A stretch of DNA of 64,000 nucleotides, from positions 186,001-250,000 of the forward strand of contig QQVO01000060.1 of assembly GCA_003388505.1 (NCBI GenBank), in the 5' to 3' direction. Numbering within the stretch: position 1 is the stretch's first letter; each line of letters opens with the position of its first letter. Source of the DNA: Planctomycetota bacterium. Lineage in GTDB: Bacteria; Planctomycetota; Planctomycetia; Planctomycetales; Planctomycetaceae. Below are positions 1-64,000 of the stretch, in pieces. Below the pieces are notes generated by a model that saw only the letters and a program-made list of their open reading frames with translations, had not been told where the DNA came from and made no database searches. Made by a program: the position numbers and the translations under genes.

Positions 1-72
1 TTGATACAATGGCGGGCATCTTGACCGCAGCGCGTTGCTGAACTCCAGATTTGACATCCAAGAGAACCGGCG

Positions 73-660
73 ATGCAACACTGTCCCCTGAGACGACTCT
101 CTCCGATTGTCATCGCGCTGACGAGCCTCGTGGTTTCCTGCCCAAGCGCTCCGGCTGAATCGAAGCCGCAGGAGAGCGAGGACGACGCGCAGCCGAAGTT
201 GCAGATTCTCGACTGGGAGGAGTCGCAGAAACTGATCGCCGGGCACGAGGGGAAAGTCGTCCTCGTCGACATCTGGACGACGACGTGCGGTCAGTGCGTC
301 GAGAGTTTTCCCGAATTTGTGGCGCTGCACGAGAGGTTCAAGGATAAGGAATTCACCTGTGTCTCGGTCAATTGCGATTATGACGGGGTGCAGGACAAGC
401 CACCGGAGTTTTACCGGCCGCAGGTGACGGAATTCCTGCAGCAGCAGGACGCCCGGTTCGATCACATTCTGTTGAGCGTCCCGTTTATCGATTTTCTGGA
501 CGAGATCAAACTCGATTCGACTCCGGCGTATCTGCTGTATGACGCCGAGGGGCGTCTGGTCCGGCGATTCGACAACGACGCGGCGAAGACCGCCGAGGAC
601 GAGTTCTCGCTGGAGGAAATCGCCGAGGCTGTCGGGGCGCTCGTTAACGAGGCGCAATAG
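73..660 (+). CDS. thioredoxin-fold (TlpA-like) secreted protein
   Basis: A 195-residue protein with a hydrophobic N-terminus (about residues 10-28), read as a signal peptide or anchor, followed by a thioredoxin fold. The redox motif is C-G-Q-C in WTTTCGQCVESFP (about residues 73-76), matching the TlpA/ResA-type WCxxC site with T-C in place of W-C. A cis-proline-like segment (DSTPAYLLYD) lies where the family has one. It probably reduces or exchanges disulfides on the periplasmic side, but the partner is unknown. It stands alone: the next gene on the same strand starts about 100 bases later and is unrelated. The ATG is chosen because it gives a complete export signal. Fold is confident; the exact role is inferred. 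Confidence 0.8.
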   Translation: MQHCPLRRLSPIVIALTSLVVSCPSAPAESKPQESEDDAQPKLQILDWEESQKLIAGHEGKVVLVDIWTTTCGQCVESFPEFVALHERFKDKEFTCVSVNCDYDGVQDKPPEFYRPQVTEFLQQQDARFDHILLSVPFIDFLDEIKLDSTPAYLLYDAEGRLVRRFDNDAAKTAEDEFSLEEIAEAVGALVNEAQ

Positions 661-757
661 CGTCGACATTCTCGAAAAGGATTTCCGAAAACGGTTCGTT
701 GGAAGTCCGCCGCGGGACCGGTAGACTGGTGGCCTTGCGGCCGTTTGTGGACGAGCG

Positions 758-1330
758 ATGCCCACTACGTATTACAAACGATATCGGATGGAATTCGACT
801 TCCGGCGCGGGCGGCGTCCGGAGGTGTTTCTGCCCGAAGGATACGAATGGGTCGCTTGGGAACCGTCGCTGCGGAGCGCGCACGCGAACGTCAAGTTCGA
901 GAGTTTCCGCGGCGAAATCGACTCACAGGTGTTCACCTGCCTGAGCGATCTTCCCGGTTGCAGCCGGTTGATGCAGGACATCTCCGAGCATGAAGGGTTC
1001 CTGTCCGAGGCGACGTGGATGGTGCGGTCGGTCGGCAACAGTTTCCGGGAACCGGTGCTGGTGGGGACGATCCAGGGATTGAAGAAGAGTCGCTGGGCCG
1101 GGTCGATTCAGAACGTGGGCGTCGTGCCCGATCATCGCAACATCGGTTTGGGGCGTGCGCTGATTGCCAAGTCGCTGGCGGGCTTCCACCGCGCGGGGCT
1201 GCAGCGCGTGACGCTCGACGTCACAGCCGCCAATGCGCATGCCGTGCAGCTCTATCGGGCGCTCGGTTTTCGCTGTCTCTCGACAAGCTATCGCGAGGTC
1301 GAGACACCTGCGGTGACTGTTCTCGTGTGA
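758..1330 (+). CDS. GNAT-family N-acetyltransferase
   Basis: A 190-residue protein. The C-terminal half has the GNAT acetyl-CoA binding core: VVPDHRNIGLGRALIAKSL (about residues 122-140) carries the R/Q-x-x-G-x-G/A pyrophosphate loop, and AVQLYRALGF is the typical end-of-domain helix. The N-terminal half (EFDFRRGRRPEVFLPEGYEW) is less conserved and probably binds substrate. It would transfer an acetyl group from acetyl-CoA to an amine, but the substrate cannot be read. It lies between the thioredoxin-like gene and nuoH with no overlap, so operon membership is unclear. The ATG at the start is followed directly by a plausible N-terminus. Confidence 0.8.
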   Translation: MPTTYYKRYRMEFDFRRGRRPEVFLPEGYEWVAWEPSLRSAHANVKFESFRGEIDSQVFTCLSDLPGCSRLMQDISEHEGFLSEATWMVRSVGNSFREPVLVGTIQGLKKSRWAGSIQNVGVVPDHRNIGLGRALIAKSLAGFHRAGLQRVTLDVTAANAHAVQLYRALGFRCLSTSYREVETPAVTVLV

Positions 1331-1704
1331 GAGTTGGCAGGTTGAAAACCTGTGCCGCTGGTGAGCGCCGCCTGCGTGGGCAAGTTGTTTCCCACGGCTG
1401 GGAAATCACGCTCCGGTCGCTTGAAAGGCCCCATACCATCTGTCATAACTCACGCTCCCGCCTGCCTTGACGGCCGGTGTGGAGCGATCTGCGCAACCGG
1501 GCGCGCCCGTCATTGAACCGGACGGCCGGGGTCGTGTGGGTGGGGGCGATGCTTCCTCTTCGTGTGGCCGCATGGTCCTTGGGGGGCCAGGGTTTTCGCG
1601 GCTCGGAGAGTCTCTGTGCAGAGTCCTCCTGCGTGGGGTCGTTTGCAGGGGTCGCTGGTTGAGGCGGCCGAAGACACGGTGAAACACGTGGTGGATCGAC
1701 CGGC
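1331..1704. other. non-coding gap before nuoH, with two small hairpins
   Basis: No convincing gene. Two short inverted repeats sit just after the acetyltransferase: CAGGTT/AACCTG around 1338-1352 and CGTGGG/CCCACG at 1375-1380 and 1391-1396. Neither has a T-run, so they are not clear terminators. They look like scattered repetitive hairpin units. The rest is GC-rich and unremarkable, and a promoter for nuoH should lie here but is not obvious. Confidence 0.5.
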
Positions 1705-2958
1705 ATGACGGCCGCCGTAATGGCGACAACGCTGAGCGAATACCTGCAGACCGCCGACTGGGCGTTTCTGCCGCTCGATGCTGTCTGGGCGGATGCTGCT
1801 GCGGCTGTTGTCCACATCACTCTGCTGGCGATTTTTTTCGGTCTGCCGGCGTTCGTGTTCATCTGGGCGGAACGAAAGGTTTCGGGCCGCATCCAGGACC
1901 GGCTCGGGCCCACTCGCGTCGGAGGCAAGTTCGGCTGGCTGCAGTCGCTCGCCGACGGTGTGAAGCTCATTCAAAAAGAGGATCTCTGGCCGAAGGCCGC
2001 CGATGCCATGCTGTTTCGTGTGGCGCCGTATCTGGTTGTCGTGGCCTCGTTCGCGGCGTTTCTGGTGCTGCCGTTCAGCAGCGATTGGGTGGCGTTGGCC
2101 CTCGACGCCGGGCTGTTCGTCGCTCTGGCTCTGCTGTCGCTGGAGGTGCTCGGGATCATTCTTGCCGGTTACTCGAGCGGCTCGAAGTGGTCCCTGTTCG
2201 GCGGCATGCGCGAAGCGGCGCAAATGGTGAGTTACGAAGTGCCGCTGGGGATCACTGCTGTCATCCCCGTCGCCATCGCGGGGACGATGAACCTGGGTGA
2301 GATCGGCAGCATGCAGTCCGGCTGGTTCATCAACTGGTTTCTTCTCCGCGATCCGTTCACGTTTCTCGCGTTCTTTGTGTTCTTCACTGTGACGCTGGCG
2401 AGCAACAAGCGGGCGCCGTTCGACCTGGCGGAAGCGGAGAGCGAACTGGTGGGCGGTTTTCACACCGAATACAGCGGCATGCGCTGGTCGTTCTTCTTCC
2501 TCGCCGAGTACGCCAGCATGTGGTTTGTCAGTGCGCTCGCAGCGATTCTGTTTCTGGGCGGCTGGTGGACCGGCATCGGCCCGCTCGATGCGTGGGTGGC
2601 GGAGACTCTGGGGGGCTTTACCGCGAACATTCTGGGCTTCGTGGTGCTGGTGACCAAGGCCAGCGTGCTCGTAGTTGTTCAGATCTGGATTCGCTGGACT
2701 CTGCCGCGGCTGCGGATCGATCAGGTGATGATGACCTGCCTGAAGTACCTGGTGCCGATCAGTTGTTTCCTGTTTCTGGCGACCGTGCTGTGGTCTCTGT
2801 TTCTGCCGCACGTTGCCTGCTTCGGTCTCGCCAAGGGGATGGGAGAACGGACTGCCGTAATGGCGGCCGCGCCTCGCGCCGGCGACTTGTCGGCCGTCGA
2901 CGCCCCCGCGGTGGATTCAGTCGCCTCGTTCTCGCCGAGTGGGGAGGGGCGTCGCTGA
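1705..2958 (+). CDS. nuoH: NADH-quinone oxidoreductase subunit H
   Basis: 417 residues, a membrane subunit of respiratory complex I that forms the quinone chamber and links the hydrophilic arm to the proton-pumping arm. The sequence has about eight hydrophobic helices and the family's conserved stretches: AERKVSGRIQDRLGPTRVGG (about 54-73), the following LADGVKLIQKED, and the acidic loop RAPFDLAEAESELVGGFHTE. The C-terminal tail (about 40 residues, Ala/Ser-rich) goes beyond the usual end. The first ATG is used; a second ATG five codons later is possible. It starts the cluster nuoH-J-K-L-M-N. The stop TGA is one base before the nuoJ ATG, so the two are translationally linked. Confidence 0.95.
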   Translation: MTAAVMATTLSEYLQTADWAFLPLDAVWADAAAAVVHITLLAIFFGLPAFVFIWAERKVSGRIQDRLGPTRVGGKFGWLQSLADGVKLIQKEDLWPKAADAMLFRVAPYLVVVASFAAFLVLPFSSDWVALALDAGLFVALALLSLEVLGIILAGYSSGSKWSLFGGMREAAQMVSYEVPLGITAVIPVAIAGTMNLGEIGSMQSGWFINWFLLRDPFTFLAFFVFFTVTLASNKRAPFDLAEAESELVGGFHTEYSGMRWSFFFLAEYASMWFVSALAAILFLGGWWTGIGPLDAWVAETLGGFTANILGFVVLVTKASVLVVVQIWIRWTLPRLRIDQVMMTCLKYLVPISCFLFLATVLWSLFLPHVACFGLAKGMGERTAVMAAAPRAGDLSAVDAPAVDSVASFSPSGEGRR

Positions 2959-2959
2959 G

Positions 2960-3574
2960 ATGGAAACTCTTCTGTTTGTGCTGTTCGGTGGGACTGCGGC
3001 GGTCGGCGCTTTGGCGGTCGTCTTGAGCCAGAACGTCGTCCGCATGGCGTTCTATCTGGTGATCTCGCTCGGGTCGACGGCCGGGTTGTTCTTCATGCTG
3101 GGCGCGGACTTCGTGGGGGCGACGCAACTGCTGATCTACGTGGGCGGAACCGTCGTGCTGCTGATCTTCGGCGTGATGCTGACGGCATCCGGGCCGTTCA
3201 TCACCATCAAGACGGCGCCGAGCCAGGTGATTATCGCCTCCGTGGTGGGGCTGGCATTCTTCGGAGTGCTGTTTCTCACCGTGCTGCAGGTTGACTGGAA
3301 CGCGAATTCGGCGCGGCTGGAAAGTGAGTACAGCGCCTCATCGCTGGAACGCATCGGCTACAACGAGGCGAATGTCGGGAACACCGCGCGGAGCCTGGGG
3401 GCGGCGTTTCTCGGGGCCCGTTTCGACGAAGACCTCGGGCGCGACAGGAAAGAACTCAGTTCGGGCTACCTGCTGCCGTTTGAAATCATTTCGGTGCACC
3501 TGCTGGTGGTCCTCGTCGGAGCCGCCTACCTGGCCCGTGCGAAGCGGCGGGTGACCCGCATCGAAGAAGAATAA
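2960..3574 (+). CDS. nuoJ: NADH-quinone oxidoreductase subunit J
   Basis: About 204 residues from the ATG that follows the nuoH stop by one base; an upstream in-frame start inside nuoH would add seven residues and is less likely. A complex I membrane subunit with four or five hydrophobic helices: VLFGGTAAVGALAVVLSQNV at the start, the typical GADFVGATQLLIYVGGTVVL (about 51-70), and a final helix (IISVHLLVVLVGAAYLAR). The middle (about residues 110-165) is a polar loop of variable sequence, as usual for this family. It directly follows nuoH, where many bacteria have nuoI between them. Confidence 0.93.
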   Translation: METLLFVLFGGTAAVGALAVVLSQNVVRMAFYLVISLGSTAGLFFMLGADFVGATQLLIYVGGTVVLLIFGVMLTASGPFITIKTAPSQVIIASVVGLAFFGVLFLTVLQVDWNANSARLESEYSASSLERIGYNEANVGNTARSLGAAFLGARFDEDLGRDRKELSSGYLLPFEIISVHLLVVLVGAAYLARAKRRVTRIEEE

Positions 3575-3632
3575 CGTCACACGCCGCGGGCTCGTCCCGT
3601 TTGTTCAGCGACATACTTTTTGACCGAATGCG

Positions 3633-3944
3633 ATGAACGAAATCGCTCTCGAAGGATACCTGGGAATCGGCGCCCTGCTGTTCGTGTGCGGCGTGCTCTG
3701 CATGGCCACGAAGCGCAACGGCATCGGCGTGCTGATGGGCGTGGAACTCGTCCTGAACGGCGCCAACGTGAATTTCGTGGCGTTCTCGAAGTTCGGCACG
3801 CTCGGGCTGGACGGGCAGATCGCCTCGATGTTCGTGATTGTGCTGGCCGCCGCGGAGGCGGCCGTGGCTCTCGCGATCGCCCTCAACTTTTACAACAACC
3901 ATCTGACGATCGACGTTGATCGAGCGAACGAACTGAAGGGGTAG
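3633..3944 (+). CDS. nuoK: NADH-quinone oxidoreductase subunit K
   Basis: 103 residues, the usual NuoK length, with three membrane helices. It carries the conserved GVELVLNGANVNFVAF segment with the membrane glutamates of the proton-pumping module (E in MGVELVLN, E in AAAEAAVALAI), typical of the MrpC/NuoK family. It lies in the complex I operon between nuoJ and nuoL with short gaps. No strong Shine-Dalgarno sequence is visible ahead of the ATG, which is common in planctomycete genes. Confidence 0.95.
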   Translation: MNEIALEGYLGIGALLFVCGVLCMATKRNGIGVLMGVELVLNGANVNFVAFSKFGTLGLDGQIASMFVIVLAAAEAAVALAIALNFYNNHLTIDVDRANELKG

Positions 3945-3950
3945 TTGGTT

Positions 3951-3985
3951 ATCAGTTTTCAGTTGTCGGTTGTCAGTTTTTTGCC
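3951..3985 (+). repeat. TCAGTT-type short repeat ahead of nuoL
   Basis: Three near copies of a TCAGTT unit alternate with TTGTC/TTTTC between nuoK and nuoL. This is a degenerate intergenic repeat, not coding; reading through it from a TTG would add seven odd residues to NuoL. Its function is unknown. Confidence 0.5.
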
Positions 3986-3990
3986 AACCG

Positions 3991-6504
3991 ATGGCCGAGA
4001 CCGACCGACCGACCACCAACCAATTCATGTCCGTCGAACAGTATCTTGAAACCGCTGAATCGCTGAAGTGGCTGCTGACCGTGGCGTGGCTGTTGCCGCT
4101 GCTCGGGTTCGCGGTGGAAATCTTCGGCGGTTACTGGGGCGACCGTCACAACAAGGTCGCCTCCTATCTGGCGGTTGGCTGTATCGGGACCGGTTTCGTG
4201 TGCAGCCTGATCGCCCTGTTCACGTGGGGCGGCGCGACGCACTGGGGGCACCCGGAAGAGGCGGTTGCGGCCGCCGAGCATGATCACGCCCACGACGAAG
4301 GGCACGCCCACGACGACGCTCATGCCCACAACGACGGTCACGAGCATGACGAGGAACACGCTCACGCGGAGGAGCACGGGCCGGAGCACGACGACGAGCA
4401 CGCACACCACGTCAACGATCCCTACTCCGCCGCGTTTTCCGGCAGTTACTACATGCTGGGGCAGTTCGGCGACCTGACGGTCTCTCTCGATTACTACATC
4501 GACGGTCTCACGATCGTGATGTTCTGCATGGTGACGCTGATTGCGACCTGCATTCACGTCTTCGCCATCGGCTACATGAGCGACGAGTTGACCGACGACT
4601 ACGAGGACCACTTCGTCCACCTGCCGGGCGGGAAGCATTTCCATCGCCCCGGTCGCTTTTACCGATTTTTCGCGTATCTCTCGCTGTTCAGCTTCTCGAT
4701 GCTGGGTCTGGTGATCGCGGGCAACATCTTCATGGTGTTTGTCTTCTGGGAACTGGTGGGCGTGTGCAGCTACCTGTTGATCGGCTTCTACGTCGAGCGC
4801 AAGTCGGCCAGCACCGCCGCCAACAAGGCGTTCATCATGAACCGCGTCGGGGACTTCGGGTTCCTGATCGGGCTGATGATCCTGTTCACGTCGTTCGGGA
4901 CATTTCGCTTCGCGAATCCGCATCCGACCGAACGCGCGGTCGAACCCGGATTGTTCCAGATGCTCCGCGGCGAACACGGCGATCTGCACATTCACGGCGA
5001 AGGCCGCGAGGCGGAGGTGTTCCTCACCACGGCGACCGGGGATCATGACAAGTCGATTCCGTACTGGCTGCTGGTGACCGCCGGGCTTGGCATTTTCGCC
5101 GGGTGCATCGGCAAGAGCGCCCAGTTCCCGCTGCAGACCTGGCTGCCCGACGCGATGGAAGGACCGACGCCCGTCTCGGCGCTGGTCCACTCAGCCACGA
5201 TGGTGGCGGCCGGAGTTTATCTGGCGGGGCGGTTCTATCCGATGTTCACGCCCGAGGTGTTGCTGGTCATCGCCTATGTCGGCTGTATCACGCTCTTCAT
5301 CGGGGCGACGATCGCCATTGTCGCCACTGACATCAAGCGGGTGCTGGCCTACTCGACGATCAGCCAGTTGGGCTACATGATGCTGGCCCTCGGCGTGGGG
5401 GGCTGGGTGGCCGGGCTGTTCCACCTCATCACGCACGCTTTCTTCAAGTCGCTGATGTTCCTCTGTTCGGGCTCCGTAATCCACGGCTGCCATCATGAGC
5501 AGGAGATGACCAGGATGGGCGGGCTGCGGAAGAAGATGCCGATCACCGCCTACACGATGCTGGTCGGCGTGATCGCCATCTCGGGTCTCGCCATCCCGTA
5601 TCTCACGTTCCCGTTCATCGGGAACATCGCGTTCTCGGGCTTCTATTCCAAGGACGAGATCGTCGCGACGGCGCTGACGCACATGTCGCTCAATCCGGTC
5701 CACTTCCTGCTGTTTCTGGTGCCGCTGGTGACGGCCGGGATTACGGCGTTCTACATGTTCCGGCTGTGGTTCATGACGTTCGCCGGCGAGCCGAAGGACG
5801 AACACGTTTACGATCACGCGCACGAATCGCCGTGGGTGATGACGGCTCCTTTGCTGGTGCTCTCGTTCTTCGCGATCACCGTCACCTGGGGCATGCAGAT
5901 CGACGAGGAGGGGCACCTCAAGCCGGGCTATCTGGTGAACGCTCTGCTCACAGCGGAGCCGGCGCATGTGGGGGAAGGTCTCACGGAGGCGGGGATTCTG
6001 GGCCTGAGCCTGCCGGGACATCACGCCGTTCACGAGTACCACGCGACCGCCGGCACGGCGGCCCTGATCGCCGCGTTTGCGGGCCTGCTGATTTCCTACC
6101 TGATATATGTCAACCGGGCGATTGATCCGGCCGGGATCGCGCGGCAGCTTTCCGGAACGTACAACTTCCTGGTCGAGAAATGGCAGTTCGACAATCTGTA
6201 CGACGCGATGTTCGTCCGGCCGGTGCATATTGTGGCGCGTTGGCCGCAGGCGTTTGACCGGAATTATCTCGACGGATTCCTGCACGCCCTGTGTCGCTGT
6301 GCGGTCTGGGTCTCGAAGTGGGACCGCGCCTTCGATGAGAGAGTGGTCGACCGCCTTGTGAATCTGGTCGGCGACGTCACGTTCGCCGTCGGCCGTTCAC
6401 TGACCGTGATCCAGACCGGCCGGCTGCGGCAATACGTGATGTTCATCGCGGTCGGCGTGGTGGCGCTGTTCGCACTGATGTTCGTCTTCATGCCCACCTT
6501 GTAG
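3991..6504 (+). CDS. nuoL: NADH-quinone oxidoreductase subunit L with a histidine-rich loop
   Basis: About 837 residues, long for NuoL (usually 600-700). It is an antiporter-like proton-pumping subunit of complex I. The family core is clear: FWELVGVCSYLLIGFY, the GKSAQFPLQTWLPDAMEGPT lysine/helix motif, LVHSATMVAAGVY, and DIKRVLAYSTISQLGYMMLA. The extra length comes mainly from a loop rich in His, Asp and Glu at about residues 97-140 (nucleotides about 4279-4410) after the first helix, and from a long linker before the last helix. ATG at 3991 is preferred over a TTG at 3970 inside a repeat; ATG at 4027 is also possible. In operon with nuoK and nuoM. Confidence 0.93.
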   Translation: MAETDRPTTNQFMSVEQYLETAESLKWLLTVAWLLPLLGFAVEIFGGYWGDRHNKVASYLAVGCIGTGFVCSLIALFTWGGATHWGHPEEAVAAAEHDHAHDEGHAHDDAHAHNDGHEHDEEHAHAEEHGPEHDDEHAHHVNDPYSAAFSGSYYMLGQFGDLTVSLDYYIDGLTIVMFCMVTLIATCIHVFAIGYMSDELTDDYEDHFVHLPGGKHFHRPGRFYRFFAYLSLFSFSMLGLVIAGNIFMVFVFWELVGVCSYLLIGFYVERKSASTAANKAFIMNRVGDFGFLIGLMILFTSFGTFRFANPHPTERAVEPGLFQMLRGEHGDLHIHGEGREAEVFLTTATGDHDKSIPYWLLVTAGLGIFAGCIGKSAQFPLQTWLPDAMEGPTPVSALVHSATMVAAGVYLAGRFYPMFTPEVLLVIAYVGCITLFIGATIAIVATDIKRVLAYSTISQLGYMMLALGVGGWVAGLFHLITHAFFKSLMFLCSGSVIHGCHHEQEMTRMGGLRKKMPITAYTMLVGVIAISGLAIPYLTFPFIGNIAFSGFYSKDEIVATALTHMSLNPVHFLLFLVPLVTAGITAFYMFRLWFMTFAGEPKDEHVYDHAHESPWVMTAPLLVLSFFAITVTWGMQIDEEGHLKPGYLVNALLTAEPAHVGEGLTEAGILGLSLPGHHAVHEYHATAGTAALIAAFAGLLISYLIYVNRAIDPAGIARQLSGTYNFLVEKWQFDNLYDAMFVRPVHIVARWPQAFDRNYLDGFLHALCRCAVWVSKWDRAFDERVVDRLVNLVGDVTFAVGRSLTVIQTGRLRQYVMFIAVGVVALFALMFVFMPTL

Positions 6505-6555
6505 GGTGCGTTGCGACGCACCGACGAGCCTGTTGTCAATTGATCGTGAATCCCC

Positions 6556-8181
6556 ATGAGTGACGTTGTCCTACTGAGCCTGACGATCTTCGCCCCCACG
6601 CTCGGGGCGCTGGGCCTGATGTTCTTTGAAAAGACGGCCGAAGAGGCGATGCGGATCTATTCGCTGGTCGTCACTGTTGTGACGTTCGGCTTGACGATCG
6701 TCATGCTGGGGCGGTTCGATCCCAGCCTCGGGGCCGCGGAGTACACGGTCGCGTTTCAGATGGACTCCATCACACCCTGGATCCCCGCTTGGAACATCAA
6801 CTACCAGCTCGGCGTCGACGGCATCAGTCTGCCGCTCGTGCTGCTCACCAGCCTCGTCAGCATGCTGGCCATGATGGCGTCCTGGAGCATCACCAAGTAC
6901 GTGCGGGGCTATCTGATTCTGTTCCTGCTGCTCGAAACGGGCATGCTGGGCGTCTTCATGGCGCTCGATTTCTTCCTGTTCTACATCTTCTGGGAAGTGA
7001 TGCTGCTGCCGATGTACTTCCTGATCGGCGTGTGGGGCGGACCGCGGCGGGAATACGCCGCGATCAAGTTCTTCCTCTACACGCTCGCCGGCAGCGTGTT
7101 GATGCTGATCGCGATGCTGATGTTCTACTTCAACAGCGCCGGTTCAGCACTGACGAATTACGAGTCGAGCTTCGATCTCATCAAGTTGACGCAACTTGCC
7201 CAGGAGGGCGGACTGTTGAACCGGGAGGTGCAGCTGATCGCGTTCATCCTGTTGTTCATCGGATTCGCGATCAAGGTGCCGACGTTCCCGTTCCACACCT
7301 GGCTGCCCGACGCCCACGTCGAAGCGCCCACGCCGATCTCGATGATCCTGGCCGGCGTGCTGCTCAAGATGGGCGGCTACGGCATCATCCGCATCGCCAT
7401 GCCGCTCTGCCCGTACGGGGCGCAGGTGGCCGCCTACACGCTGGTGGCGATCGGAGTGTTCAGCATCATCTACGGCGCATTCGCCGCCATGGCGCAGACT
7501 GACTTCAAACGGCTCGTCGCCTACAGTTCCGTCAGCCACATGGGCTACGTGCTGCTCGGTCTCGCCATCTGGCAGGTCGACCGGCTCACTGGCGCGACCA
7601 CGAACTCCGACTACTGGCACATGGGCATCAACGGCGCAATGTTCCAGATGCTGGCCCACGGCGTCTCCTCGGCCGGCATGTTCTTCATGGTGGGCGTGAT
7701 TTACGACCGCGTCCACCACCGCGATCTCAACCAGTTCGGCGGCCTGATGCAGAAGATGCCGTTCTACAGCGCCATTGCCGTCGGAATCTTTTTCGCCGGC
7801 CTCGGTCTGCCGGGACTCTGCGGGTTTATCGGTGAAGCGTTCACCGTGATCAGCAGTTGGAGCTACAGCAAGGTGATGGCGATCATCGCCGCGTCCGGCG
7901 TGATTCTCACCGCCGGTTACATCCTGTGGACGATCCAGCGGGTCTACCTTGGTCCCGAATACAAGGGACCGCATCCGGAAGCCCTCACCCCGGCGAACAG
8001 CCGCGAGAACACTGTCGCCGTCGTGCTGCTGGTCCTGGCGATCTTCCTGGGCTGCTACCCGTGGAGCATGTTCAGCCTGATGGACGAGTCGACCCGGCTG
8101 CTCACCGAGTCGCTCGCCCAGGGATACGAAGCCCTGCACGAGACCGTCGAACAAGTGAGTTCGGTCACCACCGGGCAATAG
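6556..8181 (+). CDS. nuoM: NADH-quinone oxidoreductase subunit M
   Basis: 541 residues with about 14 hydrophobic helices, the second antiporter-like subunit of complex I. Diagnostic stretches are YQLGVDGISLPLVLLT, FWEVMLLPMYFLIGVWGG, KVPTFPFHTWLPDAHVEAPT with the conserved lysine and proline-containing helix, and AQTDFKRLVAYSSVSHMGYV. Length and order agree with the family. It lies between nuoL and nuoN on the same strand, with gaps of 51 and 120 bases. Confidence 0.96.
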   Translation: MSDVVLLSLTIFAPTLGALGLMFFEKTAEEAMRIYSLVVTVVTFGLTIVMLGRFDPSLGAAEYTVAFQMDSITPWIPAWNINYQLGVDGISLPLVLLTSLVSMLAMMASWSITKYVRGYLILFLLLETGMLGVFMALDFFLFYIFWEVMLLPMYFLIGVWGGPRREYAAIKFFLYTLAGSVLMLIAMLMFYFNSAGSALTNYESSFDLIKLTQLAQEGGLLNREVQLIAFILLFIGFAIKVPTFPFHTWLPDAHVEAPTPISMILAGVLLKMGGYGIIRIAMPLCPYGAQVAAYTLVAIGVFSIIYGAFAAMAQTDFKRLVAYSSVSHMGYVLLGLAIWQVDRLTGATTNSDYWHMGINGAMFQMLAHGVSSAGMFFMVGVIYDRVHHRDLNQFGGLMQKMPFYSAIAVGIFFAGLGLPGLCGFIGEAFTVISSWSYSKVMAIIAASGVILTAGYILWTIQRVYLGPEYKGPHPEALTPANSRENTVAVVLLVLAIFLGCYPWSMFSLMDESTRLLTESLAQGYEALHETVEQVSSVTTGQ

Positions 8182-8301
8182 CAGAGGTCAGACGTCAGAC
8201 GTCAACTGGCCAGAGGACAGCAGCCAACAGCCATCGACCATCCGCCATTGGCTATCAGCCATAGGCCATAGACCACCAGCCATAGACCCTCCGCCATCGC
8301 A
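8182..8301 (+). repeat. degenerate GCCATAGACCA-like repeat tract before nuoN
   Basis: The gap between nuoM and nuoN starts with a doubled CAGACGT unit and continues with at least six variants of a GCCAT(A/C)GACCA-like unit. It is low-complexity intergenic sequence that ends directly at the nuoN ATG, so it may shape the nuoN leader. No open frame or terminator is seen. Confidence 0.5.
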
Positions 8302-10017
8302 ATGACGGTTCAACAGATCATCGACGGCCTGATCAACGGCGACCTGCCGCGCGCGATTGAAATCTTCGCGCCGGAGTTGATCCTCTGCGCCGCCATCGTC
8401 CTGCTGCTGCTGGTCCGCATGATCTTCGGCGTGCAGCGGATCCCCGCCTGCTGGGTGGCGCTGCTCGGGACGCTGGTCGCCTTTACCGGCGTGTTCGCCC
8501 AGTTCATGTACCTCAAGACCGATCTCTCGATCACCGGCGTCGCCGACACACCCGTGGAAGAACTCGCGGCCCGGTTGGCGAGCGCCTATCACCTCACGCC
8601 CGAGGGGGTTGGTTCGGTGGGCGGCTTCTTCACCGACCTGCTGATGCACGACCAGTTCACGCTGTTCTTCCGGCTGGGACTGCTGTTGTTCGTCGTGCTC
8701 GTCATCGCACTGACGGTCCTCACAGGGATTCCGGACAACGACGACGGACCCGATTTCTACACACTGCTCCTCGGGTCGACCGTCGGTATGATGCTCGCGG
8801 TCGGCGCGAACAATCTGCTGATGATCTTTCTCGGCATCGAGATGATGAGCGTCCCGAGCTACGCGATGGTCGGGTTCCTCAAAGGCCGCCGGCAGAGCAG
8901 CGAAGCGGCGCTGAAGTACGTCGTCTACGGAGCGGGAGCGGCCGGCGTGATGCTCTACGGCCTCTCGCTGATCGCCGGGATTCTTGGCACATTGAGCCTG
9001 CCTGAACTGGCGGGCCATTTCGTCACCGTCATGCACGGCGAGACGTTCGGACCGACGAACGCGGCCGCCGTGACGCTCGTGCTGGGCATCATGATGGTCC
9101 TGGTCGGCTTCGCCTTCAAGCTGTCGCTGGTCCCGTTCCACTTCTGGTGTCCGGACGCCTTCGAGGGCGCCGCGGCCGAAGTCGGCGGGTTCCTCTCCGT
9201 CGCGTCAAAAGCGGCGTCGTTTGCGCTGCTGGTGCGGTTTCTCCTGGCATTCAGCGGACCGGAGGAAGTGCTGCACGGCCTGCGCGTCTTTCTGGGGATT
9301 GGGCTGGCCGTCATCGCCTGCCTGAGCATGACGCTCGGCAATCTCGCGGCTTATACGCAGACGAACGTCAAACGACTGCTCGCGTATTCGACCATCGCGC
9401 ACGCCGGCTACATGCTGATGGCGGTCTCCGCGCTGCTCATCATCACCGACGCTCCGGCGACGGAGGGCTGGACGCGGAGCCAGATCTTCTACCAGTCGGC
9501 CCGCGCCGTCGAAGGGTTGATGTATTACCTCGCCGTCTACCTGTTCATGAACCTGGTGGCGTTCTCGGTAGTGGCCATCCTCCGCAACGAGACTTACTCG
9601 GAGGAGATCGATTCGTACAACGGGCTGGTGCATCAGAACCCGGCGACCAAGCTGCTTTGCCTGGCGATGCTGATGGCGATGTTCAGCCTGGTCGGGCTGC
9701 CTCCCTTCGGCGGGTTCTTCGCCAAGTTGCAGATCTTCACGTCCGTGCTGTACGCGGCCGATCTGCACTGGTCGATGTGGGTGCTGCTCGCCGTGGCCGG
9801 TGCGAACACGGTCTTCAGCCTGGTCTACTATCTGCGGGTGCTGAAGGCGATGTTCATCAATCCCGAGCCGGAAGAGCGGCGCGCGATCCAGACGCCGGCT
9901 CTCGTGGGAACGTACATCGCGCTGATCGCGCTGCCGATTTTTCTGCTGGGAGCCTCCCCGCTCCAGTCCGACCTCACCGACACCGCTAACTACGTCGCCC
10001 GTACGCTGTTCCGTTAG
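8302..10017 (+). CDS. nuoN: NADH-quinone oxidoreductase subunit N
   Basis: 571 residues, somewhat longer than usual because of a loop at about residues 75-110. It is the third antiporter-like proton-pumping subunit of complex I. Family stretches include LLMIFLGIEMMSVPSYAMVGF, SSEAALKYVVYGAGAAGVML, the lysine helix FAFKLSLVPFHFWCPDAFEG, and QTNVKRLLAYSTIAHAGYML. It is the last complex I gene here; the next gene starts 45 bases later and is of unknown function. Confidence 0.96.
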   Translation: MTVQQIIDGLINGDLPRAIEIFAPELILCAAIVLLLLVRMIFGVQRIPACWVALLGTLVAFTGVFAQFMYLKTDLSITGVADTPVEELAARLASAYHLTPEGVGSVGGFFTDLLMHDQFTLFFRLGLLLFVVLVIALTVLTGIPDNDDGPDFYTLLLGSTVGMMLAVGANNLLMIFLGIEMMSVPSYAMVGFLKGRRQSSEAALKYVVYGAGAAGVMLYGLSLIAGILGTLSLPELAGHFVTVMHGETFGPTNAAAVTLVLGIMMVLVGFAFKLSLVPFHFWCPDAFEGAAAEVGGFLSVASKAASFALLVRFLLAFSGPEEVLHGLRVFLGIGLAVIACLSMTLGNLAAYTQTNVKRLLAYSTIAHAGYMLMAVSALLIITDAPATEGWTRSQIFYQSARAVEGLMYYLAVYLFMNLVAFSVVAILRNETYSEEIDSYNGLVHQNPATKLLCLAMLMAMFSLVGLPPFGGFFAKLQIFTSVLYAADLHWSMWVLLAVAGANTVFSLVYYLRVLKAMFINPEPEERRAIQTPALVGTYIALIALPIFLLGASPLQSDLTDTANYVARTLFR

Positions 10018-10062
10018 ACGAAACGATCTGCAGGTCCTCGACCCGCGAACACTTGAGCCCGC

Positions 10063-10497
10063 ATGATTCCCAACGACCAGCTCAACGACCTGCTGATCGA
10101 CCTCGGCCGGAGCCTGCTGCAATACGTCGGCGAAATCTGGCCCTGGACGAGCCGCGAGGATGCCGACGTGCATAAGGCGGTCGAGAAGCTGGTTGCCGAG
10201 CAGCGCGCGTCGGTCGAGCGACTGGCGGAACTCCTTGATCGACGGGGTCACCGGATTGAATCGGGCGCGTACCCGACCGAGTACACCAGCCTGCACTATG
10301 TGGCTCTCGATTTTCTGCTCGATCAACTCGCCGCGCATCAGGAACGCCTGGCCGACGAGGCGGCCGGACTCGCCGCGGCGGCGGATGACGACGAGGAGGC
10401 CGGTTCGCTGCTGAGCGACATCTCGCAGGAGGCGGCGCGGCATCGGGACGAACTGGCCCGCCTGTCGAGCACGCGCAAGGCGCAACAGTCTGCTTGA
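10063..10497 (+). CDS. hypothetical helical protein
   Basis: 144 residues, no recognised family. It is predicted almost wholly alpha-helical and soluble, with no signal peptide or membrane segment. Features are a WPWTSREDADVHKAVEKL stretch, an EYTSLHYVALDFLLDQL helix and an acidic linker (AAADDDEEAG, about residues 105-114). The layout of helices is reminiscent of small ferritin-like or HEPN-like helical bundles, but no metal-binding ExxH pair or Rx4-6H motif is seen. It lies between nuoN (45-base gap) and a strong terminator, so it may be the last gene of the nuo transcript. The function is not known. Confidence 0.7.
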   Translation: MIPNDQLNDLLIDLGRSLLQYVGEIWPWTSREDADVHKAVEKLVAEQRASVERLAELLDRRGHRIESGAYPTEYTSLHYVALDFLLDQLAAHQERLADEAAGLAAAADDDEEAGSLLSDISQEAARHRDELARLSSTRKAQQSA

Positions 10498-10514
10498 GAC
10501 CGGGCACTGCATTC

Positions 10515-10546
10515 ACGCCCGCGGATTGCAATCCGTGGGCGTTTTT
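10515..10546 (+). terminator. intrinsic terminator after the nuoH-N gene group
   Basis: A 12-bp stem (arms 10515-10526 and 10531-10542, one G-T pair), a TGCA loop, then a run of five T. It lies 17 bases after the hypothetical gene's stop and ahead of tatD, marking the end of the nuo transcription unit. Confidence 0.9.
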
Positions 10547-10571
10547 CGTGCAATCCGGTCGGGAGACCGAC

Positions 10572-11354
10572 ATGCGGCTCATCGACACGCACTGCCATCT
10601 CGACGAGGACGCCTTCTCGCACGACCGGGCCGACGTCGTCGCCGCCGCCGTCGATCGCGGCGTGACGCGGATGCTGACGATCGGCACGACTGCCGAGAGC
10701 AGTCGCGCGGCCGTTGAGATCGCCGAGCAGTTTCCGGCCGTCTTCGCCGTGGTCGGCATTCAACCCAACTACACGGCCGAGGCGAAACCGGACGACTGGC
10801 CGGTCATCGAAAAACTCGCGAACCACCCGCGCGTCGTCGCCGTGGGAGAGACCGGCCTCGACCGCTACTGGGATTACGCCCCGATCGAGATTCAGCAGGA
10901 CTACTTCGACCGGCATCTCGAACTCTCGCGCCGCCTCGGCAAGCCGTTCGTCGTCCACTGCCGCGAAGCCGAAGCCGATGTGGTCGCCCAACTCAAAGCG
11001 CACGCGACAGACGGCTTGCTCGCCGGAGTGATGCATTCATTCTGCGGAGACCAGGCGACCGCTGAGGCCTGCCTCGAAATGGGGATGCACATCTCGTTTG
11101 CCGGGATGGTCACCTACAAGAAGAGCGACGAGCTGCGCGCCGTGGCAGCGATGGTTCCCTCCGACCGCATCCTCGTGGAGACCGACGCTCCCTATCTCGC
11201 TCCGGTTCCCAACCGCGGGAAGCGGAATGAGCCCGGTTGGGTGCGTCACACTGCGGAGTGCCTGGCAGACGTGCGCGGCGTCACGCCGGAAGAGTTCGCC
11301 GCGCAGACGACAGAAAACGCCGTGCGGTTGTTCGCACTGCAGCAGTTCGAGTAG
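10572..11354 (+). CDS. tatD: TatD-family metal-dependent DNase
   Basis: 260 residues, a normal TatD length. A TIM-barrel hydrolase expected to bind two divalent metals and cut DNA 3'-5'. Visible ligands are HxH in IDTHCHLDE (residues 7 and 9), the glutamate of VGETGLDRYW, histidines of FVVHCREAE and GVMHSFCGD, and the aspartate of VETDAPYLAP. The ATG at 10572 begins the usual MxLIDTHCH N-terminus; in-frame sequence further upstream overlaps the terminator and is not coding. It forms a new unit after the terminator. Confidence 0.92.
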   Translation: MRLIDTHCHLDEDAFSHDRADVVAAAVDRGVTRMLTIGTTAESSRAAVEIAEQFPAVFAVVGIQPNYTAEAKPDDWPVIEKLANHPRVVAVGETGLDRYWDYAPIEIQQDYFDRHLELSRRLGKPFVVHCREAEADVVAQLKAHATDGLLAGVMHSFCGDQATAEACLEMGMHISFAGMVTYKKSDELRAVAAMVPSDRILVETDAPYLAPVPNRGKRNEPGWVRHTAECLADVRGVTPEEFAAQTTENAVRLFALQQFE

Positions 11355-11439
11355 AAGAACTGCTGCGGGCGTTGTCTCATACTTCTCCCAATCTTCGTTG
11401 CCTTCATTTCCTTCTGTCCCAACTTCCTGGTTGTGCGTT

Positions 11440-12630
11440 ATGAAATCGACACTTCTCGCGGTGCTGCTGGCCGGCTCACTCACGGGTGTTGCGACGGCCG
11501 GCTTTCCAGAGTTCGAAGCCCAGACGATCGACGCGGAAGCGGCCGAAAAGGCGGTCTACGCCGTCGCGCTGGCCGACGTGGACGGCGACGGTCTGCAGGA
11601 CGTTGTGGCCGTGACGGAGAACCGCGTGCAGTGGTATCGGAATCCCGACTGGGGCAAGCACGTCATCCTCGAAGACCAGACGGAACTCGACAACGTCTGC
11701 ATCGCCCCGCACGATATCGACGGGGACGGGCAGGTCGATTTCGCACTGGGAGCGGGATGGACCAGGGTCGGCACGATCCAGTGGATCACCCGCGATGAAG
11801 ACCCGGATGCGAAGTGGCGCGTCCACGCGATCGGCGTCGAACCCTGGACCCACCGCATGCGGTGGGCCGACGTGCTGGAGACCGGCACTCCGCAGCTTGT
11901 CGTCTCGCCGCTCAACGCGGTCGACGCCGCAGGCGTCAGGCTGCTGGCGTTTGAGATTCCTGAGGATCCGCAGTCAGGCCGCTGGCCGTCGACGGTTCTC
12001 GACGACTCAATGAACCGGATGCACAATCACTGGCATTTCGATTTCGGGACGGACAACGAAACGATCACCGTCACGGCCAGCGAGGAAGGGTTGCACGCGA
12101 TCTGGAAACAGGACGACGGCGGCTTCGGCAAGCGAAAAATCGGCAGCGGAATGCCGGGCGAAGATCCGGCAAGCCGCGGCGCGGGAGAAGTGAAAATCGG
12201 CCGTTTCGCGTCGGGGCGTCCCTACATGGCGACGATCGAACCGATGCACGGGACGTCGGTCGTCGTCTACACCACGCCGGGTGAGCTGGCGGAAGGGCAA
12301 CTCGCCGATCGGTTTGTTGTCGACGAATCGCTCAAAGCGGGGCACGCCGTCTGGACGGCCAACCTGGACGAAGACGGAGACGAGGAACTCGTGATCGGCC
12401 ACCGCGAGGCGGGTGCAGGCGACGTCAAGGGGCCGGGCGTCTACGTCTATGATCCGACGGGGGAAGACCCGAGCGAGTGGACCAAACACGTCGTCGACGA
12501 CGGCGGCATGGCCTGCGAAGACCTGATCTGCGCAGACCTCGACGGCGACGGCCGCGTCGACATCATCGCCGGCGGCCGCGCGACACGGAACGTGAAGATC
12601 TACTGGAATCGAGCGGAAGGCGATCGTTGA
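11440..12630 (+). CDS. secreted FG-GAP/VCBS repeat protein
   Basis: 396 residues. An N-terminal signal peptide (KSTLLAVLLAGSLTGVATAG, cut near residue 20) leads into a probable beta-propeller. Calcium-binding FG-GAP type motifs occur at least four times: ADVDGDGLQDVVAV, DIDGDGQVDFALG, NLDEDGDEELVIG and DLDGDGRVDIIAGG. Proteins of this sort are common in planctomycetes, often as surface or secreted binding proteins, but the ligand is unknown. The ATG at 11440 is chosen because it opens the signal peptide; the same frame is open further upstream, but there it overlaps tatD. Confidence 0.85.
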   Translation: MKSTLLAVLLAGSLTGVATAGFPEFEAQTIDAEAAEKAVYAVALADVDGDGLQDVVAVTENRVQWYRNPDWGKHVILEDQTELDNVCIAPHDIDGDGQVDFALGAGWTRVGTIQWITRDEDPDAKWRVHAIGVEPWTHRMRWADVLETGTPQLVVSPLNAVDAAGVRLLAFEIPEDPQSGRWPSTVLDDSMNRMHNHWHFDFGTDNETITVTASEEGLHAIWKQDDGGFGKRKIGSGMPGEDPASRGAGEVKIGRFASGRPYMATIEPMHGTSVVVYTTPGELAEGQLADRFVVDESLKAGHAVWTANLDEDGDEELVIGHREAGAGDVKGPGVYVYDPTGEDPSEWTKHVVDDGGMACEDLICADLDGDGRVDIIAGGRATRNVKIYWNRAEGDR

Positions 12631-13050
12631 GTGCAATACGAATGGAACATGGAGAGCCGCGCATCAGGCGGACTTCCCCAACGCCCGCGTCCCCGCAACC
12701 CGGACTCTATTCGCGCCCCCCCCGGAGCAATCCACTCGCATGTCGATTCATCGCGCACTTACCGTCCGGGACACAGCGTCCGTTGGTTGCAAACCACGAC
12801 GACACAAAGGGCACGAAGTCAACTTACGAAGTCGCTCCGCGGAGTCCTCGGAGCCTGGAAGACACATTCCCTGACTCTTCTTGGTGTTCTTTGTGCCTTT
12901 GTGGTCACCCATTCGCGCGATGAGAGACTGGACGACACGGAAACGTTTGCGTAACGAACAGATTCTCTCACCCTTTGCACTGCGGATGGAATCCACGGCG
13001 AGCCCCTCGTTTGCAACCTTCCGTCCAACCTGCGTCCTATTCGTCCCGCC
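12631..13050. other. non-coding gap with a long inverted repeat
   Basis: No gene is supported between the FG-GAP gene and fabI. The main content is an imperfect inverted repeat with arms 12793-12818 and 12880-12905, which share about 20 of 26 positions and a core of ACAAAG/CACNAAG. The rest is unremarkable. A fabI promoter should lie near 12950-13040 but no clear box is seen. Confidence 0.5.
12793..12905 (+). repeat. imperfect long inverted repeat (ACCAC...CACGAAG type)
   Basis: Arms 12793-12818 and 12880-12905 are reverse complements at about 20 of 26 positions, with a 61-base spacer. It has no T-run, so it is more like a dispersed repeat than a terminator. Confidence 0.6.
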
Positions 13051-13857
13051 ATGGACTTCCTCCAACTGACCGGCAAATCGATCCTCGTCTTCGGCGTCGC
13101 CAACCGTAAGAGCGTCGCGTTCCACGTCGGCCGCGTTCTCAAGGAGGCGGGGGCCGACGTCCTGTATGCGGTGCGCAGCGAAGCGCGGCGGGAATCGGTC
13201 GGCAAACTGGTGGGCGACGCCCCGGTCTTCGTCTGTGACGTCGAGCATCAGGATCAGATCGACAATCTTGCGAGCGAGGTCGCCCGCGCCCGAGACGGCC
13301 TGGCCGGCATCGTGCATTCGATCGCCTTCGCCGACTACTCCGCAGGGTGGCAGCCGTTTCACAAGACGCCGCGCGAGGCGTTCCTGCAGGCGGTCGATAT
13401 CTCGTGCTTCTCGCTGATCGCCATCGCAAATGCATTCCAGGACCAGCTCGACTCCGAACAGGGAAGCGTGGTGACGATTTCAATCTCCACGACGCGCATG
13501 GCGGCCGAGAACTACGGATACATGGCGCCGATCAAGGCGGCCCTCGACTCATCGCTGGCCTTCCTGGCCAAGTCGTTCTCGGAATTCTCGAAGGTCCGCT
13601 TCAACGCGGTCTGTCCGGGCCTGCTCAAGACCTCCGCGTCGGCCGGCATCCCCGGCTATGTCGACTGTTATCTCTTCGCCGAGCAGGCCACACTCCGCAA
13701 CGAGGCGGTGCGCACCGAGGAAGTGGCGAATGCGGCCGCGTTTCTGCTCAGCCCCCGATCCTCGGGGATCAACGCGCAGGGCCTCATCATCGACGCCGGC
13801 ATGGAAGTGAACTACTTCGACAAGCGCATCGTCGAGCGATTCATGGGCGGTCAGTAG
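13051..13857 (+). CDS. fabI: enoyl-[acyl-carrier-protein] reductase (NADH)
   Basis: 268 residues, the usual FabI size. It reduces the trans-2 double bond of enoyl-ACP, the last step of each fatty-acid elongation cycle. A short-chain dehydrogenase fold: the FabI-type cofactor loop [16 protein letters not shown] (about residues 15-30), SIAFAD after the central strand, and the catalytic Tyr-x6-Lys in YGYMAPIK. The C-terminal [15 protein letters not shown] resembles the IYVDGG-like end of the family. It stands alone. Directly after the stop is a perfect 7-bp hairpin without a T-run (13858-13874). Confidence 0.9.
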
Positions 13858-13874
13858 GGCCGGCTATGCCGGCC
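13858..13874 (+). repeat. perfect GGCCGGC/GCCGGCC hairpin after fabI
   Basis: Arms 13858-13864 and 13868-13874 with a TAT loop start one base after the fabI stop codon. No T-run follows, so it may act as a 3' stabilising hairpin or repeat unit. Confidence 0.45.
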
Positions 13875-13960
13875 GCCGGACTCGAAGTTGTCGTGCGAGA
13901 CGTCACCTTGTGTCCAAACTTCCGTTTGGGCACACCCAACAACATCCGCTCTGCCCCGCC

Positions 13961-14332
13961 TCAGTGCCTCTGCGTTGAAGACCCAGAGTACTCAACGACA
14001 ACGTTTGTCCGAATCCCGCCGCGGGGTGTGAACTCCGCCGTGATCTTCATCGACCGCGGCTGCGTGACGGCGAGGAGGTCGTCGAGGATGGTGTTCGTGA
14101 CCGCCTCGTAGAAGGCGCCGTGGTTGCGGTACTGCTGCAGGTACAGCTTGAGGGACTTCAACTCGAAACAGAGTTGGTCCGGGACGTAGGTGATCGTGAG
14201 CGTGCCGAAATCGGGCTGGCCCGTTTTGGGACACAGCGAAGTGAACTCGGGGCAGACGGTCTCGATGGAGTAGTCCCGCTGCGGATACGGATTCGGAAAC
14301 GTTTCGAGAATGTCGCGCGTCGGATCAGCCAT
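13961..14332 (-). CDS. queF: NADPH-dependent 7-cyano-7-deazaguanine reductase
   Basis: 123 residues, the short single-domain form of QueF, which reduces preQ0 to preQ1 in queuosine synthesis. The active-site cysteine sits in [18 protein letters not shown] (about residues 23-40) with the conserved aspartate in QPDF, and the family motif E-L-K-S-L-K-L-Y follows. The start [15 protein letters not shown] is chosen because it begins the conserved N-terminus; the frame extends 22 codons further upstream without homology. No other queuosine gene is adjacent. Confidence 0.92.
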
Positions 14333-14390
14333 GTTTTTCGAGCCACCGGGTTGGTGTATTCCGCGTCGGTCGCCGGCCCTCGTACGGCAG

Positions 14391-14692
14391 GATTTCATCC
14401 CTGTCGCTTATACACATCTCTCGTTCCCTTTCGAGTGACTGTCCGAGAAAATTGAATGGGACGCGGATAGCCACGGATCGGACCGATTTTCGCTGATTGC
14501 TTTCTTGCGTGTCGACGCCATCCGCGCCTGAATCGATGCGGCGACGGCGTTGCCGCCTGTTGAGGAGTCCCCCAAAATCCGTGCTGATCCGCCGAATCCG
14601 CGAGAATCTGTGTCCTGTTCGAAAATCCCCTGGGCCCGGTTCCTCGGGGCCGGGCGCAAGCCGAGATGTGTGCAACTGACAAGATTTCATCC
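14391..14692. mobile_element. MITE-like element, copy A, with target-site duplication
   Basis: A non-coding element at about 14401-14683 whose ends are inverted repeats (left CTGTCGCTTATACACATCTC, matched by the right end at about 15 of 20 positions). It is flanked by the direct repeat GATTTCATCC at 14391-14400 and 14683-14692, a likely 9-10 base target duplication. It contains no transposase. A diverged copy in reverse orientation is at 25661-25945. The left end differs at one position from the 19-base Tn5/IS50 mosaic end. It fills the gap between queF and the DUF11 gene. Confidence 0.7.
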
Positions 14693-14722
14693 GGTCGCGG
14701 TCGAGAGACGCCGTGCCTGGAC

Positions 14723-14754
14723 AACAAAACCCGGTCTCCAGGCAGGAAACCGGG
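14723..14754 (-). terminator. intrinsic terminator of the DUF11 gene
   Basis: On the - strand, a 10-bp stem (plus-strand arms 14730-14739 and 14745-14754) is followed by TTTTGTTGT. It lies about 40 bases after the stop of the DUF11 protein gene. Confidence 0.8.
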
Positions 14755-14793
14755 CGTCAGTTGCCGAATTGTAGACCGCAATCAGCGTCTCGG

Positions 14794-17562
14794 CTACGGC
14801 TCGTCGGCCTGAATGATGACGGCTTCGTCATGCCGCAGCGGAGCGCCGAGTTTCGGAGTCTCCAGTTGAGCGGTCACGCGCGTCGGGCCGGTCCGGGCGG
14901 CGGTGAGTACGATGTCGAACGACTGCTCCTCATCGGCCGCGAGTTCATTGATCGCGGCGAATTCGATCGTCCGTCCCTGGTGCCGATACTCGACCGGACC
15001 TCGCGCCTCGACGAATTCGAGGTTGTCGGGAATTTCGAACGCGGTCCTGACTTCATGGGCCGGTCCCGTTCCGCGGTTCTTGACCGTCATTCGCAGCGCA
15101 ACCTGCTCGCCGACCAGAACCGGTCTTCCGTCGTGTTCCAGATCGAGCGCCAGTGATTCGAAGCCGGCGACTTCCAGCTTCGATCGAAGTTCGGCGCCGT
15201 TGCCGTCGGCGTCGCTCGCGCGGACTACGCTCTGCAGCGAACCGGCCGTGCGCGCCACCACGCTGGTCTGCAACCGCCGCGATTCCCCGGCCGGAAGTTC
15301 TTCGATCGTCCAGACGATCGTCCGCTTGATCGGATCAAACTTGCCCCCCTTGGGGATGCCTGCCAGTTCGAGTCCGTCTGGAAGCTGCTCAACAACGCGA
15401 ACCTGTCGTAACGTCGATTTCGCGCGATTTGTGACGACCGTCGAGTAATCGGCGGAGCGGCCCACAAACCGCCGCGACGGACCCTGCCGTTCGATGGTCA
15501 GTCGCGAGTCAAGAATTGCCACGTTCGCCTCGGTCTGCGCGAACTCTGCTTGACCGACGTAGGCGGAGGCCTGCGTCGTGACGGAACCGGCCGCCACCGC
15601 AGTCACGGCGAGTTCCACCTCGCGGGATTCTCCGCCCGCCAGCGTGCCGATCTCGCATTCGATCGCGTCGCCGCCCGGATGTTCCAACGCGGCCGGCAGC
15701 AGATTTTCGATGTACACGTTGCGCGCTTCGGCCTGGCCGGTGTTCGACACCACAAACCGAAAGACCGCCCGTTCGCCGACCGCCACCTCGGACGGACCCT
15801 GGATGGCGAGCGACAGTTTCGGCGAAGTCACGACCGTCTTGGCGGCCACTTCGGCAACGAAGCGGACGGTGGCCACACTGCCGATTTCGCCCGCTTCGGT
15901 GGGGACGACCCGGATGCGGATCACTTCCTCCTGTCCCGGTTCCATTTCGCCCAGTCGCCATACGAGGCGGCCGTCGATCAGTTCTGCTTGCGGAATCGTT
16001 CCATCGAGTTCGGTGCCGCGCGGGATGCGGTCCTCGATGATGACGTCGTGCGCGGTGCTGTTGCCGGCGTTCCGCAGGTTGATCGCGTAAATCAATGGCT
16101 CGCCGACGTTCGCCTCCTGGGGGGCCACTTTCTCGATCGTCAGTTCGGGTTGCTGCGGTCCGCGCGGCGCACGATCTGAGAGAGTGCCGTCGCCGACATA
16201 GCCCGGCCGCCCCGCGTCGAACTCCGGCGCAGGCGTGGAGGCGTTCGCGGGCAGAGGCCTGACGTCGGGGAGTTCCTCGGCTTCCGCATCGCGGGAGAAA
16301 TCGAATGCCGACGCCTCGGAGTTGCCGCGAATGACCGGCATTTCGTCGCCGGAGTCTTCGATCTCGATGAACTCCGGCGCCGGCTGAGGTTCGCTGTCCG
16401 ACAAGACCGGAGCGGGTTCGGATAACTCCTCCGGTTCCTCGCCGAAGGGGAGCACCGGTTCTGGTTGGTCGGCGTCGTCAGGCCCGGGAAATTCGAGCAA
16501 CAGCGGCGCCGGCTCTTCAGCCGCGTCTCCGAATTCCGCATCCGCCTCGTTGGCGGGCATCTCCGAATCCGAATCGCCGAACGGGTCAAACGGTGCGTCC
16601 GCCTCCGCTTCCTCTACCGGCAACAGTTCGAGTTCTTGCTCTTCCTCCTCGTCGACCAGCATTACACCGTCGAACGGGCTCGGAGCGACAACCGGTTCCT
16701 TGGGCGGAGGGGTCGTTTCCACAAAGCCGGCCTCGTTTGCCTCGGCGGGGAACAGCAAAGGTTCGACCGGCTCTCTCGGTTCGGCCAGACCAACCATCGC
16801 ATCATCCTCAGCGGCCGCACCTTCACTGTCGTCGGTGACTGGCCCAAAAAGATCCATCACCGGCGCCGCGTCGGCGGCTCTCGCCGGCGGGTCCTCCGTC
16901 GATTCGACGGACGCCGCTGCGATCTCTTCTCCCGAGAACGGATCAAACGAATCAACTTCCTCAGTCGGATCCTCGGCGGCAACCGGTTGGATCATCTCCG
17001 CCTCGGAGCGTTCCAGAGCGAAAGGCTGGGACGTCGCTCCTTCCTGTTCCGCACTGGGAAGCACCGGCGCGTCGGAAACGTCCGCGACAGGTTCAGCCGC
17101 CGGCTCCAGATCGCCCGAAGCGAAGGGATTGTCGCTCTCGACGTCGATCGGTTCGGCCGGCTGACTCGGGACATCTTCCCATTCACTGTCGGCGTCCACC
17201 AGCGTCGGGGGCTCCATCTGTCCGGGTGGGCCGGGATTGAAAACGTCGTCGTCCGCCGCCGGAAAATCGGACGGAGACGAGATCGGCAGTTCGTCTCGAA
17301 CCGCGACGCGGCGTTCCGTACCGGCCCCATGCGGCGTGTCATCGAGCGGCTCAAACGACTGCTCCGGCGGCAGGTCGGAATTCTGAGGGGGCGAGTTCGA
17401 CGACTCGGCCGGATCGTCGCTGTCGTCCGCACGCTGGAACTGGTTCGCGTCGGCGGTCTCGGCCTGAGGCGTCGGCAACCGGCGATGCACCTCCAGCACG
17501 ACGAAGCAACCAACGCCGATCACTCCGGCCAGGGCGACAAATTTGAAGATGGCGCTCTGCAT
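14794..17562 (-). CDS. membrane-anchored DUF11-repeat protein with long acidic region
   Basis: 922 residues. One membrane helix at the N-terminus (FKFVALAGVIGVGCFVVLEV, about 6-25) acts as an anchor or signal. Residues of about 35-470 are a low-complexity region very rich in Glu, Asp, Pro, Ala and Ser. Four beta-sandwich repeats of DUF11/CARDB type follow (about 475-915), each with a core like GNSTAHDVIIEDRIPRGTEL or GQAEARNVYIENLLP and GEMEPGQEE-like turns. Such proteins occur in planctomycete envelopes, and a structural or adhesive role outside the cytoplasmic membrane is likely but not proven. It is transcribed alone, diverging from the PAP2 gene, and ends at a clear terminator. Confidence 0.85.
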   Translation of the reverse strand: MQSAIFKFVALAGVIGVGCFVVLEVHRRLPTPQAETADANQFQRADDSDDPAESSNSPPQNSDLPPEQSFEPLDDTPHGAGTERRVAVRDELPISSPSDFPAADDDVFNPGPPGQMEPPTLVDADSEWEDVPSQPAEPIDVESDNPFASGDLEPAAEPVADVSDAPVLPSAEQEGATSQPFALERSEAEMIQPVAAEDPTEEVDSFDPFSGEEIAAASVESTEDPPARAADAAPVMDLFGPVTDDSEGAAAEDDAMVGLAEPREPVEPLLFPAEANEAGFVETTPPPKEPVVAPSPFDGVMLVDEEEEQELELLPVEEAEADAPFDPFGDSDSEMPANEADAEFGDAAEEPAPLLLEFPGPDDADQPEPVLPFGEEPEELSEPAPVLSDSEPQPAPEFIEIEDSGDEMPVIRGNSEASAFDFSRDAEAEELPDVRPLPANASTPAPEFDAGRPGYVGDGTLSDRAPRGPQQPELTIEKVAPQEANVGEPLIYAINLRNAGNSTAHDVIIEDRIPRGTELDGTIPQAELIDGRLVWRLGEMEPGQEEVIRIRVVPTEAGEIGSVATVRFVAEVAAKTVVTSPKLSLAIQGPSEVAVGERAVFRFVVSNTGQAEARNVYIENLLPAALEHPGGDAIECEIGTLAGGESREVELAVTAVAAGSVTTQASAYVGQAEFAQTEANVAILDSRLTIERQGPSRRFVGRSADYSTVVTNRAKSTLRQVRVVEQLPDGLELAGIPKGGKFDPIKRTIVWTIEELPAGESRRLQTSVVARTAGSLQSVVRASDADGNGAELRSKLEVAGFESLALDLEHDGRPVLVGEQVALRMTVKNRGTGPAHEVRTAFEIPDNLEFVEARGPVEYRHQGRTIEFAAINELAADEEQSFDIVLTAARTGPTRVTAQLETPKLGAPLRHDEAVIIQADEP

Positions 17563-18166
17563 GACAACCTCGTGATGCGTCGATTCCGAATTCTCGAATT
17601 GAGCTGTGCCGGCCTGGCGAACTGTCGCTCCCGGAGACCCGAATCGGAGGCCCTCGCAGGGTCTCCGTTTCCGCGATGCCCCGATTCTCCGTGCGAGACC
17701 AGCACCTGACTGCTTGCCCGTCTCGGAGGCGGCAAGCCGCTGAAAATGCGGCGGGCTTTTAGCAAAACCGGTTCTTCAGCGAAAGATGAGTCTGAGCGCA
17801 AGAAATCTCGAAATTTCCCCGGTGCGGGCGTCGCCAGCAACCCAACCACGCAGCGCACGCAGCCTTGCGTGCATCCCGCTGATCGCGAAGGCGGCCGGCA
17901 CACGCTTCCAGGGTGCGCGACGGGCGAGCGCAAGGTGCAAGGTGGGCGTACACAAGTGGTTACGTTTCGTGAGGTCTGTCGCCGACTGCACGGGAACGCA
18001 CGAGAGCGACCTCCTGTTCTTGGGCACTCAGCAGCCCGTTTCGGGCTGGCGCGATTGTGCCGTTCACGGCGATTGCAACGACCGACACGATCAATCTGAT
18101 TGCCTGCCGGTTGTTCCGCCGATGCTGAATCTGGCGACTCGAAGGGTCGAGACGATCGCGCTGCGC
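17563..18166. other. divergent intergenic region, no gene supported
   Basis: Separates the DUF11 gene (-) from the PAP2 lipoprotein gene (+) and should hold both promoters, but no clear -35/-10 pair stands out. Open frames here have no recognisable protein character. The in-frame extension of the PAP2 gene through this stretch is rejected, because the signal peptide starts only at 18122-18167. Confidence 0.4.
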
Positions 18167-19369
18167 ATGGAAAGATCATCAGCACCATCCACAGAACCGC
18201 TCCCGCGTCGGACGTTCCGCGTCTGGCGGGAGGCGGCGCGCGTCGTCACGGCGGCGATTGTTTGTGTCTCGGCCGTCGGTTGCGCCTCGACCTCGACGTC
18301 GCCCCCCGGCCGGGCAATCGTTCACGCCACGGCTCAGTCCGCAGTCGACGCCGATCGTTCGGCCGCAGAGACCGCCGGCACCGTTTGGGACCGCGTTTCG
18401 AGTTTCAACGACCGGTTCTCGTTCGCTCCACCTCAGCCGGCGGATCATCCTGCGGAACCGCCGTCAAGCGCCTCCCCGTGGGACGGAGCAACCGCGTGGC
18501 GTTCGGTCTGCGCAGACTGGGTATTCAATCCGTCGCAGGCAACGGAGACTCTGGTCAACCTGCCTGGATCCGGTGAAGGCAGACGTGCGACCTCGGAATC
18601 GGCGCTCTTCGCGCCTCAGAACACCGTTCAACTCGTCTCGCATTGTCTTCCCGCTCCCCCGCAGCACATGGCTGAGTTTCGCTTTTCGGATGACCTGCGG
18701 AATTTCGGTCCCACCGTGTGGGCAGACGCGCAAGGGCTCATCAATCAGGAGAACGCGCTGATCCTCGGATTCTCTCTGGCAGCCGCGATCGGGATTCGAC
18801 AGGATCTCGACGGCGACGTCCGGGAAGCAACCGCGGCTGATCCGTTGCAATGGGGTGACGCCAGCCGCGCGCTGGGCAAGCTCGGCGAGGCGCAGTATCA
18901 GGTGCCGGTTCTGTTCGCGGTGTGGGGACACAGCGTTCACGCCAACGATCCTTACGCACACAGCTTCAGTGAAGCGCTGATCAGCGCCTACACCATCAGC
19001 GGGCTGGCGACCCTGGCCGTGAAGGGCGTCACGAACACCGATCGGCCCGATTCCGACTGGAACGACGGACAGTGGGGATTCCCGTCGTTTCACGCCTCCA
19101 GCACGTTCACGATCGCCGCCGTCCTCGAAGAATACTACGGCTGGGACGCTGGTCTCCCCGCCTACGCGCTCGCCGGCCTGATTTCCTGGAGCCGGATCGA
19201 CGAGCGGGACCACGACCTGTCCGACGTCGTCTTCGGCGGAGCGATGGGCTGGCTGATCGGCAAGTCGGTCGCCGGACAGCATCTGCGCAACGACGGACGT
19301 GTGCGGTTCCTGCCGTGGGTGCACCCGTTCGACGGCGCCGCAGGCGTCCGCGTCGACGCCAGCTTCTGA
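18167..19369 (+). CDS. PAP2-family phosphatase, probable lipoprotein
   Basis: About 400 residues. The N-terminus has an Arg-rich start, a hydrophobic helix and a lipobox-like SAVGC (cysteine at about residue 38), so it is probably exported and lipid-anchored. The C-terminal half has the complete three-part phosphatidic-acid-phosphatase signature: KGVTNTDRP (K-x6-R-P), PSFHAS (PSGH type, with Phe for Gly) and SRIDERDHDLSD (SR-x5-H-x3-D). It may dephosphorylate lipid phosphates or act as a haloperoxidase-like vanadate enzyme; the substrate is unknown. ATG at 18122 is an alternative start. The next genes (Hsp20) run towards it. Confidence 0.85.
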   Translation: MERSSAPSTEPLPRRTFRVWREAARVVTAAIVCVSAVGCASTSTSPPGRAIVHATAQSAVDADRSAAETAGTVWDRVSSFNDRFSFAPPQPADHPAEPPSSASPWDGATAWRSVCADWVFNPSQATETLVNLPGSGEGRRATSESALFAPQNTVQLVSHCLPAPPQHMAEFRFSDDLRNFGPTVWADAQGLINQENALILGFSLAAAIGIRQDLDGDVREATAADPLQWGDASRALGKLGEAQYQVPVLFAVWGHSVHANDPYAHSFSEALISAYTISGLATLAVKGVTNTDRPDSDWNDGQWGFPSFHASSTFTIAAVLEEYYGWDAGLPAYALAGLISWSRIDERDHDLSDVVFGGAMGWLIGKSVAGQHLRNDGRVRFLPWVHPFDGAAGVRVDASF

Positions 19370-19385
19370 ACACCGTCCCGAAGTG

Positions 19386-19781
19386 TCACTCGCCGCGGAT
19401 CGGAATACGGCGAGGCTCGCTCTGCGTGACGCGGGGCAACGTCAGTTCGAGCACCCCCTCGCTCAGCTTGGCGGAGGTCTGCTCGTGATTGACCTGATCG
19501 CTCAGGATGAACGACCGCAGAAAATCCCCCACGTGGTACTCCTGATAGATCAGCTTGGCGTCCTTCGGAACCGACGTCGACACCCGGCCGAACAGCGTGA
19601 GCTTGTTGTCCTGGACCTGGAGTTCGAGCGTGTCGACTGAAACTCCCGGAAGATCGGCTCGGAGCACCAGTCCGTCCTGATCCTCATAGATGTCGATCGG
19701 CGGAGTGCAGACCCTTTTCGAGGGCGTTCGCAGGGACGCCGGCGTTGGTCGCCGTTCGGGAGTTGATTTGATTTCGCTCAT
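19386..19781 (-). CDS. small heat-shock protein, Hsp20/alpha-crystallin family
   Basis: 131 residues with a central alpha-crystallin domain: YEDQDGLVLRADLPGVSVDT (about 33-52), LELQVQDNKLTLFGRVS, and the typical end LSEGVLELTLPR (the GVLxLxLP signature). It is an ATP-independent holdase preventing aggregation. Its ATG overlaps the stop of the upstream Hsp20 gene by four bases (19778-19781), so both are made from one message. The two are clearly different in sequence and may form mixed oligomers. Confidence 0.92.
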   Translation of the reverse strand: MSEIKSTPERRPTPASLRTPSKRVCTPPIDIYEDQDGLVLRADLPGVSVDTLELQVQDNKLTLFGRVSTSVPKDAKLIYQEYHVGDFLRSFILSDQVNHEQTSAKLSEGVLELTLPRVTQSEPRRIPIRGE

Positions 19782-20263
19782 TGGCCGGGCGCCTCATTCG
19801 AGCCGGCAGGCGGCTCAGAGTCGACGATCGGAATCTGACGGGCCTGCGACGGGGGCGACTTCGGCAGATGCAGCGTCAGCACGCCGTGGGTGAGTTCGGC
19901 GTGCAGATCGTCTTCCCGAATCCGCTCCGGCAGCGCCAGAACCCGCTCCCACGCGCCGCGCGGCCGCTCACACCGCCGGAAGCGGTCTTCCGGGATCGTC
20001 GCTGCGTCGCTGCGGTCGCCGCGGATCGTGACCATGCCGTCCGCGATGCTGATTTCAACGTCGTCGGCCTTCGTGCCGGGCACCTCGGCCGTGAGGAGAA
20101 ACTCGTCCTCCAGTTCATAGATGTTGACGGGCGGGTACTGCCGGCCGATGCGGACCCCGTCCATGGAGAAGTTGACCGACCGCAACCAGCGGTCCATTTC
20201 GCGTTCCAGATCACGAAACGCGTCGATCGAACTTCCCCACCGAAAGACAGCCATCTCGCTCAC
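19778..20263 (-). CDS. small heat-shock protein, Hsp20/alpha-crystallin family
   Basis: 161 residues, first gene of a two-gene Hsp20 operon. The N-terminus has the usual DAFRDLEREMDRWL helix, then PPVNIYELEDEFLLTAEVPG (about 44-63), an EISIADGMVTIRGDR strand pair, and THGVLTLHLPKS, the GVLxLxLP signature. It is a holdase chaperone. A good Shine-Dalgarno sequence (AGGGGAG) stands about nine bases before the ATG. No CIRCE element or heat-shock sigma box could be recognised upstream, but an AT-rich patch at 20408-20421 could be a -10 region. Confidence 0.93.
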   Translation of the reverse strand: MSEMAVFRWGSSIDAFRDLEREMDRWLRSVNFSMDGVRIGRQYPPVNIYELEDEFLLTAEVPGTKADDVEISIADGMVTIRGDRSDAATIPEDRFRRCERPRGAWERVLALPERIREDDLHAELTHGVLTLHLPKSPPSQARQIPIVDSEPPAGSNEAPGQ

Positions 20264-20672
20264 TCCCCTGCAGTCGATCCGGCCAGAACGACCGAAACAA
20301 AGCCGCCCCCGCCAGCTACGGCAAAGCGTGTGCCGCCGGACCGCCTCAGCCGATCTCGACGACCGGGCGATTGCTGCCGCACATCGTTCAATCGCACAGA
20401 GATGCGGCTATTATTAATTTTCGCTGCCAGATTATGCGGGGCGACATGGCTGCCAGAATGGCAGTGTGTGGCAATTTGCCGGCTGTTGCTGCGGCCAGAC
20501 AGATGTCAGTTGTTGTCCGTTACGCACAACTCGGCTTCAACCTGCCTGATCGGGGTGGTCGTGGGAAGCGTTCGTCCGAAGTCTCACGACTTCGGCTACA
20601 CGACCGGGGCTTCCTTCGCTTCGCTCAGTCCAGCCCCGGCCACCTGGTCGAGATGCGGGCACCAGACAGGTG
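20264..20672. other. gap upstream of hsp20, with duplicated kinase tail and hairpins
   Basis: Holds the probable hsp20 promoter (AT-rich patch near 20408-20421), a small palindrome CTGCCA/TGGCAG near 20452, and on the left side of the kinase a 26-base direct repeat (20495-20520) of the kinase gene's own 3' end (20662-20687). Between them are two perfect 8-bp hairpins, at 20576-20595 and 20604-20639. No gene is seen. Confidence 0.5.
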
Positions 20673-20687
20673 TCAGTTGTTGTCCGT
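20495..20687. repeat. 26-base direct repeat bracketing hairpins at the kinase 3' end
   Basis: Copies at 20495-20520 and 20662-20687 match at 25 of 26 positions. The second covers the last codons and stop of the Ser/Thr kinase gene, so the first is a duplicated tail. The 141 bases between hold two 8-bp hairpins (20576-20595; arms 20604-20611 and 20632-20639). Confidence 0.75.
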
Positions 20688-22118
20688 GTCGGTCAGCCGA
20701 CACTCGACGGCGTCGGCGTGGTTGGCGATCTCCATCACGCTGCGCCGCACCTCCTCCGGATCCACCGTCGACCTGGGATACGTGTCGATCATCACAAAGT
20801 GCGGTTTTCCATCGATGTCTCGCACTGCCAATGCGCCGTGGCACACCGTCGAGTTGAGTCGTAATGCCGACTCCAGATAGTGGGGTTCCGCCGGGCAACA
20901 GACGCTGTAGATTTGAAGCAACCGCTCAGCCGCCGATGCGCCGGTCTGTTCGACCACGACCGTCTGGCGGCGGCCGTCGGGCAGCGCGACAATGAACTCA
21001 TTCGCCTCGCCGCGTCGTCGCCGCTCAATGCCGGGAACGGAACCCAACGCGTCCTGCAGGATCGATTCCAGATCCCGCAGGTGCCCCAGCACGGCTTCGA
21101 GCAGTTGCAGAGCCTCGGTCCCGTTCTGCGGGCGGTTCGCGGGCGCTTTCGCCATCAGCATCCCCACGCACTCCGCCATCTCCAGCGGCACCTGCGGGCA
21201 CAGCTCGCGAACCGAGGGGACGGGATCGTTCGTGACGGCTTCGATCAGGTCGGCCAGGCGAGACCGGGCGTACGGAAGCCGGCGCGTCAGCATCAGAAAC
21301 AGACAGACTCCCATCGCATAGACATCAGCCGCCGGCGTGACGGCCTGCCCGGCGAACAGTTCCGGCGCCATGAAGTTCGGAGTCCCGACCAGTTCGTCGT
21401 GGGGCCCTTCCGCCCTGTCGGCCGCCACCCGCTTCGCCAGGCCGAAATCTCCAATCTTCGGAATCCCGCGATGCGTCAACAGAATGTTGTCCGGTTTCAG
21501 GTCCCGATGCAGAATGTCCGAACGGTGCGCCGCCGCGAGCCCTTCGGCGATCTGAGCCGTGAGAACCATCGCGCGGATCGGCGGGATCGGTCCGGCTTCA
21601 ATCAAATCCTGCAATGAACGGCCGGCCACAAACTCCATTTCCAGAAAGTGATAGTTGTCGTGGCGTCCGACGGCGTGCGTCGTCACGACGTTGGGGTGCA
21701 CGAGCGCCGCCGCCGCCCGTCCTTCGTTCAGAAAACGCCGCAGATAGCCTTCATCCTGAGCGAGCAAGCCAGGCGCGAGTATTTTGACGGCGCAACGCCG
21801 CTCCAGATCGCGGTGGCGGGCCAGATAGACCCAGCCCATCCCCCCTCGGCCCAACAGCGACTCACACTGATAGATCCCGAGTTCGCGGCCGATCAGGCTT
21901 CGCATCTCGCGATCTTCGGCCGAACAGAGGGTCGGGTCGTGTGGCAGATCCCCGGAACCGACTTTCCACAGCAATGTCGGGCAGACCGCCGTCGACCCGC
22001 CGCCGGGAACCAGCGAGACGCCGCACCGCGGACAACCCTCCGAGGCAGTGTCGTGCCGGAACAACTCGTTGCATCCCGGGCAGTAGATGCTCGACTGTTC
22101 TGTTGGGGACGATTGCAT
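20673..22118 (-). CDS. Ser/Thr protein kinase with N-terminal zinc ribbon
   Basis: About 481 residues from ATG at 22118; a TTG at 22148 that overlaps the lexA stop would add ten. The N-terminus has two C-x2-C pairs (YCPGCNELF and GCPRCGVSL), a zinc ribbon. The kinase domain follows with GRGGMGWVYLAR (glycine loop), AVKIL (ATP lysine), HRDLKPDNILL (catalytic loop), DFGLAKR and the activation-segment MAPELF. The last 100 residues are a separate alpha/beta region with no recognised family and no membrane helix, so the enzyme appears cytosolic. It is the second gene of a lexA operon, suggesting a link between DNA-damage response and phosphorylation; the targets are unknown. Confidence 0.88.
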   Translation of the reverse strand: MQSSPTEQSSIYCPGCNELFRHDTASEGCPRCGVSLVPGGGSTAVCPTLLWKVGSGDLPHDPTLCSAEDREMRSLIGRELGIYQCESLLGRGGMGWVYLARHRDLERRCAVKILAPGLLAQDEGYLRRFLNEGRAAAALVHPNVVTTHAVGRHDNYHFLEMEFVAGRSLQDLIEAGPIPPIRAMVLTAQIAEGLAAAHRSDILHRDLKPDNILLTHRGIPKIGDFGLAKRVAADRAEGPHDELVGTPNFMAPELFAGQAVTPAADVYAMGVCLFLMLTRRLPYARSRLADLIEAVTNDPVPSVRELCPQVPLEMAECVGMLMAKAPANRPQNGTEALQLLEAVLGHLRDLESILQDALGSVPGIERRRRGEANEFIVALPDGRRQTVVVEQTGASAAERLLQIYSVCCPAEPHYLESALRLNSTVCHGALAVRDIDGKPHFVMIDTYPRSTVDPEEVRRSVMEIANHADAVECRLTDTDNN

Positions 22119-22144
22119 TCCACGGTCCGTATCGGAACCTGGAC

Positions 22145-22747
22145 TCAATAGCGCCGGATCACCCCGACCAGCACGCCGAGCACTTCCACGTCGTCCGAAT
22201 AGATCGGCTGCATCTCTGCGTTCTCCGGATCGAGGCGGAATCGGTTGCGCTCGCGATGAAACCGCTTGAGGGTCGCATCCCGTCCCTCCACCAGCGCCGC
22301 CACGATTTCGCCGTCGCGGGCGGTCGGTTGCTTGCGAATCACGGCGAAATCACCGTCGGCAATCTGCGCGTCGATCATCGAATCGCCCCGCACCTTGAGG
22401 CAGAAGTGATCGTCATCGCTGAACAGGGGGGCGAAATCGATCCGCTCCATGTCTTCCACCGCCAGCGCCGGAGAGCCGGCTGCAATCTGGCCGGCCAGCG
22501 GCAGGCTGGTGCGTTTGAGTTGCGGCTGGTCGGTCAACTGGATCGCCCGTGACATGTGTTCTTCACGGTTGATCAGCCCCTTCCTCTCGAGCGCCTTCAG
22601 GTGACACATCACGCCGTTCGGCGAACGGATATTGAACGCCTTGCCAATTTCGCGCACCGTGGGGCCGTAGCCGCGGTTGAGGATCTTGTCCTCAATGAAG
22701 TCGTAAATTTCCTGCTGACGGCGAGTGAGCGTGCTTTTCTCTGTCAT
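22145..22747 (-). CDS. lexA: LexA SOS-response repressor
   Basis: 200 residues, the normal size. An N-terminal winged helix (TRRQQEIYDFIEDKI, then GYGPTVREIGKAFNI) is followed by an S24 autoprotease. The self-cleavage bond Ala85-Gly86 lies in LPLAGQIAAG, the nucleophile Ser123 in VRGDSMID and the catalytic Lys161 in DATLKRF. It represses SOS genes until RecA filaments trigger cleavage. It is the first gene of an operon with a Ser/Thr kinase. A 12-base box resembling the GAAC-N4-GTTC operator sits in its own promoter, so autoregulation is likely. Confidence 0.95.
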   Translation of the reverse strand: MTEKSTLTRRQQEIYDFIEDKILNRGYGPTVREIGKAFNIRSPNGVMCHLKALERKGLINREEHMSRAIQLTDQPQLKRTSLPLAGQIAAGSPALAVEDMERIDFAPLFSDDDHFCLKVRGDSMIDAQIADGDFAVIRKQPTARDGEIVAALVEGRDATLKRFHRERNRFRLDPENAEMQPIYSDDVEVLGVLVGVIRRY

Positions 22748-22816
22748 GAGTCGCAGTGCTCCTTCTGGGTGGCGACCTGCTGATTCCTGCTTGACGGATC
22801 TCCCCGCCTGCTACCT

Positions 22817-22853
22817 GAACGAATGTTTTAATATACTTCTGTGCAGTTCGCAA
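22817..22853 (-). promoter_or_regulatory. lexA promoter with SOS-box-like operator
   Basis: On the - strand, TTGCGA (22853-22848), a 17-base spacer and TAAAAC (22830-22825) form a candidate promoter. The -10 overlaps a 12-base box whose plus-strand reading is GAACGAATGTTT (22817-22828), one base off the symmetrical GAAC-RNRY-GTTC operator of Gram-positive-type LexA. This is about 70 bases ahead of the lexA ATG. Confidence 0.55.
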
Positions 22854-23006
22854 CCCTTTCGCAGAGAATCAGAGAAATCGGTGCGCGCAAGACAACCAGC
22901 AGCCGCATCAGGCGTGAAGAGTGGTTCGCTTGCAGGCACGCATCCCGCAGGGCTACGTGCGGATAAAGCAATCGAGCGAACCTGAAAACAGAACTCTGGA
23001 TGGGCA

Positions 23007-24971
23007 TTAAGTGTCCGGCTTGAGGATCAGCATCGCCAGCGGCGGCAATGTCACGTGCACGCTGTGCTGCCGCCCATGCATCGGGACCGGTTCGCTGGCG
23101 CAGCCGCCGACGTTGCCCAGGTTCGAGCCGCCGTAAATCTGCGCGTCGCTGTTGAGAATCTCACGGTAGAACCCGCCGCGCGGAACACCGACGCGATAAC
23201 TCTGCCGGGGAACCGGCGTCATGTTCATTACGACCACCACCACGTCGTTTACGTCTCTTCCGTGCCGGCAGAATGCGTACACGCTGTTGTCGGCGTCATC
23301 GGCCTGAATCCACGAGAAGCCGGCCGATTCGAAATCGAGTTCATGCAGCGCTCGCTCCCGGCGGTTGACGGCGTTCAGGTCGCCGACGTACCGCCGCAGA
23401 CCGTCGTGCTTCTCGAACTCGAGCAGCGACCAGTCCAGTTGCGAATCGTGATTCCACTCGCTCCACTGCCCGAATTCGCCCCCCATGAACAGCAGCGGCT
23501 TTCCGGGAGTCGTGTACTGGTAACCGTATAACAGCCGCAGGTTGGCGAATTTCTGCCAGTAGTCGCCCGGCATCTGTGAGATCAGCGCCCGTTTGCCGTG
23601 CACCACCTCATCATGCGAAAGGGGCAGCACAAAGTTCTCGTGGAAGGCGTAGATCATCCGGAACGAAAGTTCGTTCTGGTGATGCCTGCGGTGAATCGGC
23701 TCGCGCCGCATGTAGTGCAGCGTGTCGTTCATCCACCCCATGTCCCACTTCATTGTGAAGCCGAGACCGCCGCTGTAGACCGGCCGGGAGACCCCGCCCC
23801 AGGAGGTCGACTCTTCCGCCACCATCAGCACGCCGGGATATTCCCCGTGGATCGTCGTGTTCAGATCCTTGAGGAACTGGATCGCTTCCAGGTTTTCGCG
23901 CCCGCCGTGATAGTTGGGAACCCACTCGCCCGAATCGCGGGAATAGTCGAGATACAGCATGGACGCGACCGCATCGACGCGCAGCCCGTCGACGTGGTAC
24001 TGGTCGCACCAGAAGCGAGCGCTCGACAGCAGAAAGCTGCGGACCTCGTTGCGCCCGAAGTTGTAGATGAACGTGTTCCAGTCGGGATGAAAGCCCTGCC
24101 GCGGATCGGAATGCTCAAACAGCGCGGTGCCGTCGAACCGTCCCAGTGCATGCGCATCGGTCGGAAAGTGAGCCGGAACCCAGTCGATCAGCACGCCGAT
24201 CCCATTCTGATGGCAGTGATCGACAAACCAGCGAAATTCGTCCGGACTCCCGTGACGGCTCGTCGGAGCAAAGTATCCGGTCGCCTGATACCCCCACGAC
24301 CCGTCGAAGGGATATTCGGTGATCGGCATCAACTGAATGTGCGAGTAGCCCATTTCCCGCACGTAGTCGACCAGTTGGTCGGCCAGTTCCCGGTAGCTGA
24401 GATAGGTCCGCCCGTCCGTCGGACGCCGCCACGATCCGAGATGCACCTCGTAAATCGAGATCGGCTCGCCGAACCAGTTGGTATTCCGCCGGTGCTCCAT
24501 CCACGCCGCATCGTCCCAGGCGTATTGGTCCAGGTCGTGCACGATCGACGCCGTCTTCGGCGGATGCTCGGCCGCAAAGGCGTAAGGATCGGCTTTCTCG
24601 ATCACCTCGCCCGTCGGGGTGCGAATGCTGTACTTGTATGCTTCACCGGGCCCCATCTCGGGAACGAAGCCGGACCAGATTCCCGTGTCGCTGGAGTTGA
24701 GGTAGAAGCCCCCGTGCCGCCAGCCGTTCCGATCATTCAGGACGCACACCTCGCGGGCATTCGGCGCCCAGACGGCGAAGCGCGTGCCGGCGACTCCCTC
24801 CTGATGCCCGACGTGGGCCCCCATCCAGCGGTACATCGTGCAGTTCAATCCTCGAGACAGCGCGGCGTACTCCCCCGGCGCATCGATCCCGCTGAGATTG
24901 CGAATCGCGAGCGCACCCGCTGGCCGCGTCGGTTTAGGCCTCTCACTCACTGTTGCTTGACGAGGGGACAT
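23007..24971 (-). CDS. glgB: 1,4-alpha-glucan branching enzyme
   Basis: 654 residues from ATG at 24971; a TTG 13 codons earlier is less likely. It makes alpha-1,6 branches in glycogen. A CBM48 domain ([17 protein letters not shown], about 64-80) leads into the GH13 barrel: EVHLGSW, the catalytic nucleophile Asp333 in [12 protein letters not shown], the acid Glu386 in MVAEEST, and the third Asp in [12 protein letters not shown]. The C-terminal beta domain ends with [12 protein letters not shown]. It lacks the extra N-terminal module of the E. coli enzyme. No other glycogen gene is adjacent. Confidence 0.94.
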
Positions 24972-25155
24972 TGGAAAAAGTCGGGCTGGAAACGTGGTCG
25001 AAACTGACAAGAATGATGTTATCAGCCGCGCAGGTCGCCCTCAACGGGCGCTCCATTCGTCAGATTCGCGGCCGAAACCGCCGTCAACGGCGCACCGCAC
25101 GATCGGTCAATCCGGGCCGTTCAACTCAAAGAGAATCTGGCAGGGAGAACCGACC

Positions 25156-25626
25156 GTGGATCAACCGACGACCGACCAATCCTCCACGCGCGGAATCAGC
25201 GGACGATTCGTCGTCGTCGTCATGCTGGCGTTCAGCGTGGTGGTGGTCGCGGCCATGGCGCTCTACTGGGAGATGTACACCCGCCCGTTCCGCCCGCTCC
25301 AGGACGCCATCGCCGCCGAGTTCCCGGAGTCCGGTCCCCGCGTCATCGGCGGCCGCCACCGGAGTCACGAACCCGGATCCCCCGCCTCGTTGCGGATCAT
25401 CATTCAGGTCGACTTCGATCCGAACGCGGACGAGTTTCGATCGATGGAAACCGCTCAGCGACTGGCGCGTCTCGCCGCGGAACGCGTCGATCTGACGGAA
25501 TACGATGAACTCAACGTTCACCTCGAGCAGCGCGTCGCCGAGAAAGAACTGCGGCAGTGGTCCCTCACGCGGCCGATCGAAGACGGGAATGTTGAGATCG
25601 CCACGTCTCCGCCAGAGGTTGATTGA
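25156..25626 (+). CDS. hypothetical single-pass membrane protein
   Basis: 156 residues from a GTG at 25156, which has a good Shine-Dalgarno sequence (AGGGAG) about eight bases before; the frame is open further upstream but there it overlaps glgB. After a 17-residue polar N-terminus there is one membrane helix (FVVVVMLAFSVVVVAAMALY, about residues 19-38), then a soluble domain with LRIIIQVDFDPNADEF and a helix-rich end. No family is recognised. It diverges from glgB and precedes a MITE-like repeat. Probably real by codon use and start signal; the function is unknown. Confidence 0.65.
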   Translation: MDQPTTDQSSTRGISGRFVVVVMLAFSVVVVAAMALYWEMYTRPFRPLQDAIAAEFPESGPRVIGGRHRSHEPGSPASLRIIIQVDFDPNADEFRSMETAQRLARLAAERVDLTEYDELNVHLEQRVAEKELRQWSLTRPIEDGNVEIATSPPEVD

Positions 25627-25660
25627 ACCGGCGACGCCAACCGGGGGAGGCAATTGAAAG

Positions 25661-25945
25661 CTGTTGTTTACACACAACTCGGCTGCGGCCCTGCGCCGAG
25701 GAACCGGGCCCAGGGGATTCTCGAATGGGACACAGATTTTCACGGATTCAGCGGATCAGCACGGATGTATCCGGGTGTTCCTCAAGAGGCGGCAGCAACG
25801 AGACCGCATCGATTCAGGCGCGCATGGCGTCGACACGCAAGAAAGCAATCAGTGAAAATCGGTCCAATCCGTGGTCATCCGCGTTCCATTCGAACCTCTC
25901 GGAGAGTCACTCGAACGAGGAGCAAGAGTTGTGTGTAAGCGACAG
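25661..25945. mobile_element. MITE-like element, copy B
   Basis: 285 bases with 20-base terminal inverted repeats (25661-25680 and 25926-25945) that match at 18 of 20 positions. It is the reverse-orientation homologue of the element at 14401-14683, readable as similar over the whole length. Inner parts also form an inverted pair (a CGAATGGGACACAG-like segment near 25723 against one near 25895). It is non-coding and no flanking duplication is evident. It fills the gap between the membrane-protein gene and the redoxin gene. Confidence 0.7.
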
Positions 25946-25960
25946 CGATAGGAAGCGGTC

Positions 25961-26563
25961 CTATCGCGGCCACCGTCCGCTGCACAGGGCATCGACCACG
26001 CTCTCCGGGCTCTCTTCCGGAACCGGCGTCCCATCGTCCGTTCCGACCATCCCCGCCCGGTCGACGAGAAACAGCCCGGTTTGCAGGGCGCCCGTCTCCG
26101 GATCGCTCAGCCCCCACTGCCCGTGCACCGCCCCGGTGGACTGATGAACGGGATCGATGTCCGTCAGCAGGGGAAACGGAAACTCGCCCCCCGCACGTTC
26201 GGCCGCGCGACGATTCTCCGCCGGGACGGCCGTACTGATCCCGACCACCTGAACGCCGGCCGCTGCGACATCCTCAATATGCCGCCGCAATCTGACGAGA
26301 TGAGGATCCTCGTCCGCTCCTGTTGCCGCCTCATAAAACACAACAACAAGCCGCGTCCGCCCGAGGTACCTCTCGAACTTCACGAGTTGGTTGTTCTGGT
26401 CGTAGAGTTCGAAGACCGGCGCAAGTTGTCGGCGGACCGGCGGCGGTTGGGAGACCGCGTCCTGTCGATCGGTTTCCCGTCCGAGTCTCCAGGCGACGAG
26501 CAAAGCGATGACCACGGCTGAGACCGGCAGAATCAGAATCCTGTAGCGCGCCACGCCAGCCAT
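25961..26563 (-). CDS. membrane-anchored redoxin-like protein without active-site cysteine
   Basis: 200 residues. A membrane helix (ILILPVSAVVIALLVAWRLG, about 9-28) is followed by a peroxiredoxin/AhpC-TSA-like fold: LAPVFELYDQNNQLVKFERY, RLVVVFYEAATGADEDPH, VQVVGIST, and LTDIDPVHQSTGAVHG. Where peroxiredoxins carry the peroxidatic cysteine after the FY strand there is only AATGADED. The single cysteine in the protein lies ten or so residues from the C-terminus. It is therefore unlikely to be a classical peroxidase and may be a structural or binding paralogue. It is downstream of the Gfo/Idh gene by 12 bases and probably in the same operon. Confidence 0.78.
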   Translation of the reverse strand: MAGVARYRILILPVSAVVIALLVAWRLGRETDRQDAVSQPPPVRRQLAPVFELYDQNNQLVKFERYLGRTRLVVVFYEAATGADEDPHLVRLRRHIEDVAAAGVQVVGISTAVPAENRRAAERAGGEFPFPLLTDIDPVHQSTGAVHGQWGLSDPETGALQTGLFLVDRAGMVGTDDGTPVPEESPESVVDALCSGRWPR

Positions 26564-26575
26564 CCACGAAGATGT

Positions 26576-27973
26576 TCAAACGACTTCATAGCCTGCGCGC
26601 TGTTCGCGTCGCAGCCAGGTGTTCGCTTCGGAATCGTTCACAAATTCTTCGGCGTCGGGGTCCCACTGCAGGGCGCGCCCCAGCCGCATCGAGATGTTGC
26701 CCAGGTGGCAAACGCTCACCGACCGGTGCTGGCTGACGACGTCGGAAATCGGCATCTTGCGAGCGAGCGTGCAATCGTAGAAGTTCCCCATGTGGTTCTT
26801 GATGGCGTCGATCTTGCCGGTCCGGATCGGCCGCTCGACGTTGTCAAAGTCGTACAGTTCGAACTCTCCCTGCTCAAACGGATTCGAGGCCAGTTCCTCC
26901 ACCGGCTTCCCGGCGACAGTGCCCCGGTTCACGAAGATCCGCCCCTCCTCCCCCTCGAACATGATGCCGTTGCGATCGTAATCGCCGCGCGGCGAGTCGA
27001 TCACTTCGAGGATGACGTCGTTCGCGTAGCGATAGGTCGCGTGATAATCGAGGGCGACGTTGTAGCTCCGCCCGTTGGCGGCGTCGGGGAAGTTCGCCTC
27101 CGTCGTGATCTCGACGGGACCGGTATGCTGCATCCCCATCCCCCACTGGGCGATGTCGATGTGGTGGGCGCCGGAGTCGGTCATCTCCCCGCCCGAGTAC
27201 TCGTACCACCAGCGGAACGTGTAATGGCAGCGTTCTTCGATGTAGGGCACGTCGGGCGTCTGTCCCTGCCACCGGTCCCAGTTGATGTGGTTCGGCACTC
27301 TCCGTGTTTCAAAGGGGCCGCCCGTTTTATTCCGCCCCATCAGGACGGTCACTTTCTGCAGTGCGCCGATTCGACCGGCGCGGACCATCTCGCATCCCAA
27401 TCGGAAATTGTGATCGCTCCGCTGCCACGTGCCGACCTGCACCACCCGGCCGGTCTCTTCCACGACTTTCGTAACGAGTTTGCCTTCGTCCACCGTGAGC
27501 GTGAGCGGCTTTTCGCAGTAGACGTCCTTCCCCGCGCGGCACGCGTCGATGAGCATTTTTGCATGCCAGTGATCCGGCGCGGCGATGAGCACCACGTCAA
27601 TGTCGTCCCGCGCCAGCAGATCCTGGTAGTCTTCGTAGATCTTCGGCGTGCTGCCGAACGACGCCCGTGCCTGCTCGCGCACGTGCCGGTCAACGTCGCT
27701 GATGGCCACAACGTCTCCAAACGGCAGCGCCTCGCGCGTAATCACTGAACCCTGATACCGCATGCCGATCGACCCGATCCGCCAGCGATCATTGGCCGTA
27801 GAAGGCGCGTCAGTCTCATCGGCTGCGCTGGTGAACCTGTACGGAGCGAGCAGAGCGCTGCCGACCGCTCCCGTCGCGCCGGCCACTGCGGTTGACAGGA
27901 ACCTCCGCCGGCCGTGCTGCCTGTCGTGGCCGTGATGCTGCGTTGCTCTGATCGTGCGTCGGCCCATGCTCAT
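26576..27973 (-). CDS. Tat-exported Gfo/Idh/MocA-family oxidoreductase
   Basis: 465 residues. A twin-arginine signal (GRRRFLSTAVAGATGAVGSA, about residues 20-39) exports the folded protein. The Rossmann part has GSIGMRYQGS and VVAISDVDRHVREQA, then DIDVVLIAAPDHWHAKM and the family EKP motif in DVYCEKPLTLTVDE. The C-terminal half has SGGEMTDSGAHHIDIAQWGM with the catalytic-type Asp/His pair. Planctomycetes have many such sugar or inositol dehydrogenase-like proteins; the substrate is unknown. Its ATG overlaps the stop of the upstream gene by four bases, so it is the third gene of an operon that begins with a HEPN-type protein. Confidence 0.9.
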   Translation of the reverse strand: MSMGRRTIRATQHHGHDRQHGRRRFLSTAVAGATGAVGSALLAPYRFTSAADETDAPSTANDRWRIGSIGMRYQGSVITREALPFGDVVAISDVDRHVREQARASFGSTPKIYEDYQDLLARDDIDVVLIAAPDHWHAKMLIDACRAGKDVYCEKPLTLTVDEGKLVTKVVEETGRVVQVGTWQRSDHNFRLGCEMVRAGRIGALQKVTVLMGRNKTGGPFETRRVPNHINWDRWQGQTPDVPYIEERCHYTFRWWYEYSGGEMTDSGAHHIDIAQWGMGMQHTGPVEITTEANFPDAANGRSYNVALDYHATYRYANDVILEVIDSPRGDYDRNGIMFEGEEGRIFVNRGTVAGKPVEELASNPFEQGEFELYDFDNVERPIRTGKIDAIKNHMGNFYDCTLARKMPISDVVSQHRSVSVCHLGNISMRLGRALQWDPDAEEFVNDSEANTWLRREQRAGYEVV

Positions 27974-28497
27974 GGTTTCGTTCCAATTTCGTCGATCACG
28001 GCGTTCGCCTCGTCCTCCGACAATCCGAACGACATGATGAACCGTTTTGCTTCGGCCCGCTTTCCGGCGATCACCTTCTTATCGGCGAAGGCAGCCTGCG
28101 GCAGCGCAGCGCCTCCTGCCAGTCCCCGTTCTTCCACGAACGTGTGAGTGACGTTGCCGAGATTGTTGCGCTTCAGCCACACGCGCGGAGTTTGATCGCA
28201 CTGTTGTGAACGCAGCATAAGCAGAAGCCCCCCGCGGGCCAGATATTCAGCGATTTCCTCGTTCGTCAGCGGTGGTTCCGGTTCCGGAGCTTCGACCAAG
28301 TCGTCCTCGGGAAGTTCGAAATACATTGAGTCGAACGGATCCATGTCCAAGCGGACCCGATAGATTCGGCGGCCGCCGACCCCCAGCGGCCCGCGGTCCT
28401 CAACGACAAAACCTTTCACGCGACGCATCCCGAATGTAAACGCCACTTTGTCGTTGACATGAAATTTCGGCTTCGCGCTTGCAATCGTCGACATCAC
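27970..28497 (-). CDS. hypothetical protein paired with the HEPN-type gene
   Basis: 175 residues, no known family. The N-terminal part (FHVNDKVAFTFGMRRVKGFVVEDRG, in two stretches) looks like a small SH3/KOW-type beta barrel. An acidic linker (PEDDLVEAPEPEPP, about 83-96) and a helix-rich C-terminus with a NEEIAEYLARGG helix and a final SEDEANAVIDEIG helix follow. It starts 12 bases after the stop of the HEPN-type gene and ends in a four-base overlap with the Gfo/Idh gene. It could be a binding partner or antidote of the HEPN protein, but that is only inferred from position. Confidence 0.65.
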   Translation of the reverse strand: MMSTIASAKPKFHVNDKVAFTFGMRRVKGFVVEDRGPLGVGGRRIYRVRLDMDPFDSMYFELPEDDLVEAPEPEPPLTNEEIAEYLARGGLLLMLRSQQCDQTPRVWLKRNNLGNVTHTFVEERGLAGGAALPQAAFADKKVIAGKRAEAKRFIMSFGLSEDEANAVIDEIGTKP

Positions 28498-28509
28498 TCA
28501 CTCCTGAGT

Positions 28510-29082
28510 TCACCACGGCGGGACGCCAATCAGGCGGTCCAAGTGTTCCTGCAGTACGGTATCAAATGACCGGGCGAGACCGCGGCAGGCGCGTCGCCAT
28601 CCGCGCACTGTCTCCAGGCGGAGCACGCCGCTGACGCGAACGTTTCGAAAATCCTGATGGGCGATCGCGTTACGCCAGACATTCAGTTCATCGAGCAATT
28701 CCATTCTACGCGATGTGCGGGCGTCCTGCTGCTCGATCTCGTCCCAGAACGCGAGTCCCAGCCGATTGAAGTCCGCCCCCAGGCTGCTGCATGTTGCATT
28801 TCTACTATTCAATTGTAGATGGAGCACAAGGTCGGCCTGGAGAATTGGACGCAACGACGGAGGATTGACGTTTGCTGTGAGAAACGCCACGCATTCGGCG
28901 TGAAGATCGCGACAGAATCCCTGGAAGTGCGACGCCAGGATCACCGCATAAGCATGGTTGATGCGCTCAGTTGCAAATCGCCGACCGCGAGCGTCTCCTC
29001 CGACGCCGCGGTGCGCTTGTTCGACCTCATCGAGCGCCGTCGCACGCGCCGTCTCCCACTGCTGAAACGCAGTTGAAGGCAT
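28510..29082 (-). CDS. HEPN-like helical protein (possible RNase)
   Basis: 190 residues, all-helical. The segment ELNVWRNAIAHQDF (about 132-145) contains R137-N-A-I-A-H142, the R-x4-H signature of HEPN ribonucleases and nucleotidyl-transferase partners. The N-terminal helix with HAYAVILASHFQGFCRDLHAE resembles the RiboL-PSP/MAE-type HEPN group. If active it would cut RNA as a dimer. It is first of a probable operon with a 175-residue unknown protein and a Gfo/Idh gene. No nucleotidyltransferase partner is present. The motif is clear; toxin or defence function is inference. Confidence 0.68.
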   Translation of the reverse strand: MPSTAFQQWETARATALDEVEQAHRGVGGDARGRRFATERINHAYAVILASHFQGFCRDLHAECVAFLTANVNPPSLRPILQADLVLHLQLNSRNATCSSLGADFNRLGLAFWDEIEQQDARTSRRMELLDELNVWRNAIAHQDFRNVRVSGVLRLETVRGWRRACRGLARSFDTVLQEHLDRLIGVPPW

Positions 29083-29094
29083 CTCTCCGGCCCT

Positions 29095-29673
29095 TTAGGT
29101 CAACGTTGCTCGCGCCTCGTCCAGCATCTTCATCCACGGGCCGATGTAATGACCGTGGTCGTGATACGTGCGGCCGCTGACGAGGTTGCCGTCGATCACG
29201 CACGGCTCGTTCACGAAAATCCCCCCGCAGACCTCCAGGTCGAACCGGCATTTGGGAACGGTCGCCATCCGACGGCCCTCGACGCATCCCGCGTAGCAGG
29301 GAATCTCCACGCCGTGGCAGACGCTGGCGATCGGCTTGTTCGCTTCGAAGAAATGCCGCGTGATCCGCACCAGATCCTCGTCATAGCGGATGTACTCCGG
29401 CGCCCGCCCGCCGCTGAAGAAGATGCTCAGATACTCCTCCGGCTTGACGTCGCGGAATGCGATGTCCGCGTCGATCGAATACCCCTCCCACTCTTTCGTA
29501 ATCGTCCAGCCCGGCTTCACCTGGTGCATGACCATCTGATACTCGCGCTTTTCCGGCGCCGCGACGACCGCTTCGAAGCCCCCTTCCTGCAGTCGAAAGT
29601 AGGGATACAGCGTATCCACCGTTTCCGTCGCGTCGCCAATAATGATCAGTACGCGGTTCATGTCCATTCTCAC
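29095..29673 (-). CDS. DJ-1/PfpI-family protein
   Basis: 192 residues. A flavodoxin-like DJ-1 fold begins with NRVLIIIGDATETVDTLYPY. The nucleophile-elbow cysteine is in ASVCHGVEIP (about residue 118), with the partner Glu in the DVKPEEYLSIFFSGGRAPEY region. The family includes deglycases, chaperones, amidases and proteases, and no sub-activity can be chosen. ATG at 29673 is used; a second start four codons on (MNRVLI) is as likely. It is 12 bases upstream of the HEPN-type gene and could share its transcript. Confidence 0.88.
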   Translation of the reverse strand: MRMDMNRVLIIIGDATETVDTLYPYFRLQEGGFEAVVAAPEKREYQMVMHQVKPGWTITKEWEGYSIDADIAFRDVKPEEYLSIFFSGGRAPEYIRYDEDLVRITRHFFEANKPIASVCHGVEIPCYAGCVEGRRMATVPKCRFDLEVCGGIFVNEPCVIDGNLVSGRTYHDHGHYIGPWMKMLDEARATLT

Positions 29674-29801
29674 AGATCGATTGCAGGGGGCGTCTCGTCG
29701 GCAGGTATCGTAATCGAAGGCGCAGACGAACCGAACCGACCGGTCGGCCCAACGACCCGATCCCGGCCGGTTTGCGAAGAGAGCCGGCGCGGTTTTTCGC
29801 T

Positions 29802-29831
29802 TTGCGAGCCTCCGCTCTGATGCGCTATAAT
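29802..29831 (+). promoter_or_regulatory. sigma-70-like promoter of the winged-helix gene
   Basis: TTGCGA at 29802-29807 and a perfect TATAAT at 29826-29831, 18 bases apart, on the + strand. The following gene starts about 55 bases downstream, with AGGGAGG as ribosome-binding site. Confidence 0.65.
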
Positions 29832-29885
29832 CGGCGGTGATGTTGCTGGGTTTCCGTCAGCGGCCATCAGGGAGGAAGAATCGAC

Positions 29886-30104
29886 ATGCCGAATGCTGTT
29901 CTGCAAGAGTTCGATCTGATCGGAGAAACGGCCGGCCACGTCTGGCGCTACCTCCAGGAGAACGGCCCGGTCACACTCACCCGTCTCGCCAAAGACATCG
30001 ATGCGCCGCGTGACATCGTGATGCAGGGAGTCGGCTGGCTCGCCCGCGAAGGAAAAGTGACCTACTACGACGGCGCGCGCACGAAACGCGTCGGGCTCGT
30101 TTGA
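29886..30104 (+). CDS. small winged-helix protein (DUF2582 type)
   Basis: 72 residues, a single winged helix-turn-helix domain: GETAGHVWRYLQENGPVTLT, LAKDIDAPRDIVMQGVGWLA and REGKVTYYDG. The IGETAG...GWLAREGK pattern is that of the DUF2582/winged-helix family, found as stand-alone small proteins of unknown target in many bacteria. A sigma-70-like promoter and a strong Shine-Dalgarno sequence support the start. It is convergent with the oxidase subunit III gene, 37 bases away. Confidence 0.85.
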   Translation: MPNAVLQEFDLIGETAGHVWRYLQENGPVTLTRLAKDIDAPRDIVMQGVGWLAREGKVTYYDGARTKRVGLV

Positions 30105-30141
30105 GCCAATCATTGCGCCGTGCTCGCAGAGAAGTGCTCGT

Positions 30142-30726
30142 CTACAGCGCGACCGCGAAGATCGCCAGCACGAACAGCCACGCCGCTCCCAGTCCGTGCC
30201 AGAACCACGCGCAAACGCTCACGCCCCAATAGTACTCGTGGTCGTACCGATTCACCGACGCCCTCGTCGCCACGAACGCGATGAACAGCGTGGCCACGGT
30301 CAGGTGCAAGGCGTGCAGTCCCGCGAGCATCAGCACAAACGGCGTCACTCCCAGCGACGCATCGCCCGCGGCCCGCTCGGTGGGAAGCAGCGTCCACAGG
30401 CCGTAACCCTGCACGCCGAGAAACAGAACGCCGCACGCCACACCCGCGCGCAACCATCGCCGAAACGGCCGCTGCCGCTCGCGCCGCACCATGGTCACCG
30501 CGCGATGCAGCGCAACGCTCCCGCCGGCCAGTAACAGCGTGCTCACAGCGAACGCGGGCGGGAACCGGAAGGCGACCGCCTCCGCAGGCCGGCCGAAGAC
30601 CGACGAGAGCATAACGGTGATCACGATCGCGATCAGCAGCATCGCGGCTGTTTGCAGGAAGAACCGGACCGCGAGACGGCTGTGTCCTTCGGCGTGCCGA
30701 TCAGGAATAGGAAGACTCGTCGACAT
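30142..30726 (-). CDS. heme-copper oxidase subunit III-like protein
   Basis: About 194 residues with five hydrophobic helices. The segments FVLMLAGLHALHLTVATLFI and HEYYWGVSVCAWFWHGLGAAWLFV are the typical helices of cytochrome c/quinol oxidase subunit III. No subunit I or II gene is nearby, so it may belong to an oxidase encoded elsewhere or to an alternative nitric-oxide-reductase-like complex. The start at 30726 (preceded by AGGTGA) is preferred; a start at 30777, one base after tatC, is possible. It follows tatC on the same strand. Confidence 0.82.
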   Translation of the reverse strand: MSTSLPIPDRHAEGHSRLAVRFFLQTAAMLLIAIVITVMLSSVFGRPAEAVAFRFPPAFAVSTLLLAGGSVALHRAVTMVRRERQRPFRRWLRAGVACGVLFLGVQGYGLWTLLPTERAAGDASLGVTPFVLMLAGLHALHLTVATLFIAFVATRASVNRYDHEYYWGVSVCAWFWHGLGAAWLFVLAIFAVAL

Positions 30727-30778
30727 TGTCACCTGGTTCCCGCCTCGAGGCTCCGGTTCCCCGCCCGCCGTCTCCATT

Positions 30779-31897
30779 CTACGCAGGTTCAGTCTCGTAC
30801 GGGTTCTTCGTTTCGCCGAACTTGCACAGCAGGATTCCCAGTTCGTACAGCAAGATCAGCGGGAACATCATCAGCAACATGCTCGCCGGGTCGGCCGGCG
30901 TCAGAATCATCGACAGAAACGCAATCACTAGAATCGCCAGTCGCCGCTTCGAGCGATAGGCATCCACGTCGAACAACGAAATCGCCGACAGAAACTTCAT
31001 CACGAGCGGCAGTTGGAAACTGATGCCGAACATCAGCGGCAGCATGACTGCGAAGCTGACCCATTCCGAAAGTCGAATCTGCGGCGTCACACCGATCGCC
31101 CGGTTGAATGCAAGCAGAAAATTGAGCACAAACGGAAACACGGCGTAAAAGCAGAACGCCGCGCCGGTAATGAACAGCACGAGACTCATCGCGCCGAACG
31201 AGTAGACGAACTTACGCTCATGCTTGTACAGGCCGGCCGCAACGAACAACCACACCTGATAAAAAATCCACGGACTGGCCAGCACCAGACCGGCCACCAG
31301 GGAGACCTTCAAATAGGTCATAAAGGCCTCTTGCACGTTGAGAGTGACCGGCTTCAGCGTCTGGCTCGACGACGCCTTGAACTGGGCGAATTCGTCGGCG
31401 ACGAGCGTGAGGTTGACGGTCGAATCTTCACGTTCATCTTCAGCGTCGTTGCCCGGAGCGGCGTAGGTCTCCGGGTCCGCCTGATGCAGGGCGAACAGCA
31501 GATCCCTCGCTGTCAGCGACACCCGGATGGCAGTCTTACGCTCATCCGGTGGCGCCTCCGGGGCCGCTTCGGCCGCCTCGTCATCCGGCGCGCTCGAGAA
31601 AAGATTTTCGAAGAACTCCCGGATGTTGGTCAGCAGCGTTTCCCACCATTCCCCTTCCATGATGCTGACATCGTCTTTGACGTCGACTCCGGCTTTCTCG
31701 TCGTCTGAGTAAGCCGCCAGGGCGCTGTCAATCGGGGCCCGCACGAAGGCCACTATGTCTTCTCCCTTGATCAGGCACAGGACGATCGCAATCGTCGCAC
31801 CGACGATCGCCTTGAACAGGTGAACACGCAACTCTTCGAGATGCTCGCCGAACGACATCGTCGAGTCGTCGAAGAGGTCTTTCGATTGCTGGACCAT
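30779..31897 (-). CDS. tatC: Sec-independent protein translocase TatC with long periplasmic insertion
   Basis: About 372 residues, against about 250 for most TatC. The core is recognisable: SFGEHLEELRVHLFKAIVG at the N-terminus (signal-binding region), FMTYLKVSLVAGLVLASPWIFYQ in two stretches, WLFVAAGLYKHERK, and the last helices through FLSMILTPADPASMLLMMFP. About 130 extra residues, acidic and with no hydrophobic segment, lie between the first and second helices (about 50-180) and would face the periplasm. The ATG at 31897 is preferred to a TTG 10 codons earlier. It is the receptor subunit of the Tat export machine; tatA/B are not in the window. Confidence 0.92.
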   Translation of the reverse strand: MVQQSKDLFDDSTMSFGEHLEELRVHLFKAIVGATIAIVLCLIKGEDIVAFVRAPIDSALAAYSDDEKAGVDVKDDVSIMEGEWWETLLTNIREFFENLFSSAPDDEAAEAAPEAPPDERKTAIRVSLTARDLLFALHQADPETYAAPGNDAEDEREDSTVNLTLVADEFAQFKASSSQTLKPVTLNVQEAFMTYLKVSLVAGLVLASPWIFYQVWLFVAAGLYKHERKFVYSFGAMSLVLFITGAAFCFYAVFPFVLNFLLAFNRAIGVTPQIRLSEWVSFAVMLPLMFGISFQLPLVMKFLSAISLFDVDAYRSKRRLAILVIAFLSMILTPADPASMLLMMFPLILLYELGILLCKFGETKNPYETEPA

Positions 31898-32428
31898 CGG
31901 ACAATCCTCCCGGAGTCGCCTCAGCAACTCCCACTCGCGGTCAGGCCGCGGACAACACGGTCAATGGACGCTCCACCGGTGAGCGCTCCCGATCCCGACG
32001 TATCCGCAAGCATCGAGCGGTCCCGGCGCGCTCCAGGAGTGCAGACCGATCCCGGATCAAAACTCAGGGGGGCCGGGCTGCCGCTTCCTGATGCAGGAGC
32101 GTCCACGACCTGTTCGCGGAACTCCAAAGCGGTGCTCGTTATTCGCGGCCGCGGGAGCGGTGACCACTCAGGAAGCCCGCGTCGACCGGCAGGCGATTGA
32201 TGAGCGATCTGCTCTCATTCTACCGCGAACTCAGGTCATTGCAACGTGCCCCGGCGGGAGCACCGCGGTCTTTCGGAGTGCGGCGACTTGTCGCCGCTTT
32301 GGGACAATCTCCTCCCTGCCGAAGCAGTTGCGTTGCCGGAGGCAATCCGATGCAATGCAGGCGCTGCATCGGCTCACGCCGCCGGATGCCAGACTTCGTT
32401 TTCAGGAGACATTCGGGAAGGATCTGTC
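31898..32428. other. divergent gap tatC/pepA, no gene supported
   Basis: About 530 bases between the tatC and pepA starts. The notable item is a short perfect hairpin GCGGCGA/TCGCCGC at about 32282-32299, which looks like a dispersed repeat unit. In-frame sequence upstream of pepA is open but has no homology; its start signal is at 32429. Confidence 0.45.
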
Positions 32429-33907
32429 GTGCAAACCAATGTTGTTTCATCACCTCTCGCAGACGTCGCCTGTGACTGGCTCATCCTGCCTGTGACCCAG
32501 TCCGGTGAATTCCCCGCGAACGTCGCGGAACTCGACGAAGCACTCGACGGCCGCCTCGCCCGGCTTCGCGAAGCCGGAGACCTGACCGGCAAGGCCGGGG
32601 AAACCATAGAAATCCGCGACGCCCTGGAATCGGGACCGCTCCGCATTCTCACCGTCGGTCTCGGCGAACCGGCCCGGCTTTCGCGAGCGGGAATCTACAA
32701 GTCGTTCATGGCGGCCGTCCGAAAAATCTCCACCCGCGCCTACGATCACGTCGCCGCGGCCGTTCCCGCCGTCGACGCGATCGATCGCGACAGGCTCGCC
32801 GAGACCGTCGCGCTCGCGCTCCAGGTCGGTTGTGTCGGCCAGGGACTCTACCGCAGTGAGCCGGAGCGATTCCCGTTTCAACGCATCTCGGTCGCATCGG
32901 GCGATGATGCGGCCGGAATCCGGACTGTCGTGGAACGTGGTGCGGTTGTCGGTGAGGCGGTGAACCTCGCCCGGGAACTCATCAACCGGCATGCCGGGGA
33001 GATCTACCCGGAGACCTTCGCGCAACGGGCTCAGCAACTCGCGACCGAATACGGCCTCGGCTGCGAGATCCTCGACGAACCCCAACTGGAGCAGGAGAAG
33101 ATGCGGGCACTGCTCGCGGTCGGTCGCGGCAGTGTCCGTCGCCCGCGCGTCGTCGTGCTCGAACATCGAGGCGCGCCCGACTCCAAAGAAGTCTGGGGCT
33201 TGTGCGGAAAAGGAGTCACCTTCGACAGCGGCGGACTGTCGCTCAAAACCAACGACGGCATGAAGTCGATGAAAGCCGACATGTCCGGAGCGGCGGCCGT
33301 CCTCGGCACGATGACCGCGCTGGCCCGGCTCAAGTCGCCGGTCAACGCGATCGGCGTGATGGGCCTCGTCGAGAACATGCCCGACGCAGACTCCTTCAAG
33401 CTGGGCGACGTGCTCACCGCCCGCAACGGCGTCACGATCGAAGTGATGAACACCGACGCCGAAGGCCGGCTGGTCCTGGCGGACGTGCTCGCATACACGG
33501 TCGATCGCGGTGCAACGAAGCTAATCGATCTGGCCACGTTGACCGGCGCCTGCGTCGTGGCGCTGGGAGAAGAGGTGGCCGGCGCCTTCTCGAACGATCA
33601 GCCCTGGTGCGACGCGGTTCTTCAGGCCGCCGGTCGTGCGGGCGAAGACCTGTGGCAGATGCCGATGTTCGATTCCTACGCCGAACAACTCAAGAGCGAA
33701 GTCGCCGACTGCAAAAACGTCGGCACCCGCTGGGGCGGCGCGATTACGGCCGCCAAGTTCCTGCAGAAATTCGTCGGAAGCACGCCCTGGGTCCATCTCG
33801 ACATCGCCGGCCCCGCGTTTTCCGACAGCAGCAAGCCGCATCAGGAAGGCGGAGGCAGCGGCGTCATGGTTCGCACGCTGGTTGAACTCGCGTCAAACGG
33901 CGCATGA
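32429..33907 (+). CDS. pepA: leucyl aminopeptidase (peptidase M17)
   Basis: 492 residues from a GTG at 32429, which has GGGAAGGA about six bases upstream. A two-metal cytosolic exopeptidase. The N-terminal domain (to about 180) is variable. The catalytic domain carries GKGVTFDSGGLSLK (metal Lys/Asp), MKADMSGAAAV, and the M17 signature NTDAEGRLVLADVLAY. Hexamer-type C-terminal strands include VHLDIAGPA. Probably a housekeeping enzyme of peptide turnover. It is convergent with a GNAT gene 16 bases away. Confidence 0.93.
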   Translation: MQTNVVSSPLADVACDWLILPVTQSGEFPANVAELDEALDGRLARLREAGDLTGKAGETIEIRDALESGPLRILTVGLGEPARLSRAGIYKSFMAAVRKISTRAYDHVAAAVPAVDAIDRDRLAETVALALQVGCVGQGLYRSEPERFPFQRISVASGDDAAGIRTVVERGAVVGEAVNLARELINRHAGEIYPETFAQRAQQLATEYGLGCEILDEPQLEQEKMRALLAVGRGSVRRPRVVVLEHRGAPDSKEVWGLCGKGVTFDSGGLSLKTNDGMKSMKADMSGAAAVLGTMTALARLKSPVNAIGVMGLVENMPDADSFKLGDVLTARNGVTIEVMNTDAEGRLVLADVLAYTVDRGATKLIDLATLTGACVVALGEEVAGAFSNDQPWCDAVLQAAGRAGEDLWQMPMFDSYAEQLKSEVADCKNVGTRWGGAITAAKFLQKFVGSTPWVHLDIAGPAFSDSSKPHQEGGGSGVMVRTLVELASNGA

Positions 33908-33923
33908 CCGCATCGCCGGGCCG

Positions 33924-34406
33924 CTACTTCACCCAGAAGCTCTCCATCACGTCGTACCCCCCGGGAACCATCCCCAACTGCTGATACGCGGCGCGGGCCC
34001 GCTTGTTCTGGTGCTCGATGTACAGCCGGATTCCGACCACGCTTTCGTCCGCTTCGGCCTGTTGTTTCAGGTGTTCGAACAGCATCCGGAACACTCCGTG
34101 CCCGCGATGCTCGGACGCCACATAAACGCTCTGCAGCCACCAGATCGTTCCGTTCCGCCAGTCGCTCCACTCCCACGTGTGCATCACCTGCCCGACGACG
34201 CGATCAACCTGGTCTGACGGACACGCCACGAAATAGCGGGCTTTTGCGGGATCGGCGAGCGCCGCCTGAACTCCCGATTTCAGCACATCGGGGTCCAAAG
34301 CAAGGCCTTCGGTCTCCATCGCGAGACGCCGGTTGAAGTCCACAATCGTCGGCCAGTCGTCCGCCGACGCGTTCCGCACAACGTAACGAGTCGATTGGTT
34401 GCTCAT
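33924..34406 (-). CDS. GNAT-family N-acetyltransferase
   Basis: 160 residues. It has a complete GNAT domain: YVVRNASADDWPTIVDFNRRL at the start, YVASEHRGHGVFRMLFEHL (about 95-113) as the acetyl-CoA binding loop, and EHQNKRARAAYQQLGM as the last helix. The substrate is unknown. It is the only gene of its transcript, convergent with pepA. Confidence 0.9.
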   Translation of the reverse strand: MSNQSTRYVVRNASADDWPTIVDFNRRLAMETEGLALDPDVLKSGVQAALADPAKARYFVACPSDQVDRVVGQVMHTWEWSDWRNGTIWWLQSVYVASEHRGHGVFRMLFEHLKQQAEADESVVGIRLYIEHQNKRARAAYQQLGMVPGGYDVMESFWVK

Positions 34407-34903
34407 TGCGATCAGTTTGCTTCTTTTCCGGATGTTGTTGCAAGTGAGTCAAATGTCAGCGACCAGCGGCCGCCGGTTCCCGCTGGCGAGCGGCAGTTCG
34501 TACGGGCAGAGATCCTGCCTCGTCGGACGTCTCTTCTGAATTCCGCAGGCCGGCCGACTCCATCAGGTCTCTTTGAGATTACACGAAGCATCCGCCGAAT
34601 TTCCTCGATTCGATTCCGGTGTGCGCATCATTCCGGTTGAATCGGGGGAGGCGCCATCGGTCCCGACTTTCCTCCGCGTTGCGGCGAACTCGGCGCGTCA
34701 AAATGGCGATACCTAGTGATGTATGCCGCGTGTAAAACTTGCGCCGGACAGGCGGACCGGGCTGACTCAACAGACTCAGGCAAACCCCGCTCTTCCCTCG
34801 TGCTCGTCCTGTCCGACGGATTTATCTCGCGGCCACCGAATCCTGGAATCGGCACAACCGATTATCCCGTCGCATCTATAACCGTGTGTACTGGAGAAAC
34901 ACT
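34407..34903. other. divergent gap, no gene supported
   Basis: About 500 bases between a GNAT gene (-) and a coiled-coil gene (+). Both promoters should be here. A TATAAC-like -10 at about 34876 could serve the coiled-coil gene, but no good -35 is seen. No RNA gene was recognised. Confidence 0.4.
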
Positions 34904-36190
34904 GTGAGCCAAGGGATCCCCCGCAACGACGTTCCGAAACCCTCCCGCGACACGCTGCTCAATTTCATCCGCAATGTGAACTGGAAGTCGCTTCTCGCCG
35001 GCGCCGCGATCGGCATGATCGGCGTCCATCTCGTTTCCGTTCGACCCACCATCGACCGCATCGCCCGGCTGGAACGGCAGGTCGCTGACGTTGAAGTCGG
35101 CGTCCATCGCGTCGCCGCCGCTGGTGAGAACGTCGGCGCCGCTAACAGCCTGCTCGCCGCGTTGAACGCACAGGCGGCGGAAGTCGAAGCGGCGCGGGAA
35201 TCACTGGCTGCGATCGACAACCTTCGCCTCGCGCTTCAAACCGAAGTGGACCGCGCCGCCGAAGCGGAGGCGTCGCTCAACCGGCTGACGGCGCTGAACT
35301 CGCAACTCATCGAAGCCGACGAACTGCGGAGCGAAGCCGCCGCCGCCATCGACGAAGTCGAACGCCTCCAGGCAGAGGTTATCGCCCTCTCCAACCCGAC
35401 GGAAACCGCCGGCCGTCAGATCGCAACCACCCTCGCCACCCTCGACGACGTGAACGCCCTGCAGAGCCGGTTGATCGAAACGGGCGAGAACACGACCCGC
35501 TCGGCCAACGTCGCCGAAGAACTCCTCGCCCTGCAGGACCGGATTCTCTCCGCCGGTGAACTCGACGTTTCCGCCGACAACGCCGAGCGACTGCTCGCTC
35601 TTCAGAATCAGCTGGTCGTCGACGATCGGCTGCAACTCGACCAGGCCGGCCTCAACGCGGAAGAACTCGTCGCCTTGCAATGCATGATCCTCTCGGCCGG
35701 AGACCTCGACCTCTCCGAGCAGAACGCGGAACGCCTCATCGCACTGCAGAACCAACTGATCGTCGATGAGCGGCTGCAACTCGACCAGGCCGACACAAAT
35801 CTCGAAGACCTGATCGTCATGCAGAAAATGATCGCGAATCAGACGGCGCAGATCGCCGACAGCATCGACAGCCTCGAACTGCTGACCGACTTCCAGGGCG
35901 AAATGAACGGCCAACTGGCCGGGCTGGAAGACCTTCGCCGTCAGTTGACGGAACTGATTCTTCTCGAAACGACCGTCACCCGCGCGATGGAAGCGCTGGA
36001 ACCGCTGGCTTCCATGCAGAACCTCCGCCGCCTGGACCAGGAGGAAGTCCGCGACGTCGCTCGACTGATCCTTGAGCAACGCAGGGAGCGGCTGGCTCGC
36101 GCCGGCTCCAAGTACGATGTCCCCGCGCCGCCGGCGGTCGAAGTCCCGGAAGTGCACCGCCTCGTACCGGAACCTCCGGTTGAGGAATAG
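34904..36190 (+). CDS. membrane-anchored coiled-coil protein with internal repeats
   Basis: About 428 residues from a GTG at 34904, with GGAG eight bases ahead. One membrane helix near the N-terminus (SLLAGAAIGMIGVHLVSV, about 30-47) is followed by a long helical, heptad-rich domain. Between about residues 205 and 320 a unit of roughly 50 residues occurs twice, nearly identical: AEELLALQDRILSAGELDVS with NAERLLALQNQLVVDDRLQL, then the same with minor changes, and a third partial copy. No enzyme motif. The C-terminal tail is Pro/Glu-rich. Probably a scaffolding or envelope protein. It ends at a strong terminator. Confidence 0.75.
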   Translation: MSQGIPRNDVPKPSRDTLLNFIRNVNWKSLLAGAAIGMIGVHLVSVRPTIDRIARLERQVADVEVGVHRVAAAGENVGAANSLLAALNAQAAEVEAARESLAAIDNLRLALQTEVDRAAEAEASLNRLTALNSQLIEADELRSEAAAAIDEVERLQAEVIALSNPTETAGRQIATTLATLDDVNALQSRLIETGENTTRSANVAEELLALQDRILSAGELDVSADNAERLLALQNQLVVDDRLQLDQAGLNAEELVALQCMILSAGDLDLSEQNAERLIALQNQLIVDERLQLDQADTNLEDLIVMQKMIANQTAQIADSIDSLELLTDFQGEMNGQLAGLEDLRRQLTELILLETTVTRAMEALEPLASMQNLRRLDQEEVRDVARLILEQRRERLARAGSKYDVPAPPAVEVPEVHRLVPEPPVEE

Positions 36191-36205
36191 TCACCGCGAG
36201 TCGAT

Positions 36206-36243
36206 GCGGGGGACCGGCGAAGCGCCGGTCCCCCGCTTTTTTT
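36206..36243 (+). terminator. strong intrinsic terminator after the coiled-coil gene
   Basis: A perfect 13-14 bp GC-rich stem (arms 36206-36218 and 36224-36236), short loop, then seven T. It lies between two convergent genes and is oriented for the + strand gene ending at 36190. Confidence 0.93.
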
Positions 36244-36303
36244 CGTTGCCGCAAGGCGAATCGAGCCCCGCTCGATGCCGGAAGTGTCCCAGGTGGGCGA
36301 GCG

Positions 36304-38013
36304 TTACTGGCCCCGCGCCTCACGTTCCGCCTTGCGATAGTCGCTGAGAAACTTCTTGAAGAAGCGGCCCACGCCCGATTCCAGGGTTCGCGTGACCCGC
36401 CCGTCCATCAGCGATTTCAGCGAAGTGGTCCCCACCCCCTCCTTCTCACTCCACACGATGGCGAGCGTCTCTTTTCCGCCGCGATCGACGTCGCGAGCCA
36501 TCACGGCCATGTCGATCACCACCTCGCTGACCAGATTGTCGTCGGTCGTTTCCTCGCCGACGCGGAAGTAGGTCACCACCACAACGATCGCCGTGCTCCC
36601 CCGAATCTGCGATCGTCGCTGGACACGCGTCCATCCCGCGCGATCCAGAATCGTCCGCTCCGCACTGACCTCCAGAAAGTCGGCGATCCGTCCGGTTGGG
36701 TCATAGGAGAACGGCTGAATGACCACCACGGCGTCGCGGATCTGACTGAGCAGCAACTGGCCCCGCTCGGTGCCGGACAGATCCTCCACACCGCCGAATC
36801 CACCCGTGAGCTTCACCGGAATCGTCTCCGGAGAAATCTGACCCAGCGACTGCCCTTTGTCCTGCAATACACTCAGGATATCCAACGACGAAATGGCGAA
36901 GTTCACGTTCTCGCCGTCTGCCCGTTTGAAGGAGTTCGCCCCGACCACTTCGCCCCGCATGTTGACGAGAGGGCCCCCGCTGTTCCCCGGTGAAATGGGC
37001 GTCGTCGTCTGCACATAGGTTCCCTGTTCCTGACCGACTTCATCGGCTTCGCGGGTTGCGCTGATGATGCCCTCGCTCGCAGTAAACGAGAGCCCCAGAG
37101 GCGCGCCGAACGCCGCCACCGAGATGCCCTTCTGCGGCAACTCGGTCGCGATTCGAATCGGGTGCAACTGATCGGCCGGCAGGTCGACGTCCACAATCGC
37201 CAGGTCCAGGAACTCGTCGAGTTTCCAGAATCCGGTGATCGGCGTCTTCTCACCCGTGTTGAATTCCGCCTCCGCCGACAGGGCCCCTTCCATCACATGG
37301 TAGTTGGTGACAATCGTCCCCTCCTTGTCGACGACAAAGCCGCTGCCGGTGCTCGACCCATACTCACCGGTGATATGGATGCGGACCACGGATTTTTCCA
37401 CGGTTTCAATCAGTTTCGGCAACGGCAGGTCCGAATCCGGCAGAGGAGGCAGCCCGTCGTCCTCCTCCATCTCCGGTTCCGCGGAGGCCGTCGCGGCCGG
37501 GGCGGAAGGCGGTGAGTCAATCGCAGCAGCGGCGGGCGCCGCGGTGCTGAGGGGAGTCACGGTGGCTGCTGGCACAGTCGCGGCGATCGGTGGGGTCGCG
37601 ACGCTGGGAGTTTTGGCGGAAGCCGGTACGGCCGCCGGCGAAGTCGCCTCCGAAGTCACCGGAGGCTCAGCGACTTCTGCAACGGTCGTCGACGCGTCCA
37701 CCGCGTCGGCGCTTTGTCCGGTCGAGCGACCCACGATAAACGCGACGACAACCAGCAGCCCGAGGACCAACACGCCGCCCCCGATGCCCAGCCCGATCAG
37801 CAATCCGTTGCCGCCGGAGGAACTCGACTTCTTTCGCCTGGGCTCGGTACGTTGCGACCGACCTGTCACGGGCGCGGCCTGTCGAGGAGCCGAACCGCCG
37901 CCCCCGACCCGGACGACGCCTCCGCACTCCGGGCACTTGACGCGCTTGCCGGCGTGCGACGACTTCGCAGAGAACTGGCTGAAACATTGACCGCACTCGA
38001 CCCGGATCGCCAT
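36304..38013 (-). CDS. zinc-ribbon, membrane-anchored trypsin-like protease
   Basis: 569 residues. The N-terminus is a zinc ribbon (CGQCFSQF and CPECGGVV, two C-x2-C pairs), then a membrane helix (GLLIGLGIGGGVLVLGLLVV, about 72-91) and a Ser/Ala/Pro-rich linker. The protease domain (about 205-385) has an HtrA-like triad: His in VTNYHVMEG, Asp in FLDLAIVDVD, Ser in SPGNSGGPLVN. There is no PDZ domain; the last 170 residues are an unrecognised alpha/beta domain. The zinc ribbon would be cytosolic and the protease outside. Possible role in envelope quality control or signalling. Monocistronic. Confidence 0.85.
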   Translation of the reverse strand: MAIRVECGQCFSQFSAKSSHAGKRVKCPECGGVVRVGGGGSAPRQAAPVTGRSQRTEPRRKKSSSSGGNGLLIGLGIGGGVLVLGLLVVVAFIVGRSTGQSADAVDASTTVAEVAEPPVTSEATSPAAVPASAKTPSVATPPIAATVPAATVTPLSTAAPAAAAIDSPPSAPAATASAEPEMEEDDGLPPLPDSDLPLPKLIETVEKSVVRIHITGEYGSSTGSGFVVDKEGTIVTNYHVMEGALSAEAEFNTGEKTPITGFWKLDEFLDLAIVDVDLPADQLHPIRIATELPQKGISVAAFGAPLGLSFTASEGIISATREADEVGQEQGTYVQTTTPISPGNSGGPLVNMRGEVVGANSFKRADGENVNFAISSLDILSVLQDKGQSLGQISPETIPVKLTGGFGGVEDLSGTERGQLLLSQIRDAVVVIQPFSYDPTGRIADFLEVSAERTILDRAGWTRVQRRSQIRGSTAIVVVVTYFRVGEETTDDNLVSEVVIDMAVMARDVDRGGKETLAIVWSEKEGVGTTSLKSLMDGRVTRTLESGVGRFFKKFLSDYRKAEREARGQ

Positions 38014-38627
<614 letters not shown>

Positions 38628-38825
38628 ATGCCCCTGAACACCCCGCTGATCGTCTGTCTGTCCCTGGCGCTGATGCTGGCCATCTGGGCATTGGCCCGTG
38701 AAGTCCGGCTACGGCGGGCGCTTCAGGAACTGCTGGCCCGACTGTTTGCCCGCTGGAGATCCCCCGATGAGAAGACACCTGTTGGTGATGCTGACGCTGA
38801 TGATCGGCATCACCGGTTGCGCTGA
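38628..38825 (+). CDS. small membrane protein
   Basis: 65 residues. An ideal ribosome-binding site (AGGAGG, 38618-38623) precedes the ATG. One membrane helix (TPLIVCLSLALMLAIWALAR, about 5-24) is followed by an Arg-rich amphipathic stretch and a polar tail. The 3' part overlaps the start of the lipoprotein gene in another frame by 59 bases, so the two are coupled. No family is recognised. The strong start signal makes it probably real. Confidence 0.65.
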   Translation: MPLNTPLIVCLSLALMLAIWALAREVRLRRALQELLARLFARWRSPDEKTPVGDADADDRHHRLR

Positions 38826-39306
38826 CGACAGTGCCGAAGTTGCCCGCGTCGCCGAGCAGGCTCTGCAGCAGCAGGCCGAACAGAACCAGGAAATGGTCCG
38901 GCTCAACCGCGAAGTCGCCGAGAGCACCCAGCGGCTCGTGGAAGCCGACGCCGAGGCTCGACAGGAAATCCTGTCCGCCCAGCGGGACATCCAGGCCCAG
39001 CAGCACGGCGTGAACCAGCACCGCGATGCTCTGGAGCAGGAACGTCGCGAGATCGCCGCTCAGAGACGCACCGACTCGGTCCTGGCGCCGATCCTCTACA
39101 CCCTGGGAGCGGGACTGCTCTGCCTGCTGCCTGTGGGAGTCGCCGGCCTGGTGCTGTGGCACGTCAACCGCTCTGAGGACTCCGATGTCAGCCAGCTGCT
39201 GCTGGACGATATGGTCTCCGAGCATCCGCGGCTGACGGGAGGCGACACCCTCTTCCGGCGGATCGCCTCTGCTGAGGACGCCGAGCAACCGGCTGAGTCG
39301 GCCTGA
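38767..39306 (+). CDS. coiled-coil lipoprotein with second membrane helix
   Basis: 179 residues from ATG at 38767 (GGAG eight bases ahead). The N-terminus is a lipoprotein signal with the lipobox ITGC (cysteine about residue 18). Residues of about 22-100 form a continuous Gln/Glu/Arg-rich coiled coil. A membrane helix (ILYTLGAGLLCLLPVGVAGL, about 109-128) comes next, and a short acidic tail ends the protein. It overlaps the preceding small membrane-protein gene. The pair resembles in layout, not in sequence, phage spanin genes. The function is unknown. Confidence 0.7.
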   Translation: MRRHLLVMLTLMIGITGCADDSAEVARVAEQALQQQAEQNQEMVRLNREVAESTQRLVEADAEARQEILSAQRDIQAQQHGVNQHRDALEQERREIAAQRRTDSVLAPILYTLGAGLLCLLPVGVAGLVLWHVNRSEDSDVSQLLLDDMVSEHPRLTGGDTLFRRIASAEDAEQPAESA

Positions 39307-39347
39307 CTGAGAACCATCAAACAAAACCATCAACGGAGAACCTACCC

Positions 39348-40085
39348 ATGCTGAACCTGATGCTCCACTGTGGCGCTCATCACGCCGACAGGCAGGAAGT
39401 CCTCTGTGCTCCCACGCCGGACCGGACGAAGACCTGGGTGCCGATCCCTCACCACCGGCTGCTGGACTTGGTCGAAAGAACTCTGGGAGACCACGGTTTC
39501 GATGTCGTCAATCAATCGCACGGACTGTGGCACGAAGGAACGCGGTACTTCGGGCTGATGGAAGTCCAGAACGGCAAGATCCACGGCGACTATGGACTCG
39601 TGCTGGGATTGCGGAACTCGCACGACAAGTCATTCCCCGCCGGGCTCGCTTTGGGGTCTGGGGTTTTCATCTGCGACAACTTGGCCTTTAGTGGCGAAGT
39701 GACAATTGCCCGCAAGCACACCCGGTTCATTCAACGGGATCTGCCGGGACTCGTGAGCCAGGCGATCAGTCGCCTCGTCGAGATGCGCGGCAAGCAGGAC
39801 CAACGGATCGAGGCGTACAGGAGCACGAGGATTAACGACCGTGCTGCTCACGATCTCATCATCCGCAGTATCGACGCCCGAGTCATTCCGGTGACAAGAG
39901 TGCCGACCGTGCTGTCCGAGTGGCGTGAGCCGAGCCACGCCGAGTTCACCGAAGGAGGCAAGACGGTGTGGCGACTATTCAACAGCTTCACGGAGGCGCT
40001 GAAGGGCCGAAGCCTGGCAGCGCTGCCGACGCAAACGATGAGTTTGCACGGCTTGATGGATGCGGTGTGTGGGTTGGTGGCGTGA
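39348..40085 (+). CDS. DUF932-like phage/plasmid protein
   Basis: 245 residues, a soluble protein. The middle part (GLVLGLRNSHDKSFPAGLAL, then SGVFICDNLAFSGEVTIARKH, about 84-125) matches the pattern of DUF932, where a conserved 'rNSHDkS...G..vFVCdNla' region is typical of proteins carried by phages and plasmids and near DNA-handling genes. The role is unknown; some members resemble single-strand annealing or replication accessory proteins. GGAG sits eight or so bases before the ATG. It is 40 bases after the lipoprotein gene and convergent with the double-PIN gene. Confidence 0.7.
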   Translation: MLNLMLHCGAHHADRQEVLCAPTPDRTKTWVPIPHHRLLDLVERTLGDHGFDVVNQSHGLWHEGTRYFGLMEVQNGKIHGDYGLVLGLRNSHDKSFPAGLALGSGVFICDNLAFSGEVTIARKHTRFIQRDLPGLVSQAISRLVEMRGKQDQRIEAYRSTRINDRAAHDLIIRSIDARVIPVTRVPTVLSEWREPSHAEFTEGGKTVWRLFNSFTEALKGRSLAALPTQTMSLHGLMDAVCGLVA

Positions 40086-40186
40086 CTCGACCGTGCGCCG
40101 ATTCGTGCGACGGGCTCAGTAGACGCGGCCGCCACGCTGCTGCCGAGCGATAGTTCTCGATACAACAACATTCGTTTTATTCGACG

Positions 40187-42682
40187 TCAACCAGAACTGG
40201 AGGACTGACGAAAAGTGGGATCGAATAGAAACTCGCGTGATGGGTAATCAGCATGCCATGGTAGCGACACCGGATCGCCGAAGTTCTGCGCGAGGATCAA
40301 ACTCGGCGTTGGAACGCTCATGGCATCTAGCCCACTCAAATCACAAGGAAAATCACGTGAGTCAATTGCGGTACGAGTATTCTGACCGATCCACAGCGTG
40401 ACGCCTGGTCCGCTCGAATCGACCATTTGCATCCAGTGGACATCTTGATCTCCAATGAGGTTTGCGGATTGTCCATCGTTCTGTTCCTTGTGAGACATCA
40501 TGGCATGCATCGGACGTTCCGCTGAAAACCAGCCCGGAAGTACTCGCATCTGCGAGTTGTGGACGTCAAACAACCAACACGCGAACTGAGTCCGCAACGC
40601 GTGCCTCGGCAGCGCGTTTACCGCCCCTTCAAAGTCAAGCCGGACGAAAAGAGCAGTACTTTCAAACCCGGCTCGCTTCATGTTGGGATTTACTTCGGGC
40701 TCACGAAGTTCCATCGTCTGCCCGGTAGTTGCGCCAAAGTGCCACGCCCGATAGTCAGCACTCACACTCGAACACAGTGTGAAGTACTGTTCCATCATCA
40801 ACCTGTCGGCGGTTAGAAAGACACAGTCGCCGCCCTGGAGAATCGCATCGAGAAGTGCGAGGACTAACAGGCGATCGTCACGCCAGTCAGATGGCATCGC
40901 GTTGCGAGAGTTCATCGCTCTTTCCAGCCGACGATCGCCATCGCGGTATTCGAGAATGGCCATCCTCAATTCCTCGTCGGTGGGAAGACGGTGCAGGTTT
41001 TGAAGAAGTTCTGCTTCGACGAGCCTGCCAAACGATCGCTTGTGTGCAAGGAGCATTCGATAGTGATCGTGTGTTCGTTTCAGGTCCCAATCGGAACCCG
41101 GCCATTTCCAGACGGACAGCCAACTCGGTGCCTTGTCCTGAAACCGATGTGCGATCGAGTTGTTCGGCGCCGATTCGTGCGACGCGCCCCACAGATCACG
41201 CGAGGTGATCACACGATCTCGGGCTGCGAGCGCGTGAATCACCTCGTCTTCGACTGATAGTCGGAGCATTGGTTTGTCGAGAATGAAAGTGGTCCACGGT
41301 GCGGTCGATGAGATAGCGGCAGCGATACCCTCATTCGATGTGTCGTGCCACTTCTCCGGCAGTGTGAATCCCAGGCGCACATCCGTTTGGTAGGACCCCA
41401 GACTTGCACCAAACTGATAGTCCTCTGAGAGAGGGGCTGTTTCGCTGGATACGTACTCAACGCGACCGAGTCGCTCGCATGCTCGAAGCGTCAATTCAAG
41501 ATCGATCGGACAGATCTCAGCGTCATCCAGGACGTGAATCTTATTCCGAGCAAGCAATGCCACTCCTCCGAGTAGATCCTGCATCGCAGGGTGTATGCAG
41601 ATATGCAGATCGCGCGGATCGGACCAATCGACGTTCTTGGCTCCTGGTAGCCCTTTTGTCTCCAATACGTTGAGCATTTCGGTCTCGAAGCAAAAGCTGA
41701 GCGTCGTGTCCTTGAAACTCGGAGGTTCACGTCCGGCTAAGCAGACGCAGTGAACCGCCATTGGCTCGAATTCATCCGGGAGACAGCGCCTCGTCCCGGA
41801 AGCAGGTAGTTTGACGAACTCAGCGTCGTCCGCTTCAACACAGCCTTCGAGCATTGTGCCAGCCACTGGTGCTGCCCGGCGAGGAAAGTTCAATGGTTGC
41901 TCGATGAATGCCTTCCCGATGCAGTACGCCCGGTAGTGCGTATCAAGCAGGTATCCGAACTTGTAGAATTGCTCAATGATGTCGTTGTCACGGACAAGTA
42001 GGAGCGTTTCTATTCGTCGTTCGAGCGCAAGCGCGACCGTGCGGACAACGGTGACTTCATCGAAGAGCAAATTGGGCTTGGCTGAATCAGATGCCCCCTT
42101 GCGAGCCAGAGTCACCCCACGACCGACCAAGCGCTGAAGGGCACTTTCCAGTTCGGACGGAGATGGATCACGACCTTCTCGGTCTCGGAATGCGGCTGCG
42201 GCCAGTTCGACAGCCTCCTTTCGCGTCCCAAGTAGTCGCGCGTAGTAGCGGACTCCGCGACCGAGTTCTGAGTCCATTCCCATTGGGCGGAGAACCTCGA
42301 CATTGCCGCGCCCGGTCCGAGCCGCTGCGATTGCCGAGTTGATTCGATCGTTTCCCGCCGGTGTGTACTGCCGCAGTTCGGCATCGACTGTGGGAAGGAT
42401 GATGAGCTTGTGCTGAAGAATCGCGGTCCAAAGTCGATCTGGAGCTTCGTGTCGAGGAATGAAACCGCTGTCGATGACAATCTGTAGCGGAGTCGTGACA
42501 TTCTGGATGAATTCCGCAAGTTCCTCTTCTGTGGAGTACCGCACCTTTCCGTCTCCGGGGCATCGCCATGACAATCGCGGTAGCGCATGCGGAAAATCAT
42601 CTGGATGGATGGGCTCACTCGGCTCGATCCAATCAGGACGCGATCTCGCCAGATGCCCATGTGTTACGTTGAGCTTTGCCAT
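40187..42682 (-). CDS. large protein with two PIN-nuclease-like domains
   Basis: About 831 residues from ATG at 42682 (a TTG four codons earlier is less likely). Two regions follow the PIN pattern of an Asp on the first strand, a downstream Glu, then two more Asp. In the first: D71 in IVIDSGFIP, E102 in TVDAELRQY, D208 in LLFDEVTVV and D232/D234 in LLVRDNDII. In the second: D469 in FILDKPMLR, E480 in VEDEVIHAL, D602/D603 in WRDDRLLVL and D626 in VFLTADRLM. PIN proteins are metal-dependent RNases. No antitoxin gene overlaps. It lies on the strand opposite to the other island genes, and its base composition appears lower in G+C. No family name can be given. Confidence 0.7.
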   Translation of the reverse strand: MAKLNVTHGHLARSRPDWIEPSEPIHPDDFPHALPRLSWRCPGDGKVRYSTEEELAEFIQNVTTPLQIVIDSGFIPRHEAPDRLWTAILQHKLIILPTVDAELRQYTPAGNDRINSAIAAARTGRGNVEVLRPMGMDSELGRGVRYYARLLGTRKEAVELAAAAFRDREGRDPSPSELESALQRLVGRGVTLARKGASDSAKPNLLFDEVTVVRTVALALERRIETLLLVRDNDIIEQFYKFGYLLDTHYRAYCIGKAFIEQPLNFPRRAAPVAGTMLEGCVEADDAEFVKLPASGTRRCLPDEFEPMAVHCVCLAGREPPSFKDTTLSFCFETEMLNVLETKGLPGAKNVDWSDPRDLHICIHPAMQDLLGGVALLARNKIHVLDDAEICPIDLELTLRACERLGRVEYVSSETAPLSEDYQFGASLGSYQTDVRLGFTLPEKWHDTSNEGIAAAISSTAPWTTFILDKPMLRLSVEDEVIHALAARDRVITSRDLWGASHESAPNNSIAHRFQDKAPSWLSVWKWPGSDWDLKRTHDHYRMLLAHKRSFGRLVEAELLQNLHRLPTDEELRMAILEYRDGDRRLERAMNSRNAMPSDWRDDRLLVLALLDAILQGGDCVFLTADRLMMEQYFTLCSSVSADYRAWHFGATTGQTMELREPEVNPNMKRAGFESTALFVRLDFEGAVNALPRHALRTQFACWLFDVHNSQMRVLPGWFSAERPMHAMMSHKEQNDGQSANLIGDQDVHWMQMVDSSGPGVTLWIGQNTRTAIDSRDFPCDLSGLDAMSVPTPSLILAQNFGDPVSLPWHADYPSREFLFDPTFRQSSSSG

Positions 42683-42919
42683 GCTTCGCACCAATCGTTG
42701 ACCGCGTCACTACTCGACACTGGTCGAACATTCCAGGTTCACGGATTCACTCACTCCCAGATCACGGAGTCTTGTAGCGACGTTTATGTCGGGCTGGCCG
42801 TACATTCAGAGATTGACTGTGAGCACGCAAGAGATCTGTCGGTGCTCTCCAATCGAACACTTCGATAGTGATACGGTCGTCTAAACGATCACAGCTTCCA
42901 ACCGCTCGGAGACCCGCCT

Positions 42920-43921
42920 ATGAGACTCGCCGCCCAGATCAAAGGCGGGTACTACCCCGCCCCACCCGATGCCGTAGCGCATGCCGCCACATTCCTCCGG
43001 CCGCCAAATGGCGGCCGTTTTTGTTTCCTGGACCCGTGTTGCGGCGAGGGCGCTGCGCTGCAGCAAATCGCCGAAATACTCAATGCCGCCGCTGACAACG
43101 TGTACGGCATCGAACTCGACCCGGAACGCGTCGCCACAACTCAATCGCTGCTCCCGGACTCACACATCCTCGGTCCAGCCAGCGCATTAGGTGTTGCCTG
43201 CACGCGCAAGTCGTTCTCACTTGCCTGGGTGAATCCCCCCTTCGACGACCAGATTTCAGGCGGCGACCGTGTGGAGCTCGAGTTCCTGCGGCAGATGATC
43301 GACTGGATCGTTCCCGGCGGCGTCATCTGCTTCGTAATCCCCGAATCGACGTCCAACCACTGGTCGTTCCGGCAGCTGTTTATTCAGTGGTTCGAGGAGA
43401 TTTCGATCGAGCCATTCCCCGAGCACTGCCGCCCCTACAATGAGGTGATCGTGTTCGGACGGCGACTCGACCGGGCCCGGTCTCCCTGGTCGCTCAACTG
43501 GAATCACGAACTGCAGCTGCCGCACATGTACGACATTCCAACCGGCCGGAAGCCCACCCGCTTCATCAAGGTCGAACTGACGGAGGCCGAATTGCGGGAC
43601 GCGCTGCGGGTGTCACCTCTCCAGCGTCATCTGCAGCCGCATGCAGATTCGCTGCTTGTCGAACCGCCGCTCAGCCTCGGCAAGGGACATATCGCGCTGC
43701 TGCTGGCGTCCGGTCATCTGGACGGCATCGTGCAGCCGGAGGGAGAACCGCCGCATGTCGTCCGGGGGACGGCGAAGAAGACGCAGTACGTTGCGGGTGT
43801 CGAACAGTCCGATAACGCGGACGGTTCCGTCACCACCAAAACCTGTCTCAGCGAGAAGATCACGCTCACTGTCCGGGCTGTCGGCGTCGACGGCCGGATC
43901 AGGACCTTTGAAGGAGGATAG
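42920..43921 (+). CDS. DUF6094-like SAM-dependent DNA adenine methyltransferase
   Basis: 333 residues. It has the class-I methyltransferase motif I FLDPCCGEG (about 36-44), the acidic end of strand 2 GIELDPERV, and the catalytic NPPF (105-108) typical of N6-adenine or N4-cytosine DNA methylation. The start GGYYPAPPDAVAHAA resembles proteins annotated as DUF6094, found in mobile elements next to SNF2-type helicases. There is no recognisable target-recognition domain; the C-terminal 140 residues are unassigned. GGAG precedes the ATG. The next gene starts two bases after the stop, so they are in one operon with the helicase. Confidence 0.82.
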   Translation: MRLAAQIKGGYYPAPPDAVAHAATFLRPPNGGRFCFLDPCCGEGAALQQIAEILNAAADNVYGIELDPERVATTQSLLPDSHILGPASALGVACTRKSFSLAWVNPPFDDQISGGDRVELEFLRQMIDWIVPGGVICFVIPESTSNHWSFRQLFIQWFEEISIEPFPEHCRPYNEVIVFGRRLDRARSPWSLNWNHELQLPHMYDIPTGRKPTRFIKVELTEAELRDALRVSPLQRHLQPHADSLLVEPPLSLGKGHIALLLASGHLDGIVQPEGEPPHVVRGTAKKTQYVAGVEQSDNADGSVTTKTCLSEKITLTVRAVGVDGRIRTFEGG

Positions 43922-43923
43922 AT

Positions 43924-44466
43924 TTGCCCCCAGATACGACGCAGACGGCGATCGGTTCGATCGAACTGGTCAGCCGGGACAGTTCGTTTTCGTTGCGGTG
44001 CAGCGCCTTGGCCTACGATCAGGTGGACGGGCAGCGGCCGCTGATGGTGGCGTCGCTTGCCGGGTCGCACACGTCGGTCAAGGCATTCCGGGCGGCGCTG
44101 TCCACCGGCACTACTCGGTTCCGGACCAACCTGCCGGGACACCGGACCGAACTCCGCCGCTGGCCGAACGGCTACCAGTTTCATGCGCACCGGCTTGGAT
44201 TTCAGACCTGGCAACTGCTGGCGATCGCCAATCGCACGGGACTGATTCCTACGCTCGACGACGCCGCGCTGTGGGCCGAACTGCGGAGCGAGCGGTTCAC
44301 GACACCAGTAATCCGGGATTGGCTTCCTTGGCTGAATGAGGAGTTGCAGCAGCGGCAGAAGCTGACACTGCTGCCCAACTTCCAGTGCGACGCAGCCGTG
44401 CTCAGCGCGAGCAGCGAGGATCTGGACAAGATCCTCGCCGACCGTGCGCCACTGCCGATTGGCTGA
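43924..44466 (+). CDS. hypothetical protein between methyltransferase and helicase
   Basis: 180 residues from a TTG whose choice is decided by a strong Shine-Dalgarno sequence (AGGAGG, six bases upstream) inside the end of the methyltransferase gene. It is soluble, with no known family. It has a mixed alpha/beta N-terminal half (SIELVSRDSSFSLRCSALAY) and a Trp/Leu-rich helical end (IRDWLPWLNEELQQRQKL). Position in the middle of a methyltransferase-helicase operon suggests a shared task, but the role is unknown. Confidence 0.68.
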   Translation: MPPDTTQTAIGSIELVSRDSSFSLRCSALAYDQVDGQRPLMVASLAGSHTSVKAFRAALSTGTTRFRTNLPGHRTELRRWPNGYQFHAHRLGFQTWQLLAIANRTGLIPTLDDAALWAELRSERFTTPVIRDWLPWLNEELQQRQKLTLLPNFQCDAAVLSASSEDLDKILADRAPLPIG

Positions 44467-44490
44467 CATTCCAAACGAGGAGAATTGACT

Positions 44491-46605
44491 TTGCACAACT
44501 GCGACACACTCGATGATTACCTGACCCGATTCGGACCGCTACTGGGGCAGCAGGCCCAGCGGTCGATGGCACCACTCCATGTTCCCGGCCGGGACGAACC
44601 GGAACTGCCCCGGTTCAACCGGTTCCCGTTCGAGCCGCAGGTGCACGTCATCACGGCCTCCGTCAAAGCGCTCCGGCGGCAGAAGGCGCTGCTGATGGTG
44701 GGCGAGATGGGCACCGGGAAGACCCTGATGGGCATGGCGGCCGTCCATGCCCATGCCGCCGGGAAGCCGTACCAGGCGCTGGTGTTCTGCCCCGGCCAGC
44801 TCTGCAAGAAATGGGAACGGGAGATCCTGAGTACGATCCCCGGAGCCCAGGTCCGTCAGATCCGATCGTTCCGCGATCTGCTGGACTTTCCGCGAACGGT
44901 GAACCAGCCGACCTGGTCGATCATCTCCCGCGATCGCGCCAAACTCGGTGCGAAGTGGCGGCCGGCATTCATCATGAAACACGGCCAGGCACTCTGCCCC
45001 GACTGTGGCCAACCCGCGATAGATAAAAAAAGGACCCTGATTTCGCCGAAACAACTCGACCGCAAGAAGCACATCTGCCTCGCCACAATCACCGATCCTG
45101 TGACGGGGCAGGAACGCGAATGTGGTGCAGCGCTCTGGCAGTACACACGCGAGATCAATCGCTGGGAACCGGCGCGATTCATCCAGAAACGCCTGCGCGG
45201 CGTGTTTGACTACCTGATCCTGGACGAAGTCCATGAGGAAAAGGGAGCCAACACCGCCCAGGCCAACGCCGCCGGGTCGCTCGTTGCCGCCTGTAAAAAG
45301 GTGATTGCGCTCACCGGGACGCTGATCGGCGGCTACGCGGAGCATCTCCGGCCGCTGCTGTTCCGGCTGTGCCCCCGGACTCTGGTGGAAGAAGGCTTTC
45401 AGTGGAATCAGGTGACGGCGTTTTCCGAACGCTACGGCCGGATCGAGACCAGGATCATCGAGCGGGACGGAGGTGGCGTGGAAAACCGGATGAGCCGGGG
45501 CGGGACGACGAAGGTGAAAACCGTCCGGCCCGGCATCATGCCGACGCTGTTCGGACGGCACCTGATCGGCAACACCGTGTTCCTGTCGCTGGAAGAAGTC
45601 GCTGATAACCTGCCCGAACTGCGGGAGATCGTCGAGCCGGTCGCCATGGATGACGAGACGGCCGGTGAGTACCGGCGGATCGAGCGGCACATCACGGCCG
45701 CCCTGAAGCAGATGGTGGTCCGGGGCGATCGACGACTCCTGGGAACGATGCTCAACACGCTGCTGGCGTATCCGGATCATCCCTACGGCTGGGACTCGGT
45801 CGGCTACTGGGACCGGGACGACGACGGCAACAAGCTCAAGTTCCACGAGGTAACGAAGCCGAAGAACCTGCATTCGACGACGATCCGGCCCAAGGAACGG
45901 AAGCTGATCGAACTGGTGCAGCGGGAGAAGGATCAGGGACGGCAGTCGTGGGTGTTCGTGCAGCTCACCGACAAACGGGACGTCGCCGGTCGGCTGGAGC
46001 GGCTGCTGTCTGCTCAGGGTCTGTCGGTGAAAGTGCTCCGCTCATCAGTGCCGTTGGCTCAGCGTGAAGAATGGATCGCCGAGAATGGACCCGATGCCGA
46101 CGTCGTGATCTCGCATCCGAAGCTGGTGGAGACCGGTCTCGACCTGTTCGACAAGGGCGGCCGCCACAACTTCTCGACGCTGATCTTCTACGAAACCGGC
46201 TACAACACGTTCACGCTGCGGCAGGCGTCGCGGCGTTCGTGGCGGATCGGGCAGCAACTCCCCTGCCGGGTGATCTATCTCTACTACCAGGGGACGATGC
46301 AGGAACGGGCGATGACGCTGATGGGCCGCAAGCTCACGGCTGCTCAGGCGGTGGAAGGCCGGTTCTCCAGCGACGGGCTGGCGGCGCTGGCCGGAGACGA
46401 TGGCAGCGTCGAGATGGCGCTGGCGAAGAGCCTGGCCGAGCGATTGGACGATCTCGACGCTCAGCGAGCCTGGTCGAAGCTGGGGGAATCGAACGTCGTT
46501 GTCGACGAGGCTGAAGGATCGGAAACGTTCCTGCCTTCTGAGCCGGACGACGACGAGGCCGTGCTGGAATCGCCGGTCGCGGCGGGGTTTCTGTTTGCGT
46601 GTTGA
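44491..46605 (+). CDS. SNF2-type DEAD-box helicase with zinc-finger insert
   Basis: 704 residues from TTG at 44491, seven bases after GAGGAGA (a TTG at 44485 is too close). A superfamily 2 ATPase: Walker A GEMGTGKT (71-78), DEVH Walker B in YLILDEVHEEKG (about 241-252), motif III-like ALTGTLIGGY, and the C-terminal RecA lobe with QASRRSWRIGQQLPC, the SNF2 motif VI. A zinc-binding insert (CPDC and a later C...C pair, about 169-211) sits between motif Ia and II. Probably translocates on DNA. It ends the three-gene operon with the methyltransferase. It has no nuclease domain. Confidence 0.85.
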   Translation: MHNCDTLDDYLTRFGPLLGQQAQRSMAPLHVPGRDEPELPRFNRFPFEPQVHVITASVKALRRQKALLMVGEMGTGKTLMGMAAVHAHAAGKPYQALVFCPGQLCKKWEREILSTIPGAQVRQIRSFRDLLDFPRTVNQPTWSIISRDRAKLGAKWRPAFIMKHGQALCPDCGQPAIDKKRTLISPKQLDRKKHICLATITDPVTGQERECGAALWQYTREINRWEPARFIQKRLRGVFDYLILDEVHEEKGANTAQANAAGSLVAACKKVIALTGTLIGGYAEHLRPLLFRLCPRTLVEEGFQWNQVTAFSERYGRIETRIIERDGGGVENRMSRGGTTKVKTVRPGIMPTLFGRHLIGNTVFLSLEEVADNLPELREIVEPVAMDDETAGEYRRIERHITAALKQMVVRGDRRLLGTMLNTLLAYPDHPYGWDSVGYWDRDDDGNKLKFHEVTKPKNLHSTTIRPKERKLIELVQREKDQGRQSWVFVQLTDKRDVAGRLERLLSAQGLSVKVLRSSVPLAQREEWIAENGPDADVVISHPKLVETGLDLFDKGGRHNFSTLIFYETGYNTFTLRQASRRSWRIGQQLPCRVIYLYYQGTMQERAMTLMGRKLTAAQAVEGRFSSDGLAALAGDDGSVEMALAKSLAERLDDLDAQRAWSKLGESNVVVDEAEGSETFLPSEPDDDEAVLESPVAAGFLFAC

Positions 46606-47160
46606 CGGGGATTCGAGGTTGAGCGAGTGACTGCGTTCCCGCAAGGTGTCCGTGCTTCTGCCAAGGCATGCTCAGGCCGATGTGACCGGAGCAGTCGCCC
46701 CATGCGACGGAACTGCTTCCGGTGAAAATGCCCGACGCAGGTTGCGCGTGCGCGAAGGTGCGTTCGGGGTTGTCGACCGGGAGCGTGTTGCGCCAACGGC
46801 GACTGACCCGCAAATGTTGTGAAATCCCGTAGTCAATTTGATTGCGTTGTTGGATTGAAACCGGAATCATCGTTGGCAGCCCCCCGACTCCATCGGGTGG
46901 AGCGCCTCCGCACCTATGACTGGACTTGCTCCAGTGACTTGGAGGTCGAGAAACGGATGAAAAGCTCCAACCGCATGATCAGGGGCCCTTCTCATCCTGA
47001 CGATGTTGCGTTGTGCAGCTCGGCAGCTGTATCGGATGTGGAATCACGTTGTGCGCCATCTGAACCGACGTCTGTCGGCCACAAGTGTGCGCTTCGGCGG
47101 TCTGCGTGTTGCAGGATCGGCGTCGCGTGGTACTCTCGCTCGCACAACCAGGGGGACACG
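46606..47160. other. gap with one copy of a dispersed motif, no gene supported
   Basis: About 555 bases between the helicase and C45 genes. A copy of the CGGTGTTGTCGACCG-type motif lies at 46763-46781 (TTCGGGGTTGTCGACCGGG). No tRNA half or attachment site was found that would mark the right island border. Confidence 0.45.
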
Positions 47161-48246
47161 ATGACGGCCGAACACCCTGCGATTCCGGTCCTTGAGATAT
47201 CGGGCCGCGCTGAACAGATCGGCACGGGGCACGGAGAAGACCAGCGGGAGAGGATTCATGAATGCCTCGACCGGTTTCTGGGATGGATCTGCGGCAGCGC
47301 AGCTGCACCGCCGGACGAGCAATCGCTGTGGGAAAAGTGGTCGCCGCAGGTCCCTTTCAACGAACAGGTGGCGCCCGATCTCGTCGCCGAGATACGTGGG
47401 ATCGCACGCGGCGCCAATGTGCCGTTTGAACGCATCTTCCTGCTGAACAGCATGCTCGACCTGTTGAGTTTTCGATACACGCCGATGGCTCAGAATTTCG
47501 GATGTACGACGTTTGCGGTCGGGGGGAAAGATGAGAGGGTCCTGATCGGGCAGACGTACGATATGCCGGCTCTGCTGCAGGACTTTCTGCACGTGATGAA
47601 GATCAGACCGGAACAGGGCCCGCGGCAGCTGGTGTTTACCTTTTCGGGAATCGTGGGTGCGAGTGGATTGAACGACGCAGGCATCGGTCTCTGTATCAAC
47701 TATCTGAGTCCGCTCGATGTCGGCGTCGGGAGATTGCACAGTGTCGTGGTGCGGCAGATACTCGCGGCCGCAAATCTGGCGAGCGCACTCGAACCGCCTG
47801 TTGTGCCACCGCGTGCCGGCGGAGCGCATTACCTCGTTGCGGACACGCAAGGCAGTTTCGTCAGCGTCGAGACCACCGGCCGAAAGTACGAGATGTTTCT
47901 GCCCGACGGGACTGCCATCGGACACACCAACCACTATCTCGGTCAATCCCTGAAACCGGTGGAACACATTCGCGAGAATTCGATCGGCAGCTCATTGTCA
48001 CGCTACGCCGCGCTGCAACGCTACTTCCGCGATAGCGGCGCGAAACTGGATCTCGAATCACTGCAACGGCTCACGCAGAACCACTCGTCGTATCCACAGT
48101 CGATCTGTGCACACGGTTCGAGCCACGGCCCGGCGAATCACCAGAGTCGTACTCTGTCAGCAATGATTTACGAGTTGGCAGAGGGGACGATGCATATTAC
48201 GCACGGTTGTGCGTGCGAAAACAGTTATCACGCGGTCAGCCTGTAA
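47161..48246 (+). CDS. C45-family N-terminal-nucleophile hydrolase/acyltransferase
   Basis: 361 residues from ATG at 47161 (GGGGGA just upstream). It resembles the acyl-CoA:6-aminopenicillanic acid acyltransferase/C45 group, which self-cleaves before a cysteine. The likely nucleophile is the cysteine in AQNFGCTTFAVG (about 115-126), followed by RVLIGQTYDMP and GASGLNDAGIGLCINYL, where the family has an N-terminal Ntn core. C-terminal part: GTAIGHTNHYL. It could hydrolyse an N-acyl amide; the substrate is unknown. It overlaps the next gene by one base. Confidence 0.83.
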   Translation: MTAEHPAIPVLEISGRAEQIGTGHGEDQRERIHECLDRFLGWICGSAAAPPDEQSLWEKWSPQVPFNEQVAPDLVAEIRGIARGANVPFERIFLLNSMLDLLSFRYTPMAQNFGCTTFAVGGKDERVLIGQTYDMPALLQDFLHVMKIRPEQGPRQLVFTFSGIVGASGLNDAGIGLCINYLSPLDVGVGRLHSVVVRQILAAANLASALEPPVVPPRAGGAHYLVADTQGSFVSVETTGRKYEMFLPDGTAIGHTNHYLGQSLKPVEHIRENSIGSSLSRYAALQRYFRDSGAKLDLESLQRLTQNHSSYPQSICAHGSSHGPANHQSRTLSAMIYELAEGTMHITHGCACENSYHAVSL

Positions 48247-49004
48247 TGGCAGATGACTTCACGTCGACATTCGAGGCACTCTGGATCGATCTTCGTGCAC
48301 GGTGGTGCGATTGCCATGACCTCGGCGGCGCACTCGCGCTCAGCCATGAAGAGGTGAAGACGGAGTTCTTCCATCGCGTCGTTCGGGTCAACGTCGATGT
48401 CGCCCGCGTGAAGGGCCTGATCGACGATGCAATCCACCATTTCCAGACCAAAGGCTTTCCGTGTGCGTTTACCCTCTCTCCGCTTGATCGACCTGACTCC
48501 CTGGCAGATCAACTGATTCAGCGGGGATTTTTGCGCGGGACACAGGCCTCGGCGATGGGATGCGAGTCGCCCCCCGCGCCGCCTGCAGTCGGCAGTGCAG
48601 TTTCCGTCGAAGTTGTGCCCGCAGATGCTTACGGGACGTGGGCGGACCTGGTGTGCCGGAGTTTTCAACTGCCCACCGCAATGGGTCACATCGGCCGATC
48701 CGTGCTGATCGCACCGGAGACACGCCTGTACCTCGCGCGTGTCGACGGGATGCCGGCGGGGACAACGCTGCTCCACACGGCATTCGGCATGGGCTACGTC
48801 GACCTCGTAGGAACGTTGCCGGAGATGCGACGCAAAGGAGTTGCTTCGGCCCTCGTCCGCCAGGCTGTTGCTGACTCCGTGAAGATGGGTAATCGCTGGA
48901 CGGCGCTGGAAGTCGTAAGCGACAGCGTTGCCGAACGCCTTTACCGACGACTCGGATTCCGCGTCGTCCACCATCGGCAACGATTTACTTTGCCCGCAGT
49001 CTAG
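48246..49004 (+). CDS. GNAT-family N-acetyltransferase
   Basis: 252 residues, ATG overlapping the C45 stop (TAATG). The C-terminal half has GTLPEMRRKGVASALVRQAV, the acetyl-CoA loop, and VSDSVAERLYRRLGFRVVH, the closing helix. The N-terminal 130 residues are a divergent GNAT-like half, so it may be a tandem GNAT. Translation is coupled to the C45 hydrolase, suggesting they act on related amine substrates. Confidence 0.85.
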   Translation: MADDFTSTFEALWIDLRARWCDCHDLGGALALSHEEVKTEFFHRVVRVNVDVARVKGLIDDAIHHFQTKGFPCAFTLSPLDRPDSLADQLIQRGFLRGTQASAMGCESPPAPPAVGSAVSVEVVPADAYGTWADLVCRSFQLPTAMGHIGRSVLIAPETRLYLARVDGMPAGTTLLHTAFGMGYVDLVGTLPEMRRKGVASALVRQAVADSVKMGNRWTALEVVSDSVAERLYRRLGFRVVHHRQRFTLPAV

Positions 49005-49030
49005 ACAGTCTCCGGTGGGCCGGGCTCATG

Positions 49031-50374
49031 TCATGGACCGAGGACTTCCTCGACCGCGGCACCAAGACGTTCGACAAGCTGATCGATCTGCTGCGTCGTG
49101 ATGACGTATGGCGGCGCGATGCAGAAGATGTCGTCGCGGATCCGAGTGAACAGGCCGCGGTCCTGTGCCGCCACGTGGATCCGCTGCCCCACTTTTTCGT
49201 CACCGTCGAATTCCGCCCGCGTCTCGCGGTCCTGGACGAATTCGACACCGGTCATCAGTCCGATACCACGAATCTCTCCGACATGTGGATGAGCACCGAG
49301 TCGTTCATGCAGGCGACGCCGCAGATCACTCCCTTTTTCCACGGCCTGCCCCCGAAAATCCTCGCGATCCAGAATTTCCAGATTCGCGAGCGCCACGGCG
49401 CAGCCGACAGGATGTCCGCTGTACGTATAGGCGTGCAACCACACCATGTCGCTTGTGCTCATCGTGTCCGCGATTGCATCACTGACACCCATTCCCCCCA
49501 GCGGGAAATAGCCTGAGGTGATCGCCTTGGCGAATGTCATCAGGTCGGGTTCGATGCCCCAGTGTTCGAGCCCGAACCACTTTCCGGTGCGTCCGAAACC
49601 GGTGATGATCTCGTCCGCGCAGAACAGGACGTTGTACTGGTCACAGATTTCGCGGATCCGCGGGAAGTAGTCGTCCGGGGGGACGATGACACCGGCCCCT
49701 CCTTGTACCGGTTCGGCGAGGAACATTGCGACCGTCTCGGGCCCTTCGCGCAGGATAGCCTGCTCCAGTTCGTCAGCCATGGCGATTCCCGGACTGACGC
49801 CCGGCGGCGCTTTGTAGCGATACGGATAGGGCGACGGAATCTGGACAAATCCTGGCACGCGGGGCTCGAACATGGGCCAGTAGTTGGCCATTCCCGTGGC
49901 GCTCATGCCGCTGAGAGTCGTGCCGTGGTAGCCCCACTGGCGGCTGATGGTCTTCACCTTTTCGGGCCGGCCGTGTGCCTTCCAGTAGTACCGGGCCGTC
50001 TTCACGGCCGACTCAATCGACTCACCGCCGCCGCAGGTGAAGAAGAAGTGGTTGATCGACGGGTAGGCCAGGCCGGCGAGTCGTTCGGCCAGCTCAATGG
50101 CGGAAACGTTTGAACTGCCGGAATAGAGCGAGCAATAGGCAAGCGACTCCGCCTGGCGCGACGCGGCTTCAATCAGTTCGCGACGCCCGTGTCCTGCGAC
50201 GACGTTCCACAGTCCGGATGCCACATCGAGAAACTCGCGCCCGTCGGCATCGATCAGGATCGCGCCGGAGCCGGATGTCCAGACATGCCCATTCGCGTGC
50301 AGCCCGGGGTTGTGCAGAGGATGGATCAGATGGGCCCGATCAACTGCCAGCAGATCCTCTTTCGTGCGCGGCAT
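49031..50374 (-). CDS. class-III PLP-dependent aminotransferase
   Basis: 447 residues from ATG at 50374; in-frame sequence upstream is not homologous. Fold-type I aminotransferase of the omega-amino-acid/ornithine group: SGLWNVVAGHGRRELIEAA, ISRQWGYHGTTLSGMS (His/Gly-rich cofactor strand), CADEIITGFGRTGKWFGLEH (Asp binding the pyridine N), and the Schiff-base lysine in LMTFAKAITSGYFPLGG. It transfers an amino group to a keto acid; the exact substrate is unknown (candidates are putrescine, beta-alanine, aminobutyrate). It faces the C45/GNAT pair. Confidence 0.93.
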   Translation of the reverse strand: MPRTKEDLLAVDRAHLIHPLHNPGLHANGHVWTSGSGAILIDADGREFLDVASGLWNVVAGHGRRELIEAASRQAESLAYCSLYSGSSNVSAIELAERLAGLAYPSINHFFFTCGGGESIESAVKTARYYWKAHGRPEKVKTISRQWGYHGTTLSGMSATGMANYWPMFEPRVPGFVQIPSPYPYRYKAPPGVSPGIAMADELEQAILREGPETVAMFLAEPVQGGAGVIVPPDDYFPRIREICDQYNVLFCADEIITGFGRTGKWFGLEHWGIEPDLMTFAKAITSGYFPLGGMGVSDAIADTMSTSDMVWLHAYTYSGHPVGCAVALANLEILDREDFRGQAVEKGSDLRRRLHERLGAHPHVGEIRGIGLMTGVEFVQDRETRAEFDGDEKVGQRIHVAAQDRGLFTRIRDDIFCIAPPYVITTQQIDQLVERLGAAVEEVLGP

Positions 50375-50786
50375 GTCTACACTTCGCTCCCCCGATTTCG
50401 ATCCGGATCGTGGGTTCACATACTCCCCGATTCGCCTGCCATGGCGAATAACAAGGCGCTGCGAAACAGCCTCGTTGCGTCGGCTTGAATCGAGACCGAC
50501 GCCGCTTGAACCGAGCGGCGTCATCCAGACGTTTGCATCGTATCATGAAATCCACGGAAGTCCGAATCACCATGTGGCGCATCTGCTTCATCGATGACGG
50601 TCCTTTCCAGGTGATTCGCCTGAAGGGAGGCTCTCGCGAAGGGCGGCACGCCCGTCACAGCGATGGCGCGCTCCGCGGCAGTTGTTGAGAAGTTTGCAAC
50701 ATGCGAGACTTCCCGCTGTGTATCAGAGATCATGTCCCGAGTCTGTGCGCGCGCGTTGCTCATCTTCGTCCCGGAGCACGGATACG
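50375..50786. other. divergent gap aminotransferase/GH3, no gene supported
   Basis: About 410 bases. Open frames that extend the neighbouring genes into it carry no homology. No RNA gene or clear promoter is recognised; a GGAG at 50772 serves the GH3 start. Confidence 0.4.
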
Positions 50787-52481
50787 ATGACCTTCACCGG
50801 AACACGTTCGTTGAATGGCGAATTGCTCAGCCGCCGCGAGATGCTGGGGCTCTCAGCGACGACGATGTTGCTGGGGCGCGCCTGGGGTGGAATCTGTAGC
50901 CGGGATCGGAACTGGGCGGAGACCCAACTTCGCCGACTCTCGCTGGCTGAACGGGTCGGGCAGCTGATGTCGGTGCATAACGGCATCGACGGTCTGTGGG
51001 AGGGCGTTCGCACCGGGCGAGCCGGTTCGCTCCAAGTCCCGCGCGGCGGAGAGACAACCGCCAGGGACGTCGTCGAGTTCAACTATGAAGTCCAGTCGCA
51101 GGCGCGCGTTCCGCTGCTGACAATTGGAGCGGTCGAAGCCGGCATGGGACAGGTTGCCCGCGAAGCGACCCTGCTGCCCAACAACATGGCGATTGGTGCG
51201 ACCGGTTCCGAAGAACTCGCCTACGCGGCCGCTCAGGTGGCGGCGAAGGAAGCCCGGGCTCTCGGCATTGTCTGGCCCGGGATCACGGTCGCCGACGTCA
51301 ACTCGAACGCACTCAATCCGATCATCAATACCCGCAGCTTCGGCGATTCGCCGGATCTCGTTGCAAGACTGCTGGTGGCGTCGATCCGCGCGGCGCAGGA
51401 CCAGCGGCTGATCTCGTCAGCGAATCATTTTCCCGGTCACGGTGGCACCAGCCAGGACAGTCACCTCGAATTACCCACCGTCGCTCGCTCGCGTGAGGAA
51501 CTTGATCGCATCGATCTGCCACCCTTTCGGGCGGCAATCGCTGCAGGCGTCGCGACGATGTGCACGGCCCACATCTGTTATCCCGCGCTCGAACCGGACG
51601 TCCAACGACCGGCGACCATGTCGTATGCGATTCTGACACGGCTGCTGCGCGACGAACTCGGATTCGAGGGATTCGTCCATTCCGACAGCTTCGCAATGGA
51701 AGCGATCCGCAGGAACTTTTCGATCGCCGAGGCCGCCGTGCAGTCGGTGCGCGCGGGGTGCGATACCATTCTGTCGTATCCCGACTGGGACGAGTGCCAC
51801 GACGCCGTGCTGACCACTGCCCGGAAAGACGACGAACTGCGGCTGCGCGTCGACGAATCAGCCCGACGCCTGCTCATGTGGAAACACTGGGTCGGACTGA
51901 TTGATGCCGGGCCGATTGACCTGGAGAACTGTCTCGCCGTGCTGTCGAACCCTGACCACAAGCAGACAGCTGCGAAAATCGCCCGGGCAGCGATGACCGC
52001 CGTCCGCGGCAGAGAGTTTCTGACGAGTCTCTCGAAGCGCGAGAACGTGGTGTGCGTAGTCGGCCGACAGCGTCGGCCGGATGAATCGTATGCGACCCTG
52101 CTCAACCTGTTGAAAGAGCAGTGGTCGCGGGCCAAACTCTTCGAACTCGACGTCGAGCCGACGGACGAACAGCGTCGGACATTGAACGACCAGGCGAAGG
52201 ACGCCGACGCCGTGGTCTTTCTCGGATTCACCGAGGTCCGTAACCACGACCCCGACAGCGTACGCTTCCCGAACCGTCAGGTCGATGTCGTGCAGCAACT
52301 GAGTCAGGATGTTGCCCTGGCTGTACTCTGCTTCGGAAGCCCGTACGCCGTCGAAGACTTCGCAGATGCGAATGCCGTGGCGTGTGCGTATGACGGGATC
52401 CCAGTTTGCCTGACTGCCGGAGTCGATGCCCTGCTCGGCAAGCAATCCTGGCCGGGAAAACTGCCGGTCAAGCTGGGTTAG
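50787..52481 (+). CDS. Tat-exported GH3 family glycosidase (NagZ-like)
   Basis: 564 residues from ATG at 50787. A twin-arginine-type signal (SRREMLGLSATTMLLG, about 15-30) exports it. The GH3 N-terminal barrel has NHFPGHGGTSQDSHLELP (the KHFPGHG...DSH loop of beta-N-acetylglucosaminidases, with Asn for Lys) and FVHSDSFAME, where the Asp is the nucleophile position. A second, alpha/beta C-terminal domain (about 400-560) is GH3-C-like but without clear catalytic residues. It probably cuts N-acetylhexosamine links in cell-wall or mucin-like glycans. Confidence 0.9.
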   Translation: MTFTGTRSLNGELLSRREMLGLSATTMLLGRAWGGICSRDRNWAETQLRRLSLAERVGQLMSVHNGIDGLWEGVRTGRAGSLQVPRGGETTARDVVEFNYEVQSQARVPLLTIGAVEAGMGQVAREATLLPNNMAIGATGSEELAYAAAQVAAKEARALGIVWPGITVADVNSNALNPIINTRSFGDSPDLVARLLVASIRAAQDQRLISSANHFPGHGGTSQDSHLELPTVARSREELDRIDLPPFRAAIAAGVATMCTAHICYPALEPDVQRPATMSYAILTRLLRDELGFEGFVHSDSFAMEAIRRNFSIAEAAVQSVRAGCDTILSYPDWDECHDAVLTTARKDDELRLRVDESARRLLMWKHWVGLIDAGPIDLENCLAVLSNPDHKQTAAKIARAAMTAVRGREFLTSLSKRENVVCVVGRQRRPDESYATLLNLLKEQWSRAKLFELDVEPTDEQRRTLNDQAKDADAVVFLGFTEVRNHDPDSVRFPNRQVDVVQQLSQDVALAVLCFGSPYAVEDFADANAVACAYDGIPVCLTAGVDALLGKQSWPGKLPVKLG

Positions 52482-52533
52482 AGCTTCGGGAGCACGGAAT
52501 CCCCCTCTGTGCCTGACCGCCGACCCGTTCGAG

Positions 52534-54078
52534 TCAGGACCATCGTGACAGAATCGAATGCGCCGCGTTGTGGCCGGGTGCGCCGCTGACTTCGCCGCCG
52601 GGATGTGTCCCAGCGCCGCAGAGAAACAATCCGTCGATCGGCGTTCCGTAGTCTGACCATCCGGAGAGAGGTCGACGGGCGAGGAACTGGTCGGGCACCA
52701 TGTCGAGATGACGGATATTTCCATCCGTCAAGCCGACGCGCCGCTCGAGATCGATCGGGGTGAACAGCGACCAGTCGACGATGCAGTCGCGAACGTCCGG
52801 CGCGTAGCGACTGACGCAGTCAATCAGTTTCTCCCCGACTTCCTGACGCCGGCTCTCCCAGGTTCCTTCGGCGAGTTGCACGGGTGCGTAAAGCACCCAG
52901 ATCGACATGACGTGTCGCCCCGCATCCGTCAGGGTGAGGTCGTACACAGACGGAATCTGAATCTCCAGAACGGGATCGCTGGCCGGGCGTCCCTGCCGGG
53001 CCTCGTGCCAGCTCCTCTCGAAGTACTCGATCGACGGACAGACCTTGATATTTGCCAGAGCGCGGGGATTGACGTCCTGGTCGACCGATTGAGAGAAGTC
53101 GGGAAGCCGGCTCAGTGCCGCGTGGAATTTCAGGTACGCGGTATTTGTCTTGAGCCGTTTCGCCCGGCGAAAGAACTCCGTCGGCAGATCGGTTTCGTCC
53201 ACCAGTTTCAGAAGTGTCTGCTTCGGGTCGCCGTTGCTGATGACGATTCGGCTTGTAATCTCTGCGCCATCATCCAGACGAACCCCGAAGGCCTGCCCGT
53301 TCTCGACGAGAACGCGATCAACGGTTGCATCGGTCTGGATTGTGGCGCCCAGCGACTCAATCGAATGGGCCAGCGCCTGCGCGATCGATCCCATGCCTCC
53401 TTTGACGATTCCGACATCTTCGGGACGACTGAAGAGGTCGCACTTGATGTGGGAGTAGCACCAGACACTTCCGGGCGCCGCCGGGTCGCCGACATCCTGG
53501 GCCTGAATGAATGCCCCCTGAATGGCCGGATCATCAAAGTAGTCGGTGACCAGATCCTTCATACTCGTCGTCAGCAACCGGTCGAGGAATTCCTCGTCCG
53601 GCGTTCCCCGAGCTTTGGCGGCGAGCTCTGCAATCGTCGGCGGGGACGTGAGGAAATAGGGGTAGATCAGTTCGGCCGCACGCCTCCAGAATGATTGCCA
53701 TGCAGGAAAGGCATTCGCGTCATGAGTGGAGAATCTTGCAATCGCCTCGCGAGTCTGTTCTTCGGAATCCCACAGAAACAGGCACCGACCGTCCGGATAG
53801 GGCTGAAAACGCGACGGCTCGAGCCTGTAGACCTCGAACCCGTGCTGCCGCAATTCAAAGTCATCGATAATCTTCGACTGCAGCAGGTGACAGATGTAGG
53901 AGCACGACGACACGCGATAACCGGGGAACAACTCTTCCGTGACGACCGCTCCCCCAACAAACGAACGACGCTCCAGGACGAGCACGCTCAGACCGGCTCT
54001 CGCGAGATAGCCGGCGCAAACCAGACCGTTGTGGCCTCCTCCCACAACGATCGCATCGAACTCCCGTCTTGTTCCCAT
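52534..54078 (-). CDS. FAD/NAD(P)-dependent oxidoreductase (phytoene-desaturase-like)
   Basis: 514 residues from ATG at 54078 (MGTRREFDAIVVGG). The dinucleotide-binding GGGHNGLVCAGYLARAGLSV and the ERRSFVGGAVVTEE that follows it are those of phytoene desaturase/PYROXD2-type enzymes. The C-terminal GLFLCGAGTHPGGEVSGAPG binds FAD. It would oxidise a carotenoid, retinoid or other isoprenoid-like substrate, but no carotenoid gene is near. It stands alone, convergent with the GH3 gene. Confidence 0.9.
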   Translation of the reverse strand: MGTRREFDAIVVGGGHNGLVCAGYLARAGLSVLVLERRSFVGGAVVTEELFPGYRVSSCSYICHLLQSKIIDDFELRQHGFEVYRLEPSRFQPYPDGRCLFLWDSEEQTREAIARFSTHDANAFPAWQSFWRRAAELIYPYFLTSPPTIAELAAKARGTPDEEFLDRLLTTSMKDLVTDYFDDPAIQGAFIQAQDVGDPAAPGSVWCYSHIKCDLFSRPEDVGIVKGGMGSIAQALAHSIESLGATIQTDATVDRVLVENGQAFGVRLDDGAEITSRIVISNGDPKQTLLKLVDETDLPTEFFRRAKRLKTNTAYLKFHAALSRLPDFSQSVDQDVNPRALANIKVCPSIEYFERSWHEARQGRPASDPVLEIQIPSVYDLTLTDAGRHVMSIWVLYAPVQLAEGTWESRRQEVGEKLIDCVSRYAPDVRDCIVDWSLFTPIDLERRVGLTDGNIRHLDMVPDQFLARRPLSGWSDYGTPIDGLFLCGAGTHPGGEVSGAPGHNAAHSILSRWS

Positions 54079-54637
54079 GAGCGATTCACCTGTCGGATGT
54101 GGGACGCGTCGGAAACGTTTCACACCTCACGTGAATATAGCCCCGAACGCGGTCGAAATCATGGCTGGGCATCGAGGCAGTGCACACGCAAAGCCGATGC
54201 CGTCGCACAGTTACGCGCGTCGTTCGACGAAACCGACGCTACGTGTCGATTCGATTCAGGGAGCATTGGGGCTTGCTCTCGCGTGCGGTATTGAAGGCCA
54301 TACCCGTGCGAAACCAGTAACTCCATCCGGTGTTGCTCACCGACGCGAGTTCGCTTTGGGGAGAAGTGCTTCCGGTGTTGTCGACCGGAGCCGCGAACGA
54401 CAGTCAGGAAGAGCTGCTGAGTTCTGCTCTCTCGTGTCATCAAACCGATCACGGTGATGGTGACAGTCGAGCAACGCAATAGTGCCTCGACAATGGTACC
54501 TGAGGCAGCCTGTCCCTATACGGATCCGCTGCTCGGTTCCGAACGAAGCTGTTACAGGGATCTATCGGCAACCGCAACCCTCGCTCGAATGTCCGTGCCG
54601 TCTCCGGGGACAGGACACTCAATGCATGTTGCTCGCG
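54079..54637. other. gap with two copies of a dispersed motif, no gene supported
   Basis: About 560 bases between the oxidoreductase and the sensor-kinase stop. Contains copies of a CCGGTGTTGTCGACCG-type motif at 54323-54345 and 54371-54388. No terminator of the kinase gene or promoter of the oxidoreductase gene stands out. Confidence 0.45.
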
Positions 54638-57600
54638 TTACTCCGTTTCGTGCTCCACCTTCGCTTGGAGTTCGTGCAGGAGACCATTGACCGTCTCCCG
54701 CAACTCCACCGCCGATTGGGTGGCTGCCTCCAAGTCGCCTTCCAGCGCCAGTGTCTCGATTCGCTCCGCGTGTCCCAGCAACTGGTCGACGCCGAACGTA
54801 CGACCCGCCGCCTTGATTGTATGGGCCAGACGACTGGCCTCCGTACTGCGCCCCTCCTTGAGTGCCTGCGATAACTGCTGCAGCAGTTCTGGTATCTCCG
54901 TAAGAGTTACCCCGATGACGTCCCGCAGGATATCGTCGAAACCACCAGCGTTATCCAAGGCCGTCTGCCAGTCCACCAGTCCCATGACCGCCCTCGACCG
55001 GGCCGGCGAAGAGGATTCCGTGGAATCCTGCCGGAGAACGGGTGCGATCGCCGCGTACAGTTCCCGTTGGTGAACGGGCTTCGCCACATAACCGTCCATC
55101 CCGGCCGCAAGGCACTCTTCGCGATCTCCTTTCATGGCACGGGCCGTCATCGCGACAATCGGGATGTGCTCACCACTGGCCGCCTCCCGGGAACGTATCT
55201 CGCGGGTCGCTTCCAGGCCGTCCAGTTCCGGCATCTGGACGTCCATCAGAATCAAGTCGAACCGCTCGCGCTGCCAGAGCGTCAACGCGGTCCGGCCGGT
55301 CTCCGCGATGGTGACCTTGTGGCCCCATCTTTCCAGCTGCGCCCGGGCCAGACGCTGGTTGGCTTTGCCGTCCTCAGCCAGCAGGATGTTCAAAGGCGGC
55401 ATCTGCATCTGCGCCTGGTTGTCTTCCGGTGTCGCAGGTTTCTCAGCTCGTGCAGGACAGCCGACCGCCATTAGAACGGCGTCCAGAAGTTCTGATGACC
55501 GGACCGGTTTCATGAGCTGCGCTGAGATGCCCAGTTCGCGACCGCGAGCCGCATCACCGGGACGCCCGCCGGAAGTGAGGAGGATGACGACCACATCCCG
55601 CAATTCGACCGAGTTCCTCAGATGCTCCACCAGCATGAACCCGTCCATGCCGGGCATATTGACGTCGCTTAGCAACAGAGGAAGTTCCTCGCTCTGCCGC
55701 GCGATGTGGGTGAGGGACTCAACAGCCGCTTGACTTCCGTCGACCGTCTGGACCTGCATGCCCCAGTTCTCCAGCATCTGCTGCAGGATTTCACGATTGG
55801 TGGCATTGTCGTCAACCACGAGTGCGGCGACGTCGCGGAGATCGGACCATTCGGTCACTGGTTTGGTCGTCGGTGATTTCTGCGCCCGACCGAATTCGAT
55901 TGTGAAGTGGAAGGTACTGCCCACTCCCACTTCACTCTCCACCTGGATCTGCCCGTCCATGGCCTCGACGAGGCGTGCGGAAATCGTCAGACCCAGCCCC
56001 GTCCCACCGAAGCGCCGCGTCGTAGAACCGTCTGCCTGGGTAAAGGCTGCGAAGATACGTGCAAGCTTGTCCTGTCGAATGCCAACGCCGGTGTCCCGCA
56101 CCGAAAACTGCAGACGCGCGGCAGATTCGGTTTGCGATTCCAACTGGACGCTGACCGAGATTTCACCCTCTTCTGTGAACTTGATCGCGTTGCCGACCAG
56201 ATTGAGCAGGACCTGACGGAGGCGGCCGGCGTCGCCCCGGACATACGTGGGCACTTCTGGGTCAACCTGCCAGACGAGCTCGATCTCCCTGCTATAGGCC
56301 CGCGTGGCCAGCGTGCGGAGCATGTCGACCACTTCCTCCCGCAAGTCGAAGTCGACCGTTTCCAGCTCCAGAAATCCGGCCTCGATCTTGGAGAAATCGA
56401 GAATCTCGTTGATGATTGTGAGCAACGACTCGGCGGCCTCGAGCACTGTCCGTGTGTAGTCACGCTGGGAGGGCGTCAGTCCGTCATCCAGCAGCAGTTC
56501 GGCCATGCCGATGATCGCGTTCATCGGCGTGCGGATCTCATGGCTCATGTTGGCCAGGAACTCGCTCTTGGCTTCGTTCGCGTCTTCGGCCGCCTGCTTG
56601 GCTCTGCTCAGCTCTTCCTCTGCATGTTTGCGCCGTTGGATTTCACATTCCAGCAACGTGCTGTAGTGAACGACATCCGGGAAGGACGCCATTGCCTCCT
56701 TGACCATCGCGTTGTACGGCAATTGGCTGTTCTCGACCCCCAGCCAGGGGAGCGGTGGAATCGGCTCAGTGCTGCCCCACACAATCTCAAACTGTCCCGT
56801 GGACGTGGCTCGCCCGACATAGGCCTTCATCGTCACATGGTGGTTCGATTCGATCGTCAGCCGCCCCGCCGGCCCGATGAAAGCCTGTCCCGGGAGGTGT
56901 CTTACGACTTCTGAGACGTCAAAAGTAGCCGCAGCCTCCACGGCCTGCTTCCAGAGATGGATTTGGCAATAAGCCTGCACCATGGACGCAGTGCAGACCC
57001 GCGCCTGGCCATAACGCTTTCTGAAATCGGTGACAAACTGCTGGTTCTCGGGGAGGTCCAGACTCTGGAAGTAGTTCCAGCAGGTCAAGTGCCCCTTCGC
57101 CACGTCAGCGATGGATTGCAGCTCCGTCTCGGCGACGCTCACCGATAACACTGGGGTCTCCTCCGCCGTGAGACCCGCCTCGCAAAACTGGCGGAAGAAG
57201 GCCAGATTGCTATCGCCGTTCAAAGTGTTGAAAACGAGCTGCGGCCGCATTTCCTGGATGTCGCGAATGACCTCCGCAAAGTCCTGTGCTCCCAGCGGGA
57301 CATACCGTTCAGCGACTATCTCTCGACCCTCGCTGCAACGCTCGACTAACGAACGGATCAGCTTGTTGGCAGTACGTGGAAAGACGTAGTCTGAACCGAG
57401 CAACAGGAAGCGGGTACCGACGTTGGCCAGAGCCCATTCTGTCGCTGGCGCGATTTGTTGGTTGAGGCAACTGCCGGTATAGACGATGTAGGGAGACTCC
57501 TCGAGGCCCTCGTATTGAACCGGATACCACAGTAGCCCGCCGGCGGATTCCACCACCGGTCGTACAGCTTTGCGCGACGCGGACGTCCAGCATCCGAAGA

Positions 57601-57847
57601 GGGTCTTTACGCCCGACGCGAGCAGATCGTGAGCCTGCTGCGCGAACGTTTCCGGAGTGGAGCTGCCATCCGCGATGATGGGCTCGATGCGGCAACCGAG
57701 GACGCCGCCGAGTTGGTTGATCTCATCCAGGGCCATCTGTTCGACATCCAGGAGCGGCTGCTCACTGAGTGCCATCGTGCCGCTGAGGGAATGCAGCAAA
57801 CCAATCCGCACCGAATTGTGTGCGGCGGAGCGATCGAGTTTCTGCAT
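54638..57847 (-). CDS. hybrid histidine kinase with UrtA-like sensor domain
   Basis: 1069 residues. Residues of about 14-370 are a periplasmic-binding-protein fold of the urea/short-chain-amide type (AmiC/UrtA): [50 protein letters not shown] and YTGSCLNQQ. No signal peptide and no membrane helix, so the sensor is cytosolic. Then HisKA with His436 in [12 protein letters not shown], an HATPase ([28 protein letters not shown]), two receiver domains (Asp about 727 in LLSDVNMPG and about 869 in ILMDVQMPE) and an Hpt domain ([11 protein letters not shown], about 1010). It likely senses an amide or urea and passes phosphate on; a separate response-regulator partner is not seen. Confidence 0.92.
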
Positions 57848-58545
57848 GGCTATCCTCCGATCAGTTACTGAGCAAGTTGATCAAAGGTCCCGGGCCTGCT
57901 TCTTGCAGGTAGCGCACGCGAAACGTCGGGCAGCGACTGTCCCGGTTTCTCCTGCGCCATCTTGACCGCTGCCAGATTCCGCAACGTCATCGGCAGCAGT
58001 TCCTTCTCCTCCTCTGGATGGCCCACTGCCTTCTTCCGAACGTTCTGTGTGACGTCGCTCATAGCGACGTTCAGAATACGGCACGGGCGGATGCGAAGCT
58101 ATCATGTCGGCACTGCTGAGTCCGGTAGATCTCACCGACGCAGTTTCGGCACGAGAGTCTCTCCATCCGGTGTTGTCGACCGACGACAGAACTGGCACTC
58201 GCCGTTCAGAAAGTCGTTTCTTCGAGAAGCGCCACCATTCTGACGACGGATGCAAGCTGTTCTTCGGCAGCGCTTGACTGAAAATGTCCCGCTCCCGGCG
58301 TCAGCTTCAATGTGGATGTTAACTGGTGGTTTGCGGTTTTGAGTCATACCGGGAGAGGGAACGTCTATTGGTCGGCCTCCGCAATGACAAACATCGCTGC
58401 CTCCACTTTCGAGCAGGATCCCGGCAAGTAGCGCGCGAGTTCATACACGTCGTCGTATAACCCTGACCTGTCCCCAGTGGCGGTACCAACATTCAAGTTA
58501 AGGTTTTGCTTGTCGACATCCTTGGACTACACCGTCCCGGCCACT
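57848..58545. other. gap upstream of the sensor kinase, no firm gene
   Basis: About 700 bases. A 65-codon frame (57865-58062, - strand, ATG) ends 17 bases before the kinase start; it has no homology and no ribosome-binding site and is not accepted as a gene. Motif copies of the dispersed repeat lie at 58121-58140 and 58163-58185. No terminator of the sulfatase-fold gene is obvious. Confidence 0.4.
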
Positions 58546-60333
58546 TCAACGATTCAATAGACTTTCCAACCGCTGCCGCGCCTGAATCGCATCCGGTGCC
58601 AGCTCGAGACAGTCCTGATAGTGCTTGACCGCCTCGTCAGGCCGCCCGAGCTGCTCCATCGCCATGCCGAGGTTGTAATGATTTTCGGGCAGATTGGGGT
58701 TTAATCGAATCGCCAATTCCAGCTCCTCAACGGCGGCAGAATAGTCCTCCTGTATCATCAGGGCCGATGCCAGCAGCGACTGAACCCGGTCGGCCCCCGG
58801 TTCGAGTTCCATCGTGCGCCTCAAACTGTCGATGGCTTCCGAAGTCTTGCCCTGCCTCAACAGACATCGGCCCAGTTCGCCGTGGGCCGCAAAATACGCA
58901 TCGTCCGCAGCCAAGACCTCGCGCAGGAGCGGTTCCGCGAGGTCGTAGCGTCCGGCGTCGATCATCGCACTGGCGTCGTTCAGCTTGTAGTAATACGGGA
59001 GCATGTCTTTGACGTCGGGAAGAGTCCGCTCGTTTTCACCGACCGTCCCGTGATACGACGCATAACCCAGGCTGCTGAGCGCGAGGCGTTCCTGCTCGGT
59101 GAGCGCCACGTTGTCCGCCGAAGACTCGATCATCCGCTCTTCCCAGGCCGCCAACTCCCCTTCAAGAAGCTCGACCTGCCCGGAAGCCTCGCCCGCCAGG
59201 TTCTGCAACTCGTCAGGATCGGCGAGCAGATCGTACAACTCGGGGCGCGGGCTGCGGATGTACTTCCACTGACCGGAAATGATGGCCCGCAGCGGCGACC
59301 AGTGCGCTTCATGATAGGGCTCGTCGGTTTCCGCATAACTGGGGGACGAGGTCAGCGGCTCGCCCCGCAGAGCGGCCGTCAACGACCGCCCGCTGGTCCG
59401 CGGGAGAGGCGACAGTCCCTCCAGATCCAGCAGCGTCGGCGCCAGGTCGACGAGCGAAACCGGCTCGGCAACGCGAATCCCCGGCCGGCTCTCGCCGGGA
59501 GGAACCACCAGCAGCGGAACCCGCAACGTCGCGTCGTAGAGGGTCATGCCGTGCGCCAGTTCCCCATGCTCGCCGAGACTTTCTCCATGATCGCCAACGA
59601 CGACAATCGTGGTATGCTCCAGCGCACCGGACTCCTCCAGCGTCGAAATCAACCGTTCGATCTGCTCATCGACGTAGGCCAGTTCCGCATCGTAGGGCCG
59701 GTCCGCGAATTCCTCTCCGTACCGGTCCTCATGCGTCAGGTAGGGATAGTGTGGATCGAACAGGTGCACCCAGCAGAAGAACGGCTCGCGGCTGCGCGGA
59801 CGAAGCCACCGGATCGCCGCATCGACAACCAGACGTCCATCGCGATAACGGTGTTCGCCTTCCAATCCGGGATCGGCCAGCGACAGGTCGTCGTTGTACG
59901 TCTCGAAGCCGCGCTGCAAACCGAATTTGCGGTTCAGAACAAATGCGGCGATGAAGGCTGCCGTATCGTAGCCGGCCGCTTGGAACTCCGTGGCGAGTGT
60001 GGGCAGACCTTCCGGCAACGCCCCCTGGCCGTTGATCCGCAGGCCATGTTCGGGCGGATACAGACCGGTCAGCATTGTCGCATGAGACGGCAAGGTCAGG
60101 GGCACGGGAGCATAGGCCCGCTCAAACAGAACCCCCTGCCGGGCCAACCGATCGAGCACCGGCGTCCTGGCCTCCGCATAGCCGTAGCATCCCAGCCTGT
60201 CGGCGCGCGTGGTGTCCAGCGTGATCAGCAGGATGCTGGAGCGGCGCGGGGAACGCACCGACCAGACCACGCCCCCGCCAACCAAACCGAGCAGGACAAG
60301 GAAACTGATCCACTTCCGAGTGCGTCGGGCCAT
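58546..60333 (-). CDS. sulfatase-fold membrane protein with TPR repeats
   Basis: 595 residues from ATG at 60333. A membrane helix (ISFLVLLGLVGGGVVWSV, about 8-25) is followed by a sulfatase/alkaline-phosphatase fold: LLITLDTTRADRLGCYGY (metal Asp), PLTLPSHATMLTGLYPP, the VHLFDPHYPY metal/His strand and VVGDHGESLGEHGE. The sulfatase formylglycine site C-x-P-S-R reads T-L-P-S-H, so a threonine is the likely nucleophile, as in phosphatases and phosphotransferases. The C-terminus has about four TPR units (YDLAEPLLREVLAADDAYFA, SAAVEELELAIRLNPN). The substrate is unknown. Confidence 0.87.
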   Translation of the reverse strand: MARRTRKWISFLVLLGLVGGGVVWSVRSPRRSSILLITLDTTRADRLGCYGYAEARTPVLDRLARQGVLFERAYAPVPLTLPSHATMLTGLYPPEHGLRINGQGALPEGLPTLATEFQAAGYDTAAFIAAFVLNRKFGLQRGFETYNDDLSLADPGLEGEHRYRDGRLVVDAAIRWLRPRSREPFFCWVHLFDPHYPYLTHEDRYGEEFADRPYDAELAYVDEQIERLISTLEESGALEHTTIVVVGDHGESLGEHGELAHGMTLYDATLRVPLLVVPPGESRPGIRVAEPVSLVDLAPTLLDLEGLSPLPRTSGRSLTAALRGEPLTSSPSYAETDEPYHEAHWSPLRAIISGQWKYIRSPRPELYDLLADPDELQNLAGEASGQVELLEGELAAWEERMIESSADNVALTEQERLALSSLGYASYHGTVGENERTLPDVKDMLPYYYKLNDASAMIDAGRYDLAEPLLREVLAADDAYFAAHGELGRCLLRQGKTSEAIDSLRRTMELEPGADRVQSLLASALMIQEDYSAAVEELELAIRLNPNLPENHYNLGMAMEQLGRPDEAVKHYQDCLELAPDAIQARQRLESLLNR

Positions 60334-60463
60334 GATGGGCTTTGTTGCGCACGGGACGATTTTGAACTGGACGTGAGACGAGGCATAGAATTCCGGGACC
60401 ACCGTCCGTCTTCAGGCCGACCGGCCCGCCAGTCAAGCATGTGACGGTGACGGGAGGTGCCGG

Positions 60464-60946
60464 TCAACCCGGGTTGATCATCGGGTTTGCCTCCATGCTG
60501 ATCTCCAACTCCAGGTTGGAGTTGCCGCCCGGCGGAATCTCCACCTGACGATTTGAATCCCCCAGCGTTAAGCTTTCGGGCAGGGTTTCGACCTGAATGT
60601 TCTCCGGGTCCGGGGGTTCGCCCGGTTCGAGCGGGGGCGCCGCCGATCCGTCTGGCAATCGCATTCGCGAGTAGGTGATCGAATACTTTCCGGGCGGCAG
60701 ACCCGGTTCCTTCTGGACGAAATGGGTGACGTTGAAAGCACCGGTGCTGTCGGTCGTCCCATATCCCCCACGGTTGTTCTCTCCGTCAACTGGGTGGAAA
60801 ATCACGGATACTCCATCGAGGGGCTCTCCATCGACGAGCAACGTGCCGCCAACGGGAACCAACTCTTCGGCCGGTTCGCCGCCGCAACCGACGACGAACA
60901 AGACCGAGATCAATCCGGGGAGGATCAGCCGACACCGAAGAGACAT
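60464..60946 (-). CDS. carboxypeptidase-regulatory-like lipoprotein
   Basis: 160 residues from ATG at 60946. Lipoprotein signal with the lipobox VVGC (cysteine about residue 20). The mature part is a beta-sandwich of carboxypeptidase-regulatory type: VGGTLLVDGEPLDGVSVIFH, YGTTDSTGAFNVTH and PPGKYSITYSR. These lipoproteins are typical neighbours of DUF1559 genes in planctomycetes. It lies downstream of the DUF1559 gene on the same strand, separated by a 12-bp hairpin that could lower its expression. Confidence 0.85.
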   Translation of the reverse strand: MSLRCRLILPGLISVLFVVGCGGEPAEELVPVGGTLLVDGEPLDGVSVIFHPVDGENNRGGYGTTDSTGAFNVTHFVQKEPGLPPGKYSITYSRMRLPDGSAAPPLEPGEPPDPENIQVETLPESLTLGDSNRQVEIPPGGNSNLELEISMEANPMINPG

Positions 60947-61050
60947 TCCTGTGCTCCAATTCCTTGAGTAAAGCGGGGTCACCAGTTGAAACCGATCCGA
61001 GAACCAGCAGGCCGCGACGACCGGAATCATCAGAGAACAATGTATAAACA

Positions 61051-61084
61051 CGGATAGGCGCGAACATCAGTCCGCGCCTATCCG
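61051..61084 (-). terminator. hairpin terminator/attenuator between DUF1559 and lipoprotein genes
   Basis: A perfect 12-bp stem, arms 61051-61062 and 61073-61084, followed on the - strand by TGTTTATA. It is positioned after the DUF1559 stop and before the lipoprotein gene, so it may partly terminate transcription. Confidence 0.7.
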
Positions 61085-61126
61085 AAAGATGAACTCAGCC
61101 TTGCCTGTGTCGACAAGACCGGAAGG

Positions 61127-62104
<978 letters not shown>

Positions 62105-62991
62105 CACAAACTCCCTTGAGAAAAGTACGGGGACGAGAAAACAACGTTCACAACTGTGAGGACGACTCACCGACAAGGCGGCGGAAAGCAACCCGTGTAC
62201 GGTCTTCACCACGGATGCATCGCCATTTTGACCTGAGTCGACGCGAGAACGCAAGTCATAACTTCATAAAAAAGAACCCATCGAGCGGTGGATCCTGTTC
62301 GTAACAGGCTGGCAACCGCTTCCGGCAGGCAACCGGGCTGACCGGCTGAGCCCGACTTGAGGCGAAACTCCACAATTCGATTATCTCCGAACTTCGCAAA
62401 GAATTCCACATTGAATCACAGAAATTCGGCAATTCGGTCGGTTCCGTTCAGTTCCGCGCCATCCGTGTCAGGCAACGATCACCCTTGACGTTGACTGCGG
62501 CACGCGGGAGTCTGCAACGCCCCACAACGGTCCGCCCCACTGAAGTCAGCGCCCTCGCCGGTTACGATTGTGGCCGTGAATACCGTAGCGAAGGTGAAGC
62601 GGCCAGGTCGCCGATGCGTTCGACCCGGATGTCGCTTGGCAGCGAGGCAAGGCCTCGGACCATGCGACATGCGAGCTACCGCTCGAAAATGGGAACCCGC
62701 TCCCGTTGGTCGCTGGAACTTGACTCAACTGCAACGACTTTCGGGAAGAAAGTAACCGAAGGAGGCAGGGCCTCGGACCATGCGAGCTACCGCTCGAAAA
62801 CGGGAACCCGCTCCCGTTGGTCGCTGAAACTTGACTCAAGTGCAACAACTTCCAGGAAGAAAGTAACCTATTCTGGGGGACCGGCGGCCAGCACGACGGA
62901 TGAATGGACCGCCGGCGGAGGGAATTCGCTGGAGCATTTTTTTGCCTGCCGCTCAGCCGGGAAATGATGGACTGCACCGAAACGGTCGCCA
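62105..62991. other. gap with tandem repeat, no gene supported
   Basis: About 890 bases. Holds the DUF1559 promoter region (none recognised) and a tandem pair of about 100-base units (62651-62757 and 62769-62868). An open frame of 160 codons runs through it but is only the repeat in translation. Confidence 0.5.
62651..62868. repeat. imperfect tandem repeat, two units of about 100-107 bases
   Basis: Unit 1 at 62651-62757 and unit 2 at 62769-62868 with an 11-base spacer. Both start GGCCTCGGACCATGCG and end AGTAACC. Unit 1 has an extra seven bases (a doubled CATGCGA). Most other positions are identical. Confidence 0.85.
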
Positions 62992-64000
62992 GTGATACAA
63001 ACCCTTGCCGAATTCTGTTCACTCTCGAGCGCCGCCGGGTTGCCGGCGCCTGGGTACATCGGTCCGGGCGCCGGAATTACGCTCGTCAGTTCGTTCTTTG
63101 TTCTGCTGCTGACGGTTGCGTTGTTGCTGCTCTCCGCTGTCGCCTGGCCGGTGCGACTTGCGCGGATGGCCATCCGGCGCAGGAAACGCGAGGGGCCGAG
63201 TCGTTTTCGGCGGGTCGTCGTCGTTGGGTTGGACGGGCTGGACCCCGATCGGGTTGAGCGGTTGATGCACAACGGCCGGCTCCCCCATTTTCAGACTCTG
63301 GCCCGGACGGGGAACTTTTCCAGACTCGGAACGACGCTGCCCCCGATCTCCCCTGTGGCCTGGTCCTCTTTCTTGACCGGCGTCAACCCAGGCAAGCACA
63401 ACATCTACGACTTTCTGAATCGAGACCACCGCACGTATCTTCCCGAACTGTCTTCGGCAAAAGCGGTTTCGACTGAGCCCTCATCGTGGATCAGCAGGTG
63501 GTTCAGACGCGAAAGCGAGATGCGCCTGATGCGCAAGAGCCAGCCGTTCTGGAGAATACTGGGCGACTACGGCGTCTTCAGCACGATCCTGCGGGTGCCG
63601 ATCACGTTTCCGCCGGAAAAATTCAGCGGCCATTCGCTGTCAGCCATGTGCACGCCCGACCTGCGGGGCACGCAGGGCACGTTTACGTTTTACTCGTCCG
63701 ACGAATCCGAATGTGAGAAGGCGAGCGCCGGCACGTATCTCCTCGTCAAGCCGGAAAATAACGTGATCCGCACGACGCTGCCGGGTCCGTCGGTAGAGCG
63801 AGCCGCGAAGAATTCGTCGATTCATGCGCCGCTGCAGATCACACTGGATCACGAACACAACCGCGCCCGTTTGAAAGTTTGCGGACAAACCGTTCGACTG
63901 GAAATCGGCAAGTACACGAGTTGGGTCCGCATCACGTTTCGCGTCGGGAGGCTCGGCCGGGTTCAGGGAATCTGCCGCTTCCGGCTGGAATCGCTGTCGC
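62992..64000 (+). CDS. membrane-anchored alkaline-phosphatase-superfamily phosphodiesterase (partial)
   Basis: At least 336 residues from GTG at 62992 (the only start after an in-frame stop at 62965); it runs off the right edge. The N-terminus has YIGPGAGITLVSSFFVLLLT, a membrane helix (about 29-53) and a basic linker. The catalytic domain begins with VVVVGLDGLDPDRVERLM (metal Asp) and LPPISPVAWSSFLTGVNPGK, the nucleophile region of type I phosphodiesterase/nucleotide pyrophosphatase relatives. CTPDLRGTQGTFTFY is typical of a planctomycete subgroup. The substrate is unknown. Confidence 0.85.
   Translation, partial: MIQTLAEFCSLSSAAGLPAPGYIGPGAGITLVSSFFVLLLTVALLLLSAVAWPVRLARMAIRRRKREGPSRFRRVVVVGLDGLDPDRVERLMHNGRLPHFQTLARTGNFSRLGTTLPPISPVAWSSFLTGVNPGKHNIYDFLNRDHRTYLPELSSAKAVSTEPSSWISRWFRRESEMRLMRKSQPFWRILGDYGVFSTILRVPITFPPEKFSGHSLSAMCTPDLRGTQGTFTFYSSDESECEKASAGTYLLVKPENNVIRTTLPGPSVERAAKNSSIHAPLQITLDHEHNRARLKVCGQTVRLEIGKYTSWVRITFRVGRLGRVQGICRFRLESLS

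Follow-up and report, generated by a model that had tools for sequence, protein, structure and literature searches.

A three-gene operon on a tRNA-Lys-targeted element

The window, the 64,000-nucleotide stretch of planctomycete DNA analysed here, carries three consecutive genes that we refer to as M, X and S, together with the remains and flanks of an integrated element:

38141–38210, minus strand: recombinase remnant, the 5′ end of a tyrosine-recombinase gene (labelled by eye), reading MPKSTTKCRARKSKPQK...
38209–38248, plus strand: attL, the left junction of the integrated element; 5′ half of tRNA-Lys(CTT), ending just past the anticodon
38249–39347, plus strand: left end of the element, common to contig C14 of the same genome, where it is joined to the 5′ half of tRNA-Lys(TTT)
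39348–40085, plus strand: DUF932 gene (PF06067, 36.7 bits against a cut-off of 23), common to the sister element
40187–42694, minus strand: PIN-like gene, assigned by eye from motifs; a variable passenger outside the conserved module
42920–43921, plus strand: M, a DUF6094 gamma-class (TaqI/BseCI-like) adenine DNA methyltransferase with motifs GYYP, DPCCGEG and NPPF
43924–44466, plus strand: X, a conserved third component; small β-barrel and C-terminal helices in the predicted model
44485–46605, plus strand: S, a SWI2/SNF2 ATPase/translocase with a four-cysteine insert (C171, C174, C198, C213); start possibly at 44491
46606–46781, no strand: stretch after S still common to the copy on contig C65; BLAST similarity stops at 46781

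The reading frames of M, X and S are all open and on the same strand in the open-reading-frame listing, and we confirmed that the trio is a genuine operon with intact catalytic motifs. M and X are separated by 2 nt, and X and S by 24 nt with the TTG at 44491 as the start codon of S, or by 18 nt with the one at 44485. By eye, strong Shine–Dalgarno sequences precede X (AAGGAGG, ending 6 nt 5′ of 43924) and S (GAGGAG, 8 nt 5′ of 44491), and a moderate one precedes M (GGAG at 42908–42911). Thus, the first-pass annotation of a tight operon with a strong Shine–Dalgarno sequence at every gene holds for the coupling and for X and S, but not for M. No Rfam family matched across the window at gathering scores.

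M belongs to the Pfam family DUF6094 (PF19587; 76.5 bits against a cut-off of 22.8). Its TP-type motif, GYYPAPP, occupies residues 10–16, with only around ten residues N-terminal to it, and NPPF occupies residues 105–108, with NPP kept in 98–99% of approximately 100 homologues. By sequence, its closest adenine methylases are BseCI (5e-9) and TaqI (1.8e-5), and BseCI, CamA, TaqI and EcoKI HsdM are among the best matches to its predicted fold. M is compact, comprising the catalytic core and a small C-terminal extension, and the large recognition domain of TaqI and BseCI is absent. An rRNA methylase was ruled out (EmtA, 15.9 bits against a cut-off of 625). Pfam annotates the DUF6094 family as 'uncharacterised', and a full-text search of the open-licence literature returned no paper on it.

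S exceeded the Pfam cut-offs for SNF2-rel_dom, ResIII and Helicase_C, and resembles SWR1/INO80/SsoRad54-type motors. Among its approximately 117 homologues, the Walker-A G-x-G-K is kept in 100%, the DE of the DExH box in 100% and its H in 95%, and the two motif-VI arginines in 99–100%, so that catalytic residues are conserved in relatives of S as well as of M; the first-pass annotation had named their loss as a point against a defence system. The insert described there as a zinc finger contains four cysteines, all of which are kept in only 88 of 118 relatives.

The third protein, X, is 180 residues long and had no Pfam match at E ≤ 0.1; with no matching model in Pfam or NCBIfam, its family is unnamed in the libraries searched. 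The initial assignment of the genes to an adenine-methyltransferase-like protein, a 180-residue unknown and an SNF2 ATPase is therefore borne out by the DUF6094 match, the lack of any match for X and the SNF2 domains. Profile comparison establishes that X is homologous across cassette loci: a profile built from nine proteins, all from other genomes, recovered the X of the window at E = 1.3e-11, and all 90 of its matches (E ≤ 1e-3 among 13,038 open reading frames) lie on the same strand as, and within 3.5 kb of, another gene, M or S. X is fused to S in six of the 90 (five with one duplicated contig counted once). Across 170 genomes of the order, X was found in its own genome and as two weak matches (E of around 4e-4); neither locus yielded an M or S homologue, and we treated both as unrelated. 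With the predicted model of X, Foldseek found nothing in the PDB at E ≤ 1e-3 (best 0.01) and no match in BFVD (best 2e-3), and the best VIA match (Z 5.8, rmsd 3.8, 87 aligned) was limited to residues 9–103. The model shows middling resemblance over residues 1–104 to Hcp/tail-tube, PilZ and split-barrel folds, from which we draw no function.

The element that carries the operon here is targeted to tRNA-Lys, and a matching recombinase lies elsewhere in the genome. Contig C29 carries that recombinase together with an intact tRNA-Lys(CTT); the tRNA has the same bases as the 5′ half in the window, with zero mismatches, and the 70-bp remnant at 38141–38210 matches the beginning of the intact recombinase at 87% identity. 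ARAGORN found no complete tRNA in the window, and phmmer (E ≤ 1e-5) recovered no homologue of the C29 recombinase among the open reading frames of 139 related loci or of the window. The sister element on C14 aligns with the window in a single match (89.3%, 1,870 bp, spanning 38216–40085), and the PIN-like gene is absent from the corresponding site there. A 27-base pattern allowing three mismatches found no 3′ half of tRNA-Lys(CTT) in the window. The right end would thus fall near 46781, the point at which similarity to C65 ends, or, should C29 hold it, outside the contig; close identity to the C65 copy already fades near 46730, and the true right end may be further right than 46781. C65 carries a second copy of the operon, 86–92% identical in DNA, in which M is broken near its start and X is parted from S by one inserted gene. 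Contig C3 holds a fragmentary third copy of M.

Co-occurrence of M, X and S across mobile elements

A single SNF2 protein used as query recovered no related loci in genome or viral contigs, whereas an alignment query did so. With the S profile we fetched 80 loci from species-representative genomes. M lies beside S in 69 of these, X in 66 and both in 64, and because the three occur together in 64 of 80 loci their grouping exceeds chance. Gene order was M-x-S in 41 loci and x-M-S in 20, with an X–S fusion in two. In 44 M-x-S combinations, the gap between M and X had a median of 6.5 nt (27 of 44 at 50 nt or less, with seven more than 1 kb apart) and that between X and S a median of 95.5 nt. No M was in reach at 11 of the 80 loci and no X at 14. 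Eight of the nine S-only loci had less than 700 bp of upstream sequence, and the ninth (L130) had 8 kb with no partner; two loci (L075 and L078) have M and no X.

Just 14 of 43 viral contigs carry all three genes. Thermus plasmids carry M and S, and the one that we opened has the order S-M, with no X found. Among 392 genomes of the phylum, S occurs in four and M in six, and all four S genomes have M nearby on the same contig. Plasmid records contain S in 90 cases, 66 of them typed non-mobilizable, and M in 69; among the matches listed, 49 of 70 S records were also among the 60 M records, and M and S lie within 6 kb of each other in 42 of those 49. The plasmids with both include the conjugative element pKLC102, whose methyltransferase is likewise a DUF6094 protein and whose genes run X-M-S consecutively. 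By record names, the cassette occurs in Planctomycetota, Acidobacteria, Chloroflexi, Deltaproteobacteria, Gammaproteobacteria and Firmicutes.

Homologues therefore lie on plasmids, ICE-like elements and phage-like contigs, so the situation that the first-pass annotation had set against a link to defence, with homologues confined to plasmid replication or conjugation modules, largely obtains. Its alternative suggestion, a plasmid-type replication/modification module, is well supported by these settings and by the recurrent neighbours. In 107 loci, with each family except DUF932 named from one representative, these were SSB (31), Rad52 (31), RadC (24), PRTRC-B (16), PRTRC-ThiF (15), DnaG-type primase (11), DUF932 (8) and anti-restriction ArdC-N (7). 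Phage-like contigs have DnaB, exonuclease, RusA and primase genes close by.

Relationship to DarB and to defence systems

One survey describes a methylase–helicase dyad, found on mobile elements and phages and stated to exist in a gene-neighbourhood form, in which an EcoKI/TaqI-like adenine methylase with an N-terminal TP-type motif and NPP(Y/F) is paired with a SWI2/SNF2 ATPase (Iyer et al. 2017; PMC5512222). M, with its TP-type motif and NPPF, has the features of that methylase, and S is a SWI2/SNF2-clade ATPase that adjoins M on mobile DNA. In phage P1 DarB, methylase and ATPase are joined in one giant polypeptide, whereas here they are separate genes. DarB also has an N-terminal LPD36 domain, for which M has no room, and LPD36 is predicted to form four helices, unlike the modelled β-barrel of X, the extra conserved gene of the cassette. 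In a 201-sequence test, DarB matched the S profile weakly (E = 2e-5) and the M and X profiles not at all; M and DarB are linked by a common PHROG, phrog_9133. DarB-type polyvalent proteins are characterised by co-delivery with the DNA, which they shield in cis against type I restriction.

Most likely, the cassette marks and protects the DNA of the element that carries it rather than defending the host. Specifically, we propose, with a probability of roughly 0.55, that it is a DarB-type dyad split into separate genes, with X added, which lets element DNA be marked as self, escape restriction and become established. The anti-restriction outcome is transferred by analogy from DarB. Searches of open-licence articles listed no study dedicated to the trio, an absence that is weak evidence. 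The SSB, Rad52 and primase neighbours count against this proposal in that they would suit a role in replication or recombination equally well. Also against it are the weak similarity to DarB, the loci and viral contigs that lack a partner gene, the wide spacing of M and X in seven combinations, the incomplete retention of the S cysteines and the typing of 66 of the 90 S plasmids as non-mobilizable.

Such an accessory role, in which S, together with Rad52, SSB and RadC, would remodel or evict proteins on element DNA undergoing replication or recombination, while M marked DNA to control timing or origin rather than to counter restriction, is possible though somewhat unlikely. It would fit those neighbour families, the replication genes on phage-like contigs and the resemblance of S to SWR1/INO80/SsoRad54-type motors, but S is tightly paired with an adenine methylase, as is known for the DarB type, and ArdC-N recurs too. 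The two roles are compatible and not mutually exclusive.

We consider host defence improbable. Under that explanation M would shield the chromosome, S would sense or translocate on foreign DNA, and a nuclease, PIN or another neighbour, would destroy it. DISARM joins a DNA methylase to an SNF2-like helicase. Methylases and SNF2 motors are also combined in BREX-related systems, according to PMC12839542. In PADLOC, mad2 matched M (2e-16) and DpdE and ZorD matched S (1.5e-10 and 1.3e-6); among 139 neighbour proteins from 12 loci, mad8 matched five, PrimPol two, and others, such as DpdF, IetA and mad3, gave single strong matches. However, mad8 was the sole model with more than two matches among the 139, and these probably stem from the five loci with a Rad52-like cluster in common. 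M reached only 19.1 bits against the cut-off of 720 for the curated NCBIfam equivalog MAD2, and the five genes scanned gave no match to any further MADS model, which rules out membership of MADS. DISARM was likewise ruled out: in the same five genes (39.3–46.6 kb), DrmA, DrmB, DrmC and the DISARM methylase had no match at E ≤ 0.1, and S matched DrmD at E = 0.021.

The new defence system with a PIN nuclease that the first-pass annotation had envisaged fared no better. The PIN-like protein, which had no Pfam match at E ≤ 0.1, occurs in one of 392 phylum genomes, its own (E ≤ 1e-10), and is missing from all 139 loci, L037–L175, that were fetched (phmmer, E ≤ 1e-3); these counts exclude it as the effector, and it is an unrelated passenger. 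In the neighbourhood search suggested in that annotation, DUF932 had homologues in 10 of the 139 related loci and PIN in none. A restriction–modification system would call for a cognate nuclease recurring with the methylase; no nuclease is among the recurrent neighbour families named from representatives (F9, F10, F11 and F16 are without a name), and HNH endonucleases matched two of 100 neighbour open reading frames of the closest contigs.

That the cassette here is a decayed remnant, no longer functional, of an island that has lost its mobility is more improbable still: no recombinase gene was recognised within 38249–46781, and the C65 copy is broken by a transposase-like gene and another inserted gene, with the C3 copy of M a fragment, but the reading frames in the window are all intact with their catalytic motifs, and the proteins remain 91% (X) and 95–96% (S) identical to those of C65.

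Discussion

If the cassette marks and protects element DNA, as we favour, its three proteins would probably act as one complex. Once the element has entered or integrated, S would track along its duplex DNA using ATP, and X, as a putative coupling subunit, would connect S to M, to DNA or to both. M would then methylate the element DNA, presumably at adenine, and host restriction, and possibly also the machinery with which the element replicates and recombines, would in consequence treat that DNA as self. A more specific form of this proposal, which we offer tentatively and regard as doubtful, starts from the architecture of M: because it consists of the catalytic core and a small C-terminal extension, X and the SNF2 motor would supply both the choice of target and the processivity. 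The trio would in that case be a three-subunit, ATP-driven DNA-marking machine, with X as the missing recognition or coupling subunit and the element's own incoming DNA methylated lengthwise rather than at fixed short sites.

The cassette recurs in many bacteria, yet its third gene is nameless in the libraries searched. Should the cassette indeed mark the DNA of its element as self, this would help to account for the passage of large elements across the restriction barriers that separate distant bacteria. The methylase–SNF2 partnership of DarB has long been proposed, and this compact three-gene set would allow it to be probed outside a 2,255-residue virion protein.

The operon and its distribution

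The first-pass annotation had described three tightly coupled genes, and we found three genuine open reading frames (ORFs) in the same orientation and almost touching one another:

42920-43921, plus strand, M, ORF with a DUF6094 (adenine methyltransferase) match
43924-44466, plus strand, X, ORF without a library match
44485-46605, plus strand, S, ORF with SNF2-rel_dom, ResIII and Helicase_C matches

M scored 76.5 bits against DUF6094 (cut-off 22.8), and S exceeded the cut-offs of its three families and matched phrog_62 ('DNA helicase') at 4e-36. X had no match at E ≤ 0.1 in Pfam, NCBIfam, PADLOC or PHROGs.

Among 392 genomes of the phylum, S was detected in 4 (E ≤ 1e-40) and DUF6094 in 6 (E ≤ 0.001), with all 4 S-bearing genomes also carrying DUF6094 close to S. 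Using an alignment of ten S proteins, we fetched species-representative genome loci for the best 80 of 552 relatives and counted a partner if it lay within 6 kb on the same strand. M accompanied S in 69, X in 66 and both in 64 of these best 80 loci. Their gene orders were M-X-S (41), X-M-S (20), M-S (5), M-XS with a fused gene (2), X-S (2), M-M-X-S (1) and S alone (9); eight of the nine solitary S genes had less than 700 bp upstream, and the ninth (locus L130) had 8 kb and no partner. The 45 viral-contig loci contained S in 43, M in 20, X in 17 and both M and X in 14, and six of the seven closest viral contigs (47-53% identity; L131-L134, L136, L139, L146) carried M-X-S, the seventh being cut at the edge. 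In 14 further loci from genomes and plasmids, S was found in 10, M in 9, X in 8 and both partners in 8.

Plasmid records contained S in 90 cases (by MOB typing 66 non-mobilizable, 14 conjugative and 10 mobilizable) and M in 69. When 70 of the 90 S plasmids were compared with 60 of the 69 M plasmids, as listed, 49 were in common, 42 of them with the genes within 6 kb. A gene annotated as DUF6094 or methyltransferase lay close to S in all six plasmid regions opened, those of pKLC102 and of Vibrio, Rhizobium, Thermus, Thermoanaerobacterium and Paenibacillus plasmids; in the Thermus region the order was S-M and no X was found.

Catalytic motifs and predicted structures

Catalytic residues, on whose conservation the first-pass reading depended, are conserved in both enzymes. 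The NPP motif is kept in 98-99% of about 100 M homologues and is followed by Y in 93% and F in 6%, the window protein having F. The S homologues, about 117 in number, all keep the Walker-A G-x-G-K, the DE of the DExH box and one of two motif-VI arginines; the second arginine is found in 99% and the H of the box in 95%. The four cysteines of the S insert occur jointly in 88 of 118 relatives in an almost all-or-none pattern; judged by sequence, the insert behaves as a zinc site would and may bind zinc itself.

The M profile matched the solved structures of BseCI (5e-9) and TaqI (1.8e-5). The predicted M model (pLDDT 86.4, pTM 0.71; pLDDT under 50 at residues 243-252) had a Listeria class I methyltransferase as its top structural match (3.6e-9), followed by BseCI, CamA, TaqI and EcoKI HsdM; the TM-scores, normalised by query length, do not exceed 0.45, a level expected when a core is shared. 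Unlike BseCI, CamA, TaqI and EcoKI HsdM, M has, at 333 residues, no space for a large recognition domain, its C-terminal 130 residues forming a small extension. Target recognition would be supplied by X or S.

X is a protein family

Nine X-like proteins were made into a profile and searched against 13,038 ORFs, all from loci retrieved by way of S or M, with at most 10 kb on either side. None of the nine came from this genome, and the profile recovered the window X at E = 1.3e-11, its rows having been drawn from an alignment in which this genome had been represented. Each of the 90 matches at E ≤ 1e-3, the nine members included, had another M or S gene no more than 3.5 kb away on the same strand. 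Six joined X and S in one polypeptide (five when L038 and L054, the same contig fetched twice, count once). Tryptophan 133 is present in 88 of 88 aligned homologues and proline 128 in 97%, and none of 76 aligned members matched Pfam or NCBIfam at E ≤ 0.01. By these sequence comparisons X is a real protein family. In its predicted model (pLDDT 93.7, pTM 0.86), a small beta barrel spans about residues 10-104 and helices follow. At E ≤ 1e-3 Foldseek matched nothing in PDB or BFVD, and the best VIA Z was 5.8 over 87 residues, a value indicative of no more than a common arrangement.

The integrated element and its probable passengers

The operon's genome is a 6.78 Mb draft in 78 contigs, of which C4 holds the window at 186001-250000; related sequences lie on contigs C3, C14, C29, C53 and C65:

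38209-38248 of the window, 5' half of tRNA-Lys(CTT), fused straight to non-tRNA sequence
40187-42694 of the window, minus strand, PIN-like gene (835 residues), no Pfam match
C29 (L015) 5153-6693, recombinase gene (tyrosine recombinase by eye) beside intact tRNA-Lys(CTT)
C53 (L181) 7230-8592, recombinase gene (tyrosine recombinase by eye) beside intact tRNA-Lys(TTT)
C14 (L012) 1-673 and C65 (L013) 1-666, transposase-like gene (by eye) in which both contigs end
C65 (L013) 2199-3527, ORF between X and S of the second operon copy

C14 has the same left end as the window element but joined to a tRNA-Lys(TTT) 5' half, and the two share a single 1870-bp match (89%) extending through the DUF932 gene. 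On C29 and C53 a divergent recombinase gene lies immediately upstream of each intact tRNA. We infer that elements insert into both tRNA-Lys genes, restoring the 5' half, and that these sites are their left and right junctions. Over residues 7-382 the C53 recombinase, whose gene runs off the contig, shows 87% identity, and the C29 and C53 enzymes appear to represent one element family directed at the anticodon region of both tRNA-Lys genes. A remnant of the 5' end of a recombinase gene of this kind borders the window tRNA half directly on the left and could be a trace of an earlier element at the site. The BLAST match with the C65 copy ends at 46781; if C29 holds the right junction of the window element, the element extends beyond the contig end.

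Because C14 and C65 share a terminal transposase-like gene, which disrupts the beginning of M, they probably form one second element. The operon tolerates cargo insertion, since an unrelated ORF, presumably resembling a glycerolipid acyltransferase, separates X from S in the C65 copy. Another M, fragmentary, lies on C3. After the second copy, C65 (6235-14311) contains a large ATPase-like ORF and then several long WD40-repeat-like ORFs in succession (by eye).

DUF932, M, X and S are common to both elements and therefore look like backbone, with the PIN-like and acyltransferase-like genes as passengers. The second element has different ORFs at the place of the PIN-like gene, which had been proposed as a nuclease partner; its protein matched (E ≤ 1e-10) in 1 of 392 phylum genomes, its own, and in 0 of 139 related loci. 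The gene resembles orphan cargo, lying in a G+C-poorer stretch (0.553 at 40001-42000).

Neighbouring genes and probable function

In 107 loci having S plus M or X, the neighbour families were SSB (31), Rad52 (31), RadC (24), PRTRC-B (16), PRTRC-ThiF (15), DnaG-type primase (11), DUF932 (8) and ArdC-N (7), each name except DUF932 resting on one representative. Further recurrent families included F9 (11 loci), a resolvase by eye, and three of ten representatives scanned had no match. PRTRC genes are a plasmid cassette with no known function, and in acidobacterial loci such as L060, L062 and L065 the trio adjoins them (ThiF, protein B). Among the PHROGs matches listed for 100 neighbour ORFs of the seven closest viral contigs and two genome loci were two HNH endonucleases and two sigma factors, and, once each, a DnaB-like helicase, primase/helicase, exonucleases, RusA, ParB and terminase. 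Element replication or recombination is the main rival explanation for the trio, and we consider it less likely than self-marking.

The trio resembles the DNA methylase-helicase dyad of phage P1 DarB and mobile elements. In Iyer et al. (PMC5512222) the dyad couples an EcoKI/TaqI-like adenine methylase having an NPP(Y/F) motif to a SWI2/SNF2 ATPase, with a form made of neighbouring genes, and the dyad section mentions no separate third gene. In a 201-sequence test DarB was remotely similar to S (S profile, E = 2e-5), and the M and X profiles did not match it. DarB and M both match phrog_9133, over the same profile region. As DarB is remote in sequence but shares this family with M, the most suitable reading of the trio is a split dyad to which a conserved gene, X, has been added. 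The first-pass annotation had wavered between defence and a replication or modification module; the best-supported mechanism is a putative self-marking and anti-restriction role (probability roughly 0.55).

When 139 neighbour proteins, taken from 12 of the 18 loci prepared, were scanned with PADLOC (E ≤ 1e-10), the matches listed included mad8 (five proteins), two PrimPol models (two each) and, singly and some strongly, DpdF (9e-101), IetA (3e-43) and mad3 (3e-30). Because five proteins match mad8 and exactly five of the 12 loci share a Rad52-family cluster (by sequence), mad8 is probably a Rad52-like model. Given a probably Rad52-like mad8 and the relation of mad2 to DUF6094, the MADS defence system and the mobile-element genes described here may have a common origin.
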